A DNA stretch of 64,000 nt from Paracoccus sp. SCSIO 75233 (lineage in GTDB: Bacteria > Pseudomonadota > Alphaproteobacteria > Rhodobacterales > Rhodobacteraceae): positions 1,240,001-1,304,000 of the forward strand of contig NZ_CP115757.1 in the NCBI RefSeq assembly GCF_027912675.1, in the 5' to 3' direction. The notes beneath the pieces were generated by a model. It was not told where the DNA came from. It did no database searches and was given only the letters and a program-made list of their open reading frames with translations. Positions 1 through 64,000 of this stretch are shown here, one piece after another; within the stretch, counting starts at the first letter, position 1; every line of letters begins with the position of its first letter. Made by a program: the position numbers and the translations under genes.

Positions 1-107
1 CGCGAAAAGGTCCAGAACACCCCGCCGAGCATCAGGATGCCGAAGATCAGCCCGGTTACCAGAAGCGCGAAGATCGAGCCGAAGAAAGAGAGAATGAATC
101 TGACCAC
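1..107 (-). CDS. mrcA: Penicillin-binding protein 1A, N-terminal fragment (runs off the window)
   Basis: Only the first 35 or so codons are inside the window. A GTG start at 105-107 follows an AGAGGCAG-type ribosome binding site. The peptide starts VVRFILSFFGSIFALLV and continues as one long hydrophobic segment, which fits the single N-terminal membrane anchor of a bifunctional class A penicillin-binding protein (glycosyltransferase plus transpeptidase). The identification leans on the neighbour: in Rhodobacteraceae mrcA commonly lies directly downstream of an N-acetylmuramoyl-L-alanine amidase gene in the same orientation, as here with a 125-base gap. The catalytic domains are outside the window, so the call is by context and anchor sequence only. 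Confidence 0.6.
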   Translation of the reverse strand, partial: MVRFILSFFGSIFALLVTGLIFGILMLGGVFWTFS

Positions 108-232
108 AGACCTGCCTCTTGGAAATTTACGTCGCTTCTTAGACGCGGCGGCGCGCGGCGTCAAAACAAGCTTGGGTGAGAATGCCGCCTGCGGTCTTGC
201 AAATGGTGCATTTTTTCATAAGCGGCGGCGCT

Positions 233-1420
233 TCAGTGGCGGCGAAGTGCGGCGCGTACCGCATCGTCCCTGGCCCAGCCGGTCACGGCTTCGGTTATGG
301 CCCCGGCCATCCTTGCCCGCCAGGCCGGATCGGTCAGGTTGGCGCGGTCGCCGGGATCGGTCAGAAACCCAAGTTCGAGAAGGACCGAGGGAATATCCGG
401 CGATTTCAGAACGCTGAAGGCCGCGCCTTTCACCGGGCGCGAATGCAGCGCCAGCCCGGCCTGAGAAAATTGCGCGGAAAGCTGCTTCGCCAACCCCTCG
501 GAGCGCGGCTGCGTGTCGGAGCGGGCCATATCCATCAGCGTATCCGCGATCTGATCGTCGGTGCCGTGCAGATCGACGCCTGCCACAAGATCGGCGCGGT
601 CGTGGCGCGCGGCAAGCTGTCGCGAGGCGCGGTCATCGGCCTGCGGGTTCCAGGTGAAGATGGTGGCCCCGGTCGCCTGCCCCTCCGGCAGCGCATCTGC
701 GTGAAGCGAGATCAGGATGTCGGCATTCGACGCCCGTGCCTCCGTCATGCGCGATTCCAGCCCGACGAACACATCCTTGCGGCGGGTCAGGACCACCTCG
801 AACCCGCCCCGGATCAGTTTTTCGGTCAGCTCGCGCGAAAATTCCAGCATCAGGTCTGCCTCGCTAAGCCCCGCGACCACGGCCCCGGAATCGGCCCCGC
901 CATGTCCCGGATCTATGGCCACGCGCAGCGGTGCCAGGCGATTTTCATCGACCACAGGGATGGTGGGTTGCGGCAGGTCCCAAAGCGCTGACATGGCATT
1001 GGTGGCGCCTGCATAATCCTCTGCTGCGACCGGCGTCAGGCGCAGCATCAGCATGGCGCGGGCACCGTCGCCGCGTTGCACTGCCTCCGTGATCGCATAG
1101 GGACCGCGCAGATCGAAGACCAGCCGAGACCAGCCGCGCCGGAACGCCCCGCCCCGGACACCGTCCAGCAGCGCGGCACCCGGCAGGCCGGTCAGGTCGG
1201 TATCGGCAAGGTTCAGCCCCTGCACATCGATCACCAGCCGTTTCGGCGCGTCCAGCAGATGCAGCCGGTACGGCGTCGCGGTCGACAGGCTGAGGCTGAG
1301 CGCCAGATCGTCGCCATCCGCCACAACGGAGGAGGACGGGACATCCAGCCGGACCACCGGGCCTTGTGCAAACGCCGCCAGCGGCAGCAGCAGCCAGAGC
1401 AGAAGCGCCAGAAGCCGCAT
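233..1420 (-). CDS. N-acetylmuramoyl-L-alanine amidase (AmiC type)
   Basis: 395 residues. A signal peptide (MRLLALLLWLLLPLAAFAQ) is followed by an N-terminal beta-rich AMIN-like domain (about residues 20-130) and a C-terminal Amidase_3 domain with the zinc motifs DPGHGG, SLHADA and LLELGFL. The protein should cleave the bond between MurNAc and the stem peptide in the periplasm during cell separation. The ATG overlaps the last base of the upstream aminotransferase stop codon, so the two are probably translated together. The next gene downstream is the penicillin-binding protein gene, a coherent cell-wall pair. Length and domain order are normal for the family. The exact amidase paralogue (AmiA/B/C) cannot be decided from sequence alone. 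Confidence 0.93.
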   Translation of the reverse strand: MRLLALLLWLLLPLAAFAQGPVVRLDVPSSSVVADGDDLALSLSLSTATPYRLHLLDAPKRLVIDVQGLNLADTDLTGLPGAALLDGVRGGAFRRGWSRLVFDLRGPYAITEAVQRGDGARAMLMLRLTPVAAEDYAGATNAMSALWDLPQPTIPVVDENRLAPLRVAIDPGHGGADSGAVVAGLSEADLMLEFSRELTEKLIRGGFEVVLTRRKDVFVGLESRMTEARASNADILISLHADALPEGQATGATIFTWNPQADDRASRQLAARHDRADLVAGVDLHGTDDQIADTLMDMARSDTQPRSEGLAKQLSAQFSQAGLALHSRPVKGAAFSVLKSPDIPSVLLELGFLTDPGDRANLTDPAWRARMAGAITEAVTGWARDDAVRAALRRH

Positions 1421-2556
1421 CAGCGCGCGTCCATGAAGCGCGACAGCCGGGTGATGGCCTCGGTAATATCCGCCGTGCTGCGGGCATAGGAAAAGCGCAG
1501 CGTCGTCGCCCCCCGGACCGGGTCGAAATCCAGCCCCGGCGTGACCGCGACCCCGGCTTTCTCCAGTATCTCCGCCGCGAAGGCGAGGCTGTCATCGGTC
1601 AGATCGGAGATGTCGGCATAGATATAAAACGCCCCGTCCGGCGGTGCGATGCGGTCGAAACCCATTTTGGGCAGCGCCTCCAGCAGCAAACGGCGGTTTT
1701 CGGCATAGACCGCCAGATTTGCGTCGCATTCCGCTGTCGCATCAAGCGCACCGAGCGCCGCGACCTGACTGGCATGTGGCGGGCAGATGAACATGTTCTG
1801 CGCGATACGCTCCACCGTGCGGATATGATCCTCAGGGACGATCATCCAGCCGATCCGCCAGCCGGTCATCGAGAAATATTTCGAAAAGGAGTTGATTACA
1901 TAAACGTCTTCACTGACCTCCAGCGCCGTATGGCAGCGCCCGCCATAGCTGAGACCGTGATAAATCTCGTCGGAGATGACGGAGATACCCAACTCTCCCG
2001 CCCGCGACAAAAGCGCCCGGTAATCTTCCAGCCCGAGCATCGTGCCGGAGGGATTGCCGGGGGAGGCCAGCATCAGCCCTTGGACACCTGCCGGGATTTC
2101 GTCAGCGCGCGGTTGATAGCGGTTTTCCGGCGCGGTCTGGATGCCGACGGGTTCAAGCGACATGGCGCGCATGATCTGGCGATAGCTGGGATAGCCCGGC
2201 TCCCCCAATGCGACCTTGTCACCGGCATCGAACAGCGCCGAGAAGGCGAGCATGAACGCCCCCGACGATCCGCAGGTCACCACCACGCGATCCGGGTTCA
2301 GGTCCACGTTATACCAGCGGCGATAGAGGGCGGCGATCCCGGCCCGCAACTCCGGCAGACCAAGCGCGACCGTGTAACCCAGCGGTTCGCCGAGCCGCGA
2401 TTGCAGCCCCGTACGTGCCGCCTGTGGCGCGCCGGTCGAGGGCTGGCCGACCTCCATATGGATGATCGAGCGCCCCGCTGCCTCTGCCCGGCGGGCCTGC
2501 TCCATCACATCCATGACGATAAACGGATCGACCTGACCCCGTTCTGACTGCCGCAT
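1420..2556 (-). CDS. Class I/II pyridoxal-phosphate aminotransferase
   Basis: 378 residues from the ATG at 2556, chosen because a GAGG ribosome binding site precedes it and the family-typical N-terminus (MRQSERGQVDPFIVMDVM) starts there. A GTG 48 bases further upstream would add a poor N-terminal extension. The fold-type I signatures are present: the NPSGT loop and the PLP-lysine region NSFSKYFSMTGWRIGW, with K as the Schiff base residue. The protein resembles the AspC/AlaT-like branch that transfers amino groups from aspartate, alanine or aromatic amino acids. The substrate cannot be assigned from sequence. It is transcribed ahead of the amidase with a one-base overlap and diverges from the DsbA-like gene. 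Confidence 0.9.
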   Translation of the reverse strand: MRQSERGQVDPFIVMDVMEQARRAEAAGRSIIHMEVGQPSTGAPQAARTGLQSRLGEPLGYTVALGLPELRAGIAALYRRWYNVDLNPDRVVVTCGSSGAFMLAFSALFDAGDKVALGEPGYPSYRQIMRAMSLEPVGIQTAPENRYQPRADEIPAGVQGLMLASPGNPSGTMLGLEDYRALLSRAGELGISVISDEIYHGLSYGGRCHTALEVSEDVYVINSFSKYFSMTGWRIGWMIVPEDHIRTVERIAQNMFICPPHASQVAALGALDATAECDANLAVYAENRRLLLEALPKMGFDRIAPPDGAFYIYADISDLTDDSLAFAAEILEKAGVAVTPGLDFDPVRGATTLRFSYARSTADITEAITRLSRFMDAR

Positions 2557-2688
2557 CTTTGCCTCGGTTGGTTTTCCCCGGTCTATGCCCGCCGTCCGGG
2601 TCACGGGTCAAGAAGATCACGGAGGATTTGCTTGTCATATCGCGCGATTGGGTCCAGTGTCTTGCCAAATTCTGAAAGGAGCCTCCCG

Positions 2689-3438
2689 ATGAAAAAGCTG
2701 CTGGCCGCATTGCTGCTGAGCGCAAGCCCCGCCGCCGCCCTCGATCTCGCGGCGATGAATGACGGCGAAAAAGCGGCCTTTGGCGAGGCCGTTCGCGAAT
2801 ATCTGATGGAAAATCCCGAAGTGCTGATCGACGCCATGGGTGCCCTGGAAGAGCGCCGCATGGCCGAGGAAGCCACCAATGACGCGGCGCTGATCGCGCA
2901 GTATAGCGACGAGATCTTCAATGACGGCTATAGCTGGGTCGGCGGCAATCCTGACGGCGATGTGACGCTGGTCGAGTTCATCGACTTCCGCTGCGGCGTC
3001 TGCCGTCAGGCCTTCCCGCATGTCGAGGAAACGCTGGCAAGCGACGGAAATATAAGGCTGATCCTGAAAGATTTTCCGATTCTCGGCCCCGAAAGCGAGC
3101 TTGCCTCGCGCTTCGCCATCGCGGCCAAGCAGATCGAGGGCGACGATGCCTATAAGCAGGTGCATGATAATTTCTACACCATGCGCGGCAATGTCACGCC
3201 CGACTGGCTGCGCAGCACCGCCGAGGAGATGGGGTTTGACGCCGACGCCATCATGGAAGCGATGAATTCCGACGAGGTCAGCGAGGTGATCCGCAAAAAT
3301 GCCGAACTGGCGCAGACGCTCGGCATTGGCGGTACACCGAGCTTTATCCTGGGCGACACGCTGCTGCGCGGGATGCCGCGTACCGGCCTGCCGCCTGCGA
3401 TCCGCGACGTGCGTGAGAAAGCCGCCGCAGAAGGATAA
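2689..3438 (+). CDS. DsbA-family thiol:disulfide oxidoreductase, exported
   Basis: 249 residues from the ATG at 2689, which has a GAAAGGA ribosome binding site and starts a clear signal peptide (MKKLLAALLLSASPAAA); an earlier in-frame start would put 19 residues in front of it. The mature protein has a helical N-terminal segment and then a thioredoxin fold with the active site CGVC (C102 and C105) and the cis-proline loop GTPSF. This is the Com1/DsbA-like type common in alphaproteobacteria, expected to oxidise cysteines or shuffle disulfides in the periplasm. It is divergent from the aminotransferase and converges on ispG. No DsbB partner is nearby. Confidence 0.9.
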   Translation: MKKLLAALLLSASPAAALDLAAMNDGEKAAFGEAVREYLMENPEVLIDAMGALEERRMAEEATNDAALIAQYSDEIFNDGYSWVGGNPDGDVTLVEFIDFRCGVCRQAFPHVEETLASDGNIRLILKDFPILGPESELASRFAIAAKQIEGDDAYKQVHDNFYTMRGNVTPDWLRSTAEEMGFDADAIMEAMNSDEVSEVIRKNAELAQTLGIGGTPSFILGDTLLRGMPRTGLPPAIRDVREKAAAEG

Positions 3439-3459
3439 GACCGGAAGACGGGGCGGCGG

Positions 3460-4587
3460 TTATTCCGCCGCTTCGGCGGTCTTTGCGGCCTCGATCTTCT
3501 CGGCGCGTTCTTCGACCAGTTCGACGATGTGGTCGATCATCTGATCGTTGTTCATCTTATGGTCCTGCCGCCCGGCCATATAGACCATGCCGGAACCGGC
3601 ACCGCCGCCGGTGAAACCGATATCGGTCATCAGCGCCTCGCCCGGACCGTTCACCACGCAGCCGATAATCGACAGGCTCATCGGCGTCTTGATATGTTCC
3701 AGACGTTCCTCAAGCGCCTCGACCGTTTTGATCACGTCGAAGCCCTGACGCGCGCAGGACGGGCAGGAGATGATCTGCACGCCGCGCGTCCGCAAGCCCA
3801 GTGATTTCAGCAATTCGAAACCGACCTTCACCTCCTCCACCGGATCGGCGGAGAGGCTGACGCGGATCGTATCCCCGATCCCGGACCAGAGCAGATTGCC
3901 CAGACCGATGGCCGATTTCACCGTGCCGCCGCGCAGACCGCCCGCCTCGGTGATGCCGAGATGGATCGGGGCGTCGGTCAGTTCGGCCAGTTGCTGATAG
4001 GCAGCGGCGGCGAGGAACACGTCCGAGGCCTTCACGCTGATCTTGAATTCGTGGAAATCGTGGTCCTGAAGGATCTTGATGTGATCCATACCGCTTTCGA
4101 CCATGGCGTCGGGGCATGGCTCGCCATATTTCTCCAGCAGGTGTTTTTCCAGACTGCCCGCATTCACGCCGATGCGGATGGAGCAGCCGTGATCCCTTGC
4201 CGCCCGCACCACCTCCGCCACACGGTCGGAACTGCCGATATTGCCGGGATTGATCCGCAGACAGGCCACCCCGGCATCCGCCGCTTCAAGCGCGCGCTTG
4301 TAGTGGAAATGGATGTCGGCCACGATCGGGACAGGGCTTTCGCGGCAGATTTCCTTCAGCGCCTTGGTGGTTTCCTGATCGGGGGCCGAAATCCGCACGA
4401 TGTCGGCACCGGCATCGGCGGCGCGGATCACCTGATCGAGTGTCGCCTTGACGTCATGACCGTCGGTGTTGGTCATGGTCTGGACGCTGATCGGCGCATC
4501 GCCCCCGACCGGCACGTTGCCGACCATGATCTTGCGGGATTTGCGCCGTTCGATATCGCGCCACGGCCGGATCGGATTATGGCTCAT
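3460..4587 (-). CDS. ispG: 4-hydroxy-3-methylbut-2-en-1-yl diphosphate synthase (flavodoxin)
   Basis: 375 residues. The N-terminal TIM barrel begins near [10 protein letters not shown] and PISVQTMTN. The C-terminal iron-sulfur domain carries the cluster cysteines in SCPSCARQ and [10 protein letters not shown]. IspG converts methylerythritol cyclodiphosphate to HMBPP in the non-mevalonate isoprenoid pathway, using a 4Fe-4S cluster. Length and motif order match the bacterial family. The last residues are alanine- and glutamate-rich, a variable tail. The gene lies downstream of phoR in the same orientation with a 54-base gap and converges on the DsbA-like gene. Confidence 0.97.
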
Positions 4588-4641
4588 CGGGGCCCCCTTT
4601 GCCTGCGCCTCAGATAGTGGTTTGCCGCGCCTCGGGCAAGG

Positions 4642-5736
<1,095 letters not shown>

Positions 5737-5748
5737 GAACGGTCGATC

Positions 5749-6270
5749 CTAGCCGATCTGTTTCAGCCCGGCGCGAAACCGTGCCGCATTGTTGCGATAA
5801 CCCTGTGCGGAGGCCAGAAGCCCCTCATATTGCGCGTCGTCGATCTCGCGCACCACCCGTCCCGGTGCGCCCATTACCAGCACCCGGTCAGGGATCTCCT
5901 TGCCCTCTGACACAAGGGCCGAGGCCCCGATGAGCGAGCCGGACCCGACCTTGGCACCGTTCAGCACCGTCGCCCCCATGCCGATCAGCGAGCCATCGCC
6001 GATCCGGCAGCCATGCAGCATGGCACGATGTCCAACGGTGACATTCTCGCCAATCACCAGCGGGAAACCCATATCGGTGTGAAGGCAGCAAAGATCCTGC
6101 ACGTTTGAGCCGCGTCCGATCCGGATTTCCTCGTTATCGCCACGCAGCACGGCACCCCACCAGACGCTTGCCCCCGGCTCGATCACCACGCGGCCCATGA
6201 TTTGCGCATCGGGCGCAATCCATGCGTCATCGGCGATTTGCGGCACATTGCCATCGAGTTCCCAGATCAT
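5749..6270 (-). CDS. Gamma carbonic anhydrase-like hexapeptide-repeat protein
   Basis: 173 residues forming a left-handed parallel beta-helix of hexapeptide repeats (for example [47 protein letters not shown]). The zinc-binding histidines of the gamma-class ([15 protein letters not shown]) are in place. The family includes active and inactive carbonic anhydrases (YrdA/CaiE/PaaY group), so the enzymatic activity is not certain. The ATG at 6270 overlaps the gmk stop by four bases (ATGA), which indicates translational coupling with gmk; phoR begins 13 bases after its stop. Confidence 0.9.
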
Positions 6271-6899
6271 CTGCTGCTTCCCTCCATCAGCTTCTTGACG
6301 AACGCGCCAAGTCCTTTCTGCCGGTCCTTGCGCAATCTTTCTGCCACGAGGATGGCGGTCAGCCGCTCGAACGTCTCGTCCAGATCGTCATTGACCAGAA
6401 CATAGTCATATTCGGCCCAATGGGAAATTTCGTCGCGGCTCTTCTCCATCCGGCCTGCGATCACCTCCGGCGCATCCTGCCCGCGGGCGACCAGCCGCCG
6501 TTCGAGCTCCGCCAGAGACGGCGGCAGGATGAAGATGCTGACCACATGCGGCCCAAGCACCGAGGCGCGGATTTGTTGTCCGCCCTGCCAGTCCACGTCG
6601 AAAATCGTGTCCCGCCCGGCCTGCATTGCGGCCTCCACCGGGGCACGGGGCGAGCCGTAAAGATTGCCGAACACTTCCGCATGTTCCAGCATATCCCCGG
6701 AGGCGACCATGCCCGAGAACGCCTCGCGCGACATGAAACTGTAATGCTCGCCATCGATTTCGCCGGGGCGTGCCGGTCGTGTGGTGGCGGAGACGGAGAA
6801 GGACAGCGTCGGATCCCATGCCATCAAACGGCGTGCGAGCGTCGATTTTCCCGCCCCGGATGGGGATGAGAGAATGATCAGAAGCCCGGTTCGGTCCAT
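6267..6899 (-). CDS. gmk: Guanylate kinase
   Basis: 210 residues from the ATG at 6899; the open frame continues upstream but only this start gives the family N-terminus [20 protein letters not shown]. The P-loop [10 protein letters not shown], the GMP-binding [11 protein letters not shown] stretch and the DVDWQGG motif are all present. It phosphorylates GMP to GDP, needed for nucleotide pools and (p)ppGpp recycling. The stop overlaps the start of the carbonic anhydrase-like gene by four bases. It is divergent from the PAS_5 gene. Confidence 0.96.
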
Positions 6900-7074
6900 G
6901 CTGCCCTCTTGCGTGTTTGCCGCTTTTGATCCCGCCGAAGCCGGAGAATCAAGCCCCGGCTTAACCATTCGTAAAGAAATTGCTGCGCTGCAACGCATGC
7001 TCCGGGTTACAATAGCTGCCAGCGAGCGGCCCTTCACCATCCCGGGCGGTGTCTCGCGGCAATGGCGCAAGGTG

Positions 7075-7824
7075 ATGACCGACGAAACAGAGGACAAACA
7101 ACCGGCTCCGCCGGGCGAAACGCGTAAGGGCGGCGAAATCGTCTCGCTGAATATTGTCGCGCGACCAGACCCGTTGCGGATCACGTTCGGGCTGCGCGAT
7201 TATTGGGAGGGATTGCGTCGCGGGCGCGTCGTGCCGGATCGTGCGGATGTGCAGCCGCGCGGAATCGCCGCTGCGCTCGATTACGCCTTCATCCTTGAAC
7301 GTATCGCACCGGGTGCGGCGCGGTTCCGGCTGGCCGGGCGGCATCTGGTCGACCTCATGGGGATGGAGGTGCGGGGGTTGCCGTTCTGCGCGCTGTTCAA
7401 TCCGGATTCGCGCGGACGCCTTTCCGATGTGCTCGAAACCGTGTTTCAGGCCCCGCAGATTGCCGAAATAAAACTGCGCTCGCCGCAGACCTATGCACGG
7501 CCGGAACTGAACGGCAGGATGCTGATTTTGCCGCTGAAATCGGATCTGGGCGACATTACCCGTGCGCTCGGCTGTGTGGTCAACCCGGGCGAGATGGGCC
7601 GCGCCCCACGGCGTTTCGAAATCGCATACGACATGGTCATCCCGATCATCAAGGGCAAATCCGCGCTGCCACCAACCCCAAACGGCATCAGCGAGACCGC
7701 GCCAAATTTCCGCCGCGCCTCGCCGCCAAAACCACGCCGCAGCGAACCCCCGCCAAGCAACACAGCCACCCCGGAGGAGCGTCGCGCCAGTTTTCGCATC
7801 ATTCGCCCCGATCTTCCGGGCTGA
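7075..7824 (+). CDS. PAS_5-domain protein
   Basis: 249 residues from the ATG at 7075; the open frame reaches back to 6781 across the gmk start, but nothing conserved lies there and the ribosome binding site is weak for every choice. Residues about 20-190 look like the PAS_5 domain of alphaproteobacteria (motifs [43 protein letters not shown]). The C-terminal 60 residues are rich in proline, serine and basic residues and look disordered. The domain is expected to sense something or bind a partner; no effector domain is present, so the output is unknown. A small duplicated family of such proteins is usual in Rhodobacteraceae genomes. Confidence 0.8.
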
Positions 7825-7948
7825 GCCTGCGCGGGACGGCCAGCGCCCCCTCGCAGAAGCTGCATTCCGCTTCTGGCGGAACCGGTAAAATTCCGTTAAG
7901 CCTCTCCGCCATAGCAGCCATCGGGCATTGCCAAAGGAAGGAATCACC

Positions 7949-9787
7949 ATGCCGGCCTATCGTTCCCGTACCTCGACCCACGGACGCAATATGGCGGGCG
8001 CACGCGGTCTGTGGCGTGCGACCGGCATGAAGGATGACGATTTCGGCAAGCCGATTATTGCGATTGTGAACAGCTTTACGCAATTCGTGCCGGGCCATGT
8101 CCACCTGAAGGATCTCGGCCAGCTTGTCGCGCGCGAGGTCGAAAAATCGGGCGGCGTCGCCAAGGAGTTCAACACCATTGCCGTGGATGACGGCATCGCC
8201 ATGGGCCATGACGGGATGCTGTATTCCCTGCCCTCGCGGGAGATCATCGCCGACAGCGTGGAATATATGGTCAACGCGCATTGCGCCGACGCGATGGTCT
8301 GCATCTCCAACTGCGACAAGATCACGCCGGGTATGCTGAACGCGGCCATGCGCCTGAATATCCCCGCAATCTTCGTCTCCGGCGGCCCGATGGAGGCCGG
8401 CAAGGTCGTGCTGAAAGACGGCAAGATGCACGCGCTCGATCTGGTTGACGCGATGGTTGCCGCTGCCGACGACAATGTCAGCGACGAGGATGTGGCGGCA
8501 ATCGAACGCTCCGCCTGCCCGACCTGCGGGTCGTGCTCGGGCATGTTCACCGCCAACTCGATGAACTGCCTGACGGAGGCGCTTGGCCTGTCGCTGCCAG
8601 GCAATGGCTCGACGCTGGCCACCCATGCCGACCGCAAGCGCCTGTTCGAGGAGGCCGGTCAGCGCATCGTCGGCCTCGCGCGGCGCTATTACGAGCAGGA
8701 TGACAGATCGGTCCTGCCCCGCAACGTCGCCAACAAGAAAGCGTTCGAGAACGCGATGTCGCTGGATATCGCAATGGGCGGGTCCACCAACACCGTGCTG
8801 CATATCCTCGCCGCCGCTTACGAAGGCGGGATCGAATTCGACATGGACGATATCGACACGCTCAGCCGCAAGGTGCCGTGCCTGTCCAAGGTTGCACCCG
8901 CCAAGCAGGACGTCCATATGGAGGATGTCCACCGTGCGGGCGGGATCATGGCGATCCTTGGCCAGCTTGACCGGGGCGGGCTGATCCATCGTGACAGCCC
9001 CACGGTTCACGCCGCGACTCTGGGCGATGCGATTGATCAGTGGGACATCTCCCGCACGCAGGACGAGGCGGTGCATCGTTTCTACTCCGCAGCCCCCGGC
9101 GGCGTCCCGACGCAGACCGCGTTCAGCCAGGATAATCGCTGGGAGACGCTGGATCTCGACCGTCAGGGCGGGGTGATCCGCGCCGTGAATTCGCCCTTCT
9201 CCGCCGATGGCGGGCTGGCGGTGCTGAAGGGCAATATCGCGCTTGACGGCTGCATCGTGAAAACAGCCGGGGTCGACGAATCCATCCTGAAATTCGCCGG
9301 TCCTGCCGTGGTTTATGAAAGCCAGGACGCGGCGGTCAGCGGTATCCTGACCGGTAAGGTGAAGGAGGGCGACGTGGTCGTCATCCGCTACGAAGGCCCC
9401 AAGGGCGGACCGGGCATGCAGGAAATGCTGTATCCGACCAGCTATCTGAAATCGAAAGGCTTGGGCAAAGCCTGTGCGCTGATCACCGATGGCCGCTTCT
9501 CCGGCGGCACCTCTGGGCTTTCCATCGGCCATTGCTCGCCGGAGGCGGCGAATGGCGGCGCCATCGGGCTGGTGCGTGACGGCGACCGGATTGAAATCGA
9601 TATCCCGAACCGCACCATCAACCTTGCCCTCCCGGAGGATGAGCTGAACGCCCGTCGGGCCGAACAGGACAAGCAAGGCTGGAAACCCGCCGAGAAGCGC
9701 AAGCGGAACGTGACCACGGCGCTCAAAGCCTACGCCACCTTCGCCGCCAGCGCCGATAAGGGCGCGGTACGGGTGCTGCCGGAATAA
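7949..9787 (+). CDS. ilvD: Dihydroxy-acid dehydratase
   Basis: 612 residues from the ATG at 7949, which has a strong AAAGGAAGGA ribosome binding site; a start 21 bases upstream would sit inside that site. The N-terminus [20 protein letters not shown], the iron-sulfur cysteines in CNCDKITPG and [18 protein letters not shown], and the C-terminal GRFSGGTSG motif are those of IlvD. The enzyme dehydrates dihydroxy acids to the 2-oxo acid precursors of valine, leucine and isoleucine. It stands alone, with no other ilv gene beside it, and ends at a hairpin shared with the convergent proB gene. Confidence 0.97.
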
Positions 9788-9824
9788 CCGGCCACGCTTT
9801 CATCCTGACCAAATATCCCGGGGT

Positions 9825-9841
9825 CCGGGGCAGCGCCCCGG
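9825..9841. terminator. Bidirectional terminator-like hairpin between ilvD and proB
   Basis: A perfect 7-bp stem (CCGGGGC / GCCCCGG) closes on the three-base loop AGC between two converging genes. There is no T-tract on the plus side, so it may act with Rho or only stabilise 3' ends. G+C-rich hairpins of this kind are frequent between convergent genes in Rhodobacteraceae. Confidence 0.6.
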
Positions 9842-9849
9842 TCCTGCCC

Positions 9850-14308
<4,459 letters not shown>

Positions 14309-14312
<4 letters not shown>

Positions 14313-14992
14313 AACTTCGCATCGCCAGCTACAATTTGCACAAATGTCGCGGCCTGACCGGCCCGCATGCCCCCGAACGCAATTTGCAGGTCATCGCCGA
14401 CCTCGCCCCCGACATCATCGCCTTGCAGGAGGTCGATTTCCGCTTCGGCGCCCGCCCCGAAGCCCTGCCGCGCGGTATGATTGAAGAAATGACCGGGCTG
14501 GTGCCGGTCGAGATGCGTACGACCGGAGAAACCTCGCTCGGCTGGCACGGGCAGTCGGTGCTGCTGCGTCCCAATCTGGCGGAGATGGCCGAAACCCGAC
14601 GCCTGCCCCTGCCGGGGCTGGAGCCGCGCGGCGCGATTGCGTTGCGGGTGAACGGGCTGACGCTGATTGCCGTTCATCTGGGCCTCGCCCGTTCCTCCCG
14701 CCGGGCGCAGCTTGCGCGGCTGGCGGCGAAGGCTGCGCGGCTGGCCGGGGATGCGGTCGTGGTGATGGGCGATTTCAACGAATGGCGCGATGATCGCGGG
14801 CTGGAATCGCTGGGCGCACTGCATGTGCTTGCCCCCGGCCCGTCCTATCCCGCGCCGATGCCACGGCTGCGGCTGGACCGGATGGCGCTGTCTCCGGGGA
14901 TCGAGATACTGGATCATGGCGTGGGCGACAGTCAGCTTGCCCGCCGGGCCTCCGATCATCTTCCGATCTGGGCTGAAATACGGCTGTCATAA
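14309..14992 (+). CDS. Endonuclease/exonuclease/phosphatase family hydrolase
   Basis: 227 residues from the ATG at 14309 (MKLRIASYNLHKCRG). The EEP fold motifs are visible: SYNLHKC, ALQEVD with the metal-binding glutamate, VMGDFNEW with the catalytic D and N, and the C-terminal SDHLPI histidine. Members hydrolyse phosphodiesters or phosphomonoesters of nucleic acids, lipids or inositol phosphates; the substrate here is unknown. It is coupled to selO by a four-base overlap. No signal peptide is seen, so it is probably cytoplasmic. Confidence 0.88.
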
Positions 14993-15039
14993 AAATTGCG
15001 GCTTTCAGCTTCATGACAGGGCAAGTATGAAAGCGCTAA

Positions 15040-16335
<1,296 letters not shown>

Positions 16336-16359
16336 GTTTTATCCACCCTAGGAACGAAG

Positions 16360-16381
16360 GGGGCGCGGTCGCGCCCCTTTT
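16360..16381 (+). terminator. Rho-independent terminator of eno
   Basis: The sequence GGGGCGCG GT CGCGCCCC can form a stem of seven to eight pairs and runs straight into TTTTC, 24 bases after the eno stop. It is a near copy in style of the aqpZ terminator at 12850. Confidence 0.85.
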
Positions 16382-16543
16382 CATTTGCCTCCACCCGTCG
16401 GGGCTGTGTCGGCAATCCTGGCGAGCGGGCGGACGGGGGAGATGCTTGAAACCACGGCACGCCATGCGCTACGCTTATAGATGCGAACACGCCAATTCCC
16501 CTTGATGCCCTGAACTCGATGCCGAAACGGCGCGGAGGTCTGA

Positions 16544-17596
16544 ATGCGCAATCTCATGATTTACGGTGCTTATGGTTACACCGGCGAACTCATTGTCCGC
16601 GCGGCGGTTGAGCGCGGACACCAGCCGATCATCGCCGGCCGCAGCGAGGGCAAGCTGCTCCCGCTGGCTGAAGAGTTGTTGCTGGATTACCGCGCGTTCA
16701 ATGCGGAAGATGCGGCGGAACATCTTGCGGATGTGGGAACGGTCCTGAACTGCGCCGGACCTTTCTCCCGGACGGCGGCACCGCTTGTCGCGGCCTGCCT
16801 TGACCGGAAAACCCACTACGTCGACATCACCGGAGAAATTCCCGTTTTCTCTCATTGTCACGATCTCGACGAGGCCGCGCGGCAGGCCGGTGTCATCCTG
16901 TGCCCCGGTGCGGGGTTCGACATCGTCCCGACCGATTGCCTCGCCGCGTCGCTGAAAGAACGCCTGCCGAATGCCGAGACGATCAATCTCGCCTTTTCCT
17001 TTGGCACGAAACCCAGCATCGGCACCGCGAAAACCACGCTGGAGGCGCTGGAGCATGGCGGGCTTGTCCGGCGCGATCACAAGCTGGAGCAGGTTGGCAA
17101 CGCGTATGACATCCGCAAAATCCCCTTCCCCGAGGGCGATCGCTGGGCCGCGACGATCCCGTGGGGCGATGTCTTTACATCTGGTGTCTCAACCGGCGTG
17201 CCGAATGGCATGGTCTATGCCGCCCTGCCCCGGTCGCTGGCCATCGCGATGCGGCTTGCATCACCGTTCCGCGGATTGCTGGGCAAGGATTCGGTCAAGA
17301 AACGGCTCGAAAAAATGGTCGAAGCGCGCTTTGCTGGCGGACCAGATGACGAGGCGCGTTCCGAACAGCGGACCGAGTTCTGGGGCGAGGCCATTGCCCC
17401 GGATGGCGAGCGGGTTGCGCTGAGTTTTTCAGCCCCGAATGTCTATAGCCTTACGGTCGATACGGCGGTTGAGATTGCCGCGTGGTGCCAGGCCCAAAGC
17501 GGCGCTTCCGGTTACGCGACAGCATCCATGATCATGGGCGCGGATTTCATTACCACCCGCCCCGGCGTGTCAGCGATGAAGGAACCCCCTTCTTAA
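16544..17596 (+). CDS. Saccharopine dehydrogenase-like / trans-acting enoyl reductase family protein
   Basis: 350 residues. The N-terminus MRNLMIYGAYGYTGELIV has the Rossmann-type GxYGYTG dinucleotide loop, followed by VLNCAGPF, THYVDITGE and CPGAGFDIVPTDCLA, all typical of the saccharopine dehydrogenase NADP-binding superfamily. Members of this branch include lipid-modifying trans-acting enoyl reductases as well as uncharacterised oxidoreductases, so the substrate is open. True lysine-pathway saccharopine dehydrogenases differ in the second half. It converges on ribE with a 16-base gap. Confidence 0.8.
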   Translation: MRNLMIYGAYGYTGELIVRAAVERGHQPIIAGRSEGKLLPLAEELLLDYRAFNAEDAAEHLADVGTVLNCAGPFSRTAAPLVAACLDRKTHYVDITGEIPVFSHCHDLDEAARQAGVILCPGAGFDIVPTDCLAASLKERLPNAETINLAFSFGTKPSIGTAKTTLEALEHGGLVRRDHKLEQVGNAYDIRKIPFPEGDRWAATIPWGDVFTSGVSTGVPNGMVYAALPRSLAIAMRLASPFRGLLGKDSVKKRLEKMVEARFAGGPDDEARSEQRTEFWGEAIAPDGERVALSFSAPNVYSLTVDTAVEIAAWCQAQSGASGYATASMIMGADFITTRPGVSAMKEPPS

Positions 17597-17612
17597 GCCA
17601 TCCGGCAGCGGG

Positions 17613-18212
17613 TCAGGACAGATCCGCCTCTGCCAGCCGTGCCACATAGCGCGCAAGGGTATCGATCTCCAGATTGACCATGTCGCCGGTCTTCGCATCG
17701 CCCCAGGTCGTGACCTCCTGCGTGTGCGGGATCAGATTGATGCCGAAGCGGTTGCCATCGACCTCGTTCACGGTCAGCGACGTGCCGTTCAGCGCGACCG
17801 AGCCTTTTGGCGCAATGAACCGTGCCAGATACGGAGGCGCGTCAAAGACCAGCCGCGTGCTGTCGCCCTCGTCCCGCATATCGACGATCTCGGCCACGCC
17901 ATCGACATGGCCGCTGACGATGTGACCGCCAAGCTCATCCCCGACTTTCAGCGCCCGCTCCAGATTCAGCCGCTTGCCATTGTTCCAGCCATTCGCACCG
18001 ATATTGGTCTTGGAAACTGTCTCTGCCGAAATATCGACATCGAACCAGTCCGGGCCTTTGGCGATGACCGTCAGACATACGCCGTCGCAGGCGATGGAGG
18101 CCCCCATGTCCACGCTGTCCATATCGTAGCCGCACTGGATACGGGCGCGCATGTCGCCGCGCATCTCGACCCCGGTGACGATGCCAATATCGGTGATAAT
18201 GCCGGTGAACAT
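17613..18212 (-). CDS. ribE: Riboflavin synthase, alpha subunit
   Basis: 199 residues made of two similar lumazine-binding barrels (about 1-95 and 96-190), starting MFTGIITDIG. The repeated motifs (ACDGVCLTV and VALNGTSLTVNEV; GGHIVSGHVDG) are clear. It dismutates two 6,7-dimethyl-8-ribityllumazine molecules to riboflavin. In relatives ribE often lies directly beside ribD; here a capsule cassette in the opposite orientation separates them by 4.7 kb. Confidence 0.96.
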   Translation of the reverse strand: MFTGIITDIGIVTGVEMRGDMRARIQCGYDMDSVDMGASIACDGVCLTVIAKGPDWFDVDISAETVSKTNIGANGWNNGKRLNLERALKVGDELGGHIVSGHVDGVAEIVDMRDEGDSTRLVFDAPPYLARFIAPKGSVALNGTSLTVNEVDGNRFGINLIPHTQEVTTWGDAKTGDMVNLEIDTLARYVARLAEADLS

Positions 18213-18366
18213 TTAGCCTCCTGCGCTTTGCATTCTGGCTAGCGAAGCGCGGGCGCGACGGCAAGTCTGTTGGCGCAAGTTTTTTTTGTATTGCAAAAAA
18301 AGGTTTCAACCATCGGTAGAATGGGACATATATGTCTTTGACAAGACGAGGGACTGCATTCTGCTT
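18213..18366. promoter_or_regulatory. Divergent ribE / kpsS intergenic region with an A/T palindrome
   Basis: This 154-base region must hold the promoters of ribE (minus) and the capsule cassette (plus). A perfect inverted repeat TTTTTTTG / CAAAAAAA with a five-base loop lies at 18281-18301, unusually A/T-rich for this genome. It could be a terminator-like structure or an operator; I do not recognise the binding protein. The kpsS start has only a weak upstream GAGG. Confidence 0.4.
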
Positions 18367-19710
18367 ATGCCGCGCATTCTACAGCCAGAGCTTTCACAGG
18401 ACGCGACCTGCTGGGCCGCGAATGTGCCTGCGGGCGAGCGGGTGTTCCTGCTGCTGCAAGGGCCGCATGGGCCGTTCTTCAATCGTCTCGGCCATATTCT
18501 GGACCAGACCGGCGCGACCGTCTGGCGCGTGGCGTTCAATGCCGGCGATGTATTTTTCTGGGACCGGAAGGACCGGCTGATCCGGCATCAGGCCCCGGCG
18601 GAGGAATGGCCCGCGCATCTGGCCCGGATCATATCCGAAAAAGGCGTGACCGATATCGTGCTTTACGGCGATGTGCGGCCGGTTCATGCCGCGGCCAGGC
18701 AGGCAGCACGGAACCACGGCCTGACGCTGCATGTGTTCGAGGAAGGTTATCTTCGCCCCTTCTGGATCACCTATGAGCGGGGCGGATCGAACGGACATTC
18801 GCGGCTGATGCAAATTTCGCTGTCCGACATGCGTGCGGCGCTTCGTGGGCCGCAGGGTGATATTCCGCGTCCCCCGGCGAATTGGGGGGATATGCGGCAG
18901 CATAAATTCTATGGCGCGCTTTATCATTTCCTCCTGCTGACCGCGAACGGCCGTTTCCCCGACTATCGGACGCATCGCGATATCTCGGTCATGCGCGAGT
19001 TCAGGCTGCATCTGCGCCGCCTGATCTTCAGCCCTTACATGATGGTCAGCCAGTCGATGAGGTCGCGCAGAATCCGGCGGAGCGGAAACCCCTTCACGCT
19101 GGTTCTGATGCAGCTTGAACATGATGCGAGTTTTCGGGCCCATTCCGATTACGGCTCCACGCGCGAGTTCGTCGATGAGGTGCTGAAGAACTTTGCCGAA
19201 CATGCGCCTAATCATCACCATCTGGTGTTCAAGGCGCATCCGCTGGAGGATAATCGCGGCCAGTACGGCACCGTCATCAGGCAAAAAGCCGCCGAGCTGG
19301 GCATTTCGCAGCGCGTGCATCTGGTGCCGGGCGGCAAGCTTGCACCGCTTCTGGGCCATGCGCGCTCGGTCGTTACGGTAAACTCGACGGCAGCACAGCA
19401 GGCATTGTGGCGCGGGCTTCCGGTCAAGGCTTTGGGCCGGGCGGTCTATGGCAAGGAAAATCTGGTTTCTTCGCAGCATCTTGCGGAATTTTTCGTGCGT
19501 CCGGCGCGGCCAAATCCGCATCTCTACCGGCGTTACCGGGATTACCTGCTGGAAACGAGCCAGCTTCCCGGTGGCTTCTACGCAGAAAGGGCCCGGGCCC
19601 CGGCGCTGCGCTTGCTGGTCGATATGATGCTGGCCCCTGCCGATCCCTATGACGCCTTCGCGACGGGACATGCGGAAACGAGGCAACAACCCGGATCGGA
19701 TTCCGGTTAA
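18367..19710 (+). CDS. kpsS: Capsular polysaccharide export protein, KpsS/LipB family
   Basis: 447 residues from the ATG at 18367 (MPRILQPELSQ), the most downstream start that keeps the whole family region; an earlier in-frame ATG at 18286 has no ribosome binding site. Motifs of the Capsule_synth family are present: LLLQGPHGPFF near the N-terminus, HVFEEGYLRPFWIT (EEGYLRP) around residue 125, VFKAHPLEDNRG and the late SVVTVNSTAAQQALW. In characterised systems KpsS and KpsC build the beta-Kdo linker on lyso-phosphatidylglycerol that anchors group 2 capsules. It is the first gene of a three-gene cassette. Confidence 0.88.
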   Translation: MPRILQPELSQDATCWAANVPAGERVFLLLQGPHGPFFNRLGHILDQTGATVWRVAFNAGDVFFWDRKDRLIRHQAPAEEWPAHLARIISEKGVTDIVLYGDVRPVHAAARQAARNHGLTLHVFEEGYLRPFWITYERGGSNGHSRLMQISLSDMRAALRGPQGDIPRPPANWGDMRQHKFYGALYHFLLLTANGRFPDYRTHRDISVMREFRLHLRRLIFSPYMMVSQSMRSRRIRRSGNPFTLVLMQLEHDASFRAHSDYGSTREFVDEVLKNFAEHAPNHHHLVFKAHPLEDNRGQYGTVIRQKAAELGISQRVHLVPGGKLAPLLGHARSVVTVNSTAAQQALWRGLPVKALGRAVYGKENLVSSQHLAEFFVRPARPNPHLYRRYRDYLLETSQLPGGFYAERARAPALRLLVDMMLAPADPYDAFATGHAETRQQPGSDSG

Positions 19711-19804
19711 CATGCAAGTAACTATAGAAGATATCGCGATCAGCCGTTATCTTGCGACGCAAGAGGCAGCTTCAGGCAGCGGCACAATCAGGAGTAGAGG
19801 ATAC

Positions 19805-20947
19805 ATGTCTAACCCGATCTCGGTCGAAAAGCCGCGCAACATGCGCATGCCCCTGACATTGGCAATGATTGCTGTAACAGCGCTGGCGGGATGCGGCCTG
19901 CCGCGTTCAGGCCCGAGCAAGAATGAAATCCTGTCCGGTGCCGTCGAAAACGGCGGCGATGCGCATATTATTTACGTCAACAACCATGTTAACCGGACCG
20001 CCAATTTCACCCCGTCCTATGGGTTTTCCAGCGGTTTCCTGAGTGCAGGCGCGGTCGGCGCGGATGAGATTCGTCCGGGCGACACGCTGGGCCTGATGAT
20101 CTGGGAAAACGTCGATGACGGGCTGCTGGCCGGTCTGGGTCAAAGCTCGACCCAGCTTGAACAGCTTCAGGTTGATAGCGCGGGCTATATCTTCGTCCCT
20201 TACGCCGGGCGTGTGCGCGCCGCCGGCCGGTCCCCGGAACAGCTTCGCAACGCCATCACCTCGCGGCTGGAAAGCCAGACCCCCGACCCGCAGGTGACCG
20301 TCACCCGCGTGGCCGGTGACGGCGCGACGGTGTCGGTCATGGGCAAGGTCTTCGGTCAGGGTGTCTACCCGATCGAACGGCCAACCCGGAACCTGTCCTC
20401 GATGCTGGCGGAGGCGGGTGGCGTCAATATTGAACCCGAGGTCGCCGTGGTCACCGTGAAACGCGGGCGCGAGACCGGCAAGGTCTGGCTGTCGGATTTG
20501 TATTTCAACCCCTCCTACGACATCGCGCTGCGGCCCGGTGACGTCATTCTGGTGGAGGAGGATCAGCGCAGCTTTACCGCCCTCGGTGCGCTCGGCTCCC
20601 AAACTCAGGTGCCGCTGGGCAACGAGCAGGTGAGCGCGATTGAGGCTGTGGCGATGGTCGGCGGGCTTTCGACCAACACCGCCGATCCGACGGGTGTGTT
20701 CGTGCTGCGGGACGAACCCGGTGCCGTCGCCTCCGCCGTGCTTGGCCAGCCGATCAACGGGACACAGCGTATGGCCTATGTGCTGGACCTGACGCGGCCG
20801 AACGGACTGTTCCTGGCGCGTGACTTCCTCGTCCGCGATGGCGATACGATCTATGTCACCGAGGCACCCTATGTGCAGTGGCAGAAGATCCTCGGCGCGA
20901 TTACCGGCGGCGCGCAATCTGCGAATGCGCTGTCCAACACGCTTTAA
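19805..20947 (+). CDS. Polysaccharide export outer-membrane lipoprotein (Wza/KpsD family)
   Basis: 380 residues from the ATG at 19805 behind an AGGAGTAGAGG ribosome binding site. The signal ends in a lipobox (VTALAGCG) near residue 32, so the mature protein should be a lipoprotein; a start at the internal ATG 19841 would give a more standard signal length. The poly-export domain (IRPGDTLGLMIWENVD, GYIFVPYAGRVRAAG) and SLBB-type repeats (VSVMGKVFGQGVYPI, LGALGSQTQVPL) follow. It would form or contact the outer-membrane channel for the capsule. A tight one-base TAATG overlap links it to kpsC. No KpsE, KpsM or KpsT is in the window. Confidence 0.9.
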   Translation: MSNPISVEKPRNMRMPLTLAMIAVTALAGCGLPRSGPSKNEILSGAVENGGDAHIIYVNNHVNRTANFTPSYGFSSGFLSAGAVGADEIRPGDTLGLMIWENVDDGLLAGLGQSSTQLEQLQVDSAGYIFVPYAGRVRAAGRSPEQLRNAITSRLESQTPDPQVTVTRVAGDGATVSVMGKVFGQGVYPIERPTRNLSSMLAEAGGVNIEPEVAVVTVKRGRETGKVWLSDLYFNPSYDIALRPGDVILVEEDQRSFTALGALGSQTQVPLGNEQVSAIEAVAMVGGLSTNTADPTGVFVLRDEPGAVASAVLGQPINGTQRMAYVLDLTRPNGLFLARDFLVRDGDTIYVTEAPYVQWQKILGAITGGAQSANALSNTL

Positions 20948-22953
20948 TGCAGCCTGAACCATCTTCAGCCGCCGGGGTTCGGCCCCGGCGGCTTTTCGTA
21001 TTCAATGGCGGGCTGCTGCGCGGGCAGGTGCGCAGAATACTCGACCTTGCGGGCTGGACGCCCTGTGTCGGGATACCGGACACCGGTGACGCGGTCGGCA
21101 TATGGGGGGCAGCGGCTACGTCGTGGCGCGGAAAAGCGGTTGCTGCGCGCCGTCGTGCCGATCTGGTGCATGTGGAGGACGCGTTTCTGCGGTCTGTCCT
21201 TCCGGGGCGGGCACGGGGTCCGGTGGCGCGACGGGGTCCGCTGGGGCTGATCGTCGATCCGCTGGGCCTGCATTTTGACCCCGCCCGCCCGTCACTGATC
21301 GAGACGCTGGTGACCTCCGGCAGGGCAGCGGCGTTTGCCGGTCAGGCCCGCACAGGGATCGACCGGCTGATCGCGGCTGATCTGTCCAAGTATAACGGAC
21401 ATCTGCCCGATTCCCCGCTGCCCGCCCCCGGCTATGTTCTGGTGATAGATCAGGTCGCGGGTGACGCCTCGCTCATGGGTGCCGGTCGCGCGGAATTCCT
21501 GCGGATGCTGGAGGTTGCGCGGGCGGAAAACCCCGGCGCGCGCATCGTCATCCGAAGCCACCCGGAATCCGCAAACGGTCTGCGGGCCGGGCATTTTACG
21601 CGCGATGATCTGCGGGACGGGGAGGAGATCGCGGATGGTCCCCTCTCACCCTGGGCTTTGCTGCGTGGTGCGCAAGCGGTCTATGTGTACAGCTCTCAGC
21701 TTGGATATGAGGCGATGCTGGCGGGGCATGTGCCGCGCATCTTCGGCCACCCCTTCTATGCCGGTTGGGGGTTGAGCGATGATGAACATAATTTTCCGCG
21801 TCGCGGTCATGCCTCAATCGAAACGCTTTTGGCGGCCTCTCATCTGCTCGCCCCGATCTGGTACGATCCCTGCCATGACCGGCTGACGGATTTCAACGGC
21901 GCGGTCAATCAACTCGAAGCCGAGGCAAAGGCCTGGCGTCAGGATCACGCGGGGCATCGTGCTTATGGTATGCGGCTGTGGAAGCGGGCCGCGATCGCGC
22001 GCAGCTTCGGCTCCGGTCGTGGCGTCCGATTCACCAATGACCGTGCTGAGAGGGCGACGCTTTGCTGGGCCAGCCGGGAACAGGAGCTTCAGCATCCGCC
22101 CAAACTAAGGGTTGAAGACGGGTTCCTGCGCTCCCGTGGTCTGGGTGCAGCATTGGTTCCGCCGCTTTCGCTGGTCGCGGATGATCTTGGCATCTATTAC
22201 GATCCGACGCGCCCGTCACGGCTGGAAAAGCTGATGGCAGCGCCGCTGCCGCCGGGCGGGGTCGCGCGTGCGGCGCAGCTTCGGGAAAGGCTGATCGCTG
22301 CGGGGCTGACCAAGTATAATCTCAAGACATCCATTTCGCTGCCCCCTCGTGACGGGCGGCGGCGCATTCTGGTGCCGGGACAGGTGGAGGACGACGCCTC
22401 CATCCAGCGCGGCGCGGGCGCGGAACGCAGCAATCTCGCGCTCTTGGAACGGGTGCGCGCGGAAAACCCGGATGCGTTTGTGATCTACAAACCGCACCCG
22501 GATATCGAGGCGGGCTTGCGTCCGGGTGACATCCCCGAAGCCGATCTGACCCGGCTTGCCGACCATGTGGCGCGGGATGCGGACCCTGTGGCGCTGATCA
22601 ACGATGCGGATGAGGTGTGGACGATCACCTCTACCCTTGGGTTTGAGGCGCTGTTGCGCGGCGTGCCTGTCACGACTCTGGGCGCGCCATTCTATGCTGG
22701 CTGGGGTCTGAGCCGCGATCTGGGCCCGATCGCCGGGCGGCGAGACGCGCGACCGGGGCTGGACGGGCTGACCCATGCCGCGCTGATTGCCTATCCCCGC
22801 TATTTCGATCCGGTGCGCCTGTTGCCCTGCCCGCCCGAAGTCGCGGTTGATCGCCTGACCGATCCCGGCCTCGCCGCCCAAGCGCCCCGCCTGCGCTGGT
22901 TGTCCAAGGCGCAGTCTTTGTTCAGCCAGCATAGCTGGATCTGGCGACGCTAA
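20947..22953 (+). CDS. kpsC: Capsular polysaccharide biosynthesis protein KpsC, two-module beta-Kdo transferase
   Basis: 668 residues containing two related halves (about 15-330 and 345-640). Each half repeats the pattern of an acidic VED-FLRS motif (VEDAFLRSV; VEDGFLRSRGLG), a conserved DPLGLHFDPARPS or DDLGIYYDPTRPS stretch, an HP motif (IRSHPES; YKPHPDIEAG) and a GHPFYAGWGLS or GAPFYAGWGLS ending. This is the two-glycosyltransferase layout of KpsC, which adds alternating beta-Kdo linkages to the lipid anchor. The ATG overlaps the preceding stop by one base and its own stop overlaps the convergent ribD stop by four bases. Confidence 0.92.
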   Translation: MQPEPSSAAGVRPRRLFVFNGGLLRGQVRRILDLAGWTPCVGIPDTGDAVGIWGAAATSWRGKAVAARRRADLVHVEDAFLRSVLPGRARGPVARRGPLGLIVDPLGLHFDPARPSLIETLVTSGRAAAFAGQARTGIDRLIAADLSKYNGHLPDSPLPAPGYVLVIDQVAGDASLMGAGRAEFLRMLEVARAENPGARIVIRSHPESANGLRAGHFTRDDLRDGEEIADGPLSPWALLRGAQAVYVYSSQLGYEAMLAGHVPRIFGHPFYAGWGLSDDEHNFPRRGHASIETLLAASHLLAPIWYDPCHDRLTDFNGAVNQLEAEAKAWRQDHAGHRAYGMRLWKRAAIARSFGSGRGVRFTNDRAERATLCWASREQELQHPPKLRVEDGFLRSRGLGAALVPPLSLVADDLGIYYDPTRPSRLEKLMAAPLPPGGVARAAQLRERLIAAGLTKYNLKTSISLPPRDGRRRILVPGQVEDDASIQRGAGAERSNLALLERVRAENPDAFVIYKPHPDIEAGLRPGDIPEADLTRLADHVARDADPVALINDADEVWTITSTLGFEALLRGVPVTTLGAPFYAGWGLSRDLGPIAGRRDARPGLDGLTHAALIAYPRYFDPVRLLPCPPEVAVDRLTDPGLAAQAPRLRWLSKAQSLFSQHSWIWRR

Positions 22954-23954
22954 GCCTCGCTACGGCTCCAGAACTGGCACAGATCCGGGCCAAGGCGAAG
23001 GCTGCGGCGCAAATCGAAGCGCGGCGCGTCGGTCAGGCGACCCGGCGGCATCGCCCCGACCGAGGCCCGCCCTTCCGAGCCCAGCACCAACCCGGCGCTG
23101 TAAAACACCAGATCGTCAACAAGATCATCGGCCAGAAGGCTGGCGGCAAGCCTGCCGCCGCCCTCGCAGAACACCCGCGTGATCCCCTGACCGGCCAGCT
23201 CCGCCAGCCCGTCGCGAAGATTGCCGGAAATCTGACGCAGCGGTCCATGCGCGGCATCCTCCGGCGGCAGGTCCGGCAGCGATTGCGACGAAACGATAAC
23301 CCGCACCGGCTGGCGCACCGGGCCGAAGCCACGCACATTCAGCGAAGGCATGTCCGCCCGCGCCGTGCCGCCGCCAACCATGACCGCATCGTGCCGCATG
23401 CGCAGCAGGTGAACATGACGGCGCGCTGCTGGCCCGGTGATCCATTGGCTTTCGCCCGACGCGGTCGCGATCCGGCCGTCGAGGCTGGAGGCGAGCTTCA
23501 GGGTCACCATCGGCAGCCCTTGGGTTTCGCGCTTCAAGAAACCACGCTGAAGCCGGGCCGCCGCCTCCGCCGCGATCCCTTCGGCCACTGTGATCCCCGC
23601 ATCGCGCAGCCGGGTATGACCCTGCCCGGCGGTGCGCGGATCAGGATCGGTCAGTGCCGAGACGACCCGAACCACCCCCGCAGCGATCAGGGCATCTGCG
23701 CAAGGCGGTGTTCGTCCGTGATGCGCACAAGGTTCCAGCGTGGTGTAGACCGTCGCCCCGCATGCGGCATCGCCTGCCTGATCGAGCGCCATCCGCTCGG
23801 CATGAGGACGACCGCCGGGCTGGGTCCAGCCGCGTCCGACAACGATGCCGTCTTTCACGATAACGCAGCCGACATTCGGATTGGGCCACACATTGCCCAA
23901 TCCGCGCTGCGCGAGCCGCAACGCATGGTTCATGTGCCGAAGATCGTCGGTCAC
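22950..23954 (-). CDS. ribD: Bifunctional riboflavin deaminase/reductase
   Basis: 334 residues. The N-terminal deaminase domain has zinc ligands in HAERMAL and [11 protein letters not shown]. The C-terminal reductase domain begins near [14 protein letters not shown] and has [16 protein letters not shown]. It performs the second and third steps of riboflavin synthesis. Its ATG overlaps the nrdR stop by four bases, the usual alphaproteobacterial nrdR-ribD pairing. Downstream, where ribE often follows, the capsule cassette converges on it. Confidence 0.96.
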
Positions 23955-24424
23955 GCCTTTTCGTCAGCCCCTTGGGGAGGGCGCAACTCGGAGACGAATT
24001 TGTCGAAATCGCCGGCATCCTGAAAATTCTTGTAGACGCTGGCGAAGCGCACATAGGCGACATTGTCGATGCGGGCGAGGGTTTCCATCACGATCTCGCC
24101 GATCACCTTGGAGTTGATATCGGTCTCGCCCATGCTTTCCAGCCGCCGCACGATGCCGGAGATCATCTGATCGATCCGCTCCGCCTCAACCGGGCGCTTT
24201 TGCATGGCGATCCGGATCGAGCGGGTCAGCTTGTCGCGGTCGAAATCCTCGCGACGGCCATTGGTCTTGACGACGACCAGGTCACGAAGCTGCACACGTT
24301 CATAAGTGGTAAAGCGTCCGCCGCAACCGGGACAGAAGCGCCGCCGCCGGATCGCCGCGTTTTCTTCGGCGGGCCGGGAATCCTTCACCTGTGTGTCAGC
24401 GTTTCCGCAGAACGGGCAGCGCAT
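23951..24424 (-). CDS. nrdR: Transcriptional repressor NrdR
   Basis: 157 residues. The zinc ribbon uses C3 and C6 (MRCPFCG) and C31 and C34 (CPGCGGRF), followed by an ATP-cone domain ([16 protein letters not shown]). NrdR senses ATP/dATP and represses ribonucleotide reductase genes. It is translationally coupled with ribD. A DnaA-box-like 9-mer lies 33 bases upstream of the start. The C-terminal tail rich in acidic and basic residues is variable in the family. Confidence 0.96.
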
Positions 24425-24456
24425 GTTTTGACCCTTATCTGGCTCTCACCTCTGAT

Positions 24457-24465
24457 TTATCCACA
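24457..24465 (+). promoter_or_regulatory. DnaA-box consensus 9-mer upstream of nrdR
   Basis: TTATCCACA is an exact match to the DnaA-box consensus TTATNCACA. It is in the 101-base gap between nrdR and yjbQ. One isolated box in 64 kb can occur by chance, so function as a regulatory site for nrdR is only a suggestion. Confidence 0.35.
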
Positions 24466-24525
24466 AGCAGAGGCAAAAGCGCAACAGGATTTGTGGCTTT
24501 GTGGCAGAATACCACCAGATGAAGG

Positions 24526-24942
24526 TCAGCACGCGTTGAAAACAAGCGCAACCTCGCGCCGATGCGGGCTGGTTCGGTGTTCGACAATATAAACGCCCTG
24601 CCAGCGCCCGAGCATCATGCGGCCCGACTGGACAGGGATGGAAAGCGTGGTCGGCAGCATCGCGGCCTTGAGATGCGCCGGCATGTCGTCAGGGCCTTCA
24701 TAACGATGGGTGATCCAATGCATCGACGGGTCGTCGCTTTGCGGCACGCTGCGGTCGAGCCATGCCAGAAGGTCGGTTTGCACATCGGGATCGGCGTTTT
24801 CCTGTATCAGCAGGCTGGCCGAAGTGTGCCGGATCAAGGCCGTCAGAACGCCGTCACCGGAGGCGGAAACAAAGCGCGCAAGCTCGCCGGTGATCTCATA
24901 AAGACCCGGCCCGGCGGTTTCGACGCTGATCTTGCCGATCAT
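24526..24942 (-). CDS. YjbQ/UPF0047 family protein
   Basis: 138 residues. Motifs of the family are clear: VLTALIRHTSASLLIQENADPDV near residues 30-55, THRYEGPDDMPAHLKAAM, and the C-terminal GRWQGVYIVEHR. Several members have weak thiamine-phosphate synthase activity in vitro and the family is annotated as secondary thiamine-phosphate synthase; the physiological role is unclear. The ATG overlaps the rmuC stop by four bases. Confidence 0.9.
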   Translation of the reverse strand: MIGKISVETAGPGLYEITGELARFVSASGDGVLTALIRHTSASLLIQENADPDVQTDLLAWLDRSVPQSDDPSMHWITHRYEGPDDMPAHLKAAMLPTTLSIPVQSGRMMLGRWQGVYIVEHRTSPHRREVALVFNAC

Positions 24943-26432
24943 TCACCCTCCTCATCCGGTGGCGGCAGCGCATCGGTCTTGTCGTGGTCCAACTCAATCT
25001 TTTTCTGGGTACGCGCCCCCAATTCACGCAGCATTTCCACCTGCCGGATGACATTGCCCTGCCCGCGCGTCAGCCGGTCCATCGCCTGACCATGAGCGCG
25101 ACTGGCCGCATCGAGCGATTTGCCGACGCCTTCGAGGCTGTCCACGAAGCCGGCGACCTTGTCGTAGACAGCGCCAGCGCGTTTGGCGATTTCGAGCGCG
25201 TTGTTTTCCCGCCGTTCCACCATCCAGATATGTTCGACTGTCCGCAGGGTCAGCATCAGCGTGGTCGGCGTGGTCAGCCCGACGCGCAGATCCATCGCGA
25301 AACTGGCAAGGCCGGGATCGACACGCAGCGCCTCAGAAAACGCGCCTTCGATGGGGATGAACATCAGCACATAATCGACCGCACCTTCGTCCAGCCGGTC
25401 ATAACCCTTGGCCGAAAGCGATTTGACATGCGTCCGAATGGCATCGACATGGCGTTTCAGCGCCGCCGTCCGGGTCAGATCGCCCTCGGCGTTGACGGCC
25501 TCCTCATACGCGTTGAGTGAAACCTTGCTGTCGACCACCAGCAGCTTTTTCTGCGGCATTTTCACGATGACGTCGGGCCGCCATGTCCGCCCATCCTCGT
25601 CGGTCCAGCTTGCCTGCACGTCGTAATGCAGTCCGCGTTCAAGCCCGGATTCCTCAAGGATACGCTCAAGGATCATCTCGCCCCATGCACCCTGCTTCTG
25701 CTTGTCGCCCTTGAGGGCGCGGGTGAGCGCGCTGGCCTCTGTCCCGAGATTGGCGATCTGGTCGCGCAGTCTTGCGCCTTCTTCATCCAGAATGCGGTTG
25801 CGGTCGCGGAGTTCCCGCTGGAAATGCTGCACTTGTTCGCGAAACGGGTTCAGCAGCGCGTTCAACTGCTCGCCATGTGATTTCTGCATATCCGCGCCCT
25901 GAACCCGCAGGGTTTCGTTGGCCATGAGGCGGAATTGCCCGGTCATCTCCTCACGCAGTTCCCGGATCTGTTTGAGATCATGCGCCGCCCGCTCCCGGTC
26001 CTTTTCCGCCGCGAGTTGGGCGCGCGCAAGCTCGGCCTCCAGCGACGACACACGCTGGCGGGCAGCATAAAGCGCGTCGTTCAACCCGTCACGTTCCTCC
26101 GCAAGTTCGGCAAGCCGCGCGATGCGGTCTTCCAGCCGTGTCTCCGCCTGACCGGCACGCAGGGCACCGGCGCGCGCCGCCTCCGCCTCTGTGTCATGTC
26201 GGGTGCGCAGATCGGTGAAGGCGGTTTCCTGCTTCGCCAGTTCATCGCGTTTCTGGGTCAGGTCGCGCGCGAGCCGCTGCACCTCCTCCCGCTCCGCTGC
26301 CAGTTGCCCGCCTTTGCGCCAGAGCAGGACCAGCAGCACGAACAGCAGAACAGCCGCCGCGATCAGTATTCTGCTCAACAGCACCGGATCGCTTAACCAG
26401 ATGGCAAGCTGCGGCGGAAGTTGCTCGCCCAT
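24939..26432 (-). CDS. rmuC: DNA recombination protein RmuC
   Basis: 497 residues. One membrane helix at about residues 18-37 (ILIAAAVLLFVLLVLLW) is followed by a long coiled coil (about 45-220, rich in R, E, A and L) and a PD-(D/E)XK-like nuclease core around residues 255-400 (GAWGEMILERILEESGL, RPDVIVKMPQKKLLVVDSKVSL). RmuC limits inversions and rearrangements at short inverted repeats. The D in RPDVIV and the DSK motif fit the catalytic site. Confidence 0.94.
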   Translation of the reverse strand: MGEQLPPQLAIWLSDPVLLSRILIAAAVLLFVLLVLLWRKGGQLAAEREEVQRLARDLTQKRDELAKQETAFTDLRTRHDTEAEAARAGALRAGQAETRLEDRIARLAELAEERDGLNDALYAARQRVSSLEAELARAQLAAEKDRERAAHDLKQIRELREEMTGQFRLMANETLRVQGADMQKSHGEQLNALLNPFREQVQHFQRELRDRNRILDEEGARLRDQIANLGTEASALTRALKGDKQKQGAWGEMILERILEESGLERGLHYDVQASWTDEDGRTWRPDVIVKMPQKKLLVVDSKVSLNAYEEAVNAEGDLTRTAALKRHVDAIRTHVKSLSAKGYDRLDEGAVDYVLMFIPIEGAFSEALRVDPGLASFAMDLRVGLTTPTTLMLTLRTVEHIWMVERRENNALEIAKRAGAVYDKVAGFVDSLEGVGKSLDAASRAHGQAMDRLTRGQGNVIRQVEMLRELGARTQKKIELDHDKTDALPPPDEEGE

Positions 26433-26510
26433 TACGTCACCAGATTATTGTTCTTGCTTTGTACCTATCCGATTGGATGCATTACCGCAACCGGGTCAAG
26501 CAAATCAGGG

Positions 26511-26912
26511 TTAAGCGGCGCAGTGCAGCAGGAACTGGTGGAGGCTGTTGCCGAACGCCCGATGATCGTGGGAATTCGCATCGCTTTCGACCAGCCAGTC
26601 GAAAAGCGGGGCTTTCTCTCCATTGGAAAATCCCATTGACCAATCAGGAAACTGCCGCGTGATGACCGGGCCGCGGCCGAAGACGGTAATTCCGCTATGG
26701 CGCCGATCCGACAGAATCAGCTCTGCCACATGGTTCAGCGCCTTTGCCGGACCCTCAAGCCATTGAACGAACACGCCATCTTCCGCGTGCAGAAAGCCGG
26801 TCAGACCCAGATCGGCATTCCGCAAACGTGCAACGCGCAGAATATTTGTGCAGTCGTCGCCAAACTGCTCAATCCGGCCCGTGCTTCGATAAAGAAGGTA
26901 TTCCAGCGTCAT
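26511..26912 (-). CDS. BLUF-domain blue-light sensor
   Basis: 133 residues consisting of a single BLUF domain with a short C-terminal extension. The key flavin-site residues seen in AppA and related proteins are all here: the tyrosine Y8 in LLYRS, N32 in RNADLGLTG, Q50 in VQWLEG, W91 and M93 in DWSMGF. It should bind FAD and switch on blue light. There is no fused output domain, so it must signal through a partner, as in short BLUF proteins. It sits between rpoD and rmuC on the same strand. Confidence 0.9.
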   Translation of the reverse strand: MTLEYLLYRSTGRIEQFGDDCTNILRVARLRNADLGLTGFLHAEDGVFVQWLEGPAKALNHVAELILSDRRHSGITVFGRGPVITRQFPDWSMGFSNGEKAPLFDWLVESDANSHDHRAFGNSLHQFLLHCAA

Positions 26913-27007
26913 TCTCGCCCCGGCACATGTCCCAAGGGAAAGCGTAGGGTAGTTTTGTCAATCAACGCAAGGAGTTATTTCGTCGCTTGCGATAGTTTAA
27001 CCCAGCG

Positions 27008-28990
<1,983 letters not shown>

Positions 28991-29113
28991 AGGCTTCCTA
29001 TCAACGTAGTGATTCGGTGGAACCCGAATCATGTGGGTACTGAGACCGTTTTAGACAAGATGCGCGGACGGTCAAATCACTGGCGATTCGAATCAGGCGA
29101 ATCGGTCCACCTA

Positions 29114-31003
29114 TCATTGCTTTTTCTTGTTGGGTTTGAATTGGTAATACGAGGCGAGCCGTGCCGTCAACGCCTCGCGGTCCTCCCCCAGATCGGAGGT
29201 ATCGTCGAGTTCAGGGTGTTCCGCCCGGTGCCGGGCACGGGCTGATTCGGTCATGCGCCAGGTCAGCCCCTCATCGACCAGCCCTTCGATCTCCGCCTCG
29301 GCACGGGACAATTCCGACTGACCCATCCGGCGCGCTTCGATCTTGTCGAGAATATTGCGCAGCACCGCCAGCGCCTTGTCGGGATCGCCGCTGCTGCGGA
29401 TCATCGGGGCGGCGCGGACATAGCTGTCCTCCATGATCCGGGCGAGGGCGGCGCGTCCGGCCATGCTGTCGCTGCCGGCCAGAAGATCGTGGCACAATGC
29501 CGCGCGCCCCGGATCGGCGGGGGCGAGCAGTTCAAGCTGGGATTCGACCCGATGCGCGAGATCAGGATAGTTGGCGCAGATCGCCAGCGCCATCGCCTCC
29601 AGCGTCAGATCGCCGGTATCCTGCTGGCCCAGCGGGGTGGCCCGGGTCTGGGCGCGCGGCGCACGATCCGCGAGCCGCTGTTCGCGCCTGCCGGGGGTCA
29701 GCCGCCCTGCCCCACGCCTGCCGCCGAAAAGCTCATAACGGCGTTCCCGCAGCGCGGCGGCGTAGTGGTTGCGCGTCGCCTCGTCCTGGATCTGCGCGAT
29801 CGCCTTGCGCAGCGACGCGTCAAGCGCGGCGCGGCGTTCCGGGCTGTCGAATTCGCGCCCCTCCACCTCCCGCTCCCACAGCAGGTCGACAAGGGGGCGG
29901 GCGCCGTCCAACACTTTCTGAACCGCCGCCCGGCCACTCGCCCGGATCAGGTCATCGGGGTCTTGCCCGGTCGGCAGCATGGCAAAACGCAGCGCCTGCC
30001 CCGGCCCGGTCATCGGCAGCGCCAGATCGATCAGCCGCCGCGCCGCCCGCTGGCCCGCCGTATCGCCGTCCAGCATAATCACAGGCTCGGGCGAAATCCG
30101 CCACATAAGGCGAAGCTGATCTTCGGTGATCGCGGTGCCAAGCGGGGCGACCGCCCCTTCGAACCCGGCGAGCGACAGGGCGATCACGTCCATATAGCCT
30201 TCCGCCACGATCAGCGGCGCACCCTTGCTGACGGCGCTGCGAGCGGGGGCGATATTGTACAGGTTCCGGCCCTTGTCGAATAACGCGGTCTCCGGGCTGT
30301 TGAGATATTTCGCCCGCGCATTCGGGTCCATTGCACGACCGCCAAAGGCGATGACCCGGCCCCTTGCATCGCGTATCGGAAAGATGATCCGGCCCCGGAA
30401 CCTGTCATAGGCCGCGCCGCCGTCATCCGGTTTCGCGGCCAGCCCGGCATCGACAATCACATCCTCGGCCAAGCCCTTCTCGCGCAGCGCATGGAAAAGT
30501 CCCTGCCGCATATCGGGTGCGAAACCCAGCTCGAACCGGTCGATGCCCTCCTGCTGCAAGCCACGCCGGGCGAGGTAATCGCGCGCCTCCGCCCCGTGCG
30601 AAGTGGCGAGTTGCATGCGGTAATGACGCGTTGCGGCCTCCATGGCCTCGACCAGGACGCTGCGGCGATCCGCCCGCTTGGCCTCTGCCGGGTCGCGCTC
30701 GGGCATCGGCAAGCCCGCCTCTGCCGCCAGAACCTTCACCGCCTCGATAAAGTCCAACCCTTCGGATTCGCGCAGGAAGGTCAGCGCATCGCCCTTTGCA
30801 TGGCATCCGAAGCAGTAATAAAACCCCTTCTGGTCGTCGACATGGAAGGACGCGGTTTTCTCGCCATGAAACGGACAAGGCGCCCACCAATCGCCCTTGG
30901 CCTGATTGGAGCGGCGCAGATCCCATGTCACCTTGCGCCCGACGATCCGGCTGACCGGAATGCGGTTGCGAAGCTCATCGAGGAAGGCGGGCGAAATCGA
31001 CAT
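29114..31003 (-). CDS. dnaG: DNA primase
   Basis: 629 residues from the ATG at 31003 (MSISPAFLDELRNRIPV); a longer start would add 12 poorly conserved residues. The CHC2 zinc finger is CPFHGEK...CFGCHAKGD. The TOPRIM domain carries IVAEGYMDVIAL and MLDGDTAGQRAA. The C-terminal DnaB-interacting helical domain is divergent and charged. It synthesises RNA primers for replication. RpoD follows 123 bases downstream on the same strand. Confidence 0.97.
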   Translation of the reverse strand: MSISPAFLDELRNRIPVSRIVGRKVTWDLRRSNQAKGDWWAPCPFHGEKTASFHVDDQKGFYYCFGCHAKGDALTFLRESEGLDFIEAVKVLAAEAGLPMPERDPAEAKRADRRSVLVEAMEAATRHYRMQLATSHGAEARDYLARRGLQQEGIDRFELGFAPDMRQGLFHALREKGLAEDVIVDAGLAAKPDDGGAAYDRFRGRIIFPIRDARGRVIAFGGRAMDPNARAKYLNSPETALFDKGRNLYNIAPARSAVSKGAPLIVAEGYMDVIALSLAGFEGAVAPLGTAITEDQLRLMWRISPEPVIMLDGDTAGQRAARRLIDLALPMTGPGQALRFAMLPTGQDPDDLIRASGRAAVQKVLDGARPLVDLLWEREVEGREFDSPERRAALDASLRKAIAQIQDEATRNHYAAALRERRYELFGGRRGAGRLTPGRREQRLADRAPRAQTRATPLGQQDTGDLTLEAMALAICANYPDLAHRVESQLELLAPADPGRAALCHDLLAGSDSMAGRAALARIMEDSYVRAAPMIRSSGDPDKALAVLRNILDKIEARRMGQSELSRAEAEIEGLVDEGLTWRMTESARARHRAEHPELDDTSDLGEDREALTARLASYYQFKPNKKKQ

Positions 31004-31042
31004 AGGCGCTAATATCGGCAGCCCCGCCACTTGGGGCAAGGG

Positions 31043-31627
31043 CTAAGCGCCAACCGCGCCCCGCACGAGCGAGATATAATGGCTGTGCAGCGCCGCACGG
31101 TCCAGCCTGCCACCGGCGCGATACCAGTTCGTCACCCCGGTCAGCATGGCAATCAGCGCCATTGTCGCCAGCCTTGTATCGGCAAGGCGCATCTCTCCGG
31201 CAGCGGTTCCGGCGTCGAGAATATCCTGCAACGCGTTTTCATATTGCCGCCGAAGCGTCGTGATCCCGGCGTGGTTCTCCGGCGTCAGGTTGCGCAGTTC
31301 CATATAGGACAGAAACACCCCGTCCGCATGGTCAAGGCTTGTGTCGATATGGAAGCGCACGAAATTATCCAGCCGCTCCAGCGGGGCAAGTGCAGCGTCA
31401 TCGTTCCACGCCGCCAGCAGGCTTTCCATGTGATCGCGCAGCAGATCGGCCAGCAGCGCCTGCTTATCCTCGGTATAGGCGTAGATCGTGCCGACCTGCA
31501 CGCCAACCTCCGCGGCAATCTGGCGCATGGAGACGGCGGCATAGCCGTGGCGCGCGAACAGGCTGCGTGCGGCGTCGCGGATCAGCGGCCCGGTGATCTC
31601 GGCCCGAGAACCCTGCGTGCGCGCCAT
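31043..31627 (-). CDS. TetR/AcrR family transcriptional regulator
   Basis: 194 residues. The N-terminal helix-turn-helix (AARSLFARHGYAAVSMRQIAAEVGVQVGTIYAYTEDKQALL) is canonical and the C-terminal ligand domain is of the kind seen in regulators of fatty-acid and acyl-CoA metabolism, but its ligand is unknown. The start overlaps the last base of hemC, so it is probably co-transcribed with hemC. Whether it regulates heme synthesis genes is not shown by the sequence. Confidence 0.9.
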   Translation of the reverse strand: MARTQGSRAEITGPLIRDAARSLFARHGYAAVSMRQIAAEVGVQVGTIYAYTEDKQALLADLLRDHMESLLAAWNDDAALAPLERLDNFVRFHIDTSLDHADGVFLSYMELRNLTPENHAGITTLRRQYENALQDILDAGTAAGEMRLADTRLATMALIAMLTGVTNWYRAGGRLDRAALHSHYISLVRGAVGA

Positions 31628-32604
31628 CAGACGACCGGGGGCGAGCCGCGTTGCGGGTTCACCCCGATCAGCTCGAAAAAACCACTCGGCGCGCGCGACA
31701 GCAGCTCTTCCGCCAGATCCCGGCCCATTGCCGGACCATCTGCCGCCAGACCTTCGCGCATGCCGCTGAAACTTTGCGAGCCATCGGGCAGCAGGATTTC
31801 CCCGCGTAGCCGCAGCCGCCCGCCATCAAGCTCCGCCAGCCCGGCAATCGGCGTTTCACATGACCCGTCAAGCGCGGCCAGAAAAGCCCGCTCGGCGGTC
31901 ACCCGCAGAACCGTATCTTCATCGGTGATCGGGGCCAGCAATGCCGCGACCCGGGCGTCGCCCTTCCGACGCTCCACCCCAATCGCGCCTTGTGCAATCG
32001 CGGGCAGCATCTCATCAGGCGAAATCGCAGACCGCGCCAGTTCCGGCTGCCCAAGGCGTTTCAGCCCGGCCATCGCCAGAAATGTGGCCTGCGCCACCCC
32101 ATCATGCAGCTTGCGCATCCGCGTCTGAACATTGCCGCGAAACTCGACCATCGTCAGATCGGGCCGCCGATGTGCAAGCTGCGCCCGCCGCCGCATCGAG
32201 GAACTGCCGACAACCGCCCCTTCCGGCAGATCGGCAATCGACGCAAATTCAAGACTTACGAAACCGTCCCGCGCGTCCTGTCGCGGCAGGTAGCAGTCAA
32301 TAACCAGATCGTCCGGTTGCAGCACCGGCATATCCTTCATCGAATGCACCGCAATGTCGATGCGGCCGTCCAGCAGCGCATCCTCGATCTCGCGCGTGAA
32401 CAGCCCCTTGCCCCCGATTGCCTGCAAGGCACGGTCCTGCACCTTGTCGCCGGTGGTCTTGATGGCAATGATCTCAAATGCCTCTTGCGGCAATCCATGC
32501 GCCAGCATCAGCCGGTCGCGGGTTTCATGCGCCTGCGCAAGCGCCAGCGGCGAGCCGCGGGTGCCAATCTTGAGCGTCTTCTCGGGGTCGGGCCAGTCAG
32601 TCAT
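31627..32604 (-). CDS. hemC: Hydroxymethylbilane synthase (porphobilinogen deaminase)
   Basis: 325 residues. The N-terminus has [18 protein letters not shown]; the dipyrromethane cofactor cysteine is in [10 protein letters not shown] near residue 248. It assembles four porphobilinogen units into the linear tetrapyrrole for heme. It diverges from hemE across a 78-base region that must contain both promoters, so the two pathway genes may be co-regulated. Confidence 0.96.
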
Positions 32605-32682
32605 TGGTCAGCCATAGCGAGGCCGGCGCGGCTTGACAATGCCGGTCCCTCTGCGTTGAACGGTCGCGGAAAGAGAGGCCTT

Positions 32683-33711
32683 ATGACAAAGACGATCCTG
32701 CGCGCGCTTTCGGGCGAGACATTGCCGACCCCGCCAATCTGGATGATGCGTCAGGCGGGCCGCTATCTGCCCGAATATCGGGCGACGCGCGCGAAGGCCG
32801 GTGACTTCCTGTCGCTGTGTTATACCCCCGATCTCGCAGCCGAGGTCACGCTGCAGCCGATCCGCCGCTATGGTTTCGATGCGGCAATCCTGTTCGCCGA
32901 CATCCTGCTGGTGCCGCAGGCGCTCGGTGCCGATCTGTGGTTCGTCACCGGCGAAGGGCCGCGCCTGTCCACAATCACCGATGCAGGCGGGGTCGCGGCG
33001 CTGAAACCTGCGGATGCCGTGCATGACAAGCTGTCCCCGATCTATGAAACCGTCCGCATCCTGTCGCGCGAACTGCCCGCCGAGACCACGCTGATCGGCT
33101 TTGCCGGCGCGCCCTGGACCGTCGCCACCTATATGATCGCCGGTCGCGGCACCAGGGATCAGGGCCCGGCCCACGCCTTCAAGAATGCCGACCGCGCCGC
33201 CTTTTCCGCCCTGATCGACCGGATCACTGACGCAACCATCGAATATCTCTCCGCCCAGATCGAGGCAGGCGCGGAGGTCGTGAAGATCTTCGATAGCTGG
33301 GCCGGTAGCCTCGAGGGGCAGGATTTCGACGATTTTGCCATCGCCCCGACCGCCCGTATCATCGCGGCGTTGAAAGCGCGCCATCCGGGCATCCCTGTCA
33401 TCGCCTTCCCGCGAGAAGCCAAGGACCGTTATCAGGGTTTCGCCGCCGCGACCGGCGCGGATTGCGTGGCGCTCGATAACAGTGTCGACGCGGTATGGGC
33501 GGCCCGCCATGTCCAGAGCAGCGGCTGCGTTCAGGGCAACCTCGCCCCCGGTCATATGGTCACAGGCGGTCAGGCGCTGATCGACGAAACACGCGCAATT
33601 GTGCAGGCCTTCAGCGGCGGGCCGCATATTTTCAATCTCGGCCACGGCATCACCCCCGACGCCGACCCGGAAAACGTCGCGCTGATGATCGACACCGTCC
33701 GGAACGGCTGA
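32683..33711 (+). CDS. hemE: Uroporphyrinogen decarboxylase
   Basis: 342 residues from the ATG at 32683 with a GAGAGG ribosome binding site; the frame extends upstream antisense to hemC and that part is discarded. Signatures [48 protein letters not shown] and NLGHGI are present. It decarboxylates uroporphyrinogen III to coproporphyrinogen III. The EamA transporter begins one base after its stop, suggesting co-transcription. Confidence 0.97.
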
Positions 33712-33712
33712 G

Positions 33713-34582
33713 ATGTGGGTGCTGGCCACGCTGATCGCCGCCGCCGCCCAGACCGGGCGCAACGCGGCACAGGCGGGGCTGACCGGCGAGATCGGCACGA
33801 TAGGCGCGACCGCCGTCCGGTTCATCTTCGGCCTGCCCTTCGCGGCGCTGTTTCTGGCCGTGATGGCGATTGAAAGCCCCCTGCCCGCGCTCAGCGTCGC
33901 CACACTGCTCTGGACCGCGCTTGGTGCGGGTTCCCAGATCGCCGCGACCGCCTTCATGCTGGTGACGATGAAAGGTCAGGGCTTCGGTGTCGCCACCGCC
34001 CTGATGAAGACAGAGCCGGTGACGCTGGCGATTTTCGGCGTGTTGTTTCTGTCAGAACCGCTCGGCCTGCCCCGCCTCGCTGCGATCCTGCTGGCGACCT
34101 TTGGGGTGGTGCTGATGTCGGGCGCCACCTGGTCGCGCGCCCGTGCCGCCAGCGTCGGCATCGGCATCGCCGCCGGTGCGCTGTTCGGCCTGTCCGCCAT
34201 CGGCTTCCGCGGCGCGATCCTGAGCCTGCCCTTTGGCGACCCGGTCCTGCGCGCGAGCCTGATCCTGGTCGTCGCACTGGCCATGCAATCCGCCGCCATG
34301 CTGATCTGGCTGGGCCTGCGCGACCCCGGCGTGCTGCGTGCGATCATCACCCACTGGCGCAGCTCACTCGCCGCCGGAGCCCTCGGCGCCTTCGCCTCGC
34401 TCTTCTGGTTCATCGGCTTCGCGCTGACCTCCGCCGCCAACGTCCGCACGCTGGCCCTGATCGAGGTGGTCTTCGCCCAGATCCTCTCCGCCCGCCTGTT
34501 CCGCGAAGGTGCCAGCCTGCGCCAACTCACCGGCATGGCACTGCTGATCGCCGGCGTCGCCCTCCTGATCCGCGTCGCCTGA
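33713..34582 (+). CDS. EamA-family (DMT superfamily) transporter
   Basis: 289 residues with about ten hydrophobic helices arranged as two EamA repeats (about 3-140 and 150-288). The motif TALMKTEPVTLAIFGVLFLSEPLG near residue 98 and the second-half equivalent LALIEVVFAQILSARLFREG are typical. Substrates of this family are diverse (amino acids, nucleosides, metabolites), so none is assigned. It follows hemE closely and is the last protein gene before tRNA-Ser. Confidence 0.88.
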   Translation: MWVLATLIAAAAQTGRNAAQAGLTGEIGTIGATAVRFIFGLPFAALFLAVMAIESPLPALSVATLLWTALGAGSQIAATAFMLVTMKGQGFGVATALMKTEPVTLAIFGVLFLSEPLGLPRLAAILLATFGVVLMSGATWSRARAASVGIGIAAGALFGLSAIGFRGAILSLPFGDPVLRASLILVVALAMQSAAMLIWLGLRDPGVLRAIITHWRSSLAAGALGAFASLFWFIGFALTSAANVRTLALIEVVFAQILSARLFREGASLRQLTGMALLIAGVALLIRVA

Positions 34583-34650
34583 GGGGCGGTTTGCGGAAAA
34601 GACGTTTTTCCTCTTGTGATTGCCGCGCCCCGGCTGCTAAACGCGTCGAC

Positions 34651-34740
34651 GGAGACGTGGCCGAGTGGTCGAAGGCGCTCCCCTGCTAAGGGAGTATACC
34701 AGAGATGGTATCGAGGGTTCGAATCCCTTCGTCTCCGCCA
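34651..34740 (+). tRNA. tRNA-Ser(GCU)
   Basis: Ninety bases including an encoded CCA. The acceptor stem GGAGACG pairs with CGTCTCC, the D arm holds GGCCGAGTGG, the anticodon stem CTCCC/GGGAG encloses the loop CTGCTAA with anticodon GCT, a long variable arm follows, and the T arm is AGGGTTCGAATCCCT. The long extra arm is diagnostic of a class II (Ser) tRNA. The integrase gene lies 137 bases downstream, so its 3' end is the probable attachment site of an integrated element. Confidence 0.97.
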
Positions 34741-34877
34741 CTCACGCCGTTATGAAATTGCTCAACCCCCTGAAATTGTTGAATATTAAAGAAACTTCGG
34801 GGCTGCAGTCTCCTTTTTTGCTATACAGTTTGCAATACATTTTACGTTACAGTCGGCCCATCAGATAGGGGATCGGC

Positions 34878-36153
34878 ATGGCAATTAAGAAACGTGGCAA
34901 GGGTGGTCAGCTCTCGCTTTATAAGCGGGTTCCGGCCCGGTATGCGGCGATTGAGCCGCGTAAGTTCATTTGGCTGGCGCTTCATACAGACAGCTTGGCC
35001 GAAGCGACTCGCAAAGAGGCTGCGACATGGGCTGAAATGGTGGAGGCATGGGAGGCCAAACTTGCCGGGGATACGCAGGACGCGGAACAACGCTTCAAAG
35101 CAGCCAAGGAATTGGCGGCGGTGCGCGGCTTTCGGTATCGTCCTGCCGCCAAGGTCGCAGAGCTGCCTATGGAAGATCTTCGCGACCGCATGAAGGCCGT
35201 GCAGAAGCGTCAGGACGGCTATGACGCACATGATGCGGCTGCGGTCCTCGGTGGCGCTCAAGAGCCTCCCCTGACCGTCTCCGCCGCTCTGGAAGCCTTT
35301 TGGGAATTGGCGCGTGAAAAGACCTTCGGCAAGAGTGCTGACCAGCTTCGCCGCTGGAAAAATCCAAGCATCAAGGCCGTGAGAAATTTCATTGATGTTG
35401 TTGGCGATAAGCCGATCTCCCAAATATCGGCAGATGACATGCTGGATTTCCGGTCGTGGTGGCTTGATCGGATTGAGGCTGGCGAAGTCGGGCCGGGATC
35501 AGCGAATAAAGACTTGATCCACCTTGGCGAAATTCTCAAGACCGTGAACAAAATGAAGCGGCTTAATCTGCGCCTGCCGCTGGGCGGTCTGAGCTTTAGG
35601 GAAACCGATGTGTCGCAGCGCCCGCCGTTCTCGGCTAATTGGATCAAGGATAAGCTGCTTGCGCCCGGCGCGTTGGACGGGCTGAACGAAGATGCGCGCG
35701 CGATCTTGCTGGTCATGGTCAATACCGGCGCGCGGCCCAGTGAGATTGCTAACCTTGCGGCAGACCGCATCAAGTTGGAAAGCAACGTGCCGCATATCTC
35801 GATTGAGGGCGAAGGTCGTCAGCTCAAGTCCAGCTATGCGAAGCGCGTCATTCCGCTTTGTGGCGTGTCGCTGGAGGCGATCCCGGGCGCATCCTGACGG
35901 GTTCCCCCGGTATCGGGACAAGCCCGGCCTGTCTGCGACGGTGAACAAGTTTCTTCGTGGGAATGGCCTGATGGAAACGCCCGCGCATTCGATGTATGGA
36001 CTGCGCCACAGCTTTGAAGATCGGATGCTTGCTGCCGGGGTTGATGATCGGATCAGGCGTGATCTGTTCGGGCATCGGCTTGACCGGGAACGCTATGGCA
36101 AGGGTGCTTCGCTGGAACACTTGCAGCGGATCGTTCAGGCGCTTGCCTTCTGA
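34878..36153 (+). pseudogene. Tyrosine recombinase/integrase interrupted by a +1 frameshift
   Basis: The first frame (34878-35897) encodes an arm- and core-binding region and the first catalytic arginine in TGARPSEIANL. It stops shortly after VSLEAIP. Reading continues in the next frame from about 35885 with the rest of the catalytic domain: GLRHSFEDRM (H-x-x-R), then GHRLDRERYGKG with the H and the nucleophile tyrosine. One extra C in the run near 35883 (CCCGGG) would explain the break, by mutation or sequencing error. Joined, the protein would be about 424 residues. The ribosome binding site is ATAGGGGATC and the start is MAIKKRGKGG. The position beside tRNA-Ser fits an element using the tRNA 3' end. 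Confidence 0.85.
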
Positions 36154-36341
36154 TTTGCTGCGATGGCACGGGCGCGGCTGATGGCGTCCTGCGCCGTCTC
36201 ATAGGCGGCAAGCTCGCGTTCGATCCGCTCAAAAATCGGCAGATACACCGGATCAGCGATAACCAGTTCAGCGGCCATGCGGTGCATCCATTGCAGGTCT
36301 TCCAGAGTGACCGGGCGCGGTGTGGTTGCGGGCTTGTTCAT
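36135..36341 (-). CDS. Small hypothetical protein
   Basis: 68 residues, starting MNKPATTPRPVTLEDLQWM and predicted to be mostly helical with many charged residues. No known domain is recognised. It converges on the integrase and overlaps its 3' end by 19 bases, so it may be part of the same element. It has no strong ribosome binding site that I can see, and it could be a chance frame. Confidence 0.4.
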   Translation of the reverse strand: MNKPATTPRPVTLEDLQWMHRMAAELVIADPVYLPIFERIERELAAYETAQDAISRARAIAANQKASA

Positions 36342-36359
36342 AATCGGATTTTACCCGCC

Positions 36360-36551
36360 CTGCCCGTGATCGTCTCATGGGTGCTGCTGGCGTGGACCGA
36401 CGACACCTATGGTCGCCCGGCATTCTGGGCGAAACTGCTGATCGTCATCCTGCTCGGCTTTGTCTGGATCGTGCCATTCAAGAAAATCTACACCGGCATC
36501 GGCAAGGGCGAGGAGTGCGCGCGCCTGTTCGGACCTTTTCCGGCGGCGTGA
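36360..36551 (+). pseudogene. DUF2842 gene, 5'-truncated remnant
   Basis: From about 36360 the translation reads LPVIVSWVLLAW, then GRPAFWAKLLIVILLGFVWIVPFKKIYTGIGKGE, which looks like the C-terminal three quarters of the small two-helix membrane protein DUF2842 found in many Rhodobacteraceae. The usual first 15-20 residues are absent; upstream sequence belongs to the island side (antisense of the small hypothetical protein). The reading frame then runs to 36551. I infer a junction between accessory DNA and former backbone near 36345. Confidence 0.6.
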
Positions 36552-36668
36552 TGCTGATCGGCGGGGGCGCTGTGATCGCTGAGGATATGGCGCTTGCCCG
36601 CAGCTATGCGCCGGTTCTGGTGGCGGCGGATGGCGGGCCGGATGCCGCACCATCACTTGGCGCCATGC
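36515..36668 (+). pseudogene. Thiamine pyrophosphokinase (thiN) gene, 3'-truncated remnant
   Basis: From a GTG at 36515 or an ATG at 36551 the translation gives MLIGGGAVIAEDMALARSYAP and VLVAADGGPDAA, ending near LGAMPSH. This matches the N-terminal nucleotide-binding start of thiamine pyrophosphokinases. The next bases (from about 36669) do not continue the family and reach a stop at 36721. The remaining roughly 180 residues are missing from the window. It overlaps the DUF2842 remnant, which suggests the two were adjacent on the ancestral chromosome. Confidence 0.6.
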
Positions 36669-36717
36669 CGTCGCACACCACAAAACGCGGCTTGGAGCGA
36701 AGGAATGGGGTGACAGC

Positions 36718-36822
36718 TTGACCGTAAAGGAATGGCTTGCATCACATGGGCTGGTTCTTGCGGATCGCGACCCGAATATCGGCGAACACCAGGAGGGTCG
36801 CCTACAGGTTACCTTACCCTAG
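36718..36822 (+). other. Short orphan reading frame ending at the IS boundary
   Basis: A TTG-started frame of 34 codons preceded by GGAATGGGG encodes a hydrophilic peptide (TVKEWLASHGLVLADRDPN). It ends exactly where the IS5 element begins; rejoining the flanks across the IS still gives a stop. It could be the 5' end of a gene lost in the rearrangement. I do not recognise it. Confidence 0.25.
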
Positions 36823-37662
36823 GGTCAGGACTCGTTCCCGATCATAACCAGAAGATGACGGTGGCGGCGAGCAGGATTGCAGAGAAGAATGTTTCGGGGC
36901 ATCGGTCGTATCGAGTGGCCACGCGGCGCCAGTCCTTGAGGCGACCGAACATGATCTCGATGCGGTTGCGACGTTTGTAGCGCCGCTTGTCGTATTTGAC
37001 CGCCTTCATGCGGGACTTTCGGCCGGGGATGCAAACCTTTATCCCCTTGTCTTTCAACGCTTCCCGAAACCAATCGGCGTCATAGCCCCTGTCCGCAAGC
37101 ATCCAGCCGGCCTTTGGCAAACTGCCCAGCAGCGCTGCGGCGCCAGTGTAGTCGCTCACTTGCCCGGCCGACATGAGGTACTGGATTGGGCGTCCTTTCG
37201 CATCGGTGACGGCATGCAGTTTCGTGTTCATGCCGCCTTTCGTGCGCCCTATCTGGCGCCCGCGCCCCCCTTTTTTGACCCGCAGGCTTGAGGCCGTGCG
37301 ATGTGCTTTCAGGTAAGTCGCATCGATCATGATCGTCTTGTGTTCGGCACTCTCAGCGGCCAGGCCCATCATGATCCGGGCGAAGACGCCGTTCTCGCTC
37401 CAGCGCTTCCAGCGGTTATAGAGCGTCTTTGCCGGGCCGCATTCCCTCGGCGCATCGCACCATCGCAACCCGTTGCGATTGATGAATATTATTTCACTCA
37501 ACACGCGACGGTCATCAACGCGTGGCTTGCCGTGACTTTTGGGAAAGAACGGTTTCAGACGCGCCATCTGCGCGTCCGTCAGCCAGAAAAGATTGCTCAT
37601 TCATCAGATCTCCTTGCGGAGCCTGAATCACGTCAAACGCACGAAATCAATGGGTCCGGAGC
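36822..37662 (-). mobile_element. IS5-family insertion sequence
   Basis: About 841 bases carrying one transposase gene on the minus strand. Imperfect terminal inverted repeats can be read outside-in as GGGTCAGGACTCGTT on the left and GCTCCGGACCCATT on the right. Each end is flanked by CTA (36819-36821 and 37663-37665), a candidate target duplication of the size used by IS5 relatives. Element length, transposase type and single uninterrupted frame all fit an IS427/IS1031-like member. The direct duplication suggests insertion was simple and not yet reshuffled. Confidence 0.8.
36842..37600 (-). CDS. IS5-family transposase
   Basis: 252 residues in one frame. The N-terminal DUF4096-type domain (LTDAQMARLKPFFPKSHGKPRVDDRRVL) precedes a DDE domain with IMIDATYLKAHRTA, LADRGYDADWFREAL and the C-terminal RRYKRRNRIEIMFGRLKDWRRVATRYDR. 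Relatives often need a programmed frameshift to make full-length protein; here the frame is continuous. All DDE-region landmarks are present, so it is probably active. Confidence 0.92.
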   Translation of the reverse strand: MSNLFWLTDAQMARLKPFFPKSHGKPRVDDRRVLSEIIFINRNGLRWCDAPRECGPAKTLYNRWKRWSENGVFARIMMGLAAESAEHKTIMIDATYLKAHRTASSLRVKKGGRGRQIGRTKGGMNTKLHAVTDAKGRPIQYLMSAGQVSDYTGAAALLGSLPKAGWMLADRGYDADWFREALKDKGIKVCIPGRKSRMKAVKYDKRRYKRRNRIEIMFGRLKDWRRVATRYDRCPETFFSAILLAATVIFWL

Positions 37663-38071
37663 CTAAACGTATTGCCTGGATGCTCGCACCCCGACTTGGG
37701 TGGAGAAGTTGATCTTGCGAATCTGCCCTCGTCGATATTGCCGTTCGCTATTGCGCCACCAAGCGAGCGGACGATGGAGCTTCCAGGCCTGAGACAGAGC
37801 GGTCCCAACAAGCACGACCCACCGTCTACGGCAATCTTTACCATTGTGCGGTCTCGCGGGACACTACATTCGCCGCTCTAGCGAAAGATTGGTCTCGCCG
37901 AACTCACGCATGCGAGGTAAGGGCAATCCCTGACCATTGAATTATCCAAAAGAAAGCGGTGCGCAATCTTCGAGCGTGAGGCTGCCGCCTTCTTCCAAGA
38001 AAAAAATAATGCGCGGGGTACATGCAATTTCTTATGCAAAGTCCATCATATCGGCCATGAAAGCGCTTCGA
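37663..38071. other. Gene-free segment between the IS element and the defence operon
   Basis: 409 bases without a supported gene. It holds one copy of a diverged direct repeat (37682-37870) and the 3' flank of the SF2 helicase gene. The short frames here (for example on plus from 37937) lack ribosome binding sites and family features. The sequence is A/T-richer than the backbone. No convincing T-tract terminator for the operon, which ends at 38072, was seen. Confidence 0.6.
37682..37870 (+). repeat. Diverged direct repeat, left copy
   Basis: The segment starts GCTCGCAC and shares, in the same order and similar spacing, AAGTTGATCTT, ATATTGCCGTTCG, AGCGAGCGG-like and AACAAGCACGA blocks with 53920-54100, where the corresponding strings are AAGTTGATCTT, ATATTGCCGTTCG, AGCGGGCGA and AACAAGCATGA. 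The similarity is partial but continuous over at least 150 bases. It is gene-poor on both strands. Origin is unknown: an intergenic repeat family or a decayed mobile element end. Confidence 0.65.
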
Positions 38072-40612
38072 TCACGACCCAAGCTTGGGCGGCGCGAAAC
38101 TTGGAGTTGCTTCTTTGACCCGCCTTTGCCACTCGTGCTTCTCCGTCTCCGCAACGGGGCAACTTTCCAAGCACGGTAAAACATCACCATGAAGCTGCGC
38201 CCGCAACTCCGACCAGCGCAATTTAAGCACCTGCCAGTTGTAATCGTCATAGCTGCCTGAAACGATGACGGGGCGAATGTGGATGCGCGGTGCGCAGTCG
38301 TCGCGGCCGTTCGCCTCCCAAGAAGCAAGATCGCTCAGCCAGCGGCTGTTCTTTCGATCAACGCGCCCGATCTGTTGCTCGACGATACCGGGATTCCATT
38401 CCGAATGGAGCAAGACGACGGTCCGGCACGCCTCGTGCAAATTGAGTCCCTCTCGCCCGACCTGAGATTGGGCAATCAGCACCATCGGCCAACTTGACCG
38501 ACGGTTGAAAGACGCCTGGAGCACACGGCGGGTCTGAGGGGCCGTATTCCCGGACATCATGCGGGCGAAGTTGCCTTCCCGACCCGAATAATCGCTTAGA
38601 TAGAAATCGAGGCGGGACTGAAGTGTCTCGTCGTCGTCCTTCTCATCGTCACCAACAAGTTCAGACAGCAGAGACTTGAACGCATTGAGTATTTTTGGGC
38701 CTGTCATGGGATTGCTACGCATGTCTTCGCGCGCCTCGAGCGCCTCGAGAAGCGCGCCGGTATCTGCATTCAGATTCTCGTCATCCGAGGGGCCAAGCAG
38801 ATCGGTCAGAAGTTTAGCATCCTTGTCGCCCCCGGCCAATTCGTCGAACTGGCGGCGATGCTGGGCCAACATCTTTTTGCGCGACGCCTCCCAATCGTCA
38901 TATCTTTTCTTCAGCATCTCGTTTATTGCATGAATACCACCATCAGGCGCTACCAGCTCAGGATCCTGCATCGCGACGTTCATTGCCGGAATGATATAAT
39001 CGTGTAGCTTCGATGCCGGCCAATGCTGTATATCGTCGCGTAAACGCCGTAAGATCTCGCGCGCGTCCAGCAGTTGCGTCAGCGCTTTCATGGGTTTGAT
39101 GAAACGACCGAAAACCAGAACCTTTTCGCCTTTTGCGGCATACTCCTCGATCAGTTGAACGGCTTCAAGAATGGCTGGGTGAGTGTAAATATCGGTCTCC
39201 GTGCCCTTCGCAGCTTGAAGCCAAATCAATTGTTTGTCCCCGTTTTCCTGTTCCTCAGGCAGATCGGCGTCTTCGTCGGTCGCAAATCCCCAGCCAAAGC
39301 CCTTGGCAACGGACAGGCGCGCGCGCTTAACTCTGGGGTCGTCCTGGGGCTGCAACGACAAGGCCTCGGCAGCGCAGAACCGACGCAGCCAATTGCAATC
39401 ATAGCCCACTCCGTTTGGCGAAACAGTCAAGTCCTCAATAACACGGTAGTCGCCATGCTCAGCGCGAAAATTACTGTATTGCGGATCGTGGCGCTTGTCT
39501 CTGCGCAGGACATAGGGACGTAGTGCATTCGCAAAATCCGCCGCTGCGCTTTCAAAACTGCGCGTCAATTCTTCGTCCAGTTCTTCCCGCTGAAGCCGCT
39601 TGACTATGTCGACATAACCTTCGATCGCGCCCGTCATCTCATTCAATTTGTCCGTGTTCGCACCATCATCCCGCCCGGTGACGCGCGCCAATGTGTCAAT
39701 CCATTGCTTTGCGTTCAATTCTACCGGAGTCGCAGTCACCCCAAGCCGGAACGGATCATCGCTTTCCCATGTCACCGGACCGAGAATTCGCGAAAGGCTC
39801 GAATCTTCTCCACGGGCTTTATGCGCTTCGTCAACTACGATCAGATCGAATTCGCCAAGTCCGTATCCGATCAGCGGAAGAATTTTTCCTTTGTAGTCAT
39901 CAGCAGAAAGCCATTTCTGATCGCCTTTCAGATTGCATGAAAGTTTGCGGCTATCAATGATGCCTGCAATCTCCTCGGCAGCGCGCCTGGTCGCGCGAAC
40001 TTTGGGAAGTTCGCTCCAGTAGAAACTATCGCGCATGAGATTCCGGCGGCTACCCGCGACCAGCTTTGCTACATGCGGCAGCAGTTCACGGCGCCAACCA
40101 CCTGCAGGCTCATCCTCTCTGGTCGGAAAGCGCATAGCGGCGAAGCTGTGTGAAATCATCAACACCTGCTCGGCGGCCCAACCGTTTTCAGGCAGCTCGC
40201 GCTGCTGACGGCGATCTCGGAGCCGTTCCTTGTGCTTTTCCCCGCGCATCCCGCCGCGGTCATCGTCGTCGTCATGCATGAAGCCAGCGATGAAGCTGTC
40301 ATAGCTGCGCAGCGGCAACAATGTCTTGTCGTCGGGGTTGAACAGGCGCAGCTCCTTTTGCCACTGAACGCCGAGGCCAGCCGGCAATACGATAGCCGCC
40401 CGCCCTCCCGCTTGACGGACGGCTTCGATCAGCGCCACCGCAATGCGGGTTTTGCCCATGCCAACCTCGTCAGCCAGCAGCATCGCGCGGCGACCAGCAC
40501 GGATGCGCTCAGCCAGTTCTGCAACACTCGCGCGTTGGCCGACGTCTAAGTTCGCAGTTTCGGGGCAGGCATATTCTTGCAGCTTATCGGCAACTTGTGA
40601 CCAGTTTACCAT
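38072..40612 (-). CDS. SF2 DEAH-box helicase (SNF2/RapA-like), last gene of the defence-like operon
   Basis: 846 residues. Motif I is LLADEVGMGKT (GMGKT at 51-55), motif II DEAH at 261-264 (VVDEAHKARGED), motif III GVTATP at 291-296, and motif VI lies near the C-terminus in QQIGRVDRKN, preceded by SQVGREGLNLHEA. This is the order of an SF2 translocase in the SNF2/RapA-like group. A long charged insertion (about 500-690) separates the two RecA lobes. It should couple ATP hydrolysis to movement on DNA or RNA. The ATG overlaps the stop of the PLD-like gene, so it is translated with it. No nuclease domain is seen inside it. Confidence 0.88.
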   Translation of the reverse strand: MVNWSQVADKLQEYACPETANLDVGQRASVAELAERIRAGRRAMLLADEVGMGKTRIAVALIEAVRQAGGRAAIVLPAGLGVQWQKELRLFNPDDKTLLPLRSYDSFIAGFMHDDDDDRGGMRGEKHKERLRDRRQQRELPENGWAAEQVLMISHSFAAMRFPTREDEPAGGWRRELLPHVAKLVAGSRRNLMRDSFYWSELPKVRATRRAAEEIAGIIDSRKLSCNLKGDQKWLSADDYKGKILPLIGYGLGEFDLIVVDEAHKARGEDSSLSRILGPVTWESDDPFRLGVTATPVELNAKQWIDTLARVTGRDDGANTDKLNEMTGAIEGYVDIVKRLQREELDEELTRSFESAAADFANALRPYVLRRDKRHDPQYSNFRAEHGDYRVIEDLTVSPNGVGYDCNWLRRFCAAEALSLQPQDDPRVKRARLSVAKGFGWGFATDEDADLPEEQENGDKQLIWLQAAKGTETDIYTHPAILEAVQLIEEYAAKGEKVLVFGRFIKPMKALTQLLDAREILRRLRDDIQHWPASKLHDYIIPAMNVAMQDPELVAPDGGIHAINEMLKKRYDDWEASRKKMLAQHRRQFDELAGGDKDAKLLTDLLGPSDDENLNADTGALLEALEAREDMRSNPMTGPKILNAFKSLLSELVGDDEKDDDETLQSRLDFYLSDYSGREGNFARMMSGNTAPQTRRVLQASFNRRSSWPMVLIAQSQVGREGLNLHEACRTVVLLHSEWNPGIVEQQIGRVDRKNSRWLSDLASWEANGRDDCAPRIHIRPVIVSGSYDDYNWQVLKLRWSELRAQLHGDVLPCLESCPVAETEKHEWQRRVKEATPSFAPPKLGS

Positions 40613-42405
40613 CAGACTTCCTCCTCATCCCAAAGCGAGGGACAGTCGTTCAATCCCCACTCCTTCGCGATCACGTCAAGAGTATCATTCAGAGGTTTCA
40701 CATCCGCGCCGTCGGGCAACATGCGGGGATCAGCAAGCACAGGCAAAGGGTTGGCTTTGGCCTCACGAAAAAATTCTATAATGGGCCCTTCCTGTTTCGT
40801 AATGGCACACAGTTTCTGTTGCAATTCACGGCACCAACGCGGCCAATCGAGGGCATCGATATTGACCTGAGAGTCACCCAAGCCGACGATCAATTGCATC
40901 ATTCGGCGGATCGGATAGCGAGCGTACTGCGTCGCGGGGGCGATTGTTCCTTCGAACGACGCCTGACTTCCTTCAGGTCCATCATCGGGATAGTCGCTTT
41001 CGGAGGGCTCGGGGAAGGATAGCAGCCCCGCCAGAACATCCTCGACCGTCAGATCCCGTGGGCGTTGCGTCACCAGAACACCGTCCGCAATTACTGGTAG
41101 TTGCCAGCCTGCTTCTGCCAAGGTCACGAATGTCGGGGCAGGCTCTGGCCATTCGCATGGCGTTTCGACGGGATCACCATTCTTGCCGATCACCTTAACC
41201 TTTGTGTCGTTCGGAGCGGATAGCTTGCCGTCCTGCCAGAACAGCCAGGATACAGGTGGCGTGCTCGCAGGTGCCTCGGGATGCGTAAATTCCTCGCCAG
41301 TCGCCAGATCGGTCGGCTCCGCCTCCTTCCAACCGTCAATCGGCAGAAATTCGGCGATGCCTTTTGGGTTAGACCAACTCAAGCCAGCCGGCAAGTCGAT
41401 GACAACGCCGGCCTCCAGGTTACCGCCCTCGTTCGCTGCTTTTTCAAAACCGTTTCGGGTGAGGTTGCCCGACCCGAGATAGATCCGCCCCGAGGTTATT
41501 TTTTCGTCCCCTCCGCAGGCAATCATAGCGAATTTTGCGTGGAGCTGTGCGTCCGGGCCATGCAGCAAGGAGGAGGGCCGTCTCAGCTCCCATCCCGCCT
41601 CTTTCAGTTCCGTGGCCACTCCGGCCAGCCCCTGACAAGATCGTGGATTGAGAAACACAGCCCCTACTGCATCTTCTTTAAGCGAACGCTCCGACACCAG
41701 ACGCTGCCACAACCGATCGATCAGGCCACCATCGGACTTGATCTTCGCATCAAAGTAGCCTGAGCCGAGGACAAGGCTGGTTGCCCGCCACCGTGCGGCC
41801 AGCCGCTCAACGACCTGCGGAAACAGCGCCTTAGTGCGGCTATCGATAAAACGCGACCGCTCGCCCGACGCAGGCAGATCGACTATCGCTGCCCTGAGAC
41901 GGAAATCGGGAAGATACCCATCATACTCACGCTCGATCAGCGAGCAGTCGGCGCGCTCCCGCAGCCAGTCAAACATCGCCCAAGCAGCGCGGATATCGGC
42001 AATATCCTGCGGCTTAGGATTTGAAACATCAACATCAATCGACCAGAACAGGTCTATGCTGTTCGTCAGCGGATCTTGCGTCCAGTTCCCGGTAGTAACC
42101 GCAAGTCGGATCACATATCCCTTTTCATCACGCTTACGGAAGCCCAGCAGCGCGACTTTTGCGTGCAGAAGATTATATCCTCGCTTATCAGGCTTCATCC
42201 ACATCCAAGCGAGTTGTGGCACATCTGATACCGGATTAACTGTCGGATGAATGAACGCTGCGAGAACCGGGCGCGACATATCGCCGGTAAAGCTGCATCG
42301 GATTTCGCGCAAAACCGCTGGCGTGGCGGTAAAACCGGAAAACAGGCCGAAATCACCAAAGCAGCCTTCGGGCGGCGTGAACAGCGTATAAAGAGTTGTG
42401 TTCAT
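40612..42405 (-). CDS. Phospholipase D/Tdp1-like protein with two HxK...N motifs
   Basis: 597 residues from the ATG at 42405; the frame extends 21 codons further but that start lies inside the upstream gene and lacks a ribosome binding site. The protein has two half-sites of a PLD-superfamily active site: H81-A-K83 with N107 (LLHAKVALLG, TTGNWT) and H289-A-K291 with N314 (QLHAKFAMI, YLGSGNLTRNGF). The spacing and the asparagine partner resemble tyrosyl-DNA phosphodiesterase more than the HKD of typical phospholipase D. A covalent phosphohistidine nuclease or DNA-adduct hydrolase is the likely activity; lipid cleavage is less likely. A C-terminal third (about 420-597) has no recognised domain. 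It overlaps both neighbours by one base. Confidence 0.85.
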   Translation of the reverse strand: MNTTLYTLFTPPEGCFGDFGLFSGFTATPAVLREIRCSFTGDMSRPVLAAFIHPTVNPVSDVPQLAWMWMKPDKRGYNLLHAKVALLGFRKRDEKGYVIRLAVTTGNWTQDPLTNSIDLFWSIDVDVSNPKPQDIADIRAAWAMFDWLRERADCSLIEREYDGYLPDFRLRAAIVDLPASGERSRFIDSRTKALFPQVVERLAARWRATSLVLGSGYFDAKIKSDGGLIDRLWQRLVSERSLKEDAVGAVFLNPRSCQGLAGVATELKEAGWELRRPSSLLHGPDAQLHAKFAMIACGGDEKITSGRIYLGSGNLTRNGFEKAANEGGNLEAGVVIDLPAGLSWSNPKGIAEFLPIDGWKEAEPTDLATGEEFTHPEAPASTPPVSWLFWQDGKLSAPNDTKVKVIGKNGDPVETPCEWPEPAPTFVTLAEAGWQLPVIADGVLVTQRPRDLTVEDVLAGLLSFPEPSESDYPDDGPEGSQASFEGTIAPATQYARYPIRRMMQLIVGLGDSQVNIDALDWPRWCRELQQKLCAITKQEGPIIEFFREAKANPLPVLADPRMLPDGADVKPLNDTLDVIAKEWGLNDCPSLWDEEEV

Positions 42406-43616
42406 TACGCGTCTCCTGCGACGGGGCTGCGTGGGTTTCTGCCGGTTCTCAGTTCTTGAGCGAGACAATGCAGATTGTAGAGCCGGGACAACTGCGGCGC
42501 GAAGACATCATTTTCATCGGCAGGCTGTCCGTCATTCTCTCCGGGTCCCACAAGACCTTCACCCGCAGCCGGACCGAGGGTCAGATGACCGTCGCGCAAT
42601 GTGATCACCGAGGCGTCGCGTTTCGCGAGACCTTCCATCAGGTCATGTTTCCGTGAGGACTCAATTTCGGTCAGAAAAGTACAACTGACGGGCTCTTCCG
42701 TGGCGGCAATGCGGGGACCCTTTCTGCGGGCAAGACTTTGCAAATGCTCGATTTCCTGTTCTGCATGCTTGGCTGCGTCATCTGGCGTCAGTCTGACAGA
42801 TTCATTCGCATCGCGCATCTCACGCAGGCGTTTCTCTATCCTATCCAGAACGGCAAGGGCTGCATCGCGCAAGTCCATAAAACCCACCCCGCCGCGAAGA
42901 TCCCGCCAGTGGTCAGGCGCAATGCCGGATAGCGGGCCCTCCCCCTCAAGCTGCTGCGCAGAGGGACCGCGGCCCAAGGCGATCAGATTTCGGCGGCGGG
43001 CGGCGCCTTCGTTACTACCGCCCTGCAACTGAGTGTAGATCAAGTTGCGGACTCCTCTCGGCACTTCAGCCGTCGCCGAGAGCTGTTTTCTGACACTAGA
43101 CAACCCCTTCGGTCTCTTGTCACCCCGCACCCATTTTGCAAGGACATCATGGTGTCCTTTCATCACCGACTGATCGAGCATCCTGCGACCTGCTGGGCCG
43201 ATCCTGAATGCACCATAACGGCCGCCCTCCACGAATCCCAAGGCAGCCAGAGGTTGCACCATGGCCATGCGGATCGGCTGCATGACATAGGTCCCGCGCC
43301 GACTCAGATTCTGAAAGCTCCAATCATCCACATCTTGCAACTTTCGCGCACCGCGCACGCGGGGATCGCTACCGGGACCGATGGCATCACGCATCATCAA
43401 CGCCTCAACCGCATTGCCGACCGGTAACGTGGGGCGCTTCTGTTCCTCGGCGATAGCCACCGCCAGCACCGACCACAGGATCGGCATGGCAAACCACATG
43501 CCGCCCAGCCCGGGCACGGCGCTGTCATTGTGAAAACGGACAGCCGCAGCCAGCCCAAGACTCTGCTGCCGTCGCAGAGAGACGACACTATCGGGCGCAA
43601 GAATACCCCAGTTCAT
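42405..43616 (-). CDS. Unrecognised protein of the defence-like operon
   Basis: 403 residues with no domain I recognise. It begins MNWGILAPDSVVSLRR. One hydrophobic stretch at about residues 38-57 (GGMWFAMPILWSVLAVAIA) could be a buried helix or a membrane segment. The middle holds basic segments (ARRRNLIALGRG) and a predicted helical region around 290-330 with many K, E and R residues. It is fused by short overlaps to the UvrD-like gene (four bases) and the PLD-like gene (one base), so stoichiometric expression with them is likely. It may be a structural or DNA-recognition subunit; this is only an inference from operon membership. Confidence 0.8.
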   Translation of the reverse strand: MNWGILAPDSVVSLRRQQSLGLAAAVRFHNDSAVPGLGGMWFAMPILWSVLAVAIAEEQKRPTLPVGNAVEALMMRDAIGPGSDPRVRGARKLQDVDDWSFQNLSRRGTYVMQPIRMAMVQPLAALGFVEGGRYGAFRIGPAGRRMLDQSVMKGHHDVLAKWVRGDKRPKGLSSVRKQLSATAEVPRGVRNLIYTQLQGGSNEGAARRRNLIALGRGPSAQQLEGEGPLSGIAPDHWRDLRGGVGFMDLRDAALAVLDRIEKRLREMRDANESVRLTPDDAAKHAEQEIEHLQSLARRKGPRIAATEEPVSCTFLTEIESSRKHDLMEGLAKRDASVITLRDGHLTLGPAAGEGLVGPGENDGQPADENDVFAPQLSRLYNLHCLAQELRTGRNPRSPVAGDA

Positions 43617-46600
43617 CGAACAAGCTCCTTTGGTAAATCATCGATAATCTCAAGCAGCCCATGATCGAGCCAGAACAGCCCCAATCCCATCAACGGCAGT
43701 TCCGGGCGCAGTTCCCGCGCCAAACCGGCATATGCCGATAATTGCGGCCAATGGGTCCCCAATCCCACACCCGTACCGCTCGATTTGTGGTCGATCAGCA
43801 GGTAACCTTCGGGCCCGATGGCAAAAAGATCGATACTACCTGCAATCTCGGCCCCCTGGGCACTGCGACCCAAAACCTGGATTTCGCTGTACAGTTCGTT
43901 GTACCCCTCGACGGAAAGCCAGCTTTTCAGCGCGGCTGCGCGCTCGGCCACGCGTTCGAGTGTCGCATCATCCAGCCCGGTCGCGTTGCCTAGCGCAGGT
44001 GCCAGATCAGGGCGTATCAGGTGGCAGCGCAGCGCAAGATGCAAGGCGGTTCCACGGGCCGCCCCCCCCTGCGCAGTAGGCCATGGTGTGCCTATCACCA
44101 CAGTGCGGGACATCGGCACAGGGGTCGCACGCGCGGCTTGCGATGGCCGCGGACGCCACGGCGATAATGCAATGGCTGGCATTGGGTCGACGTGACCGAA
44201 ACGCGGCTTCGCAGTATTACTCTCCGCAACATACTCGGAAAATTCCGCCCACTCAGGCGCAGCCCAAATTACTGCTGGGCAATCCACACCGGAGAGCTGC
44301 AACAATCCATCAGCAAGGTTTGGCTGGCAGGTATCTTCGAAAACATGAAATAGCTTGCTTGCCTCAGGGCGTTCGTCAGTTCGCTGCTTCAGAAAAGCCG
44401 GCCATTCCAGTATCAAACGATCGCGGGCGCGTGTCAGGGCAACGTAGAGCAAATTGCGCGCGTTGGCCTCGAAATCGGAACGACGATCAGCGATGAAACG
44501 CGCCTGTGCCTCCGGCGCAACCATTTCTGGCGTATGTATCAGTGCTGCCGATGCCAACGCCTTCTCCATGTCAAAACCCTGGTCCAGCGCATCAAAGCGC
44601 ACCGAAGTGGTCCCGGGACGCTCCTCAATGCCATGGTCAAATTCCGCCACCACGGTGATCGGCCATTCGCGGCCTTTCGAGGCGTGCCAGGTCACGATCT
44701 CAACCGCCTCGGCGCTGTTGCCCGAAGGATCGGGGTGCCGATCGAAGTCACGCTCAACCAATCGGGCTTCCAGCCAGCCAAGAAACACTTTTGCGGTGTT
44801 GCCGTGAAATCCAGACGCCGCCTTGAGATCGCGATGCGCATTCTCAAAATCCTCGGCTTCCGCCTCAAGCCGCAGAAGGTCGGCGCGCTCCTGTGCCGTA
44901 TCCGGCTGACGATCGGCCCAAAGGCGCAACCCAGCAGCATCCAGAACCAGGTCAAGCGCTGCGCTGACCGGCATTCCCGGCAGCCGGTCCGACAGGGCCG
45001 CCAGTCGCACGAGAACTTTGTCCCCCGCCAGCGAACCCTCCATCTGAGCCGCTAATGCTTCATTTAATCCCAGAGGATCCGGTCCAAGAGTCCGCAAGAG
45101 CAGTGCAGAATGGATATCAGACGGATTTGCGGCATAGGCCAGCGCTGCGCGAGCAGTCAGAATTGCAGGGCTATTCAGCCATCCATCGTCACTTATGCGT
45201 ACGGGAACATTTCGCCAACGCAGTTCTTCAGCATACCGGGCGGCGGTCGTGTGGCGGCACACGAGCAGAGCGATATCCGAAGGCCTGGCGGGACGAGACG
45301 CACCGCTGTAGCGATCTGTGATAACTTCCTCGTCAATCAAAATACGGGCAATGCGCTCGGCAACATGTTCCTGTGGTTTCGACGCAGTTCGTACCCCACG
45401 CGACTTGGTCGTATAGAGAATTTCCAATGCCGCTCCGACCACATCATCTCGGGTCGGTTCAAGTGCGTGGTAGCCTTTCCCAAACAGGCCCTTACCGAGC
45501 GCATTGACAAATTGCATCACTGCTGGCGTCGACCGCCAGTTGCGGTCCAGCGGTTGCACGGCCGCTGGATTTGCTTTTGCCAAGGCCTGCGACAAGCGCG
45601 GATCGGCGCCCTGAAACCCCATGATTGATTGCTTGATATCACCCACCAGCAGGCAGCGCGGCGCGCGCGATGCAAGCTGCCAGAGAAGTGCAAACTGCAC
45701 CGGGTTGGTATCCTGAAACTCATCAATGATCACACAGTCTATCTCATCCAACACGGCGCTACGCACGACCGCTTTCTCGCGCAGCAACCTTTCGGCCCCC
45801 GTGATCATGTCCGCGAAGTCGATGAGCCCGAGGGCTTTTTTGCGTGCCTCGTAAGCAGTCATGACCTCTTGCGCACATGCGATAAGGCAACTCAGATGCA
45901 ATTTCGCATCAGCAAGCGGGCCGGGATGTGAGGGCAATACGTCAGCCGCCTTCATGATCCGCTTGGCGAGATCATCGTAGCCGGCGGGCGTTTTGGTCCG
46001 GAGATTTGAGACAAAAAGCCTGCGCAATGCCTGCCAAGCAGCCCAGTCACTATCTAGCAGTTTCGGCTTCATGTCGATCTGCCTGAAAAGAGCGAGATCT
46101 TTTTCCAACGCCTCGCATGGCCCTTTTGCGGTGACAGTGCCCATACCCCCATCAGGGAACTCGGACAGCATCTTCGAAATTGCTTTTACTAGCGCTCTTC
46201 GTGCAGCAGCGGCGTTTTTTAGGACCGTGCCGTAAACGGCGTCCAGCTGCGCCTCAGCCGGCGGAATGAGGCCGGGATCAAGCCCAGAATCCCCGAGCCC
46301 GCGCAACAGGTCGATCAGCCCAATCACTCGCGTGCGCAATGCTGCCTCAGCCGTTTCTCCTGTCACGACGTTCGCATTGTAACCAAAACGCCCCGGATCT
46401 GCCTTGATCGGATCAAGCGCGCGTGCGTGGGCCAGCGCCTGACGGATCAGTACGTCGCGTTCAGCATCGCCCAAATGGCGGGGCTGTGGTGAGGACCCCG
46501 CCGCGAACGCATGTTCCGTCAGAAGCCGCAGGCCCAGGCTGTGGATGGTCGAGACATAGGCCCGTTCGACCGCCATCGCTTCGTTCACGAGGTCATCTGC

Positions 46601-46780
46601 CAGCAAAGCCGCCCTGATCCGTTCGCGCAACTCGCCAGCGGCAGCCTCGGTAAATGTCACTGCCAGAATACGCTCGGGCCGCACAGTGCCACGACTGACC
46701 CAATCTGCCAACTGAGTCTTGATGCGGTGCGTCTTGCCCGCGCCGGCACCGGCTGGCACGATCACGAGTCCCTTATCCAT
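43613..46780 (-). CDS. UvrD-family helicase with C-terminal RecB-like nuclease (AddA-like)
   Basis: 1055 residues from the ATG at 46780, placed nine bases behind GAGGA; an ATG two codons earlier overlaps the upstream stop (ATGA) and is possible. SF1A motifs are present: PAGAGAGKTHR (motif I), LAVTFTEAAAGELRERI (Ia), IIDEFQDTNPVQF (II), VGDIKQSIMGFQGADP (III), NWRSTPAVMQ (IV), TWHASKGREWPITVV (V) and LLYVALTRARDRL (VI). The C-terminal nuclease has GSIDLF near 981, LLIDHKSS with D997 and K999, and QLSAYAGLA, the PD-(D/E)XK signature of AddA/RecB. It resembles AddA in layout but is strongly diverged and lies in an accessory island. Confidence 0.9.
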   Translation of the reverse strand: MDKGLVIVPAGAGAGKTHRIKTQLADWVSRGTVRPERILAVTFTEAAAGELRERIRAALLADDLVNEAMAVERAYVSTIHSLGLRLLTEHAFAAGSSPQPRHLGDAERDVLIRQALAHARALDPIKADPGRFGYNANVVTGETAEAALRTRVIGLIDLLRGLGDSGLDPGLIPPAEAQLDAVYGTVLKNAAAARRALVKAISKMLSEFPDGGMGTVTAKGPCEALEKDLALFRQIDMKPKLLDSDWAAWQALRRLFVSNLRTKTPAGYDDLAKRIMKAADVLPSHPGPLADAKLHLSCLIACAQEVMTAYEARKKALGLIDFADMITGAERLLREKAVVRSAVLDEIDCVIIDEFQDTNPVQFALLWQLASRAPRCLLVGDIKQSIMGFQGADPRLSQALAKANPAAVQPLDRNWRSTPAVMQFVNALGKGLFGKGYHALEPTRDDVVGAALEILYTTKSRGVRTASKPQEHVAERIARILIDEEVITDRYSGASRPARPSDIALLVCRHTTAARYAEELRWRNVPVRISDDGWLNSPAILTARAALAYAANPSDIHSALLLRTLGPDPLGLNEALAAQMEGSLAGDKVLVRLAALSDRLPGMPVSAALDLVLDAAGLRLWADRQPDTAQERADLLRLEAEAEDFENAHRDLKAASGFHGNTAKVFLGWLEARLVERDFDRHPDPSGNSAEAVEIVTWHASKGREWPITVVAEFDHGIEERPGTTSVRFDALDQGFDMEKALASAALIHTPEMVAPEAQARFIADRRSDFEANARNLLYVALTRARDRLILEWPAFLKQRTDERPEASKLFHVFEDTCQPNLADGLLQLSGVDCPAVIWAAPEWAEFSEYVAESNTAKPRFGHVDPMPAIALSPWRPRPSQAARATPVPMSRTVVIGTPWPTAQGGAARGTALHLALRCHLIRPDLAPALGNATGLDDATLERVAERAAALKSWLSVEGYNELYSEIQVLGRSAQGAEIAGSIDLFAIGPEGYLLIDHKSSGTGVGLGTHWPQLSAYAGLARELRPELPLMGLGLFWLDHGLLEIIDDLPKELVR

Positions 46781-46782
46781 GA

Positions 46783-49317
46783 TCATTCTTCCTCGTGCAT
46801 GAAGGCGCCGACGAGGGGCGACCCTGCTGTGAGTGCGTAGGGGGTGAACCCACATTCTTTTCTGAAAAACTCGGCATCTGCGGTGGTGTTCAGAACGACC
46901 AGCCTCTTTTTTAGTTCAGCCAATCTTTCCTTCAGCATCGCCATCGCGCCGTCATTGACCTCATCACCCATATCGCGCGCGGGCGATCCTTCCGGAAGTT
47001 CAAGCCCTGAAGTCAGAAGTCCACCGTCGTTCATCAGGTAATAGCCTATGGCGGTCTCGCGTCCGATCAGCGCGTCCATTCCATCACCCTCCCGCCTGAT
47101 CGGGCGAACGATCATGTCGCGATACAGCCCGGCTTGCAGATCCCAGCCAGCCGCCATCCGCCGCTGTCGCCCGCTCGTCCCGCTTTTCTTGTGATCAATT
47201 ACGATCAGCGCACCATCGGGCAGTTCCAGAATAGCATCGGCTTTGCCACGAATCTGGATGCCGAGAACCTTGCCGGCGAGCCATAGCTCATTACCAACGA
47301 TTGTAGCGCCGATTTCCAGCAGATGCTGGCGCCAGAGCAGCGCGGCGCCAAGAATTTCGCGTTCCAGCCCGTTTCGCTCCATCTCCCATGACGGGCTCCG
47401 TAAGAAGCCGGCGTGACGTGACAATGCTCTGTCGTAGGCTTCGGCGACTGCCGTTTTCAGCGTCTCTGCCTCGGGGATCTCCGCGCCTGCGGGGAAGCTT
47501 TGCTCGAATACATCATGGGCAATGCTGCCCTTGGCCATGATATCCAGATCCTCGGGCAGCCAGACCATATCCTCGGCCCCGATTTCACCCAGTAACCAGG
47601 CTAGAGGGCTGACCAGCAACACCTCCAGCCGAGAGGGCGATTGAGGTTTCGCCGTGCCGTCATCTTCGCGGCGTAGTGCGAGCAGGTCATGTTGGCCAAA
47701 GTTCAACACCTCGGGCCGCGTCAATTCAGGTGGCAGGGGCGGCGGATAGTGATATGGAACCGGCCAATCATCCGGCGCGGCTGCAGAAACATCCGTGACG
47801 AGGTCGACGGCATCATCAACGCCATCAATCGCGCGTGCGATCAACGACAATCCCACGGAAGGGGCCAGTCGCCCGCCAGTTAGATCGCGCGACGGAGTCA
47901 GGAACGTGACGCTGTCGGAAACGGCCTGAAGCTGCTCGTCAAACGAGGCTACGCTCTGTGCCAGAGCCTCGGTACGGCCGCGCAAATGAAGTCCGGTCGC
48001 CGCGCGGATCGCGGTTATCTCGCTGTCCAAGAACAAGGGGTTGGCGCGCGGTCGGGTAGGATAGAACCCGTCGGTGAAGTCCGCAACAATGAGGTGTCGG
48101 CAGGACCGCCATGGGCTTTCATACGCCGACCAGAAGCTGACGCCCTCAAGGTTACGCTGCGTTTCTGCCTCGCGATCCGGATCAATCCGGATGCCGCGTA
48201 GGATTGTCTCCCAATCCGGCGGGCCATCACCGGGCGGAATGAGCAGGCGCTTGCGCAGCAAATCACCCTGCGAGAGCTCGCTACAAATCCGATCGATAAG
48301 GAAACGCAGTTGCGCAAGACTGCCGGCCGGACGGCGGACATCGTCCCACAGCGCCTTATGTTCGGGTATCAGTATTTCCCCACGGAAATCGCCCGCCATC
48401 AGACTTTCCGCCAGGTCGCGCCCGGTCTGAGGCACCCATGGCATGAGCGGCGAGAGCGCGAGGCTGGCAAGTACCATCGTTGGTGTCGGTGCGTGTTTGG
48501 CCAGCACCAATTGAAATGCTGTCTCGCCAATCAGGTCTCGTTCGGCCGGAAGAGCCGGCAGCCCTGATAACGGCACACCCTGCTCGTCGAAGGCACGTGC
48601 GAGGTGGCGTGTATCCGCCGCGAGCACCGCGATATCACGCGCCTCGACCCCGGATTTGATAAGCGCGCGGGCGTGGGCCGCAGCGAACTCGGCACAGGCG
48701 GCCGCGTCGCGCAGACCATAAAACGCGAGGCTTGCGTCCGGCAAACCAGAAGCGACTTTTGCCGCTGTGACGCCGCCTTGTAGCGCATGAAGTCGCGTGT
48801 TCGGCGTCGCCAGGCTGTTTCGCGGCGTGGCCGCGACCGTCCCGAACTCAGCCTTCAGTCGCGCATATAGTGCCCCCATCGACGCTGGTGCCAGTGGGTC
48901 GAGCGAGCCTTCAACCACCGGCAGCGCCGAAAGAAGCCGTCCGTGAGGAAGGCTCAATACGTGGCGCACAGGTGCCAGTCCCTCGGGCAGGGCATCACCC
49001 AGTTCGCGCCACAAAGCGATCAGCGCCGCAAGATGCCGTACTGCCCGGCTGTCTGGCGAAACAGGCAGGTTTGGGGGGGTCAGGTCAGCTGTCGCCAGCA
49101 CAAGATCCTCCAGCGCAGCGGTCACCGCGGCAGTCGTCTCTATTGGCGCATTGACCAGGCTTTCGCCCCAGACTGCATGCTCAAGGTTGCTTGCGATCAC
49201 TCGTCCCGGCATCCACTCGACCGGCCGGGGCGCGAGCGACAATTCGGCCAGAACCGTATCTGACAGGCGATAGTTCAGCTTCGAGAGAGGGTCCGTAACG
49301 AGAAAGGGATAGAACAT
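46783..49317 (-). CDS. PD-(D/E)XK nuclease family protein (AddB-like), first gene of the defence-like operon
   Basis: 844 residues. The N-terminal three quarters looks like the degenerate helicase fold of AddB (for example LIVADFTDGFYPTRPRANPLFLD), with no P-loop that I can see. The nuclease part starts near residue 595 (SPSRLEVLLVSPLAWLL) and has GSIAHDVFEQSFP, GKAD with D694, IDHKKSG with D708 and K710, and LQAGLYRDM. These fit the RecB-like motif order. An AddB iron-sulfur cysteine set is not visible. It probably pairs with the adjacent UvrD-like protein to form a DNA end-processing machine. The WYL regulator lies 233 bases upstream on the same strand. Confidence 0.86.
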   Translation of the reverse strand: MFYPFLVTDPLSKLNYRLSDTVLAELSLAPRPVEWMPGRVIASNLEHAVWGESLVNAPIETTAAVTAALEDLVLATADLTPPNLPVSPDSRAVRHLAALIALWRELGDALPEGLAPVRHVLSLPHGRLLSALPVVEGSLDPLAPASMGALYARLKAEFGTVAATPRNSLATPNTRLHALQGGVTAAKVASGLPDASLAFYGLRDAAACAEFAAAHARALIKSGVEARDIAVLAADTRHLARAFDEQGVPLSGLPALPAERDLIGETAFQLVLAKHAPTPTMVLASLALSPLMPWVPQTGRDLAESLMAGDFRGEILIPEHKALWDDVRRPAGSLAQLRFLIDRICSELSQGDLLRKRLLIPPGDGPPDWETILRGIRIDPDREAETQRNLEGVSFWSAYESPWRSCRHLIVADFTDGFYPTRPRANPLFLDSEITAIRAATGLHLRGRTEALAQSVASFDEQLQAVSDSVTFLTPSRDLTGGRLAPSVGLSLIARAIDGVDDAVDLVTDVSAAAPDDWPVPYHYPPPLPPELTRPEVLNFGQHDLLALRREDDGTAKPQSPSRLEVLLVSPLAWLLGEIGAEDMVWLPEDLDIMAKGSIAHDVFEQSFPAGAEIPEAETLKTAVAEAYDRALSRHAGFLRSPSWEMERNGLEREILGAALLWRQHLLEIGATIVGNELWLAGKVLGIQIRGKADAILELPDGALIVIDHKKSGTSGRQRRMAAGWDLQAGLYRDMIVRPIRREGDGMDALIGRETAIGYYLMNDGGLLTSGLELPEGSPARDMGDEVNDGAMAMLKERLAELKKRLVVLNTTADAEFFRKECGFTPYALTAGSPLVGAFMHEEE

Positions 49318-49550
49318 GAGAGACCTGACAGAAAACGGGATAGCTCGGATTTATCGGATGCACTGCTGGAGCATCACCTACCCTGATGGGAGCGACCAAC
49401 GATCCCGTCCGAGCTTGATCAAACTCGATCAACAAGCTGCAGTATGGCGCGCTACTGCTGACTATGGCTGGTTCGAGCAACGATGACCCTTCTTTTACTT
49501 CACTGGTGATACTATCGGTGCGATGCGTCAATTTCGGACGCATCATCTGG
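49318..49550 (-). promoter_or_regulatory. Leader of the defence-like operon with two inverted repeats
   Basis: The 233 bases between the WYL gene and the AddB-like gene hold a perfect 8-bp inverted repeat, GATGCGTC / GACGCATC, around AATTTCG at 49522-49544, and a 6-bp one, TTGATC / GATCAA, around AAACTC at 49415-49432. Neither is followed by a T-tract on the minus strand, so operator or mRNA-structure roles are more likely than simple termination. No ORF is supported. Confidence 0.5.
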
Positions 49551-50495
49551 TCAATTGGTGACCGGGTGATAGCACGCCTCGACCTTGTCGCCCCATCGGG
49601 CCAGATACCATTCCATCTCCTGCCGACCACAGGCGCGGAAGCGCACCAACAATGCCCCATCGGCGAGCAGCTCTGCATGTTGTCGAGGATGAAAGACGAA
49701 GCCCGCAGCCTCTTCCGCCACCTCGGGGGCAAAGTGCCATTCAACATCGACCGGATCATCCCTCCACATGCCGAAGCCCTCCGCCAGCCATTCCTGAACA
49801 TCAAATTCTTCAGGTCGGACAAACACCTCATTGAGCGCCGACACCCTCTCGAAACCCGTCAGCGCAAACAATCGTAGGTCATCCTGATACTCGCTATGGG
49901 CAAGCAGATATTGCCTACCCTGACCGAACAGCACGGCGATCGGACCCAACCTTGTGTTGCGTGACAACTTGCCGGTGCCGCGCGCGCGATGATCCGCGGA
50001 AATCATCACCCCTGCCAAAATTGCTTCGCGCAACGCTTTCAGGATTTCGGGCGCGATTTTTTCGCGTGGGCCGGGGCGGAATGCGACGCCATCCGCCAAA
50101 AGCTGGGCCTCAAGATCAGCGGCGATGCGACGACGACGGTCATGACTGAACATTGCCTGAACCTTGGCAAGAAGGCTCTCCAGGGCTTCCGCACTCGCCT
50201 CGTCGCCTTCCCGCCGGGTGATGGCGGCAGCACGCTGAGCCGCGCTTAATTCGTCCAGAGTTGGTTCGGACATCTTGCCCAACGTACCAGGTGGGAAACG
50301 CCAGGATTTGCGCCCGCCTTCGGCTGTAAGTTCTTCGATCGCGGGAAAGGCGCGCAACAACGCATCCCGCATCCTTTCGGCCGTGCGGCGCGACACACCA
50401 TATTCACGTTCGATATCTGTGAGCGATATTCCTTCGGCTGAACCCTGCATCCTGACGGCGAGCCGCAGAAGATCTTCCTGACGAGAATAACGCAT
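49551..50495 (-). CDS. WYL-domain transcriptional regulator (YafY-like)
   Basis: 314 residues from the ATG at 50495 with a GGAGG ribosome binding site. The N-terminal winged helix (ISLTDIEREYGVSRRTAERMRDALLRAFP) is followed by a WYL-type domain (RLGPIAVLFGQGRQYLLAHSEYQDDLRLFALTGFERV). A C-terminal WCX-like region follows, with HFAPEVAEEA near 245. WYL proteins often control defence genes and can bind single-stranded DNA or nucleotides. Its position upstream and in line with the five-gene operon makes it the probable regulator, possibly through the palindromes in 49318-49550. Confidence 0.9.
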   Translation of the reverse strand: MRYSRQEDLLRLAVRMQGSAEGISLTDIEREYGVSRRTAERMRDALLRAFPAIEELTAEGGRKSWRFPPGTLGKMSEPTLDELSAAQRAAAITRREGDEASAEALESLLAKVQAMFSHDRRRRIAADLEAQLLADGVAFRPGPREKIAPEILKALREAILAGVMISADHRARGTGKLSRNTRLGPIAVLFGQGRQYLLAHSEYQDDLRLFALTGFERVSALNEVFVRPEEFDVQEWLAEGFGMWRDDPVDVEWHFAPEVAEEAAGFVFHPRQHAELLADGALLVRFRACGRQEMEWYLARWGDKVEACYHPVTN

Positions 50496-50734
50496 TATGC
50501 CTCCGGCCCGTTTTTGCAAGTTTGCTATTGACGAAAGCAACGTCAACGGCAAAACCGCCATCTGACTGCGTCGACGCAGGGTTATGCCTCCTAACTCAAC
50601 CCAATAATGATACCGGCGCTCACAACTTCGTCCGGAGCGTGCAACCGAAAAAAGCGATTACATCTTGGCAGGAGCACGCGTCACGTGCAGGCTGGGGCGG
50701 CTTCACGCCCCCTTTCCACTTCGAAGGATTACGC

Positions 50735-51295
50735 TTGGCACATTTTTTCACCGCCGACACTCATTTCGCAGATGATCCGGTGCGCCGCTTCTTTGACCGG
50801 CCCTTCACCTCGATTGAGGCGATGGATGCCGCGATTGTTGATCGGGCACGCATGGTCAGAGCCGATGACGATCTGTGGATTCTCGGAGATTTTGCCGCAT
50901 GCGAGACTGATGCTGGGCGTTTGGCCGCGCAGGCCGCCTTTGACGCGCTGCCGGGGCGCAAACACCTGGTGCGCGGGAACCACGACCCCGAGTGGCTGGT
51001 TCAAGCATTGCCGTGGACTTCAATTCACGATCTGGTTGAGATAAGTATCGGAGAACTGCGCTTCGTTCTCTGCCATTATCCGCTGGTTACATGGAATAAT
51101 GCCCGATCAGGGACGATCCAGCTTTTTGGCCATGTGCATAATCGCTGGCGCGGGGGAGAGGGTCAGTTGAATGTTGGTGTCGACCAATGGGATTTCACCC
51201 CCATAACCCCGGATCAAGCCGAGCTTGAAGCTCTGATACTACCGCAGTCCCGCTTGCATCAGATTGCGGAGGGCATTGAAACCACTGTTGAATGA
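50735..51295 (+). CDS. Calcineurin-like metallophosphoesterase, TTG start
   Basis: 186 residues from a TTG at 50735, chosen because GAAGGA sits six bases upstream and the family N-terminus (AHFFTADTHFAD) begins there; the frame is open to 50522 but no ATG or GTG with a binding site fits. Metal-ligand motifs are DTHFAD, GDFAA, GNHDPEW, CHYPLV and FGHVHNR. This small single-domain type is common in phages and accessory regions. Substrates can be cyclic nucleotides, nucleotides, DNA or phosphoproteins. It is divergent from the WYL gene (239 bases between) and could share its promoter region. Confidence 0.85.
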   Translation: MAHFFTADTHFADDPVRRFFDRPFTSIEAMDAAIVDRARMVRADDDLWILGDFAACETDAGRLAAQAAFDALPGRKHLVRGNHDPEWLVQALPWTSIHDLVEISIGELRFVLCHYPLVTWNNARSGTIQLFGHVHNRWRGGEGQLNVGVDQWDFTPITPDQAELEALILPQSRLHQIAEGIETTVE

Positions 51296-51439
51296 CTTAT
51301 CTAGGCTGGCAAATGCTATGGGGTGTCGGCGACCGCAAAATCGCCCTCACGCGGATAAATCGCTGCGGTGGAGAAATCCTTCCTCGGTGCTGTTTACCTA
51401 CTAACCTCACTTCACCTCACACTCGCTTCCTATCGAGCG

Positions 51440-52801
51440 TTAACGACCGAAGCCGATGGGCCTTGGTCGACCCTCCTTCGCCTCAACTTCACGGCGCAAC
51501 TCCGCAAAGATCGTGGCAGCATCGCTTTGACCGAGCGCACGCATCCTACGGGCGACATTGGCAAAATCGCCTACAGATAGCCTGTCGAGCAACTGGATAT
51601 CGGGATGCACCGGTGCGTCGAAATGGGTGCCCCATGCCAACGGCAACTGATCACCGAGCAAACAATCAAAGTGGATGCGGAACGTGAAGCGGCGCTGGGT
51701 CGCAGGATCGAGGTTGTCGGCCAGGTTGGTTGTGCAGACAAATGGCAGAGGATGGCTTTCCATCCAAGTCAGCATCTCGTTAACCAGACTGACCTCCCAT
51801 TGCCGCGAGGCATTGCGCCGGTCAGCCAGCAAGCTGTCGGCCTCGTCGAAGATCAGCAGCGCCCTTTCCGCCCGCGCGTCGGCAAAGGCGCGCGCAATGG
51901 CCTTCTCGTTTTCGCCAACCCACATGGACAGAAGATCAGACGCACGCTTCTCGATCACCGGCCACCCCTTCCGTCTGGCCAGATGGCGGGCCCAGGCGCT
52001 CTTGCCGGTCCCGGCCGGGCCATAGAGGCAGAAGGAAACCCGTGCTGCTGAATCGGCGTCCCCAAGCTTAGCCTCCAGCAAGGAAAGGTCAGTGTCTGTA
52101 GTGGCCAAAGCGGCATCCCACCCAGCCTCATCACAATGTTGCGGTATCGGTTCGACGCCACCGTTGGTCAGCTTGACAGAAGCCCCTAGCACTTGGGCAA
52201 ACGTCCTAGCCCCACCGCCACAGTAGCGGGCCACGCGCATTGCGTCAGACACCATCGCCGGGGGCTGGTCATGGATCTCGGCCAGGGCCATCAAAGTGTC
52301 CGCTTGATCCGACAACTGATGGCGATCCGCGAGCTTTCGCCAAATGCGTTTACGCATTCGGTCGGACGGCGAACGCATCTCGACCGAAAAAGTCATCCGG
52401 CGGAGCAATGCAGGATCGCAGGCATAAATGGAATTCGTCGTCCAAAGGGTCGGCACGGGATTGGTTTCGAGCAGCCGGTTCGCAAAAACCTTGGACATCC
52501 GTTCCCGTCGGAACAACCGCGACATAGTGCCACCGAACAGATCCTCCATTTCATCAAGCAGCAGCACGGTATCGCGTCGCGACGATAGCATCCGTCCGGC
52601 AATGCCGAGCTCAGCCAGCCGCTCGCCTCGCGATGGCTCTTCGCCACTACAGTCAGACTCACCAATGGCGTGCAGCTTAGCCCCCAATTCGCCGGCAAGC
52701 ACCTTGCAGAATTCGGTTTTCCCAGTACCAGGCGCACCGTACAGCAGGATGTTGACGCCCGCCGTGCCATTTCTAAGCGCAGTGGCCAGCAGATCGCGCA
52801 T
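51440..52801 (-). CDS. Tandem AAA+ ATPase, C-terminal part of a TGA-split gene
   Basis: 453 residues carrying two AAA+ modules. The first has GAPGTGKT at 22-29 and LLLDEMEDLF (D83, E84); the second has GPAGTGKS at 261-268 and LIFDEADSLL (D319, E320), with sensor-type TTN motifs (WTTNS, CTTNL) and the RRFTFRIHF region. The upstream codons are in frame with the gene 52868-53449, separated by a single TGA plus 22 codons. Relatives are, to my reading, single proteins of about 670 residues. The in-frame ATG at 52801 could start this half by itself; its ribosome binding site is poor. Confidence 0.8.
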   Translation of the reverse strand: MRDLLATALRNGTAGVNILLYGAPGTGKTEFCKVLAGELGAKLHAIGESDCSGEEPSRGERLAELGIAGRMLSSRRDTVLLLDEMEDLFGGTMSRLFRRERMSKVFANRLLETNPVPTLWTTNSIYACDPALLRRMTFSVEMRSPSDRMRKRIWRKLADRHQLSDQADTLMALAEIHDQPPAMVSDAMRVARYCGGGARTFAQVLGASVKLTNGGVEPIPQHCDEAGWDAALATTDTDLSLLEAKLGDADSAARVSFCLYGPAGTGKSAWARHLARRKGWPVIEKRASDLLSMWVGENEKAIARAFADARAERALLIFDEADSLLADRRNASRQWEVSLVNEMLTWMESHPLPFVCTTNLADNLDPATQRRFTFRIHFDCLLGDQLPLAWGTHFDAPVHPDIQLLDRLSVGDFANVARRMRALGQSDAATIFAELRREVEAKEGRPRPIGFGR

Positions 52802-52867
52802 AAGATCCGCAGTTTCACCCAGCCCATCGAAATCACTCCATTCGGCGTCTGGTGGTGTGGCGACTGG

Positions 52868-53449
52868 TCACATTAGAGCAACCAGCTCTTCAACATCATC
52901 GACCTCCGCCAGCATTGCATTCGCCAGTCTCGGCGGAACAAGATAGGAAATGCTCTGGTCAACCCAGTGGCGATCTTCGCACTGCAACAGGCCGAAAGCT
53001 CGTAATCGTGCTTGCGGCCGCAGCGCTGCCCGGGCTTCTCCTTGCTCGGCACCGGCGAACTGCCCGAGGAGGAATGACGTTGTCACTTCATTTGTCCGCA
53101 TTGCCTGATCGACCACATGCTCGAACATCTCGAAAATTCGGTAGTTAGCAAAGAATTCAAGGATCCGCGCCTCGAGTTCCGTCAGGCCAAAATGACGTCC
53201 GATCCGCATTGCGTTTACGCGTACCATGCTCCCGTCGCCATAGCTGGCGTCTTTGCAGAGATCGTCCAGCAGACTTCGTATCTGCACCCACCAATCCAAC
53301 TCGGGCCGCGCCTGCGGCCGCTCGGGACATTCCACATCGGTCAGATATTCAATCCAGCCGGGCAATTCCTTGGCGATTTTGCTGCTGGGACCGAAGCGTT
53401 CTGCCAAAGAGGAGACGAGGCCAAGCGCAAGGTGTTTTTCATAGGTCAT
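52868..53449 (-). CDS. N-terminal part of the same AAA+ protein, ends at an in-frame TGA
   Basis: 193 residues from an ATG at 53449 with GGAGAG upstream. It is helical and looks like the winged-helix-containing N-terminal domain that precedes tandem AAA+ modules in this alphaproteobacterial family (GRHFGLTELEARILEFFANYRIF, YLVPPRLANAML). The stop TGA (52868-52870) is followed by C, and 22 open codons lead in the same frame to the ATPase part. It is therefore either a nonsense mutation, a true two-protein arrangement or a read-through site. Confidence 0.75.
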   Translation of the reverse strand: MTYEKHLALGLVSSLAERFGPSSKIAKELPGWIEYLTDVECPERPQARPELDWWVQIRSLLDDLCKDASYGDGSMVRVNAMRIGRHFGLTELEARILEFFANYRIFEMFEHVVDQAMRTNEVTTSFLLGQFAGAEQGEARAALRPQARLRAFGLLQCEDRHWVDQSISYLVPPRLANAMLAEVDDVEELVALM

Positions 53450-53612
53450 CTTTTCTCTCCACTAACAAAGAGAGAACGTAGTCAGCGCTTGCGTCAGATT
53501 CGGCCGCATTCAGCCGCCTGTCGTCGAGAACTATCGGCTATGTTTTACCCGGCTGCAGTTTCTTATAATCAGAGGATCAACCGACTAGAACCGGCGACGT
53601 TTTTTCAACGGA

Positions 53613-53645
53613 GAGGGTTTGAGGTCAGGCCCACTTCCTCCGCCA
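53613..53645 (+). other. Candidate degenerate attachment-site-like segment
   Basis: The segment starts GAGGGTTTGAGG and ends CTCCGCCA, whereas the tRNA-Ser gene ends GAGGGTTCGA ... CTCCGCCA. The match is limited to those two blocks with a five-base length difference. It would put the right end of an 18.9-kb tRNA-Ser element here. Weak evidence; chance similarity is possible. Confidence 0.25.
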
Positions 53646-53919
53646 GCCGCCCTTGCGGAAGCGTTCTCTTGGTCCGGCTACGCGCTGATTTTTCCGTTAT
53701 TTTAGAGTGTTGTGCGGGAAGGACTGAAAACCGCGACCCGGGGACTAAGCAGCCGCAAAACTTTCTCTCAAGGCTGATATTCTCTGAACCTGTTGACTAC
53801 GTCGATTTGGTAAAATTTCCGTAAGAAATCGTAATTGCGATATTTTGTTCAGCGTGTAACTGAAGGATTCGACGCCAGTGGCTTTTGCTGCACGGAACGT
53901 AAATCGAACCTTCGCAACC

Positions 53920-54100
53920 GCTCGCACTCCAGCCTGAACCGAAAAGTTGATCTTCCAAGTGTCCCTTCCGCAATATTGCCGTTCGTGATGGGGTGACTGA
54001 GCCAGCGGGCGAGAAGTCCTCCCGAACCCCGAAAGTGGGCTCAAACAAGCATGATCGACACATTTCGGTCGTCTGTCGGAAACTTGAATGCTGCGGTGCA
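53920..54100 (+). repeat. Diverged direct repeat, right copy
   Basis: Partner of 37682-37870 in the same orientation. Shared blocks in order: GCTCGCAC, AAGTTGATCTT, ATATTGCCGTTCG and AACAAGCATGA. The two copies flank the defence genes and the AAA+ gene. On the minus strand this copy stays open but no family is recognised. Confidence 0.65.
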
Positions 54101-54156
54101 GTCCGCTAACGCGGTCGTGCACAACATGGCATCAGGGTAGAACGGCTTGTCTTGTG

Positions 54157-54777
54157 TCACGGCAGTTCCTCTACCTCCCCGAGCCATCCGTTCATAGCGC
54201 GCAAGGTTGAGCGTTCCTGATCGCATTCCAGTACGAGGGGCGGGGCAATATCTTCACCTGGCGCCAGCGCACGCAACGTGTCCATCGCGCTGCCCTGACC
54301 ATAGCCGCCATGTGTAATGAAGGGCAGAATGGTCTTGCCCGTCATATCTTGGCTGCGCAAGAAACCGGCCATCACGTCCGGCAGGGCAATCCCCCAGATC
54401 GGAAAGCCCAGAAAGATGATGCGGTAGCCCGACAGCGCTCCGGTCACGGCTGGATGAAAGTTCAAGGGCAGGTTAAGATCATAGATATCGATCAAATCCT
54501 CAATCACACCGCAGATCAGGCGGTTCAGCAGCGCGCCTTTTCGTGGCGCGCCCCGTTCTGACGGCCGCGTCATCTCACCCTTCAGGTAGGCGGAGATGAA
54601 CCGGCGGATATCGAACGGCATCGGCTTCGCTATTCGCAATGTACTGATTGGCGTGCAGGGACAGCGTGCTTGCAGCACTGGCGTTATCGGCCAGCAAGTT
54701 TCAATGAGCATGAATAATCGTGTGATCGCCTGCCATAGTCGAAGTTCAGAGCCTGAGCGTGAGGGGGCACTTGTCAT
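54157..54777 (-). CDS. Flavodoxin-like protein with an atypical N-terminus
   Basis: 206 residues as read from the ATG at 54777; internal ATG codons at residues 23 and 53 are alternatives. The C-terminal half (about 110-206) is flavodoxin-like: LSGYRIIFLGFPIWGIALPDVMAGFL, GKTILPFITHGGYGQGSAMDTLRALAPG. The usual N-terminal phosphate loop (T/S-x-T-G-x-T) is not visible; the first 100 residues resemble nothing I know. The gene may be a remnant with an altered 5' end or a divergent member. It lies 44 bases after the aryl-carrier gene on the same strand, where a reductant for iron release from a siderophore would make sense. Confidence 0.55.
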   Translation of the reverse strand: MTSAPSRSGSELRLWQAITRLFMLIETCWPITPVLQARCPCTPISTLRIAKPMPFDIRRFISAYLKGEMTRPSERGAPRKGALLNRLICGVIEDLIDIYDLNLPLNFHPAVTGALSGYRIIFLGFPIWGIALPDVMAGFLRSQDMTGKTILPFITHGGYGQGSAMDTLRALAPGEDIAPPLVLECDQERSTLRAMNGWLGEVEELP

Positions 54778-54821
54778 AACTTCTTACGACGTCTGACCAT
54801 CACGCCAACCGGGTCGCAGCC

Positions 54822-55040
54822 TCAACCAGTCTCGGCAGTCTGCCACCAATCGCGCAGCGTGGCTTTTTCGTAGAGGGTGCCGATGTCCAGCTTCAGGCCC
54901 GCAGCTTCCCACTTCATGACGAGATCCATCACCCGCATCGAATCCAGCCCCAGATCATAGAGATTGTCCTCATCTGCTATCTCGTCGGGCTGTATCCGCA
55001 GCGCATTTGCGAGGTCGGCGCGCATGTCCTCGATGGTCAT
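54822..55040 (-). CDS. Stand-alone aryl carrier protein
   Basis: 72 residues forming one carrier domain. The phosphopantetheine serine is S34 in [12 protein letters not shown], and the C-terminal TLRDWW resembles the aryl carrier domain of EntB/DhbB. Unlike EntB there is no isochorismatase domain fused to it. It should hold the aryl acid activated by the adjacent ligase and hand it to the NRPS. Its ATG overlaps the ligase stop by four bases. The short length is normal for a free-standing carrier. Confidence 0.85.
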
Positions 55041-56653
55041 TTCCTGTCCCCCAGTAATTTGTCGCGTAGTGCTGCCCGTAATCCCTTGCGGCTGATCTTG
55101 CCGACTGCGGTTGTCTGGAGTTCCGGCACGAAAACGATCTCGTCCGGGATCTTGAAAGCGGCCAGCCCGCGTCCGCGCATAAAGCCCCGGATATCGGCTG
55201 CACCGGGTCGGGTGTCGCCTGCAAGAACGACGAAAGCACAGCTGCGCTCGCCCAGGGCGTCATCCGGCAAGGACACGACGGCGGCGTCGAAGATGGCGGG
55301 ATGGGCCAGCAGGTGGTCCTCGATTTCTTCGGCGGAGATCTTTTCGCCGGCGCGGTTGATGTGATCGCCGGCGCGTCCCTGCACCTCCAGATGTCCGCTC
55401 GGCAGGCGGCGCACGATGTCCCCGGTCCGGTAGAACCCGTCTGCGGTAAAGGACCGCGCATTGGCCGCAGGGTCGTCGTAATAAGCCCGGATCGTGTAGG
55501 GGCCTCGCGTCAGCAGATGACCGGGTTCTCCGTCGGGAACGGGGGTCCCGTCATCGTCCAGCACCAGCACCTCGTCACCGGGGCTGATCGGGCGGCCCTG
55601 TGTGTGGATCACCAGCTCGTCGGGATCGTCCAGCCTTGTGTAGTTCACCAGCCCCTCGGCCATGCCGAACACCTGCTGCAACCGGCAGCCGAGGGTCGGC
55701 GCGATGCGGGAAGCGATTTCAGGCGTCAGCTTGGCACCGCCCACCAGCAACACGCCCAGGCTGGACAGATCCGGCGACATCATCTTCGCCGCCTTCATCC
55801 AGGCCAGTGCGAGGGGCGGCACAAGCCCGGTCATCGTCACCCTGTGCCGGGCGATCAGATCGAACGCGACCTGCGGCGCCGGGTTCGGGCACATGACGAC
55901 GGTTCCTCCGGCACAGAGCGTGCCGAAATGGCCGGGGCTGCTCATCGGGAAATTATGCGCAGCGGGCAGAGATACCATATAAACGCTGTCGGGACCGAGC
56001 CCGCAAATCTCCGCACTGGCGCGGCAGGAATAGAGATAATCGTCATGCGTCCGGGGGATCAGCTTGGACAGCCCGGTGCTGCCGCCCGATATCTGAAGAA
56101 AGGCGACGTCAGATGGGCTGGGTTCGGCAGGCAACACACCGTTTGGCGAAAGGCTGTCCAGCGCGGCAAAGCTGCCCGGGTCCCCGATCACAAAGACCGG
56201 GAGTTCCGGGGCGACGCGGGAGGCCATACTGCGGTAATCGAAGCCCTCGAAACGATCGGCGATCACATAGGCCGATGCCCGCGAACGGGCAATGAAATGG
56301 GTGATCTCCACATCACGATGCGCGGGCAAGGTGAAAACCGGGATCAGACGCGCGAGAAACAGGCCGAACACCACCGGCAGAAACTCCGGGATATTCGGCA
56401 ATTGAACGACGACACGCTGACCCGGCAGCAGCCCCGCCCCGGCGAAGCGCCTTGCATGGGTTTCCGCCTCGGACAGCAACCCGGCATAGCTCAGGCTGCG
56501 CGCGCCGGTGATTGCGATGCGATCGGGATGACGGGCCGCACGCGCACGCAGCATCTGGCCGAAGGTTTCGCCGCGCCACCACCCTTCGGCCCGATACCGC
56601 GCCGCGAATTCCTCGGGCCAGCGCTGTTCGGGCAATGGGCCGGTCCCGGTCAT
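55037..56653 (-). CDS. (2,3-Dihydroxybenzoyl)adenylate ligase, EntE/DhbE-like
   Basis: 538 residues. Adenylate-forming motifs are [16 protein letters not shown] (A3), [11 protein letters not shown] (A5), YRTGDIVRR (A7) and GKISRKGLR (A10). The N-terminal [15 protein letters not shown] and the active-site [12 protein letters not shown] are characteristic of aryl-acid ligases; the serine before PG is found in dihydroxybenzoate enzymes, whereas salicylate enzymes usually have cysteine there, so 2,3-dihydroxybenzoate is favoured. It activates the acid to its AMP ester and loads the aryl carrier. It is coupled to the transporter-binding protein gene upstream and the carrier gene downstream by four-base overlaps. 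No entA, entB or entC is in the window. Confidence 0.9.
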
Positions 56654-57618
56654 GACGGATCGCCGGCCTCAATGCGCAGCGCCTTGAGAACCGGCGATTG
56701 AGCTTCCCATTTCTCGTACCACGCGGCCACGCCCGGCAGGTCGCAGAATTCCGCACGCGCATCGGTCACCGGAACGTCGGTGGTTTCCAGCTTGGCGCGA
56801 TAATCGCTGTCGATGCGGGCATAAGCCTCGTGCAGCACGTCCAGCTCAGCCGCTGTCTGTTCGGAGATCATCTGGCGCGTGGCCTCATCCAGCGCCTGCC
56901 ATTTCCGGGCAGAAAACACCGCGACCATCGGAAAGATCATGTGATCGCTTGCGAGAATCTCGCCTGCATATTCGTAATAGCCGCTGTTCCACGTCCCTTC
57001 GAAGTCGATCTGCATGCCGTCAATCTGACCATTGGCGAACGCATCGAATAGTGCGGGCAGTGGCATCGGCGTCGGTGCGGCGCCCAGTTGCTGCCAGAAC
57101 TCCATTTCCTGCGGTATCGGCAGGGTGCGGATCTTGAGGCCGTCGAAATCGCTGCGGTTCCAGTTGTCGCGCAGCACCACCTGACGCAGGCCGGCCATGC
57201 CGAACCCGATCCCATGCAGCCCCTGTTCCCCGAGTTGATCCAGCAGATCAAGCGCCGGAGGGCTTTGCAGCAGTTGCGTCGCCTCGGCAGGCTCGCTGAC
57301 CAGACAAGGCGCGATGAGCGAGCCGAACTCCGCATTCCGCGTCGACAGATCCGCGATGGTCAGAAACGCCATATCGAGGGCACCGCTCTGCAATTGCTGG
57401 AGCATCTGGGCCTCGTTTCCAAGACTGCCCGCCGGATGCACTTGCAGGTCGATCTCGCCGTCACTGGCTTCTGCCAGCCGTGCAGAAAGAGCTTCAGCCG
57501 AAATCGTCCATTGATGCGGCGGCGGGGTGATGGTGCCGATCCTCAGCGTCTCAGCCGCAAGCGGACCGGCCAGCAATGGACATAACATCAGACTGGTATA
57601 CAGCGAATTTCGCATCAT
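56650..57618 (-). CDS. TRAP transporter substrate-binding protein, DctP family
   Basis: 322 residues from the first of two consecutive ATG codons at 57618, with GAAAGG upstream. A signal peptide ([22 protein letters not shown]) precedes a DctP-like fold: [62 protein letters not shown]. It would capture an organic anion in the periplasm for the membrane subunits encoded divergently. Its stop overlaps the start of the aryl-AMP ligase (ATGA), which ties the transporter to the siderophore genes. The solute is unknown; an aryl acid or a siderophore fragment is an inference from context. Confidence 0.9.
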
Positions 57619-57693
57619 GGGCCTTTCAAGTTGCATGACGGTTTCTGACTTGGTTAAACCAGAAAAGCAAATAAAATTACTCGGGAATTATTC
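57619..57693. promoter_or_regulatory. Divergent promoter region of the two TRAP gene groups
   Basis: 75 A/T-rich bases separate the binding-protein gene (minus) from the small permease gene (plus). It contains a short palindrome TGGTT A AACCA at 57651-57661, a possible operator for shared control. I do not see an unmistakable Fur or iron-response box. Confidence 0.4.
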
Positions 57694-58206
57694 GTGCGGA
57701 AAAGACTGGTAAATCTCAGCCGTGCCATCGCCGGATTCGAGGCCGGGCTGCTGATCGCGCTCATCCTGTTCATCGCCCTGATTCTGCTGGCCGGTACGGC
57801 AATGCGCGGTCTGGGCCGTCCGCTGATCCGCAGTGATGAGGCCGCGACGCTGGCAATGGTGTGGGTTGCCTTTATCGGCGCATCGCTTGCGATACGGGAA
57901 CGACGCCACATGGTGATCGGGCTTTTGCCGGATATGATGGGTGCCGCTGGCCGGGGTCGGGTCAACCGGGTGGCAACGCTGCTGACCGCGCTGTTCCTGC
58001 TGGCACTTTCGGCCACGTTGTGGAACTGGTTCGATCTGCCGGGGCTGATCGCGGCTGGTAGCGGCGAGGCGCTTGCCCGCGAGAGCTTCAATTTTGTCTA
58101 TACCGAGCCCACCCAGACACTCGGCCTGCCGAAATTCTGGTTCTGGCTGGTGATGCCGTTCAGCACGATCTGCGCATTGCTGCATCTGGCTGCGGGGTGG
58201 GAATGA
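57694..58206 (+). CDS. TRAP transporter small permease, DctQ family
   Basis: 170 residues from a GTG start at 57694. Four hydrophobic helices are seen (about 15-38, 53-72, 90-112, 140-160), and the motif RSDEAATLAMVWVAFIGASLAIRERRHM near residue 46 is typical of DctQ. The large permease follows with a four-base overlap. Together with the binding protein it makes a sodium-dependent secondary uptake system in the inner membrane. Confidence 0.88.
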   Translation: MRKRLVNLSRAIAGFEAGLLIALILFIALILLAGTAMRGLGRPLIRSDEAATLAMVWVAFIGASLAIRERRHMVIGLLPDMMGAAGRGRVNRVATLLTALFLLALSATLWNWFDLPGLIAAGSGEALARESFNFVYTEPTQTLGLPKFWFWLVMPFSTICALLHLAAGWE

Positions 58207-59435
58207 TCGCCGCATTGGTCTTTGTCGCTGCACTGGCCGTCGCGACGCCTATCGCCGTGGCGCTTGGCCTGACTGCGCTGACACTGATTTTCAGCGGCGG
58301 TAACACGATCCTTCTGGCCAGCTTTCCGCAGCAATTATTCGGCGGCATAGAAAGCCATGCCCTTCTGGCTCTGCCGATGTTCATCCTGCTGGGCGAACTC
58401 ATGGCAGCCGGAGGGATCGGGCGGCGGCTGATGGCACTGGCGCAATCCGTGATCGGCGGCGTGAATGGGGCGCTGGCCTATGTAACCCTTGCCGCGAGTG
58501 TGCTTATGGCGGCCATTATCGGCTCCACAGTGGCGCAGCTGACGGTGATGATCCGCGTCGCCGTGCCCCAGATGGAGGAGGCCGGTTATCCCCGCGACCT
58601 CGCCGTGGCAATCACGGCTGCGGGCGGGTTGCTGGCGCCGGTGATCCCGCCCTCGATGCTGTTCATCCTCTACGGCGTGGTCGCGCAGGTGCCGGTCGGC
58701 GATCTTTTCATGGCGGGAATTCTGCCCGGCGCGCTGATGACGCTCGCTTTCCTTCTGGTGACGGGCTGGCTTGTCCGGCGCGAGGGTCTGCCGGAAACCC
58801 CGCGTACCAACCCGGGGCGCACTGCATGGCAAGCGCTACCGGCCCTGATTGTGCCGGTGCTGATCGTTGGCGGCATCCTCGGCGGTTATGCCTCCCCGAC
58901 CGAGGCGGCGGTGCTGGCCTCACTGGCAGCCACTGTGATCGGGTCGGTCGTCTATCGTGAACTCACTCTGGCCAAGGCGCGCGACGCGCTGCTCGACACG
59001 GCAAAGACAACCAGCGTCATCCTGTTTCTGGTGGCGACTGCGCAGGTTCTGAGCTGGGTGCTGGCCTACGGCAACCTGCCCGCAGCCTTGGCCGGTGCCG
59101 TGGATAACGCGGTGGCCGGACCCCTTGCTTTCCTGCTTCTGGTCGTGGTCCTGCTTCTGGCCATCGGCACCGTCATGGACCCGATCCCGGCGATCATTCT
59201 GACCGTTCCGGTGCTGATGCCGCTGGCCGCCGCCCGTGGGATTTCCGCGATTGATTTTGGTGTGATAAGCTGTGTGACCCTCACACTTGGGCTGTTGACA
59301 CCTCCGGTCGGCTCCGGCCTGTTCGCGGCGGCGATGCTGGGCAATATACGCCCCGAACGGCTGAGCCGGCGTCTGCTGCCATTTTTTGCCGCCTCTCTCG
59401 CGGCGGTGCTGATACTGATTTTCCGCGCGGTCTAG
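58203..59435 (+). CDS. TRAP transporter large permease, DctM family
   Basis: 410 residues from the ATG at 58203 (overlapping the DctQ stop as ATGA); a GTG two codons upstream is possible. About twelve hydrophobic helices occur. Family motifs include LLALPMFILLGELMA, GGLLAPVIPPSMLFILYGV, GYASPTEAAVLA, MDPIPAIILTVPVLMPLA and GLLTPPVGSGLFAAA. It forms the transport channel with DctQ. Twelve bases after its stop the exported esterase gene begins, so they are probably one operon. Confidence 0.93.
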   Translation: MIAALVFVAALAVATPIAVALGLTALTLIFSGGNTILLASFPQQLFGGIESHALLALPMFILLGELMAAGGIGRRLMALAQSVIGGVNGALAYVTLAASVLMAAIIGSTVAQLTVMIRVAVPQMEEAGYPRDLAVAITAAGGLLAPVIPPSMLFILYGVVAQVPVGDLFMAGILPGALMTLAFLLVTGWLVRREGLPETPRTNPGRTAWQALPALIVPVLIVGGILGGYASPTEAAVLASLAATVIGSVVYRELTLAKARDALLDTAKTTSVILFLVATAQVLSWVLAYGNLPAALAGAVDNAVAGPLAFLLLVVVLLLAIGTVMDPIPAIILTVPVLMPLAAARGISAIDFGVISCVTLTLGLLTPPVGSGLFAAAMLGNIRPERLSRRLLPFFAASLAAVLILIFRAV

Positions 59436-59447
59436 AAGGAGCCCGTC

Positions 59448-60296
59448 ATGATGACCCGGCGAACCCTTATTCAGGGCGCAATTGCCACGGCGGCGAGTGG
59501 CGCAGTCGCGCAGCCCGTGTTCGAGCCCATCACGCTCTCGCTGTTTGAGAAAAGCCACCCGACACACCGGCTGGACGACCGGCTGCTGGACTTGCCCGAC
59601 GGGCGTCGTTATCGCGTGTTCCGTGCCATTCCGAAGGCCGAGCCACCCGCAGACGGATGGCCGGTGCTATGGCTCACCGACGGCAATGCGTTTTTTGATC
59701 GCATGGCGGGCGAGTTGCTGGCCCGTTATCCGGGGCTGATGATCGTGGCGGTCGGTTATGACACCGACCTGCCTTTTGCATCGACGGAGCGGGCGTTGGA
59801 TTACACACCACCCCCGCTGCGCCCGGACCCGAAGCGTCCGGAGCGGATGGTCGGCGGGGCCGCGGCGTTTCTGGCGCGCCTGAACGGCCCTCTGCGCGAA
59901 TTTGCCGAGGAAAATCTGCCTGTCGACCCCCATACGCGCTGTCTGGGCGGGCATTCCTATGGCGGGCTGTTCGCCATTTACGCGCGCGGTCAGCAAAGCA
60001 TTTTCAGTCGGTTCTGCGCCGCAAGCCCGTCTTTCTGGCTGCATCCCGACATGCCGGCGGCAGGCGATGCGCCGCTGACAATCTATGTCGGCGATCAGGA
60101 GCGCGAGCGCGGCAGGCTGACGGACCCGCGCAACCCCGCCTTTCAGGTGCCAAAACAGACACGCGATTTCGTCGACAGGGCCGCGGCACTCGGGCAGGAC
60201 GTTTCTCTGTCGATCCTGCCGGGGTTGACGCACGGCCAGACGCTGGCCGGGGCGCTGCCGGATATGATGTCACTTGCGGCAAGCGCGCCCGAATGA
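59448..60296 (+). CDS. Exported alpha/beta-hydrolase of the IroE/BesA esterase type
   Basis: 282 residues. The N-terminus MMTRRTLIQGAIATAASGAVA looks like a signal peptide with a twin-arginine motif. The catalytic serine S170 lies in the elbow GGHSYGGLFA, and the late LTHGQTL supplies the histidine. Sequence style (VLWLTDGNAFF, GGHSYGGLF) matches the putative-esterase family that includes IroE and Bes, which cut the ester bonds of trilactone catechol siderophores. In this setting a periplasmic siderophore hydrolase is the natural guess. It is preceded by AGAAGGAG and follows the TRAP permease closely. Confidence 0.82.
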   Translation: MMTRRTLIQGAIATAASGAVAQPVFEPITLSLFEKSHPTHRLDDRLLDLPDGRRYRVFRAIPKAEPPADGWPVLWLTDGNAFFDRMAGELLARYPGLMIVAVGYDTDLPFASTERALDYTPPPLRPDPKRPERMVGGAAAFLARLNGPLREFAEENLPVDPHTRCLGGHSYGGLFAIYARGQQSIFSRFCAASPSFWLHPDMPAAGDAPLTIYVGDQERERGRLTDPRNPAFQVPKQTRDFVDRAAALGQDVSLSILPGLTHGQTLAGALPDMMSLAASAPE

Positions 60297-60297
60297 A

Positions 60298-60321
60298 AAC
60301 GCCGCCCGGTCGGGCGGCGTT
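60298..60321. terminator. Bidirectional rho-independent terminator
   Basis: A perfect 10-bp stem AACGCCGCCC / GGGCGGCGTT with a GGTC loop lies between the convergent esterase and propeller genes. The A-run on one side and the T-run on the other let it act in both directions. Confidence 0.85.
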
Positions 60322-60346
60322 TCTGTCGATCCCTTATCTTTCGGCC

Positions 60347-61744
60347 TTACTCGGCCGCGCGTAGCCGCCAGATGCTGCCGCCTTCGTCGCTGTCGCCACC
60401 GGCGGATTTGTTGACCGCATAGACGTTGCCGCGACCATCCGCGCGAAGCTGGTTCGGCTGATAACCCGCGTCGATATTCGCGACGATCTGACCTTCGGTA
60501 TTGACCACCGTGATCGTCTCGGCCACACGGCTGGACACGAAGGCCAGACGTGATTTCGGCTCGAACGCCACGTTCAGCGCGCCTGCACCGACCTCGACAT
60601 CATGTAGCGTTTCGCCGCTTTCGGCATCGACGATCAGAAGATTATCGGTGGCCTGCGAAGCCACGAAGATCAGCCCTTCCTGCGGATCATAGGCGACGCC
60701 GGAGGCGCTGATCGCGCCGTCGAGCGGGATGACCCTGATATCACCGCTGTCCAGATCGACAATCGCTGCCTCGGGAGTGCTGAGGCTGACCGTGACGAGC
60801 GTGCCGCTCTCCTCATCCAGATCGATGCTCATGGCCGAAAATTCGGCGCGGCGAACGCCGCTTTGAATGGTGATCGGCTCCAGCTCTTCCAGCGTTTCCG
60901 TATCGAAGACCTGGATTTTCGGGGTGAAAGTGGCGCTGACATAGGCGCGCCCGCGCCCCTCGTCGATCAGCGCGTCGCGCGAGTGGTTGACGGTTCCGGG
61001 ATCGAATTGCTTGACCAGAGACAGATCATCCTGGCTGTAAACCGCGAGGGTGTTCTGGCGCGTATTCGTCACCCAGACATTGCCATGCGCATCATCGACG
61101 CCGACGCCATAGACCGCGAACACACCGCCATCGCTTCCGTCATCGCGCGCGGGCGCCGCAGCCGGTGCTGTCTGTGCGATCACCTCCAGAGTTTCGGGGT
61201 CGATCTTCAGAATCGCAGAGTCCCGGACCGGGGGCCTGCCAACCGAGGCCGTTACGAAGACCGCGTCGGCGGCTTCGCTGTAGATCGCCTGATACAGCCC
61301 GCGCGCCACAGGGGCGGAGGTGATTTCGAAGGCATCCCCGCCCGAAATCGGCACATCAGGCGAGATTTTCATATCTACCACGGTCGCGGCTGCAGGGTTC
61401 TCGGCAATCACGACCAGCGGCTGAAGCCCGGTCGCCGCATCGTCTGAAAGGGTCAGATCAAAGCTGAAATTCCCCTCAGCATCGACGCTCAGCGGGCCTT
61501 CCGTGTTCAGCACGTTCGGGCCGCGCATCAGGGTGATCTGCTGGCCCGCGATCAGCCCCTCGCCGGTGACGGTCGCCGCATCGCCCGGATTCAGCGCAGA
61601 GCCGTCGGCGGCTTCCACGCCGACATTGCCTTTAAAGACGTCATTGGTTTCCGTGAACGGAGTCTGTGCGACGGTTGGCAGGGCTGCAAAGACAGCGACA
61701 AGAGAGCAAGTGCCCAGCAATGCAAGGCGAAAATCGGATTTCAT
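60347..61744 (-). CDS. Exported YncE-like beta-propeller protein
   Basis: 465 residues. A signal peptide ends near ALPTVAQ. Residues about 25-130 form a beta-sandwich-like domain (NPGDAATVTGEGLIAGQQI, LSVDAEGNFSFDL). From about 140 onward repeated blades with the pattern VFVTAS, VWVTNTRQNTLAVYSQDDLSL, AYVSATFTPKIQVFDTETLEEL, IFVASQATDNLLIVDAESGETL, AFVSSRVAETITVVNTEGQIV and VYAVNKSA form a propeller like YncE, which in Escherichia coli is an iron-regulated periplasmic protein. A role in the siderophore system is inferred from position. The ribosome binding site is AAGGAGA. Confidence 0.8.
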   Translation of the reverse strand: MKSDFRLALLGTCSLVAVFAALPTVAQTPFTETNDVFKGNVGVEAADGSALNPGDAATVTGEGLIAGQQITLMRGPNVLNTEGPLSVDAEGNFSFDLTLSDDAATGLQPLVVIAENPAAATVVDMKISPDVPISGGDAFEITSAPVARGLYQAIYSEAADAVFVTASVGRPPVRDSAILKIDPETLEVIAQTAPAAAPARDDGSDGGVFAVYGVGVDDAHGNVWVTNTRQNTLAVYSQDDLSLVKQFDPGTVNHSRDALIDEGRGRAYVSATFTPKIQVFDTETLEELEPITIQSGVRRAEFSAMSIDLDEESGTLVTVSLSTPEAAIVDLDSGDIRVIPLDGAISASGVAYDPQEGLIFVASQATDNLLIVDAESGETLHDVEVGAGALNVAFEPKSRLAFVSSRVAETITVVNTEGQIVANIDAGYQPNQLRADGRGNVYAVNKSAGGDSDEGGSIWRLRAAE

Positions 61745-61756
61745 AGTGATCTCCTT

Positions 61757-61787
61757 ATGAGAAAGGTCCTACGGCTTGCCTTCTCAT
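61757..61787 (-). promoter_or_regulatory. Leader hairpin upstream of the propeller gene
   Basis: An imperfect inverted repeat, ATGAGAAAGG / CCTTCTCAT, with a 12-base loop lies directly before the ribosome binding site of the propeller gene. It would sit in the 5' leader if transcription starts from the candidate promoter at 61811-61836. It may be an operator or a translational control element. Confidence 0.4.
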
Positions 61788-61810
61788 CGGCTGGCTGCGC
61801 AGATTGCAGC

Positions 61811-61836
61811 ACTATATTCCAGATTAAAATTGTCAA
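61811..61836 (-). promoter_or_regulatory. Candidate sigma-70 promoter for the propeller gene
   Basis: On the minus strand TTGACA (61836-61831) is followed by TATAGT (61816-61811) with a 14-base spacer. The -35 box is a perfect match to consensus but the spacing is short. The region between the NRPS stop and this point is A/T-rich, unlike its surroundings. Confidence 0.4.
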
Positions 61837-61850
61837 CCATAAGCTGCGAC

Positions 61851-64000
61851 TTAAACCATCCTTGCCGCGATAATTTCTGCGATCTGGTCCGAGGCGTCCG
61901 GCGAGGTCGTCTCTGCGTGCAGGAAAGGCACGGAAAGCTGCTCGACATACGCGGCATGAGGCAGCCACATATCGCTGCTCAGATCACGGTCCTTGTGGTC
62001 AAGACCGGCGCGGATATGGGTCAGCCGCCCGGAAAATACGGCGTGATGATGACCCCGGACAAGACGGTTGGTGTCGGTTACAACACGCACAACCCCGTCC
62101 AGCACGCGGTCAGGCAGCGCACCAAGCGCGGTATCGCCCCGCTTCAGAAACGCCAGAACCTTTTCGCGCGTGTCCAGGTCGCGATGCGCCTCCGGGTCAT
62201 GACCGGCGATGGCCAGAAGCGCACGAAGCGCTGCCATCGCGTCAGGTTCCGGCTCGGACCGCCAGGCTTCGGCCGGATAGCTGTCCAGCAGCGCGACCAG
62301 CCCGACGGCGCGGCCGCGCGATTCCAGCTCGGTCGCCATCGCATGGGCGATAATTCCGCCGACAGACCAGCCGAGAAGATGGACCGGGCCGCTTGACGCC
62401 TTCTCCTCCACCAGCGACGCATAGTGGCGTGCCAATGCGGTCAGGCTCGGCGGCATTTCCACGTCCGGATCAAGCCCCGGATGCTGGATCCCCCAGACAG
62501 GCCGACCGGGCGCGATCCCGCGGGCAAGATGGCGATAGCCCCAGGACAGTCCGCCGGCAGGATGGACGATGAACAGCGGCGGCGCGTCCGGGTTTCCATC
62601 GGCAAGCCTGATCAGCGGGCCGAGCCCGTCTGCCACCACGCCGCGCGCCAATGCGTCAGCCATATCTTGCAGCACGGGTGCTTCAAACACCGTGCCGAGG
62701 CCGGGTTTCGCGCCGGTTTCCTCTTCGATCCGCAGGATCAGCCGGACCGCCGTTAGTGAGTCGCCTCCAAGCGCAAAGAAATCCGATTCCGCCGTGGCAG
62801 GTTCGGGCAGGTGAAGAATTTCGGCAAAAAGCCGCGCCAGCAATTCCTCGCTTGCCGTTTCGGCGGCGCGACCGCTGGCACGGAAGGACGGCTCCGGCAG
62901 GGCTTTGCGATCCAGCTTGCCGTTTGGCGTCACCGGCATGACATCCATCGCGATTTCAGCCACGGGAACCATATAGGCAGGCAGCCTCGCTGCAAGCGCC
63001 TGAGCCAGCTTTCCGGCGTGGTAATCGCCGTCAGGGATCAGATAGGCGACCAGCTTCCTGTCGCCGTGCCGATCCTCCCGGGCCAGCACCACCGTTTCCC
63101 GGGCGAGGCCGGTTCCCATGATCGCCGCCTCGATCTCGCCCAGTTCGATGCGGAGGCCGCGAATCTTGACCTGATGATCGCTGCGGCCAAGAAACACGAC
63201 CGCACCGTCATGGCGCTGCCTTGCCACATCGCCGGTTGCATATAAGCGTTGATGCGGGTCGGCTGGATCGGGGATGAACCGCTCGGCAGTCAGATCATCT
63301 CGGCCAAGATAACCCCGCGCAAGCTGCGCGCCGCCCAGATAGAGATTACCCGCAAGGCCGGGCGGTTGAGGGCGCATCCGGTCGTCCAGCACCGAAAGCC
63401 GGGTGTTCCACACCGGCCAGCCGATCGGCACTGGGTTCGACGCATCTACCGGCGTGGCGGGCCAGTAGCTGACATCGACCGCCGCTTCGGTCGGTCCATA
63501 CAGATTGTGCAGCTCCGCCCCGATACGCCGGTGAAACCGGTTGCGCAAATCGGCTGTAAGCTCCTCGCCCGAGCAGAACACACGCCGCAGCGACAGACCT
63601 TCGCTTTCCGGCGCGGCCAGAAAGGCCGACAGCATCGAGGGGACGAAATGAATGGTCGTGATATCGTGCCGCCTTATCAACTCAGCATGCATCCTCGGAT
63701 CGCGATGCGCAGCGGGCGGCGAGATGACCAGCGTGGCACCCGTTATGAGTGGCAGGAAAAATTCCCAGACTGACACATCGAAACTCGCGGGCGTCTTTTG
63801 CAGGATGCGGTCATCCGGCCTGATCCGGTAATGCGAAGCCATCCAAAGCAGCCGGTTCACAATCGCGCCATGTTCGACAGCAACCCCTTTCGGCGCGCCG
63901 GTCGAGCCAGAGGTGAAGATGACATAGGCCAGATCGGAGGGGGCAGGCCTGACGCTGTTGCCGCCCGTGCGTGGCCAATCATCGGTCATCAGCATTGCCG
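61851..64000 (-). CDS. Nonribosomal peptide synthetase, EntF-like (A-T-TE end; runs off the window)
   Basis: At least 715 residues, open to the window edge, so the N-terminal condensation domain expected for EntF lies outside. The adenylation domain shows FTSGSTGAPKGV (A3), NLYGPTEAAVD (A5), YATGDVAR (A7) and GKLDRKALP (A10). Reading the specificity positions by eye (SFDVSVWEF; THFVPS-type; FCSGE; NLYGPTEAAVDVSYW) gives DVWHFSLVD, the serine code known from EntF. The carrier serine codon is at 62757-62759 in GGDSLTAV, and the C-terminal thioesterase has GWSVGG. With the EntE-like ligase and the aryl carrier this should make a dihydroxybenzoyl-serine siderophore, cyclic or linear. TE-driven cyclisation cannot be read from sequence. 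Confidence 0.92.
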   Translation of the reverse strand, partial: AMLMTDDWPRTGGNSVRPAPSDLAYVIFTSGSTGAPKGVAVEHGAIVNRLLWMASHYRIRPDDRILQKTPASFDVSVWEFFLPLITGATLVISPPAAHRDPRMHAELIRRHDITTIHFVPSMLSAFLAAPESEGLSLRRVFCSGEELTADLRNRFHRRIGAELHNLYGPTEAAVDVSYWPATPVDASNPVPIGWPVWNTRLSVLDDRMRPQPPGLAGNLYLGGAQLARGYLGRDDLTAERFIPDPADPHQRLYATGDVARQRHDGAVVFLGRSDHQVKIRGLRIELGEIEAAIMGTGLARETVVLAREDRHGDRKLVAYLIPDGDYHAGKLAQALAARLPAYMVPVAEIAMDVMPVTPNGKLDRKALPEPSFRASGRAAETASEELLARLFAEILHLPEPATAESDFFALGGDSLTAVRLILRIEEETGAKPGLGTVFEAPVLQDMADALARGVVADGLGPLIRLADGNPDAPPLFIVHPAGGLSWGYRHLARGIAPGRPVWGIQHPGLDPDVEMPPSLTALARHYASLVEEKASSGPVHLLGWSVGGIIAHAMATELESRGRAVGLVALLDSYPAEAWRSEPEPDAMAALRALLAIAGHDPEAHRDLDTREKVLAFLKRGDTALGALPDRVLDGVVRVVTDTNRLVRGHHHAVFSGRLTHIRAGLDHKDRDLSSDMWLPHAAYVEQLSVPFLHAETTSPDASDQIAEIIAARMV

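Follow-up and report, generated by a model that had tools for sequence, protein, structure and literature searches.

An apparently undescribed, Azaca-like candidate defence locus with an AddAB-like gene pair in Paracoccus

What kind of system do five tightly packed genes of Paracoccus sp. SCSIO 75233 encode, and do they act against invading DNA? The window analysed here, a stretch of 64,000 nucleotides, carries the five open reading frames on its minus strand at 38072–49317, and all of them read through without internal stops. They encode, in order, an AddB-like PD-(D/E)XK nuclease (P0001, 844 aa, 46783–49317), an AddA-like UvrD/RecB-type SF1 helicase with a C-terminal nuclease motif (P0002, 1055 aa, 43613–46780), a protein without Pfam family that is referred to as g3 (P0003, 403 aa, 42405–43616), a Tdp1-like enzyme of the PLD superfamily (P0004, 597 aa, 40612–42405), and an SF2 helicase/translocase of the SNF2/RapA/DrmD type (P0005, 846 aa, 38072–40612). 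The first two are hereafter called the pair and the last three, of which g3 is the first subunit, the trio. AddB and AddA are separated by 2 bases, and the following genes overlap by 4 (AddA/g3), 1 (g3/PLD) and 1 (PLD/helicase). The start of AddA is not certain because an in-frame ATG lies further 5' at 46855; its use would create a 73-base overlap with AddB. A WYL-domain transcription regulator (P0006, 336 aa, 49551–50561, minus strand; Pfam WYL and WCX) lies upstream, 233 bases before AddB. The tight packing and the in-line regulator reported by the initial annotation were thereby confirmed. Its description of the five genes as one unit is correct for their packing and not as a single set, since the genes fall into two modules, the trio and the pair.

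P0001 matched Pfam PDDEXK_1 (3.7e-14, residues 560–741), and its A-D and (I/V)DHK active-site motifs are retained in all 14 aligned AddB-like proteins. P0002 matched Pfam UvrD-helicase (4.1e-46). Walker A and the DEFQDTN motif are present in 15 of 15 aligned AddA-like proteins, and the D-x-K nuclease motif in each of the 13 that are long enough to include the site. PADLOC matched P0002 to GajB and other UvrD models (among the best 25 of 52 matches) and returned no match for P0001 or P0003. P0002 is not the housekeeping AddA: it scored 145.1 bits against NCBIfam addA_alphas, which requires 860.75, and the genome encodes a separate canonical AddA at 1118.8 bits, to which P0002 aligns piecewise with 26% identity in the main piece. 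The pair has in common with housekeeping AddAB an SF1 helicase-nuclease and a nuclease partner but differs in that its AddA lies far under the addA_alphas cut-off. Elsewhere in the same genome, a distinct and more distant AddAB-like pair follows a Shango set.

The g3 protein gave no Pfam match, and its fold is weakly winged-helix-like, with fold matches at background level; in one copy (Paracoccus haematequi) g3 is split over two reading frames. P0004 matched the Pfam PLD family below threshold, and the Tdp1 family was absent from its Pfam rows. Two catalytic motifs can nonetheless be recognized on the minus strand, H81-A-K83 ... T-G-N107 (42085–42165) and H289-A-K291 ... G-S-G-N314 (41464–41541). 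H81, K83, G88 and N107 are found in all 17 aligned proteins, as are H289, K291 and N314. G88 occupies the place of the aspartate in the HKD consensus; the residue at that place in the second motif, 296, is Ala in 15 proteins and Gly in two. All 17 PLD proteins therefore contain two HxK...N motifs without Asp, the pattern by which a Tdp1-like enzyme is recognized, and Tdp1 is the nearest solved fold to the predicted PLD model. By this predicted fold and the motifs, the PLD protein appears to be Tdp1-like. It has the fold of the model and the HKN-type motifs in common with Tdp1 but is only ∼10% identical to it and has some 220 extra C-terminal residues. P0005 matched Pfam ResIII, Helicase_C and SNF2-rel_dom. 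Its DEAHK and EQQIGRVDR motifs occur in 15/15 aligned helicases and GMGKT in 14/15, the exception (L058) being short at the N-terminus as annotated. The PADLOC matches of P0005 were PDC-M27C (71.2 bits), DrmD (56.9), BrxHI (54.3) and ZacC (49.9).

Recurrence of the genes was analysed in 27 loci obtained from a g3 profile search of genome contigs. PLD and helicase homologues directly follow g3 in every one of them. An AddA-like gene is nearby in 21, two of these stretches starting inside AddA; AddAB was not found in the other six, one of which (L023) covers just 3.3 kb upstream. Across 398 sampled genomes of the phylum, two contain g3, and the same two are the ones with PLD, which is adjacent to it. 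This shared presence and the adjacency of the trio in 27/27 loci argue that the gene association is not due to chance. The 27 loci are not 27 independent cases, because eight have much the same BREX-linked arrangement. The protein database contains at least 588 g3 homologues by profile search. Matches were found in at least 1 of 385 genomes of a class sample (the genome under study; the rate may be underestimated), in 3 of 61 relatives including that genome (37 of the 61, again with it counted, are from the genus), and on 7 of 72,556 plasmids, four of which are predicted to be conjugative. On plasmids of Pantoea and Desulfosarcina the trio is accompanied by AAA and WYL but not by AddAB. The co-occurrence of all five genes, on which the initial annotation had staked its proposal, thus holds for the trio throughout and for the AddA-like gene only in part.

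How the two modules combine can be followed from their order and identity. Plasmids of Leisingera and Fuscovulum have the order AAA–WYL–ADP-ribosylglycohydrolase–AddB–AddA–trio; only in Fuscovulum is a gene named HEPN by RefSeq located between the ADP-ribosylglycohydrolase and AddB genes, and the gene so named in L059 matched nothing in Pfam or PADLOC at the thresholds applied. In L059, AAA, WYL, AddB and AddA are 63, 77, 68 and 71% identical to their counterparts in the window, compared with just 37, 28 and 36% for the trio. The reverse is seen in L005, L060 and L062, where the pair is behind the trio and not in front: identity is 58–64% for the trio, 38–39% for AddB and 48–49% for AddA (in L062, 59/63/64% and 39/48%, respectively). 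These sequence comparisons show that the trio and the pair are two modules which are exchanged independently and yet remain side by side. In L028 and L030, where AddAB was not found, the trio is adjoined by a DUF2779 protein, Cas4-like by PADLOC, which we infer to substitute for AddAB.

Three genes that lie upstream of the WYL gene were overlooked by the initial annotation. A tandem AAA ATPase with two intact P-loop modules (453 aa, 51440–52801, minus strand; Pfam AAA in two stretches) is preceded by u193 (193 aa, 52868–53449, minus strand), a separate reading frame for what in relatives is the N-terminal domain of the AAA protein. The u193 protein is 50% identical to the product of the reading frame preceding AAA in Leisingera, and its equivalent is fused to AAA in L059 and L065. 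Walker A, Walker B and the RR of both AAA modules are invariant in nine of nine homologues. The best solved relatives of an AAA homologue by sequence are VCP-like ATPase/Cdc48 (4.4e-28), which points to a resemblance at the family level. A calcineurin-like metallophosphoesterase gene in the opposite orientation (50522–51295, or about 50724–51273, plus strand; Pfam Metallophos slightly under the cut-off) separates AAA from WYL in the window. It is 79% identical in DNA to a gene beside an AAA-WYL locus of a congener and is probably not part of the system.

An AAA match is near the trio in 9/27 loci and in six of seven further trio loci (L057–L063), and a WYL match in 11/27, in six of the same seven, and in the window. 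AAA and WYL are not specific to the trio: the congener has u-AAA-WYL without the trio (no g3 was found there), next to two small unknown genes (one matching PDC-M15A), SIR2, HerA and ISP restriction genes, and the stretch read in another genome contains AAA without WYL and without the trio. The interposed phosphoesterase and the different neighbours in the congener therefore indicate that AAA-WYL is a shared outer layer, which may not be needed in the window locus.

Other defence-type genes are found near these loci. PglZ and BrxL are directly upstream of AddB in 8/27. The four BREX-linked genomes in which the upstream stretch was read have an identical order of reading frames; the sizes and starts of these frames make them close copies of one mobile element and hence few independent events. 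In the one that was scanned (L053), WYL, BrxA, BrxB, BrxC and PglX precede the five genes, giving a complete BREX set, and the conjugation genes TrbI and TrbL lie beyond it. L029 contains AIPR and methylase/Res genes about 3.6 kb upstream, and the Cas4-like DUF2779 adds a further defence neighbour. Carriage on plasmids, neighbouring conjugation genes and sporadic spread indicate that the locus is mobile.

A second link to defence comes from the PLD protein, whose profile matched that of Azaca ZacB (92%, E 6e-7) with a score of 62.6 and both motifs aligned, compared with 12.8–22.2 for 20 column shuffles and 20.8 for a reversed profile. This supports homology of the two proteins at the profile level. 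Azaca itself was represented by the four loci with a clear ZacB. In one of them, L049, WYL-AddB-AddA (AddB 39% and AddA 45% identical to the window) run directly into ZacA-ZacB-ZacC, so that the pair accompanies both kinds of PLD-helicase core; the other three have no AddA/AddB match in 16 kb, and none of the four has an AAA match. These observations, together with a gene order common to all four, could also mean that the locus is a plain Azaca subtype, in which g3 is a ZacA changed past recognition or a substitute for it, the trio accounts for all activity, and the accessory AddAB, AAA and WYL genes are not required. We regard this as rather unlikely. The hhalign score of g3 (127 sequences) against ZacA/DUF6361 (120 sequences) was 17.9, inside the range of 20 shuffles (13.6–23.0; reversed 20.0), and DUF6361 was absent from the Pfam rows of 33 g3 proteins. 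P0004 reached just 33.9 bits with the PADLOC ZacB model, as against 391–556 for four clear ZacB proteins. The re-association of AddAB across independent swaps also favours a role for the pair.

We prefer, with moderate confidence, to read the locus as a defence locus in which the trio would engage invading DNA, probably of a virus or plasmid, and the AddAB-like pair would destroy it. The best evidence that pair and trio work together is that the pair keeps its place before a PLD-helicase core even when the original core has given way to another one, Azaca proper included. In the mechanism that we infer, including the order of steps, target, substrate and sensing signal, the WYL protein would repress expression until infection or DNA damage. 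g3, which is probably DNA-binding, and the SF2 translocase would then engage the invading DNA, and the Tdp1-like enzyme would attack it, acting either as a nuclease or as a hydrolase of blocked or protein-linked ends. The pair would load on the exposed end and degrade the DNA; the Cdc48-like AAA protein, where present, may remodel the target or strip protein from it.

Because a Tdp1-like fold is combined with a Cdc48-like partner, protein-capped DNA would be an attractive target. A bolder version, tentative and in our judgement unlikely, is an 'uncap and shred' immunity against DNA ends sealed by covalently bound protein, such as a relaxase on incoming plasmid DNA or the terminal protein of a linear phage genome: the Cdc48-like unfoldase would strip the protein, the Tdp1-like enzyme would cut the tyrosyl-DNA bond, and the AddAB-like pair would degrade the freed end. 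To our knowledge, Tdp1-like enzymes are so far known mainly from eukaryotic repair. If our preferred reading is true, it would add a defence architecture in which a DNA motor and a RecBCD/AddAB-type shredder work alongside a Tdp1-like enzyme. AddAB-like pairs would then be portable effectors on varied immune cores (the trio, Azaca, a BREX-bearing element and, distantly, Shango). It also raises the question, open to a clear test, of whether protein-capped DNA ends are a target of bacterial defence.

The combination of AAA, Tdp1-like, translocase and AddAB proteins resembles parts of eukaryotic crosslink repair, and the predicted Tdp1-like fold, the VCP-like AAA and the plasmids among the carriers would suit a DNA-protein-crosslink repair cassette that clears protein-blocked ends for a mobile element or its host, with no anti-invader role. 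This is improbable given the WYL genes, the BREX, Cas4-like and AIPR neighbours, the rarity of the locus in the class sample and the relationship of PLD to a defence protein of Azaca; AAA, moreover, was not found in many loci and is set apart by the phosphoesterase in the window. It is very improbable that trio and pair are two independent defence systems lying side by side and not acting jointly, as the Pantoea and Desulfosarcina trios and the pair beside Shango might suggest, since reading frames overlap in the window and the modules re-associate repeatedly after either has been exchanged.

The claim that the gene set matches no named system stands in that PADLOC assigned no system to the region, with only generic or weak matches, and falls short in the ZacB homology of PLD; a literature search found no paper naming this gene combination. 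For DISARM and Gabija the mismatch was corroborated by Pfam. DISARM has in common a SNF2-type helicase (DrmD models are among the better P0005 matches) and a PLD protein. It was rejected because no Pfam row for DUF1998/DrmB or a DNA methylase was found among the six proteins and seven neighbours (for one neighbour, the best 25 of 28 matches). Gabija was rejected because P0001–P0006 have no Pfam row for the OLD or TOPRIM of GajA, and P0002 matches GajB models as a UvrD helicase. BREX, presumably type I from the gene content of the linked loci, has in common the PglZ-BrxL position just upstream of the five genes; it was rejected for the window, as the genome has no PglZ match and the five genes are also found together where BREX is absent. 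The main text of a BREX survey contains no occurrence of AddA, AddB, UvrD, RecB or Azaca (PMC12839542). CoCoNuT extensions include CDC48-like ATPases, so that a defence locus there likewise contains an AAA protein of the tandem Cdc48 type; just the C-terminal ATPase retains Walker motifs there, whereas both modules do in the AAA family of the window (PMC11090510). Azaca has in common the order unknown–PLD–SF2 helicase, seen in the four ZacB-defined loci, and a PLD with two HxK...N motifs, but Azaca as defined was rejected since the first trio gene of the window is not detectably ZacA/DUF6361. Judged from its sequence relationships, the locus is apparently an undescribed, candidate Azaca-like defence variant equipped with an AddAB-like effector.

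The five-gene locus is flanked on one side (window 34651–37600) by a tRNA-Ser(gct) gene, an IS4/5-type transposase and an ORF that resembles a tyrosine integrase, though its Pfam matches are weak. The G+C content of the locus is 0.55–0.61, below that of most of its flanks in the window. For g3, the first subunit of the trio it forms with the Tdp1-like PLD enzyme and the SF2 helicase, the Paracoccus haematequi copy (L025/L068, 5550–6748) is spread over two reading frames and may therefore be inactive or misassembled.

L008 (2549–4117) and its relatives encode a dual-specificity-phosphatase-like domain fused to an ADP-ribosylglycohydrolase, a fusion with no match within the window. The fusion gene sits between the WYL regulator gene and the AddB-like gene in L008–L011 and L061, precedes the AddB-like gene in L006 and, with one gene intervening, in L059, and precedes the trio in L024 and L062. 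The last of these, a 75 kb contig filed as viral (IMG/VR), has the gene order AAA-WYL-ADP-ribosylglycohydrolase-trio-AddB-AddA, AAA being the tandem Cdc48-like ATPase.

The AAA-WYL pair apparently serves different neighbours. In L065/L066, from a genome of the window's genus, the AAA-WYL genes and the preceding ORF u adjoin genes for a 248-residue protein (PDC-M15A match) and a 195-residue unknown protein, as well as HerA, SIR2 and ISP restriction genes.

In the strain's own genome (contig C6 12000–31000, L051), a full Shango set of SngA, SngB and SngC identified by PADLOC is followed by a second AddB-like/AddA-like pair with overlapping reading frames, and then by a ResIII-type helicase gene. 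L051 (11814–15152) and L050 (12606–15947), from another genome, share a 1112-residue helicase (86% identical), which adjoins the Azaca locus in L050 and lies behind the Shango-AddAB set in L051. The Shango of L051 is a further defence core carrying an AddAB-like add-on. Azaca proper is also served by an AddAB-like module, as judged from L049 (19–12451; a genome of the window's family), where the order is WYL-AddB-AddA-ZacA-ZacB-ZacC with no gene between AddA and ZacA.
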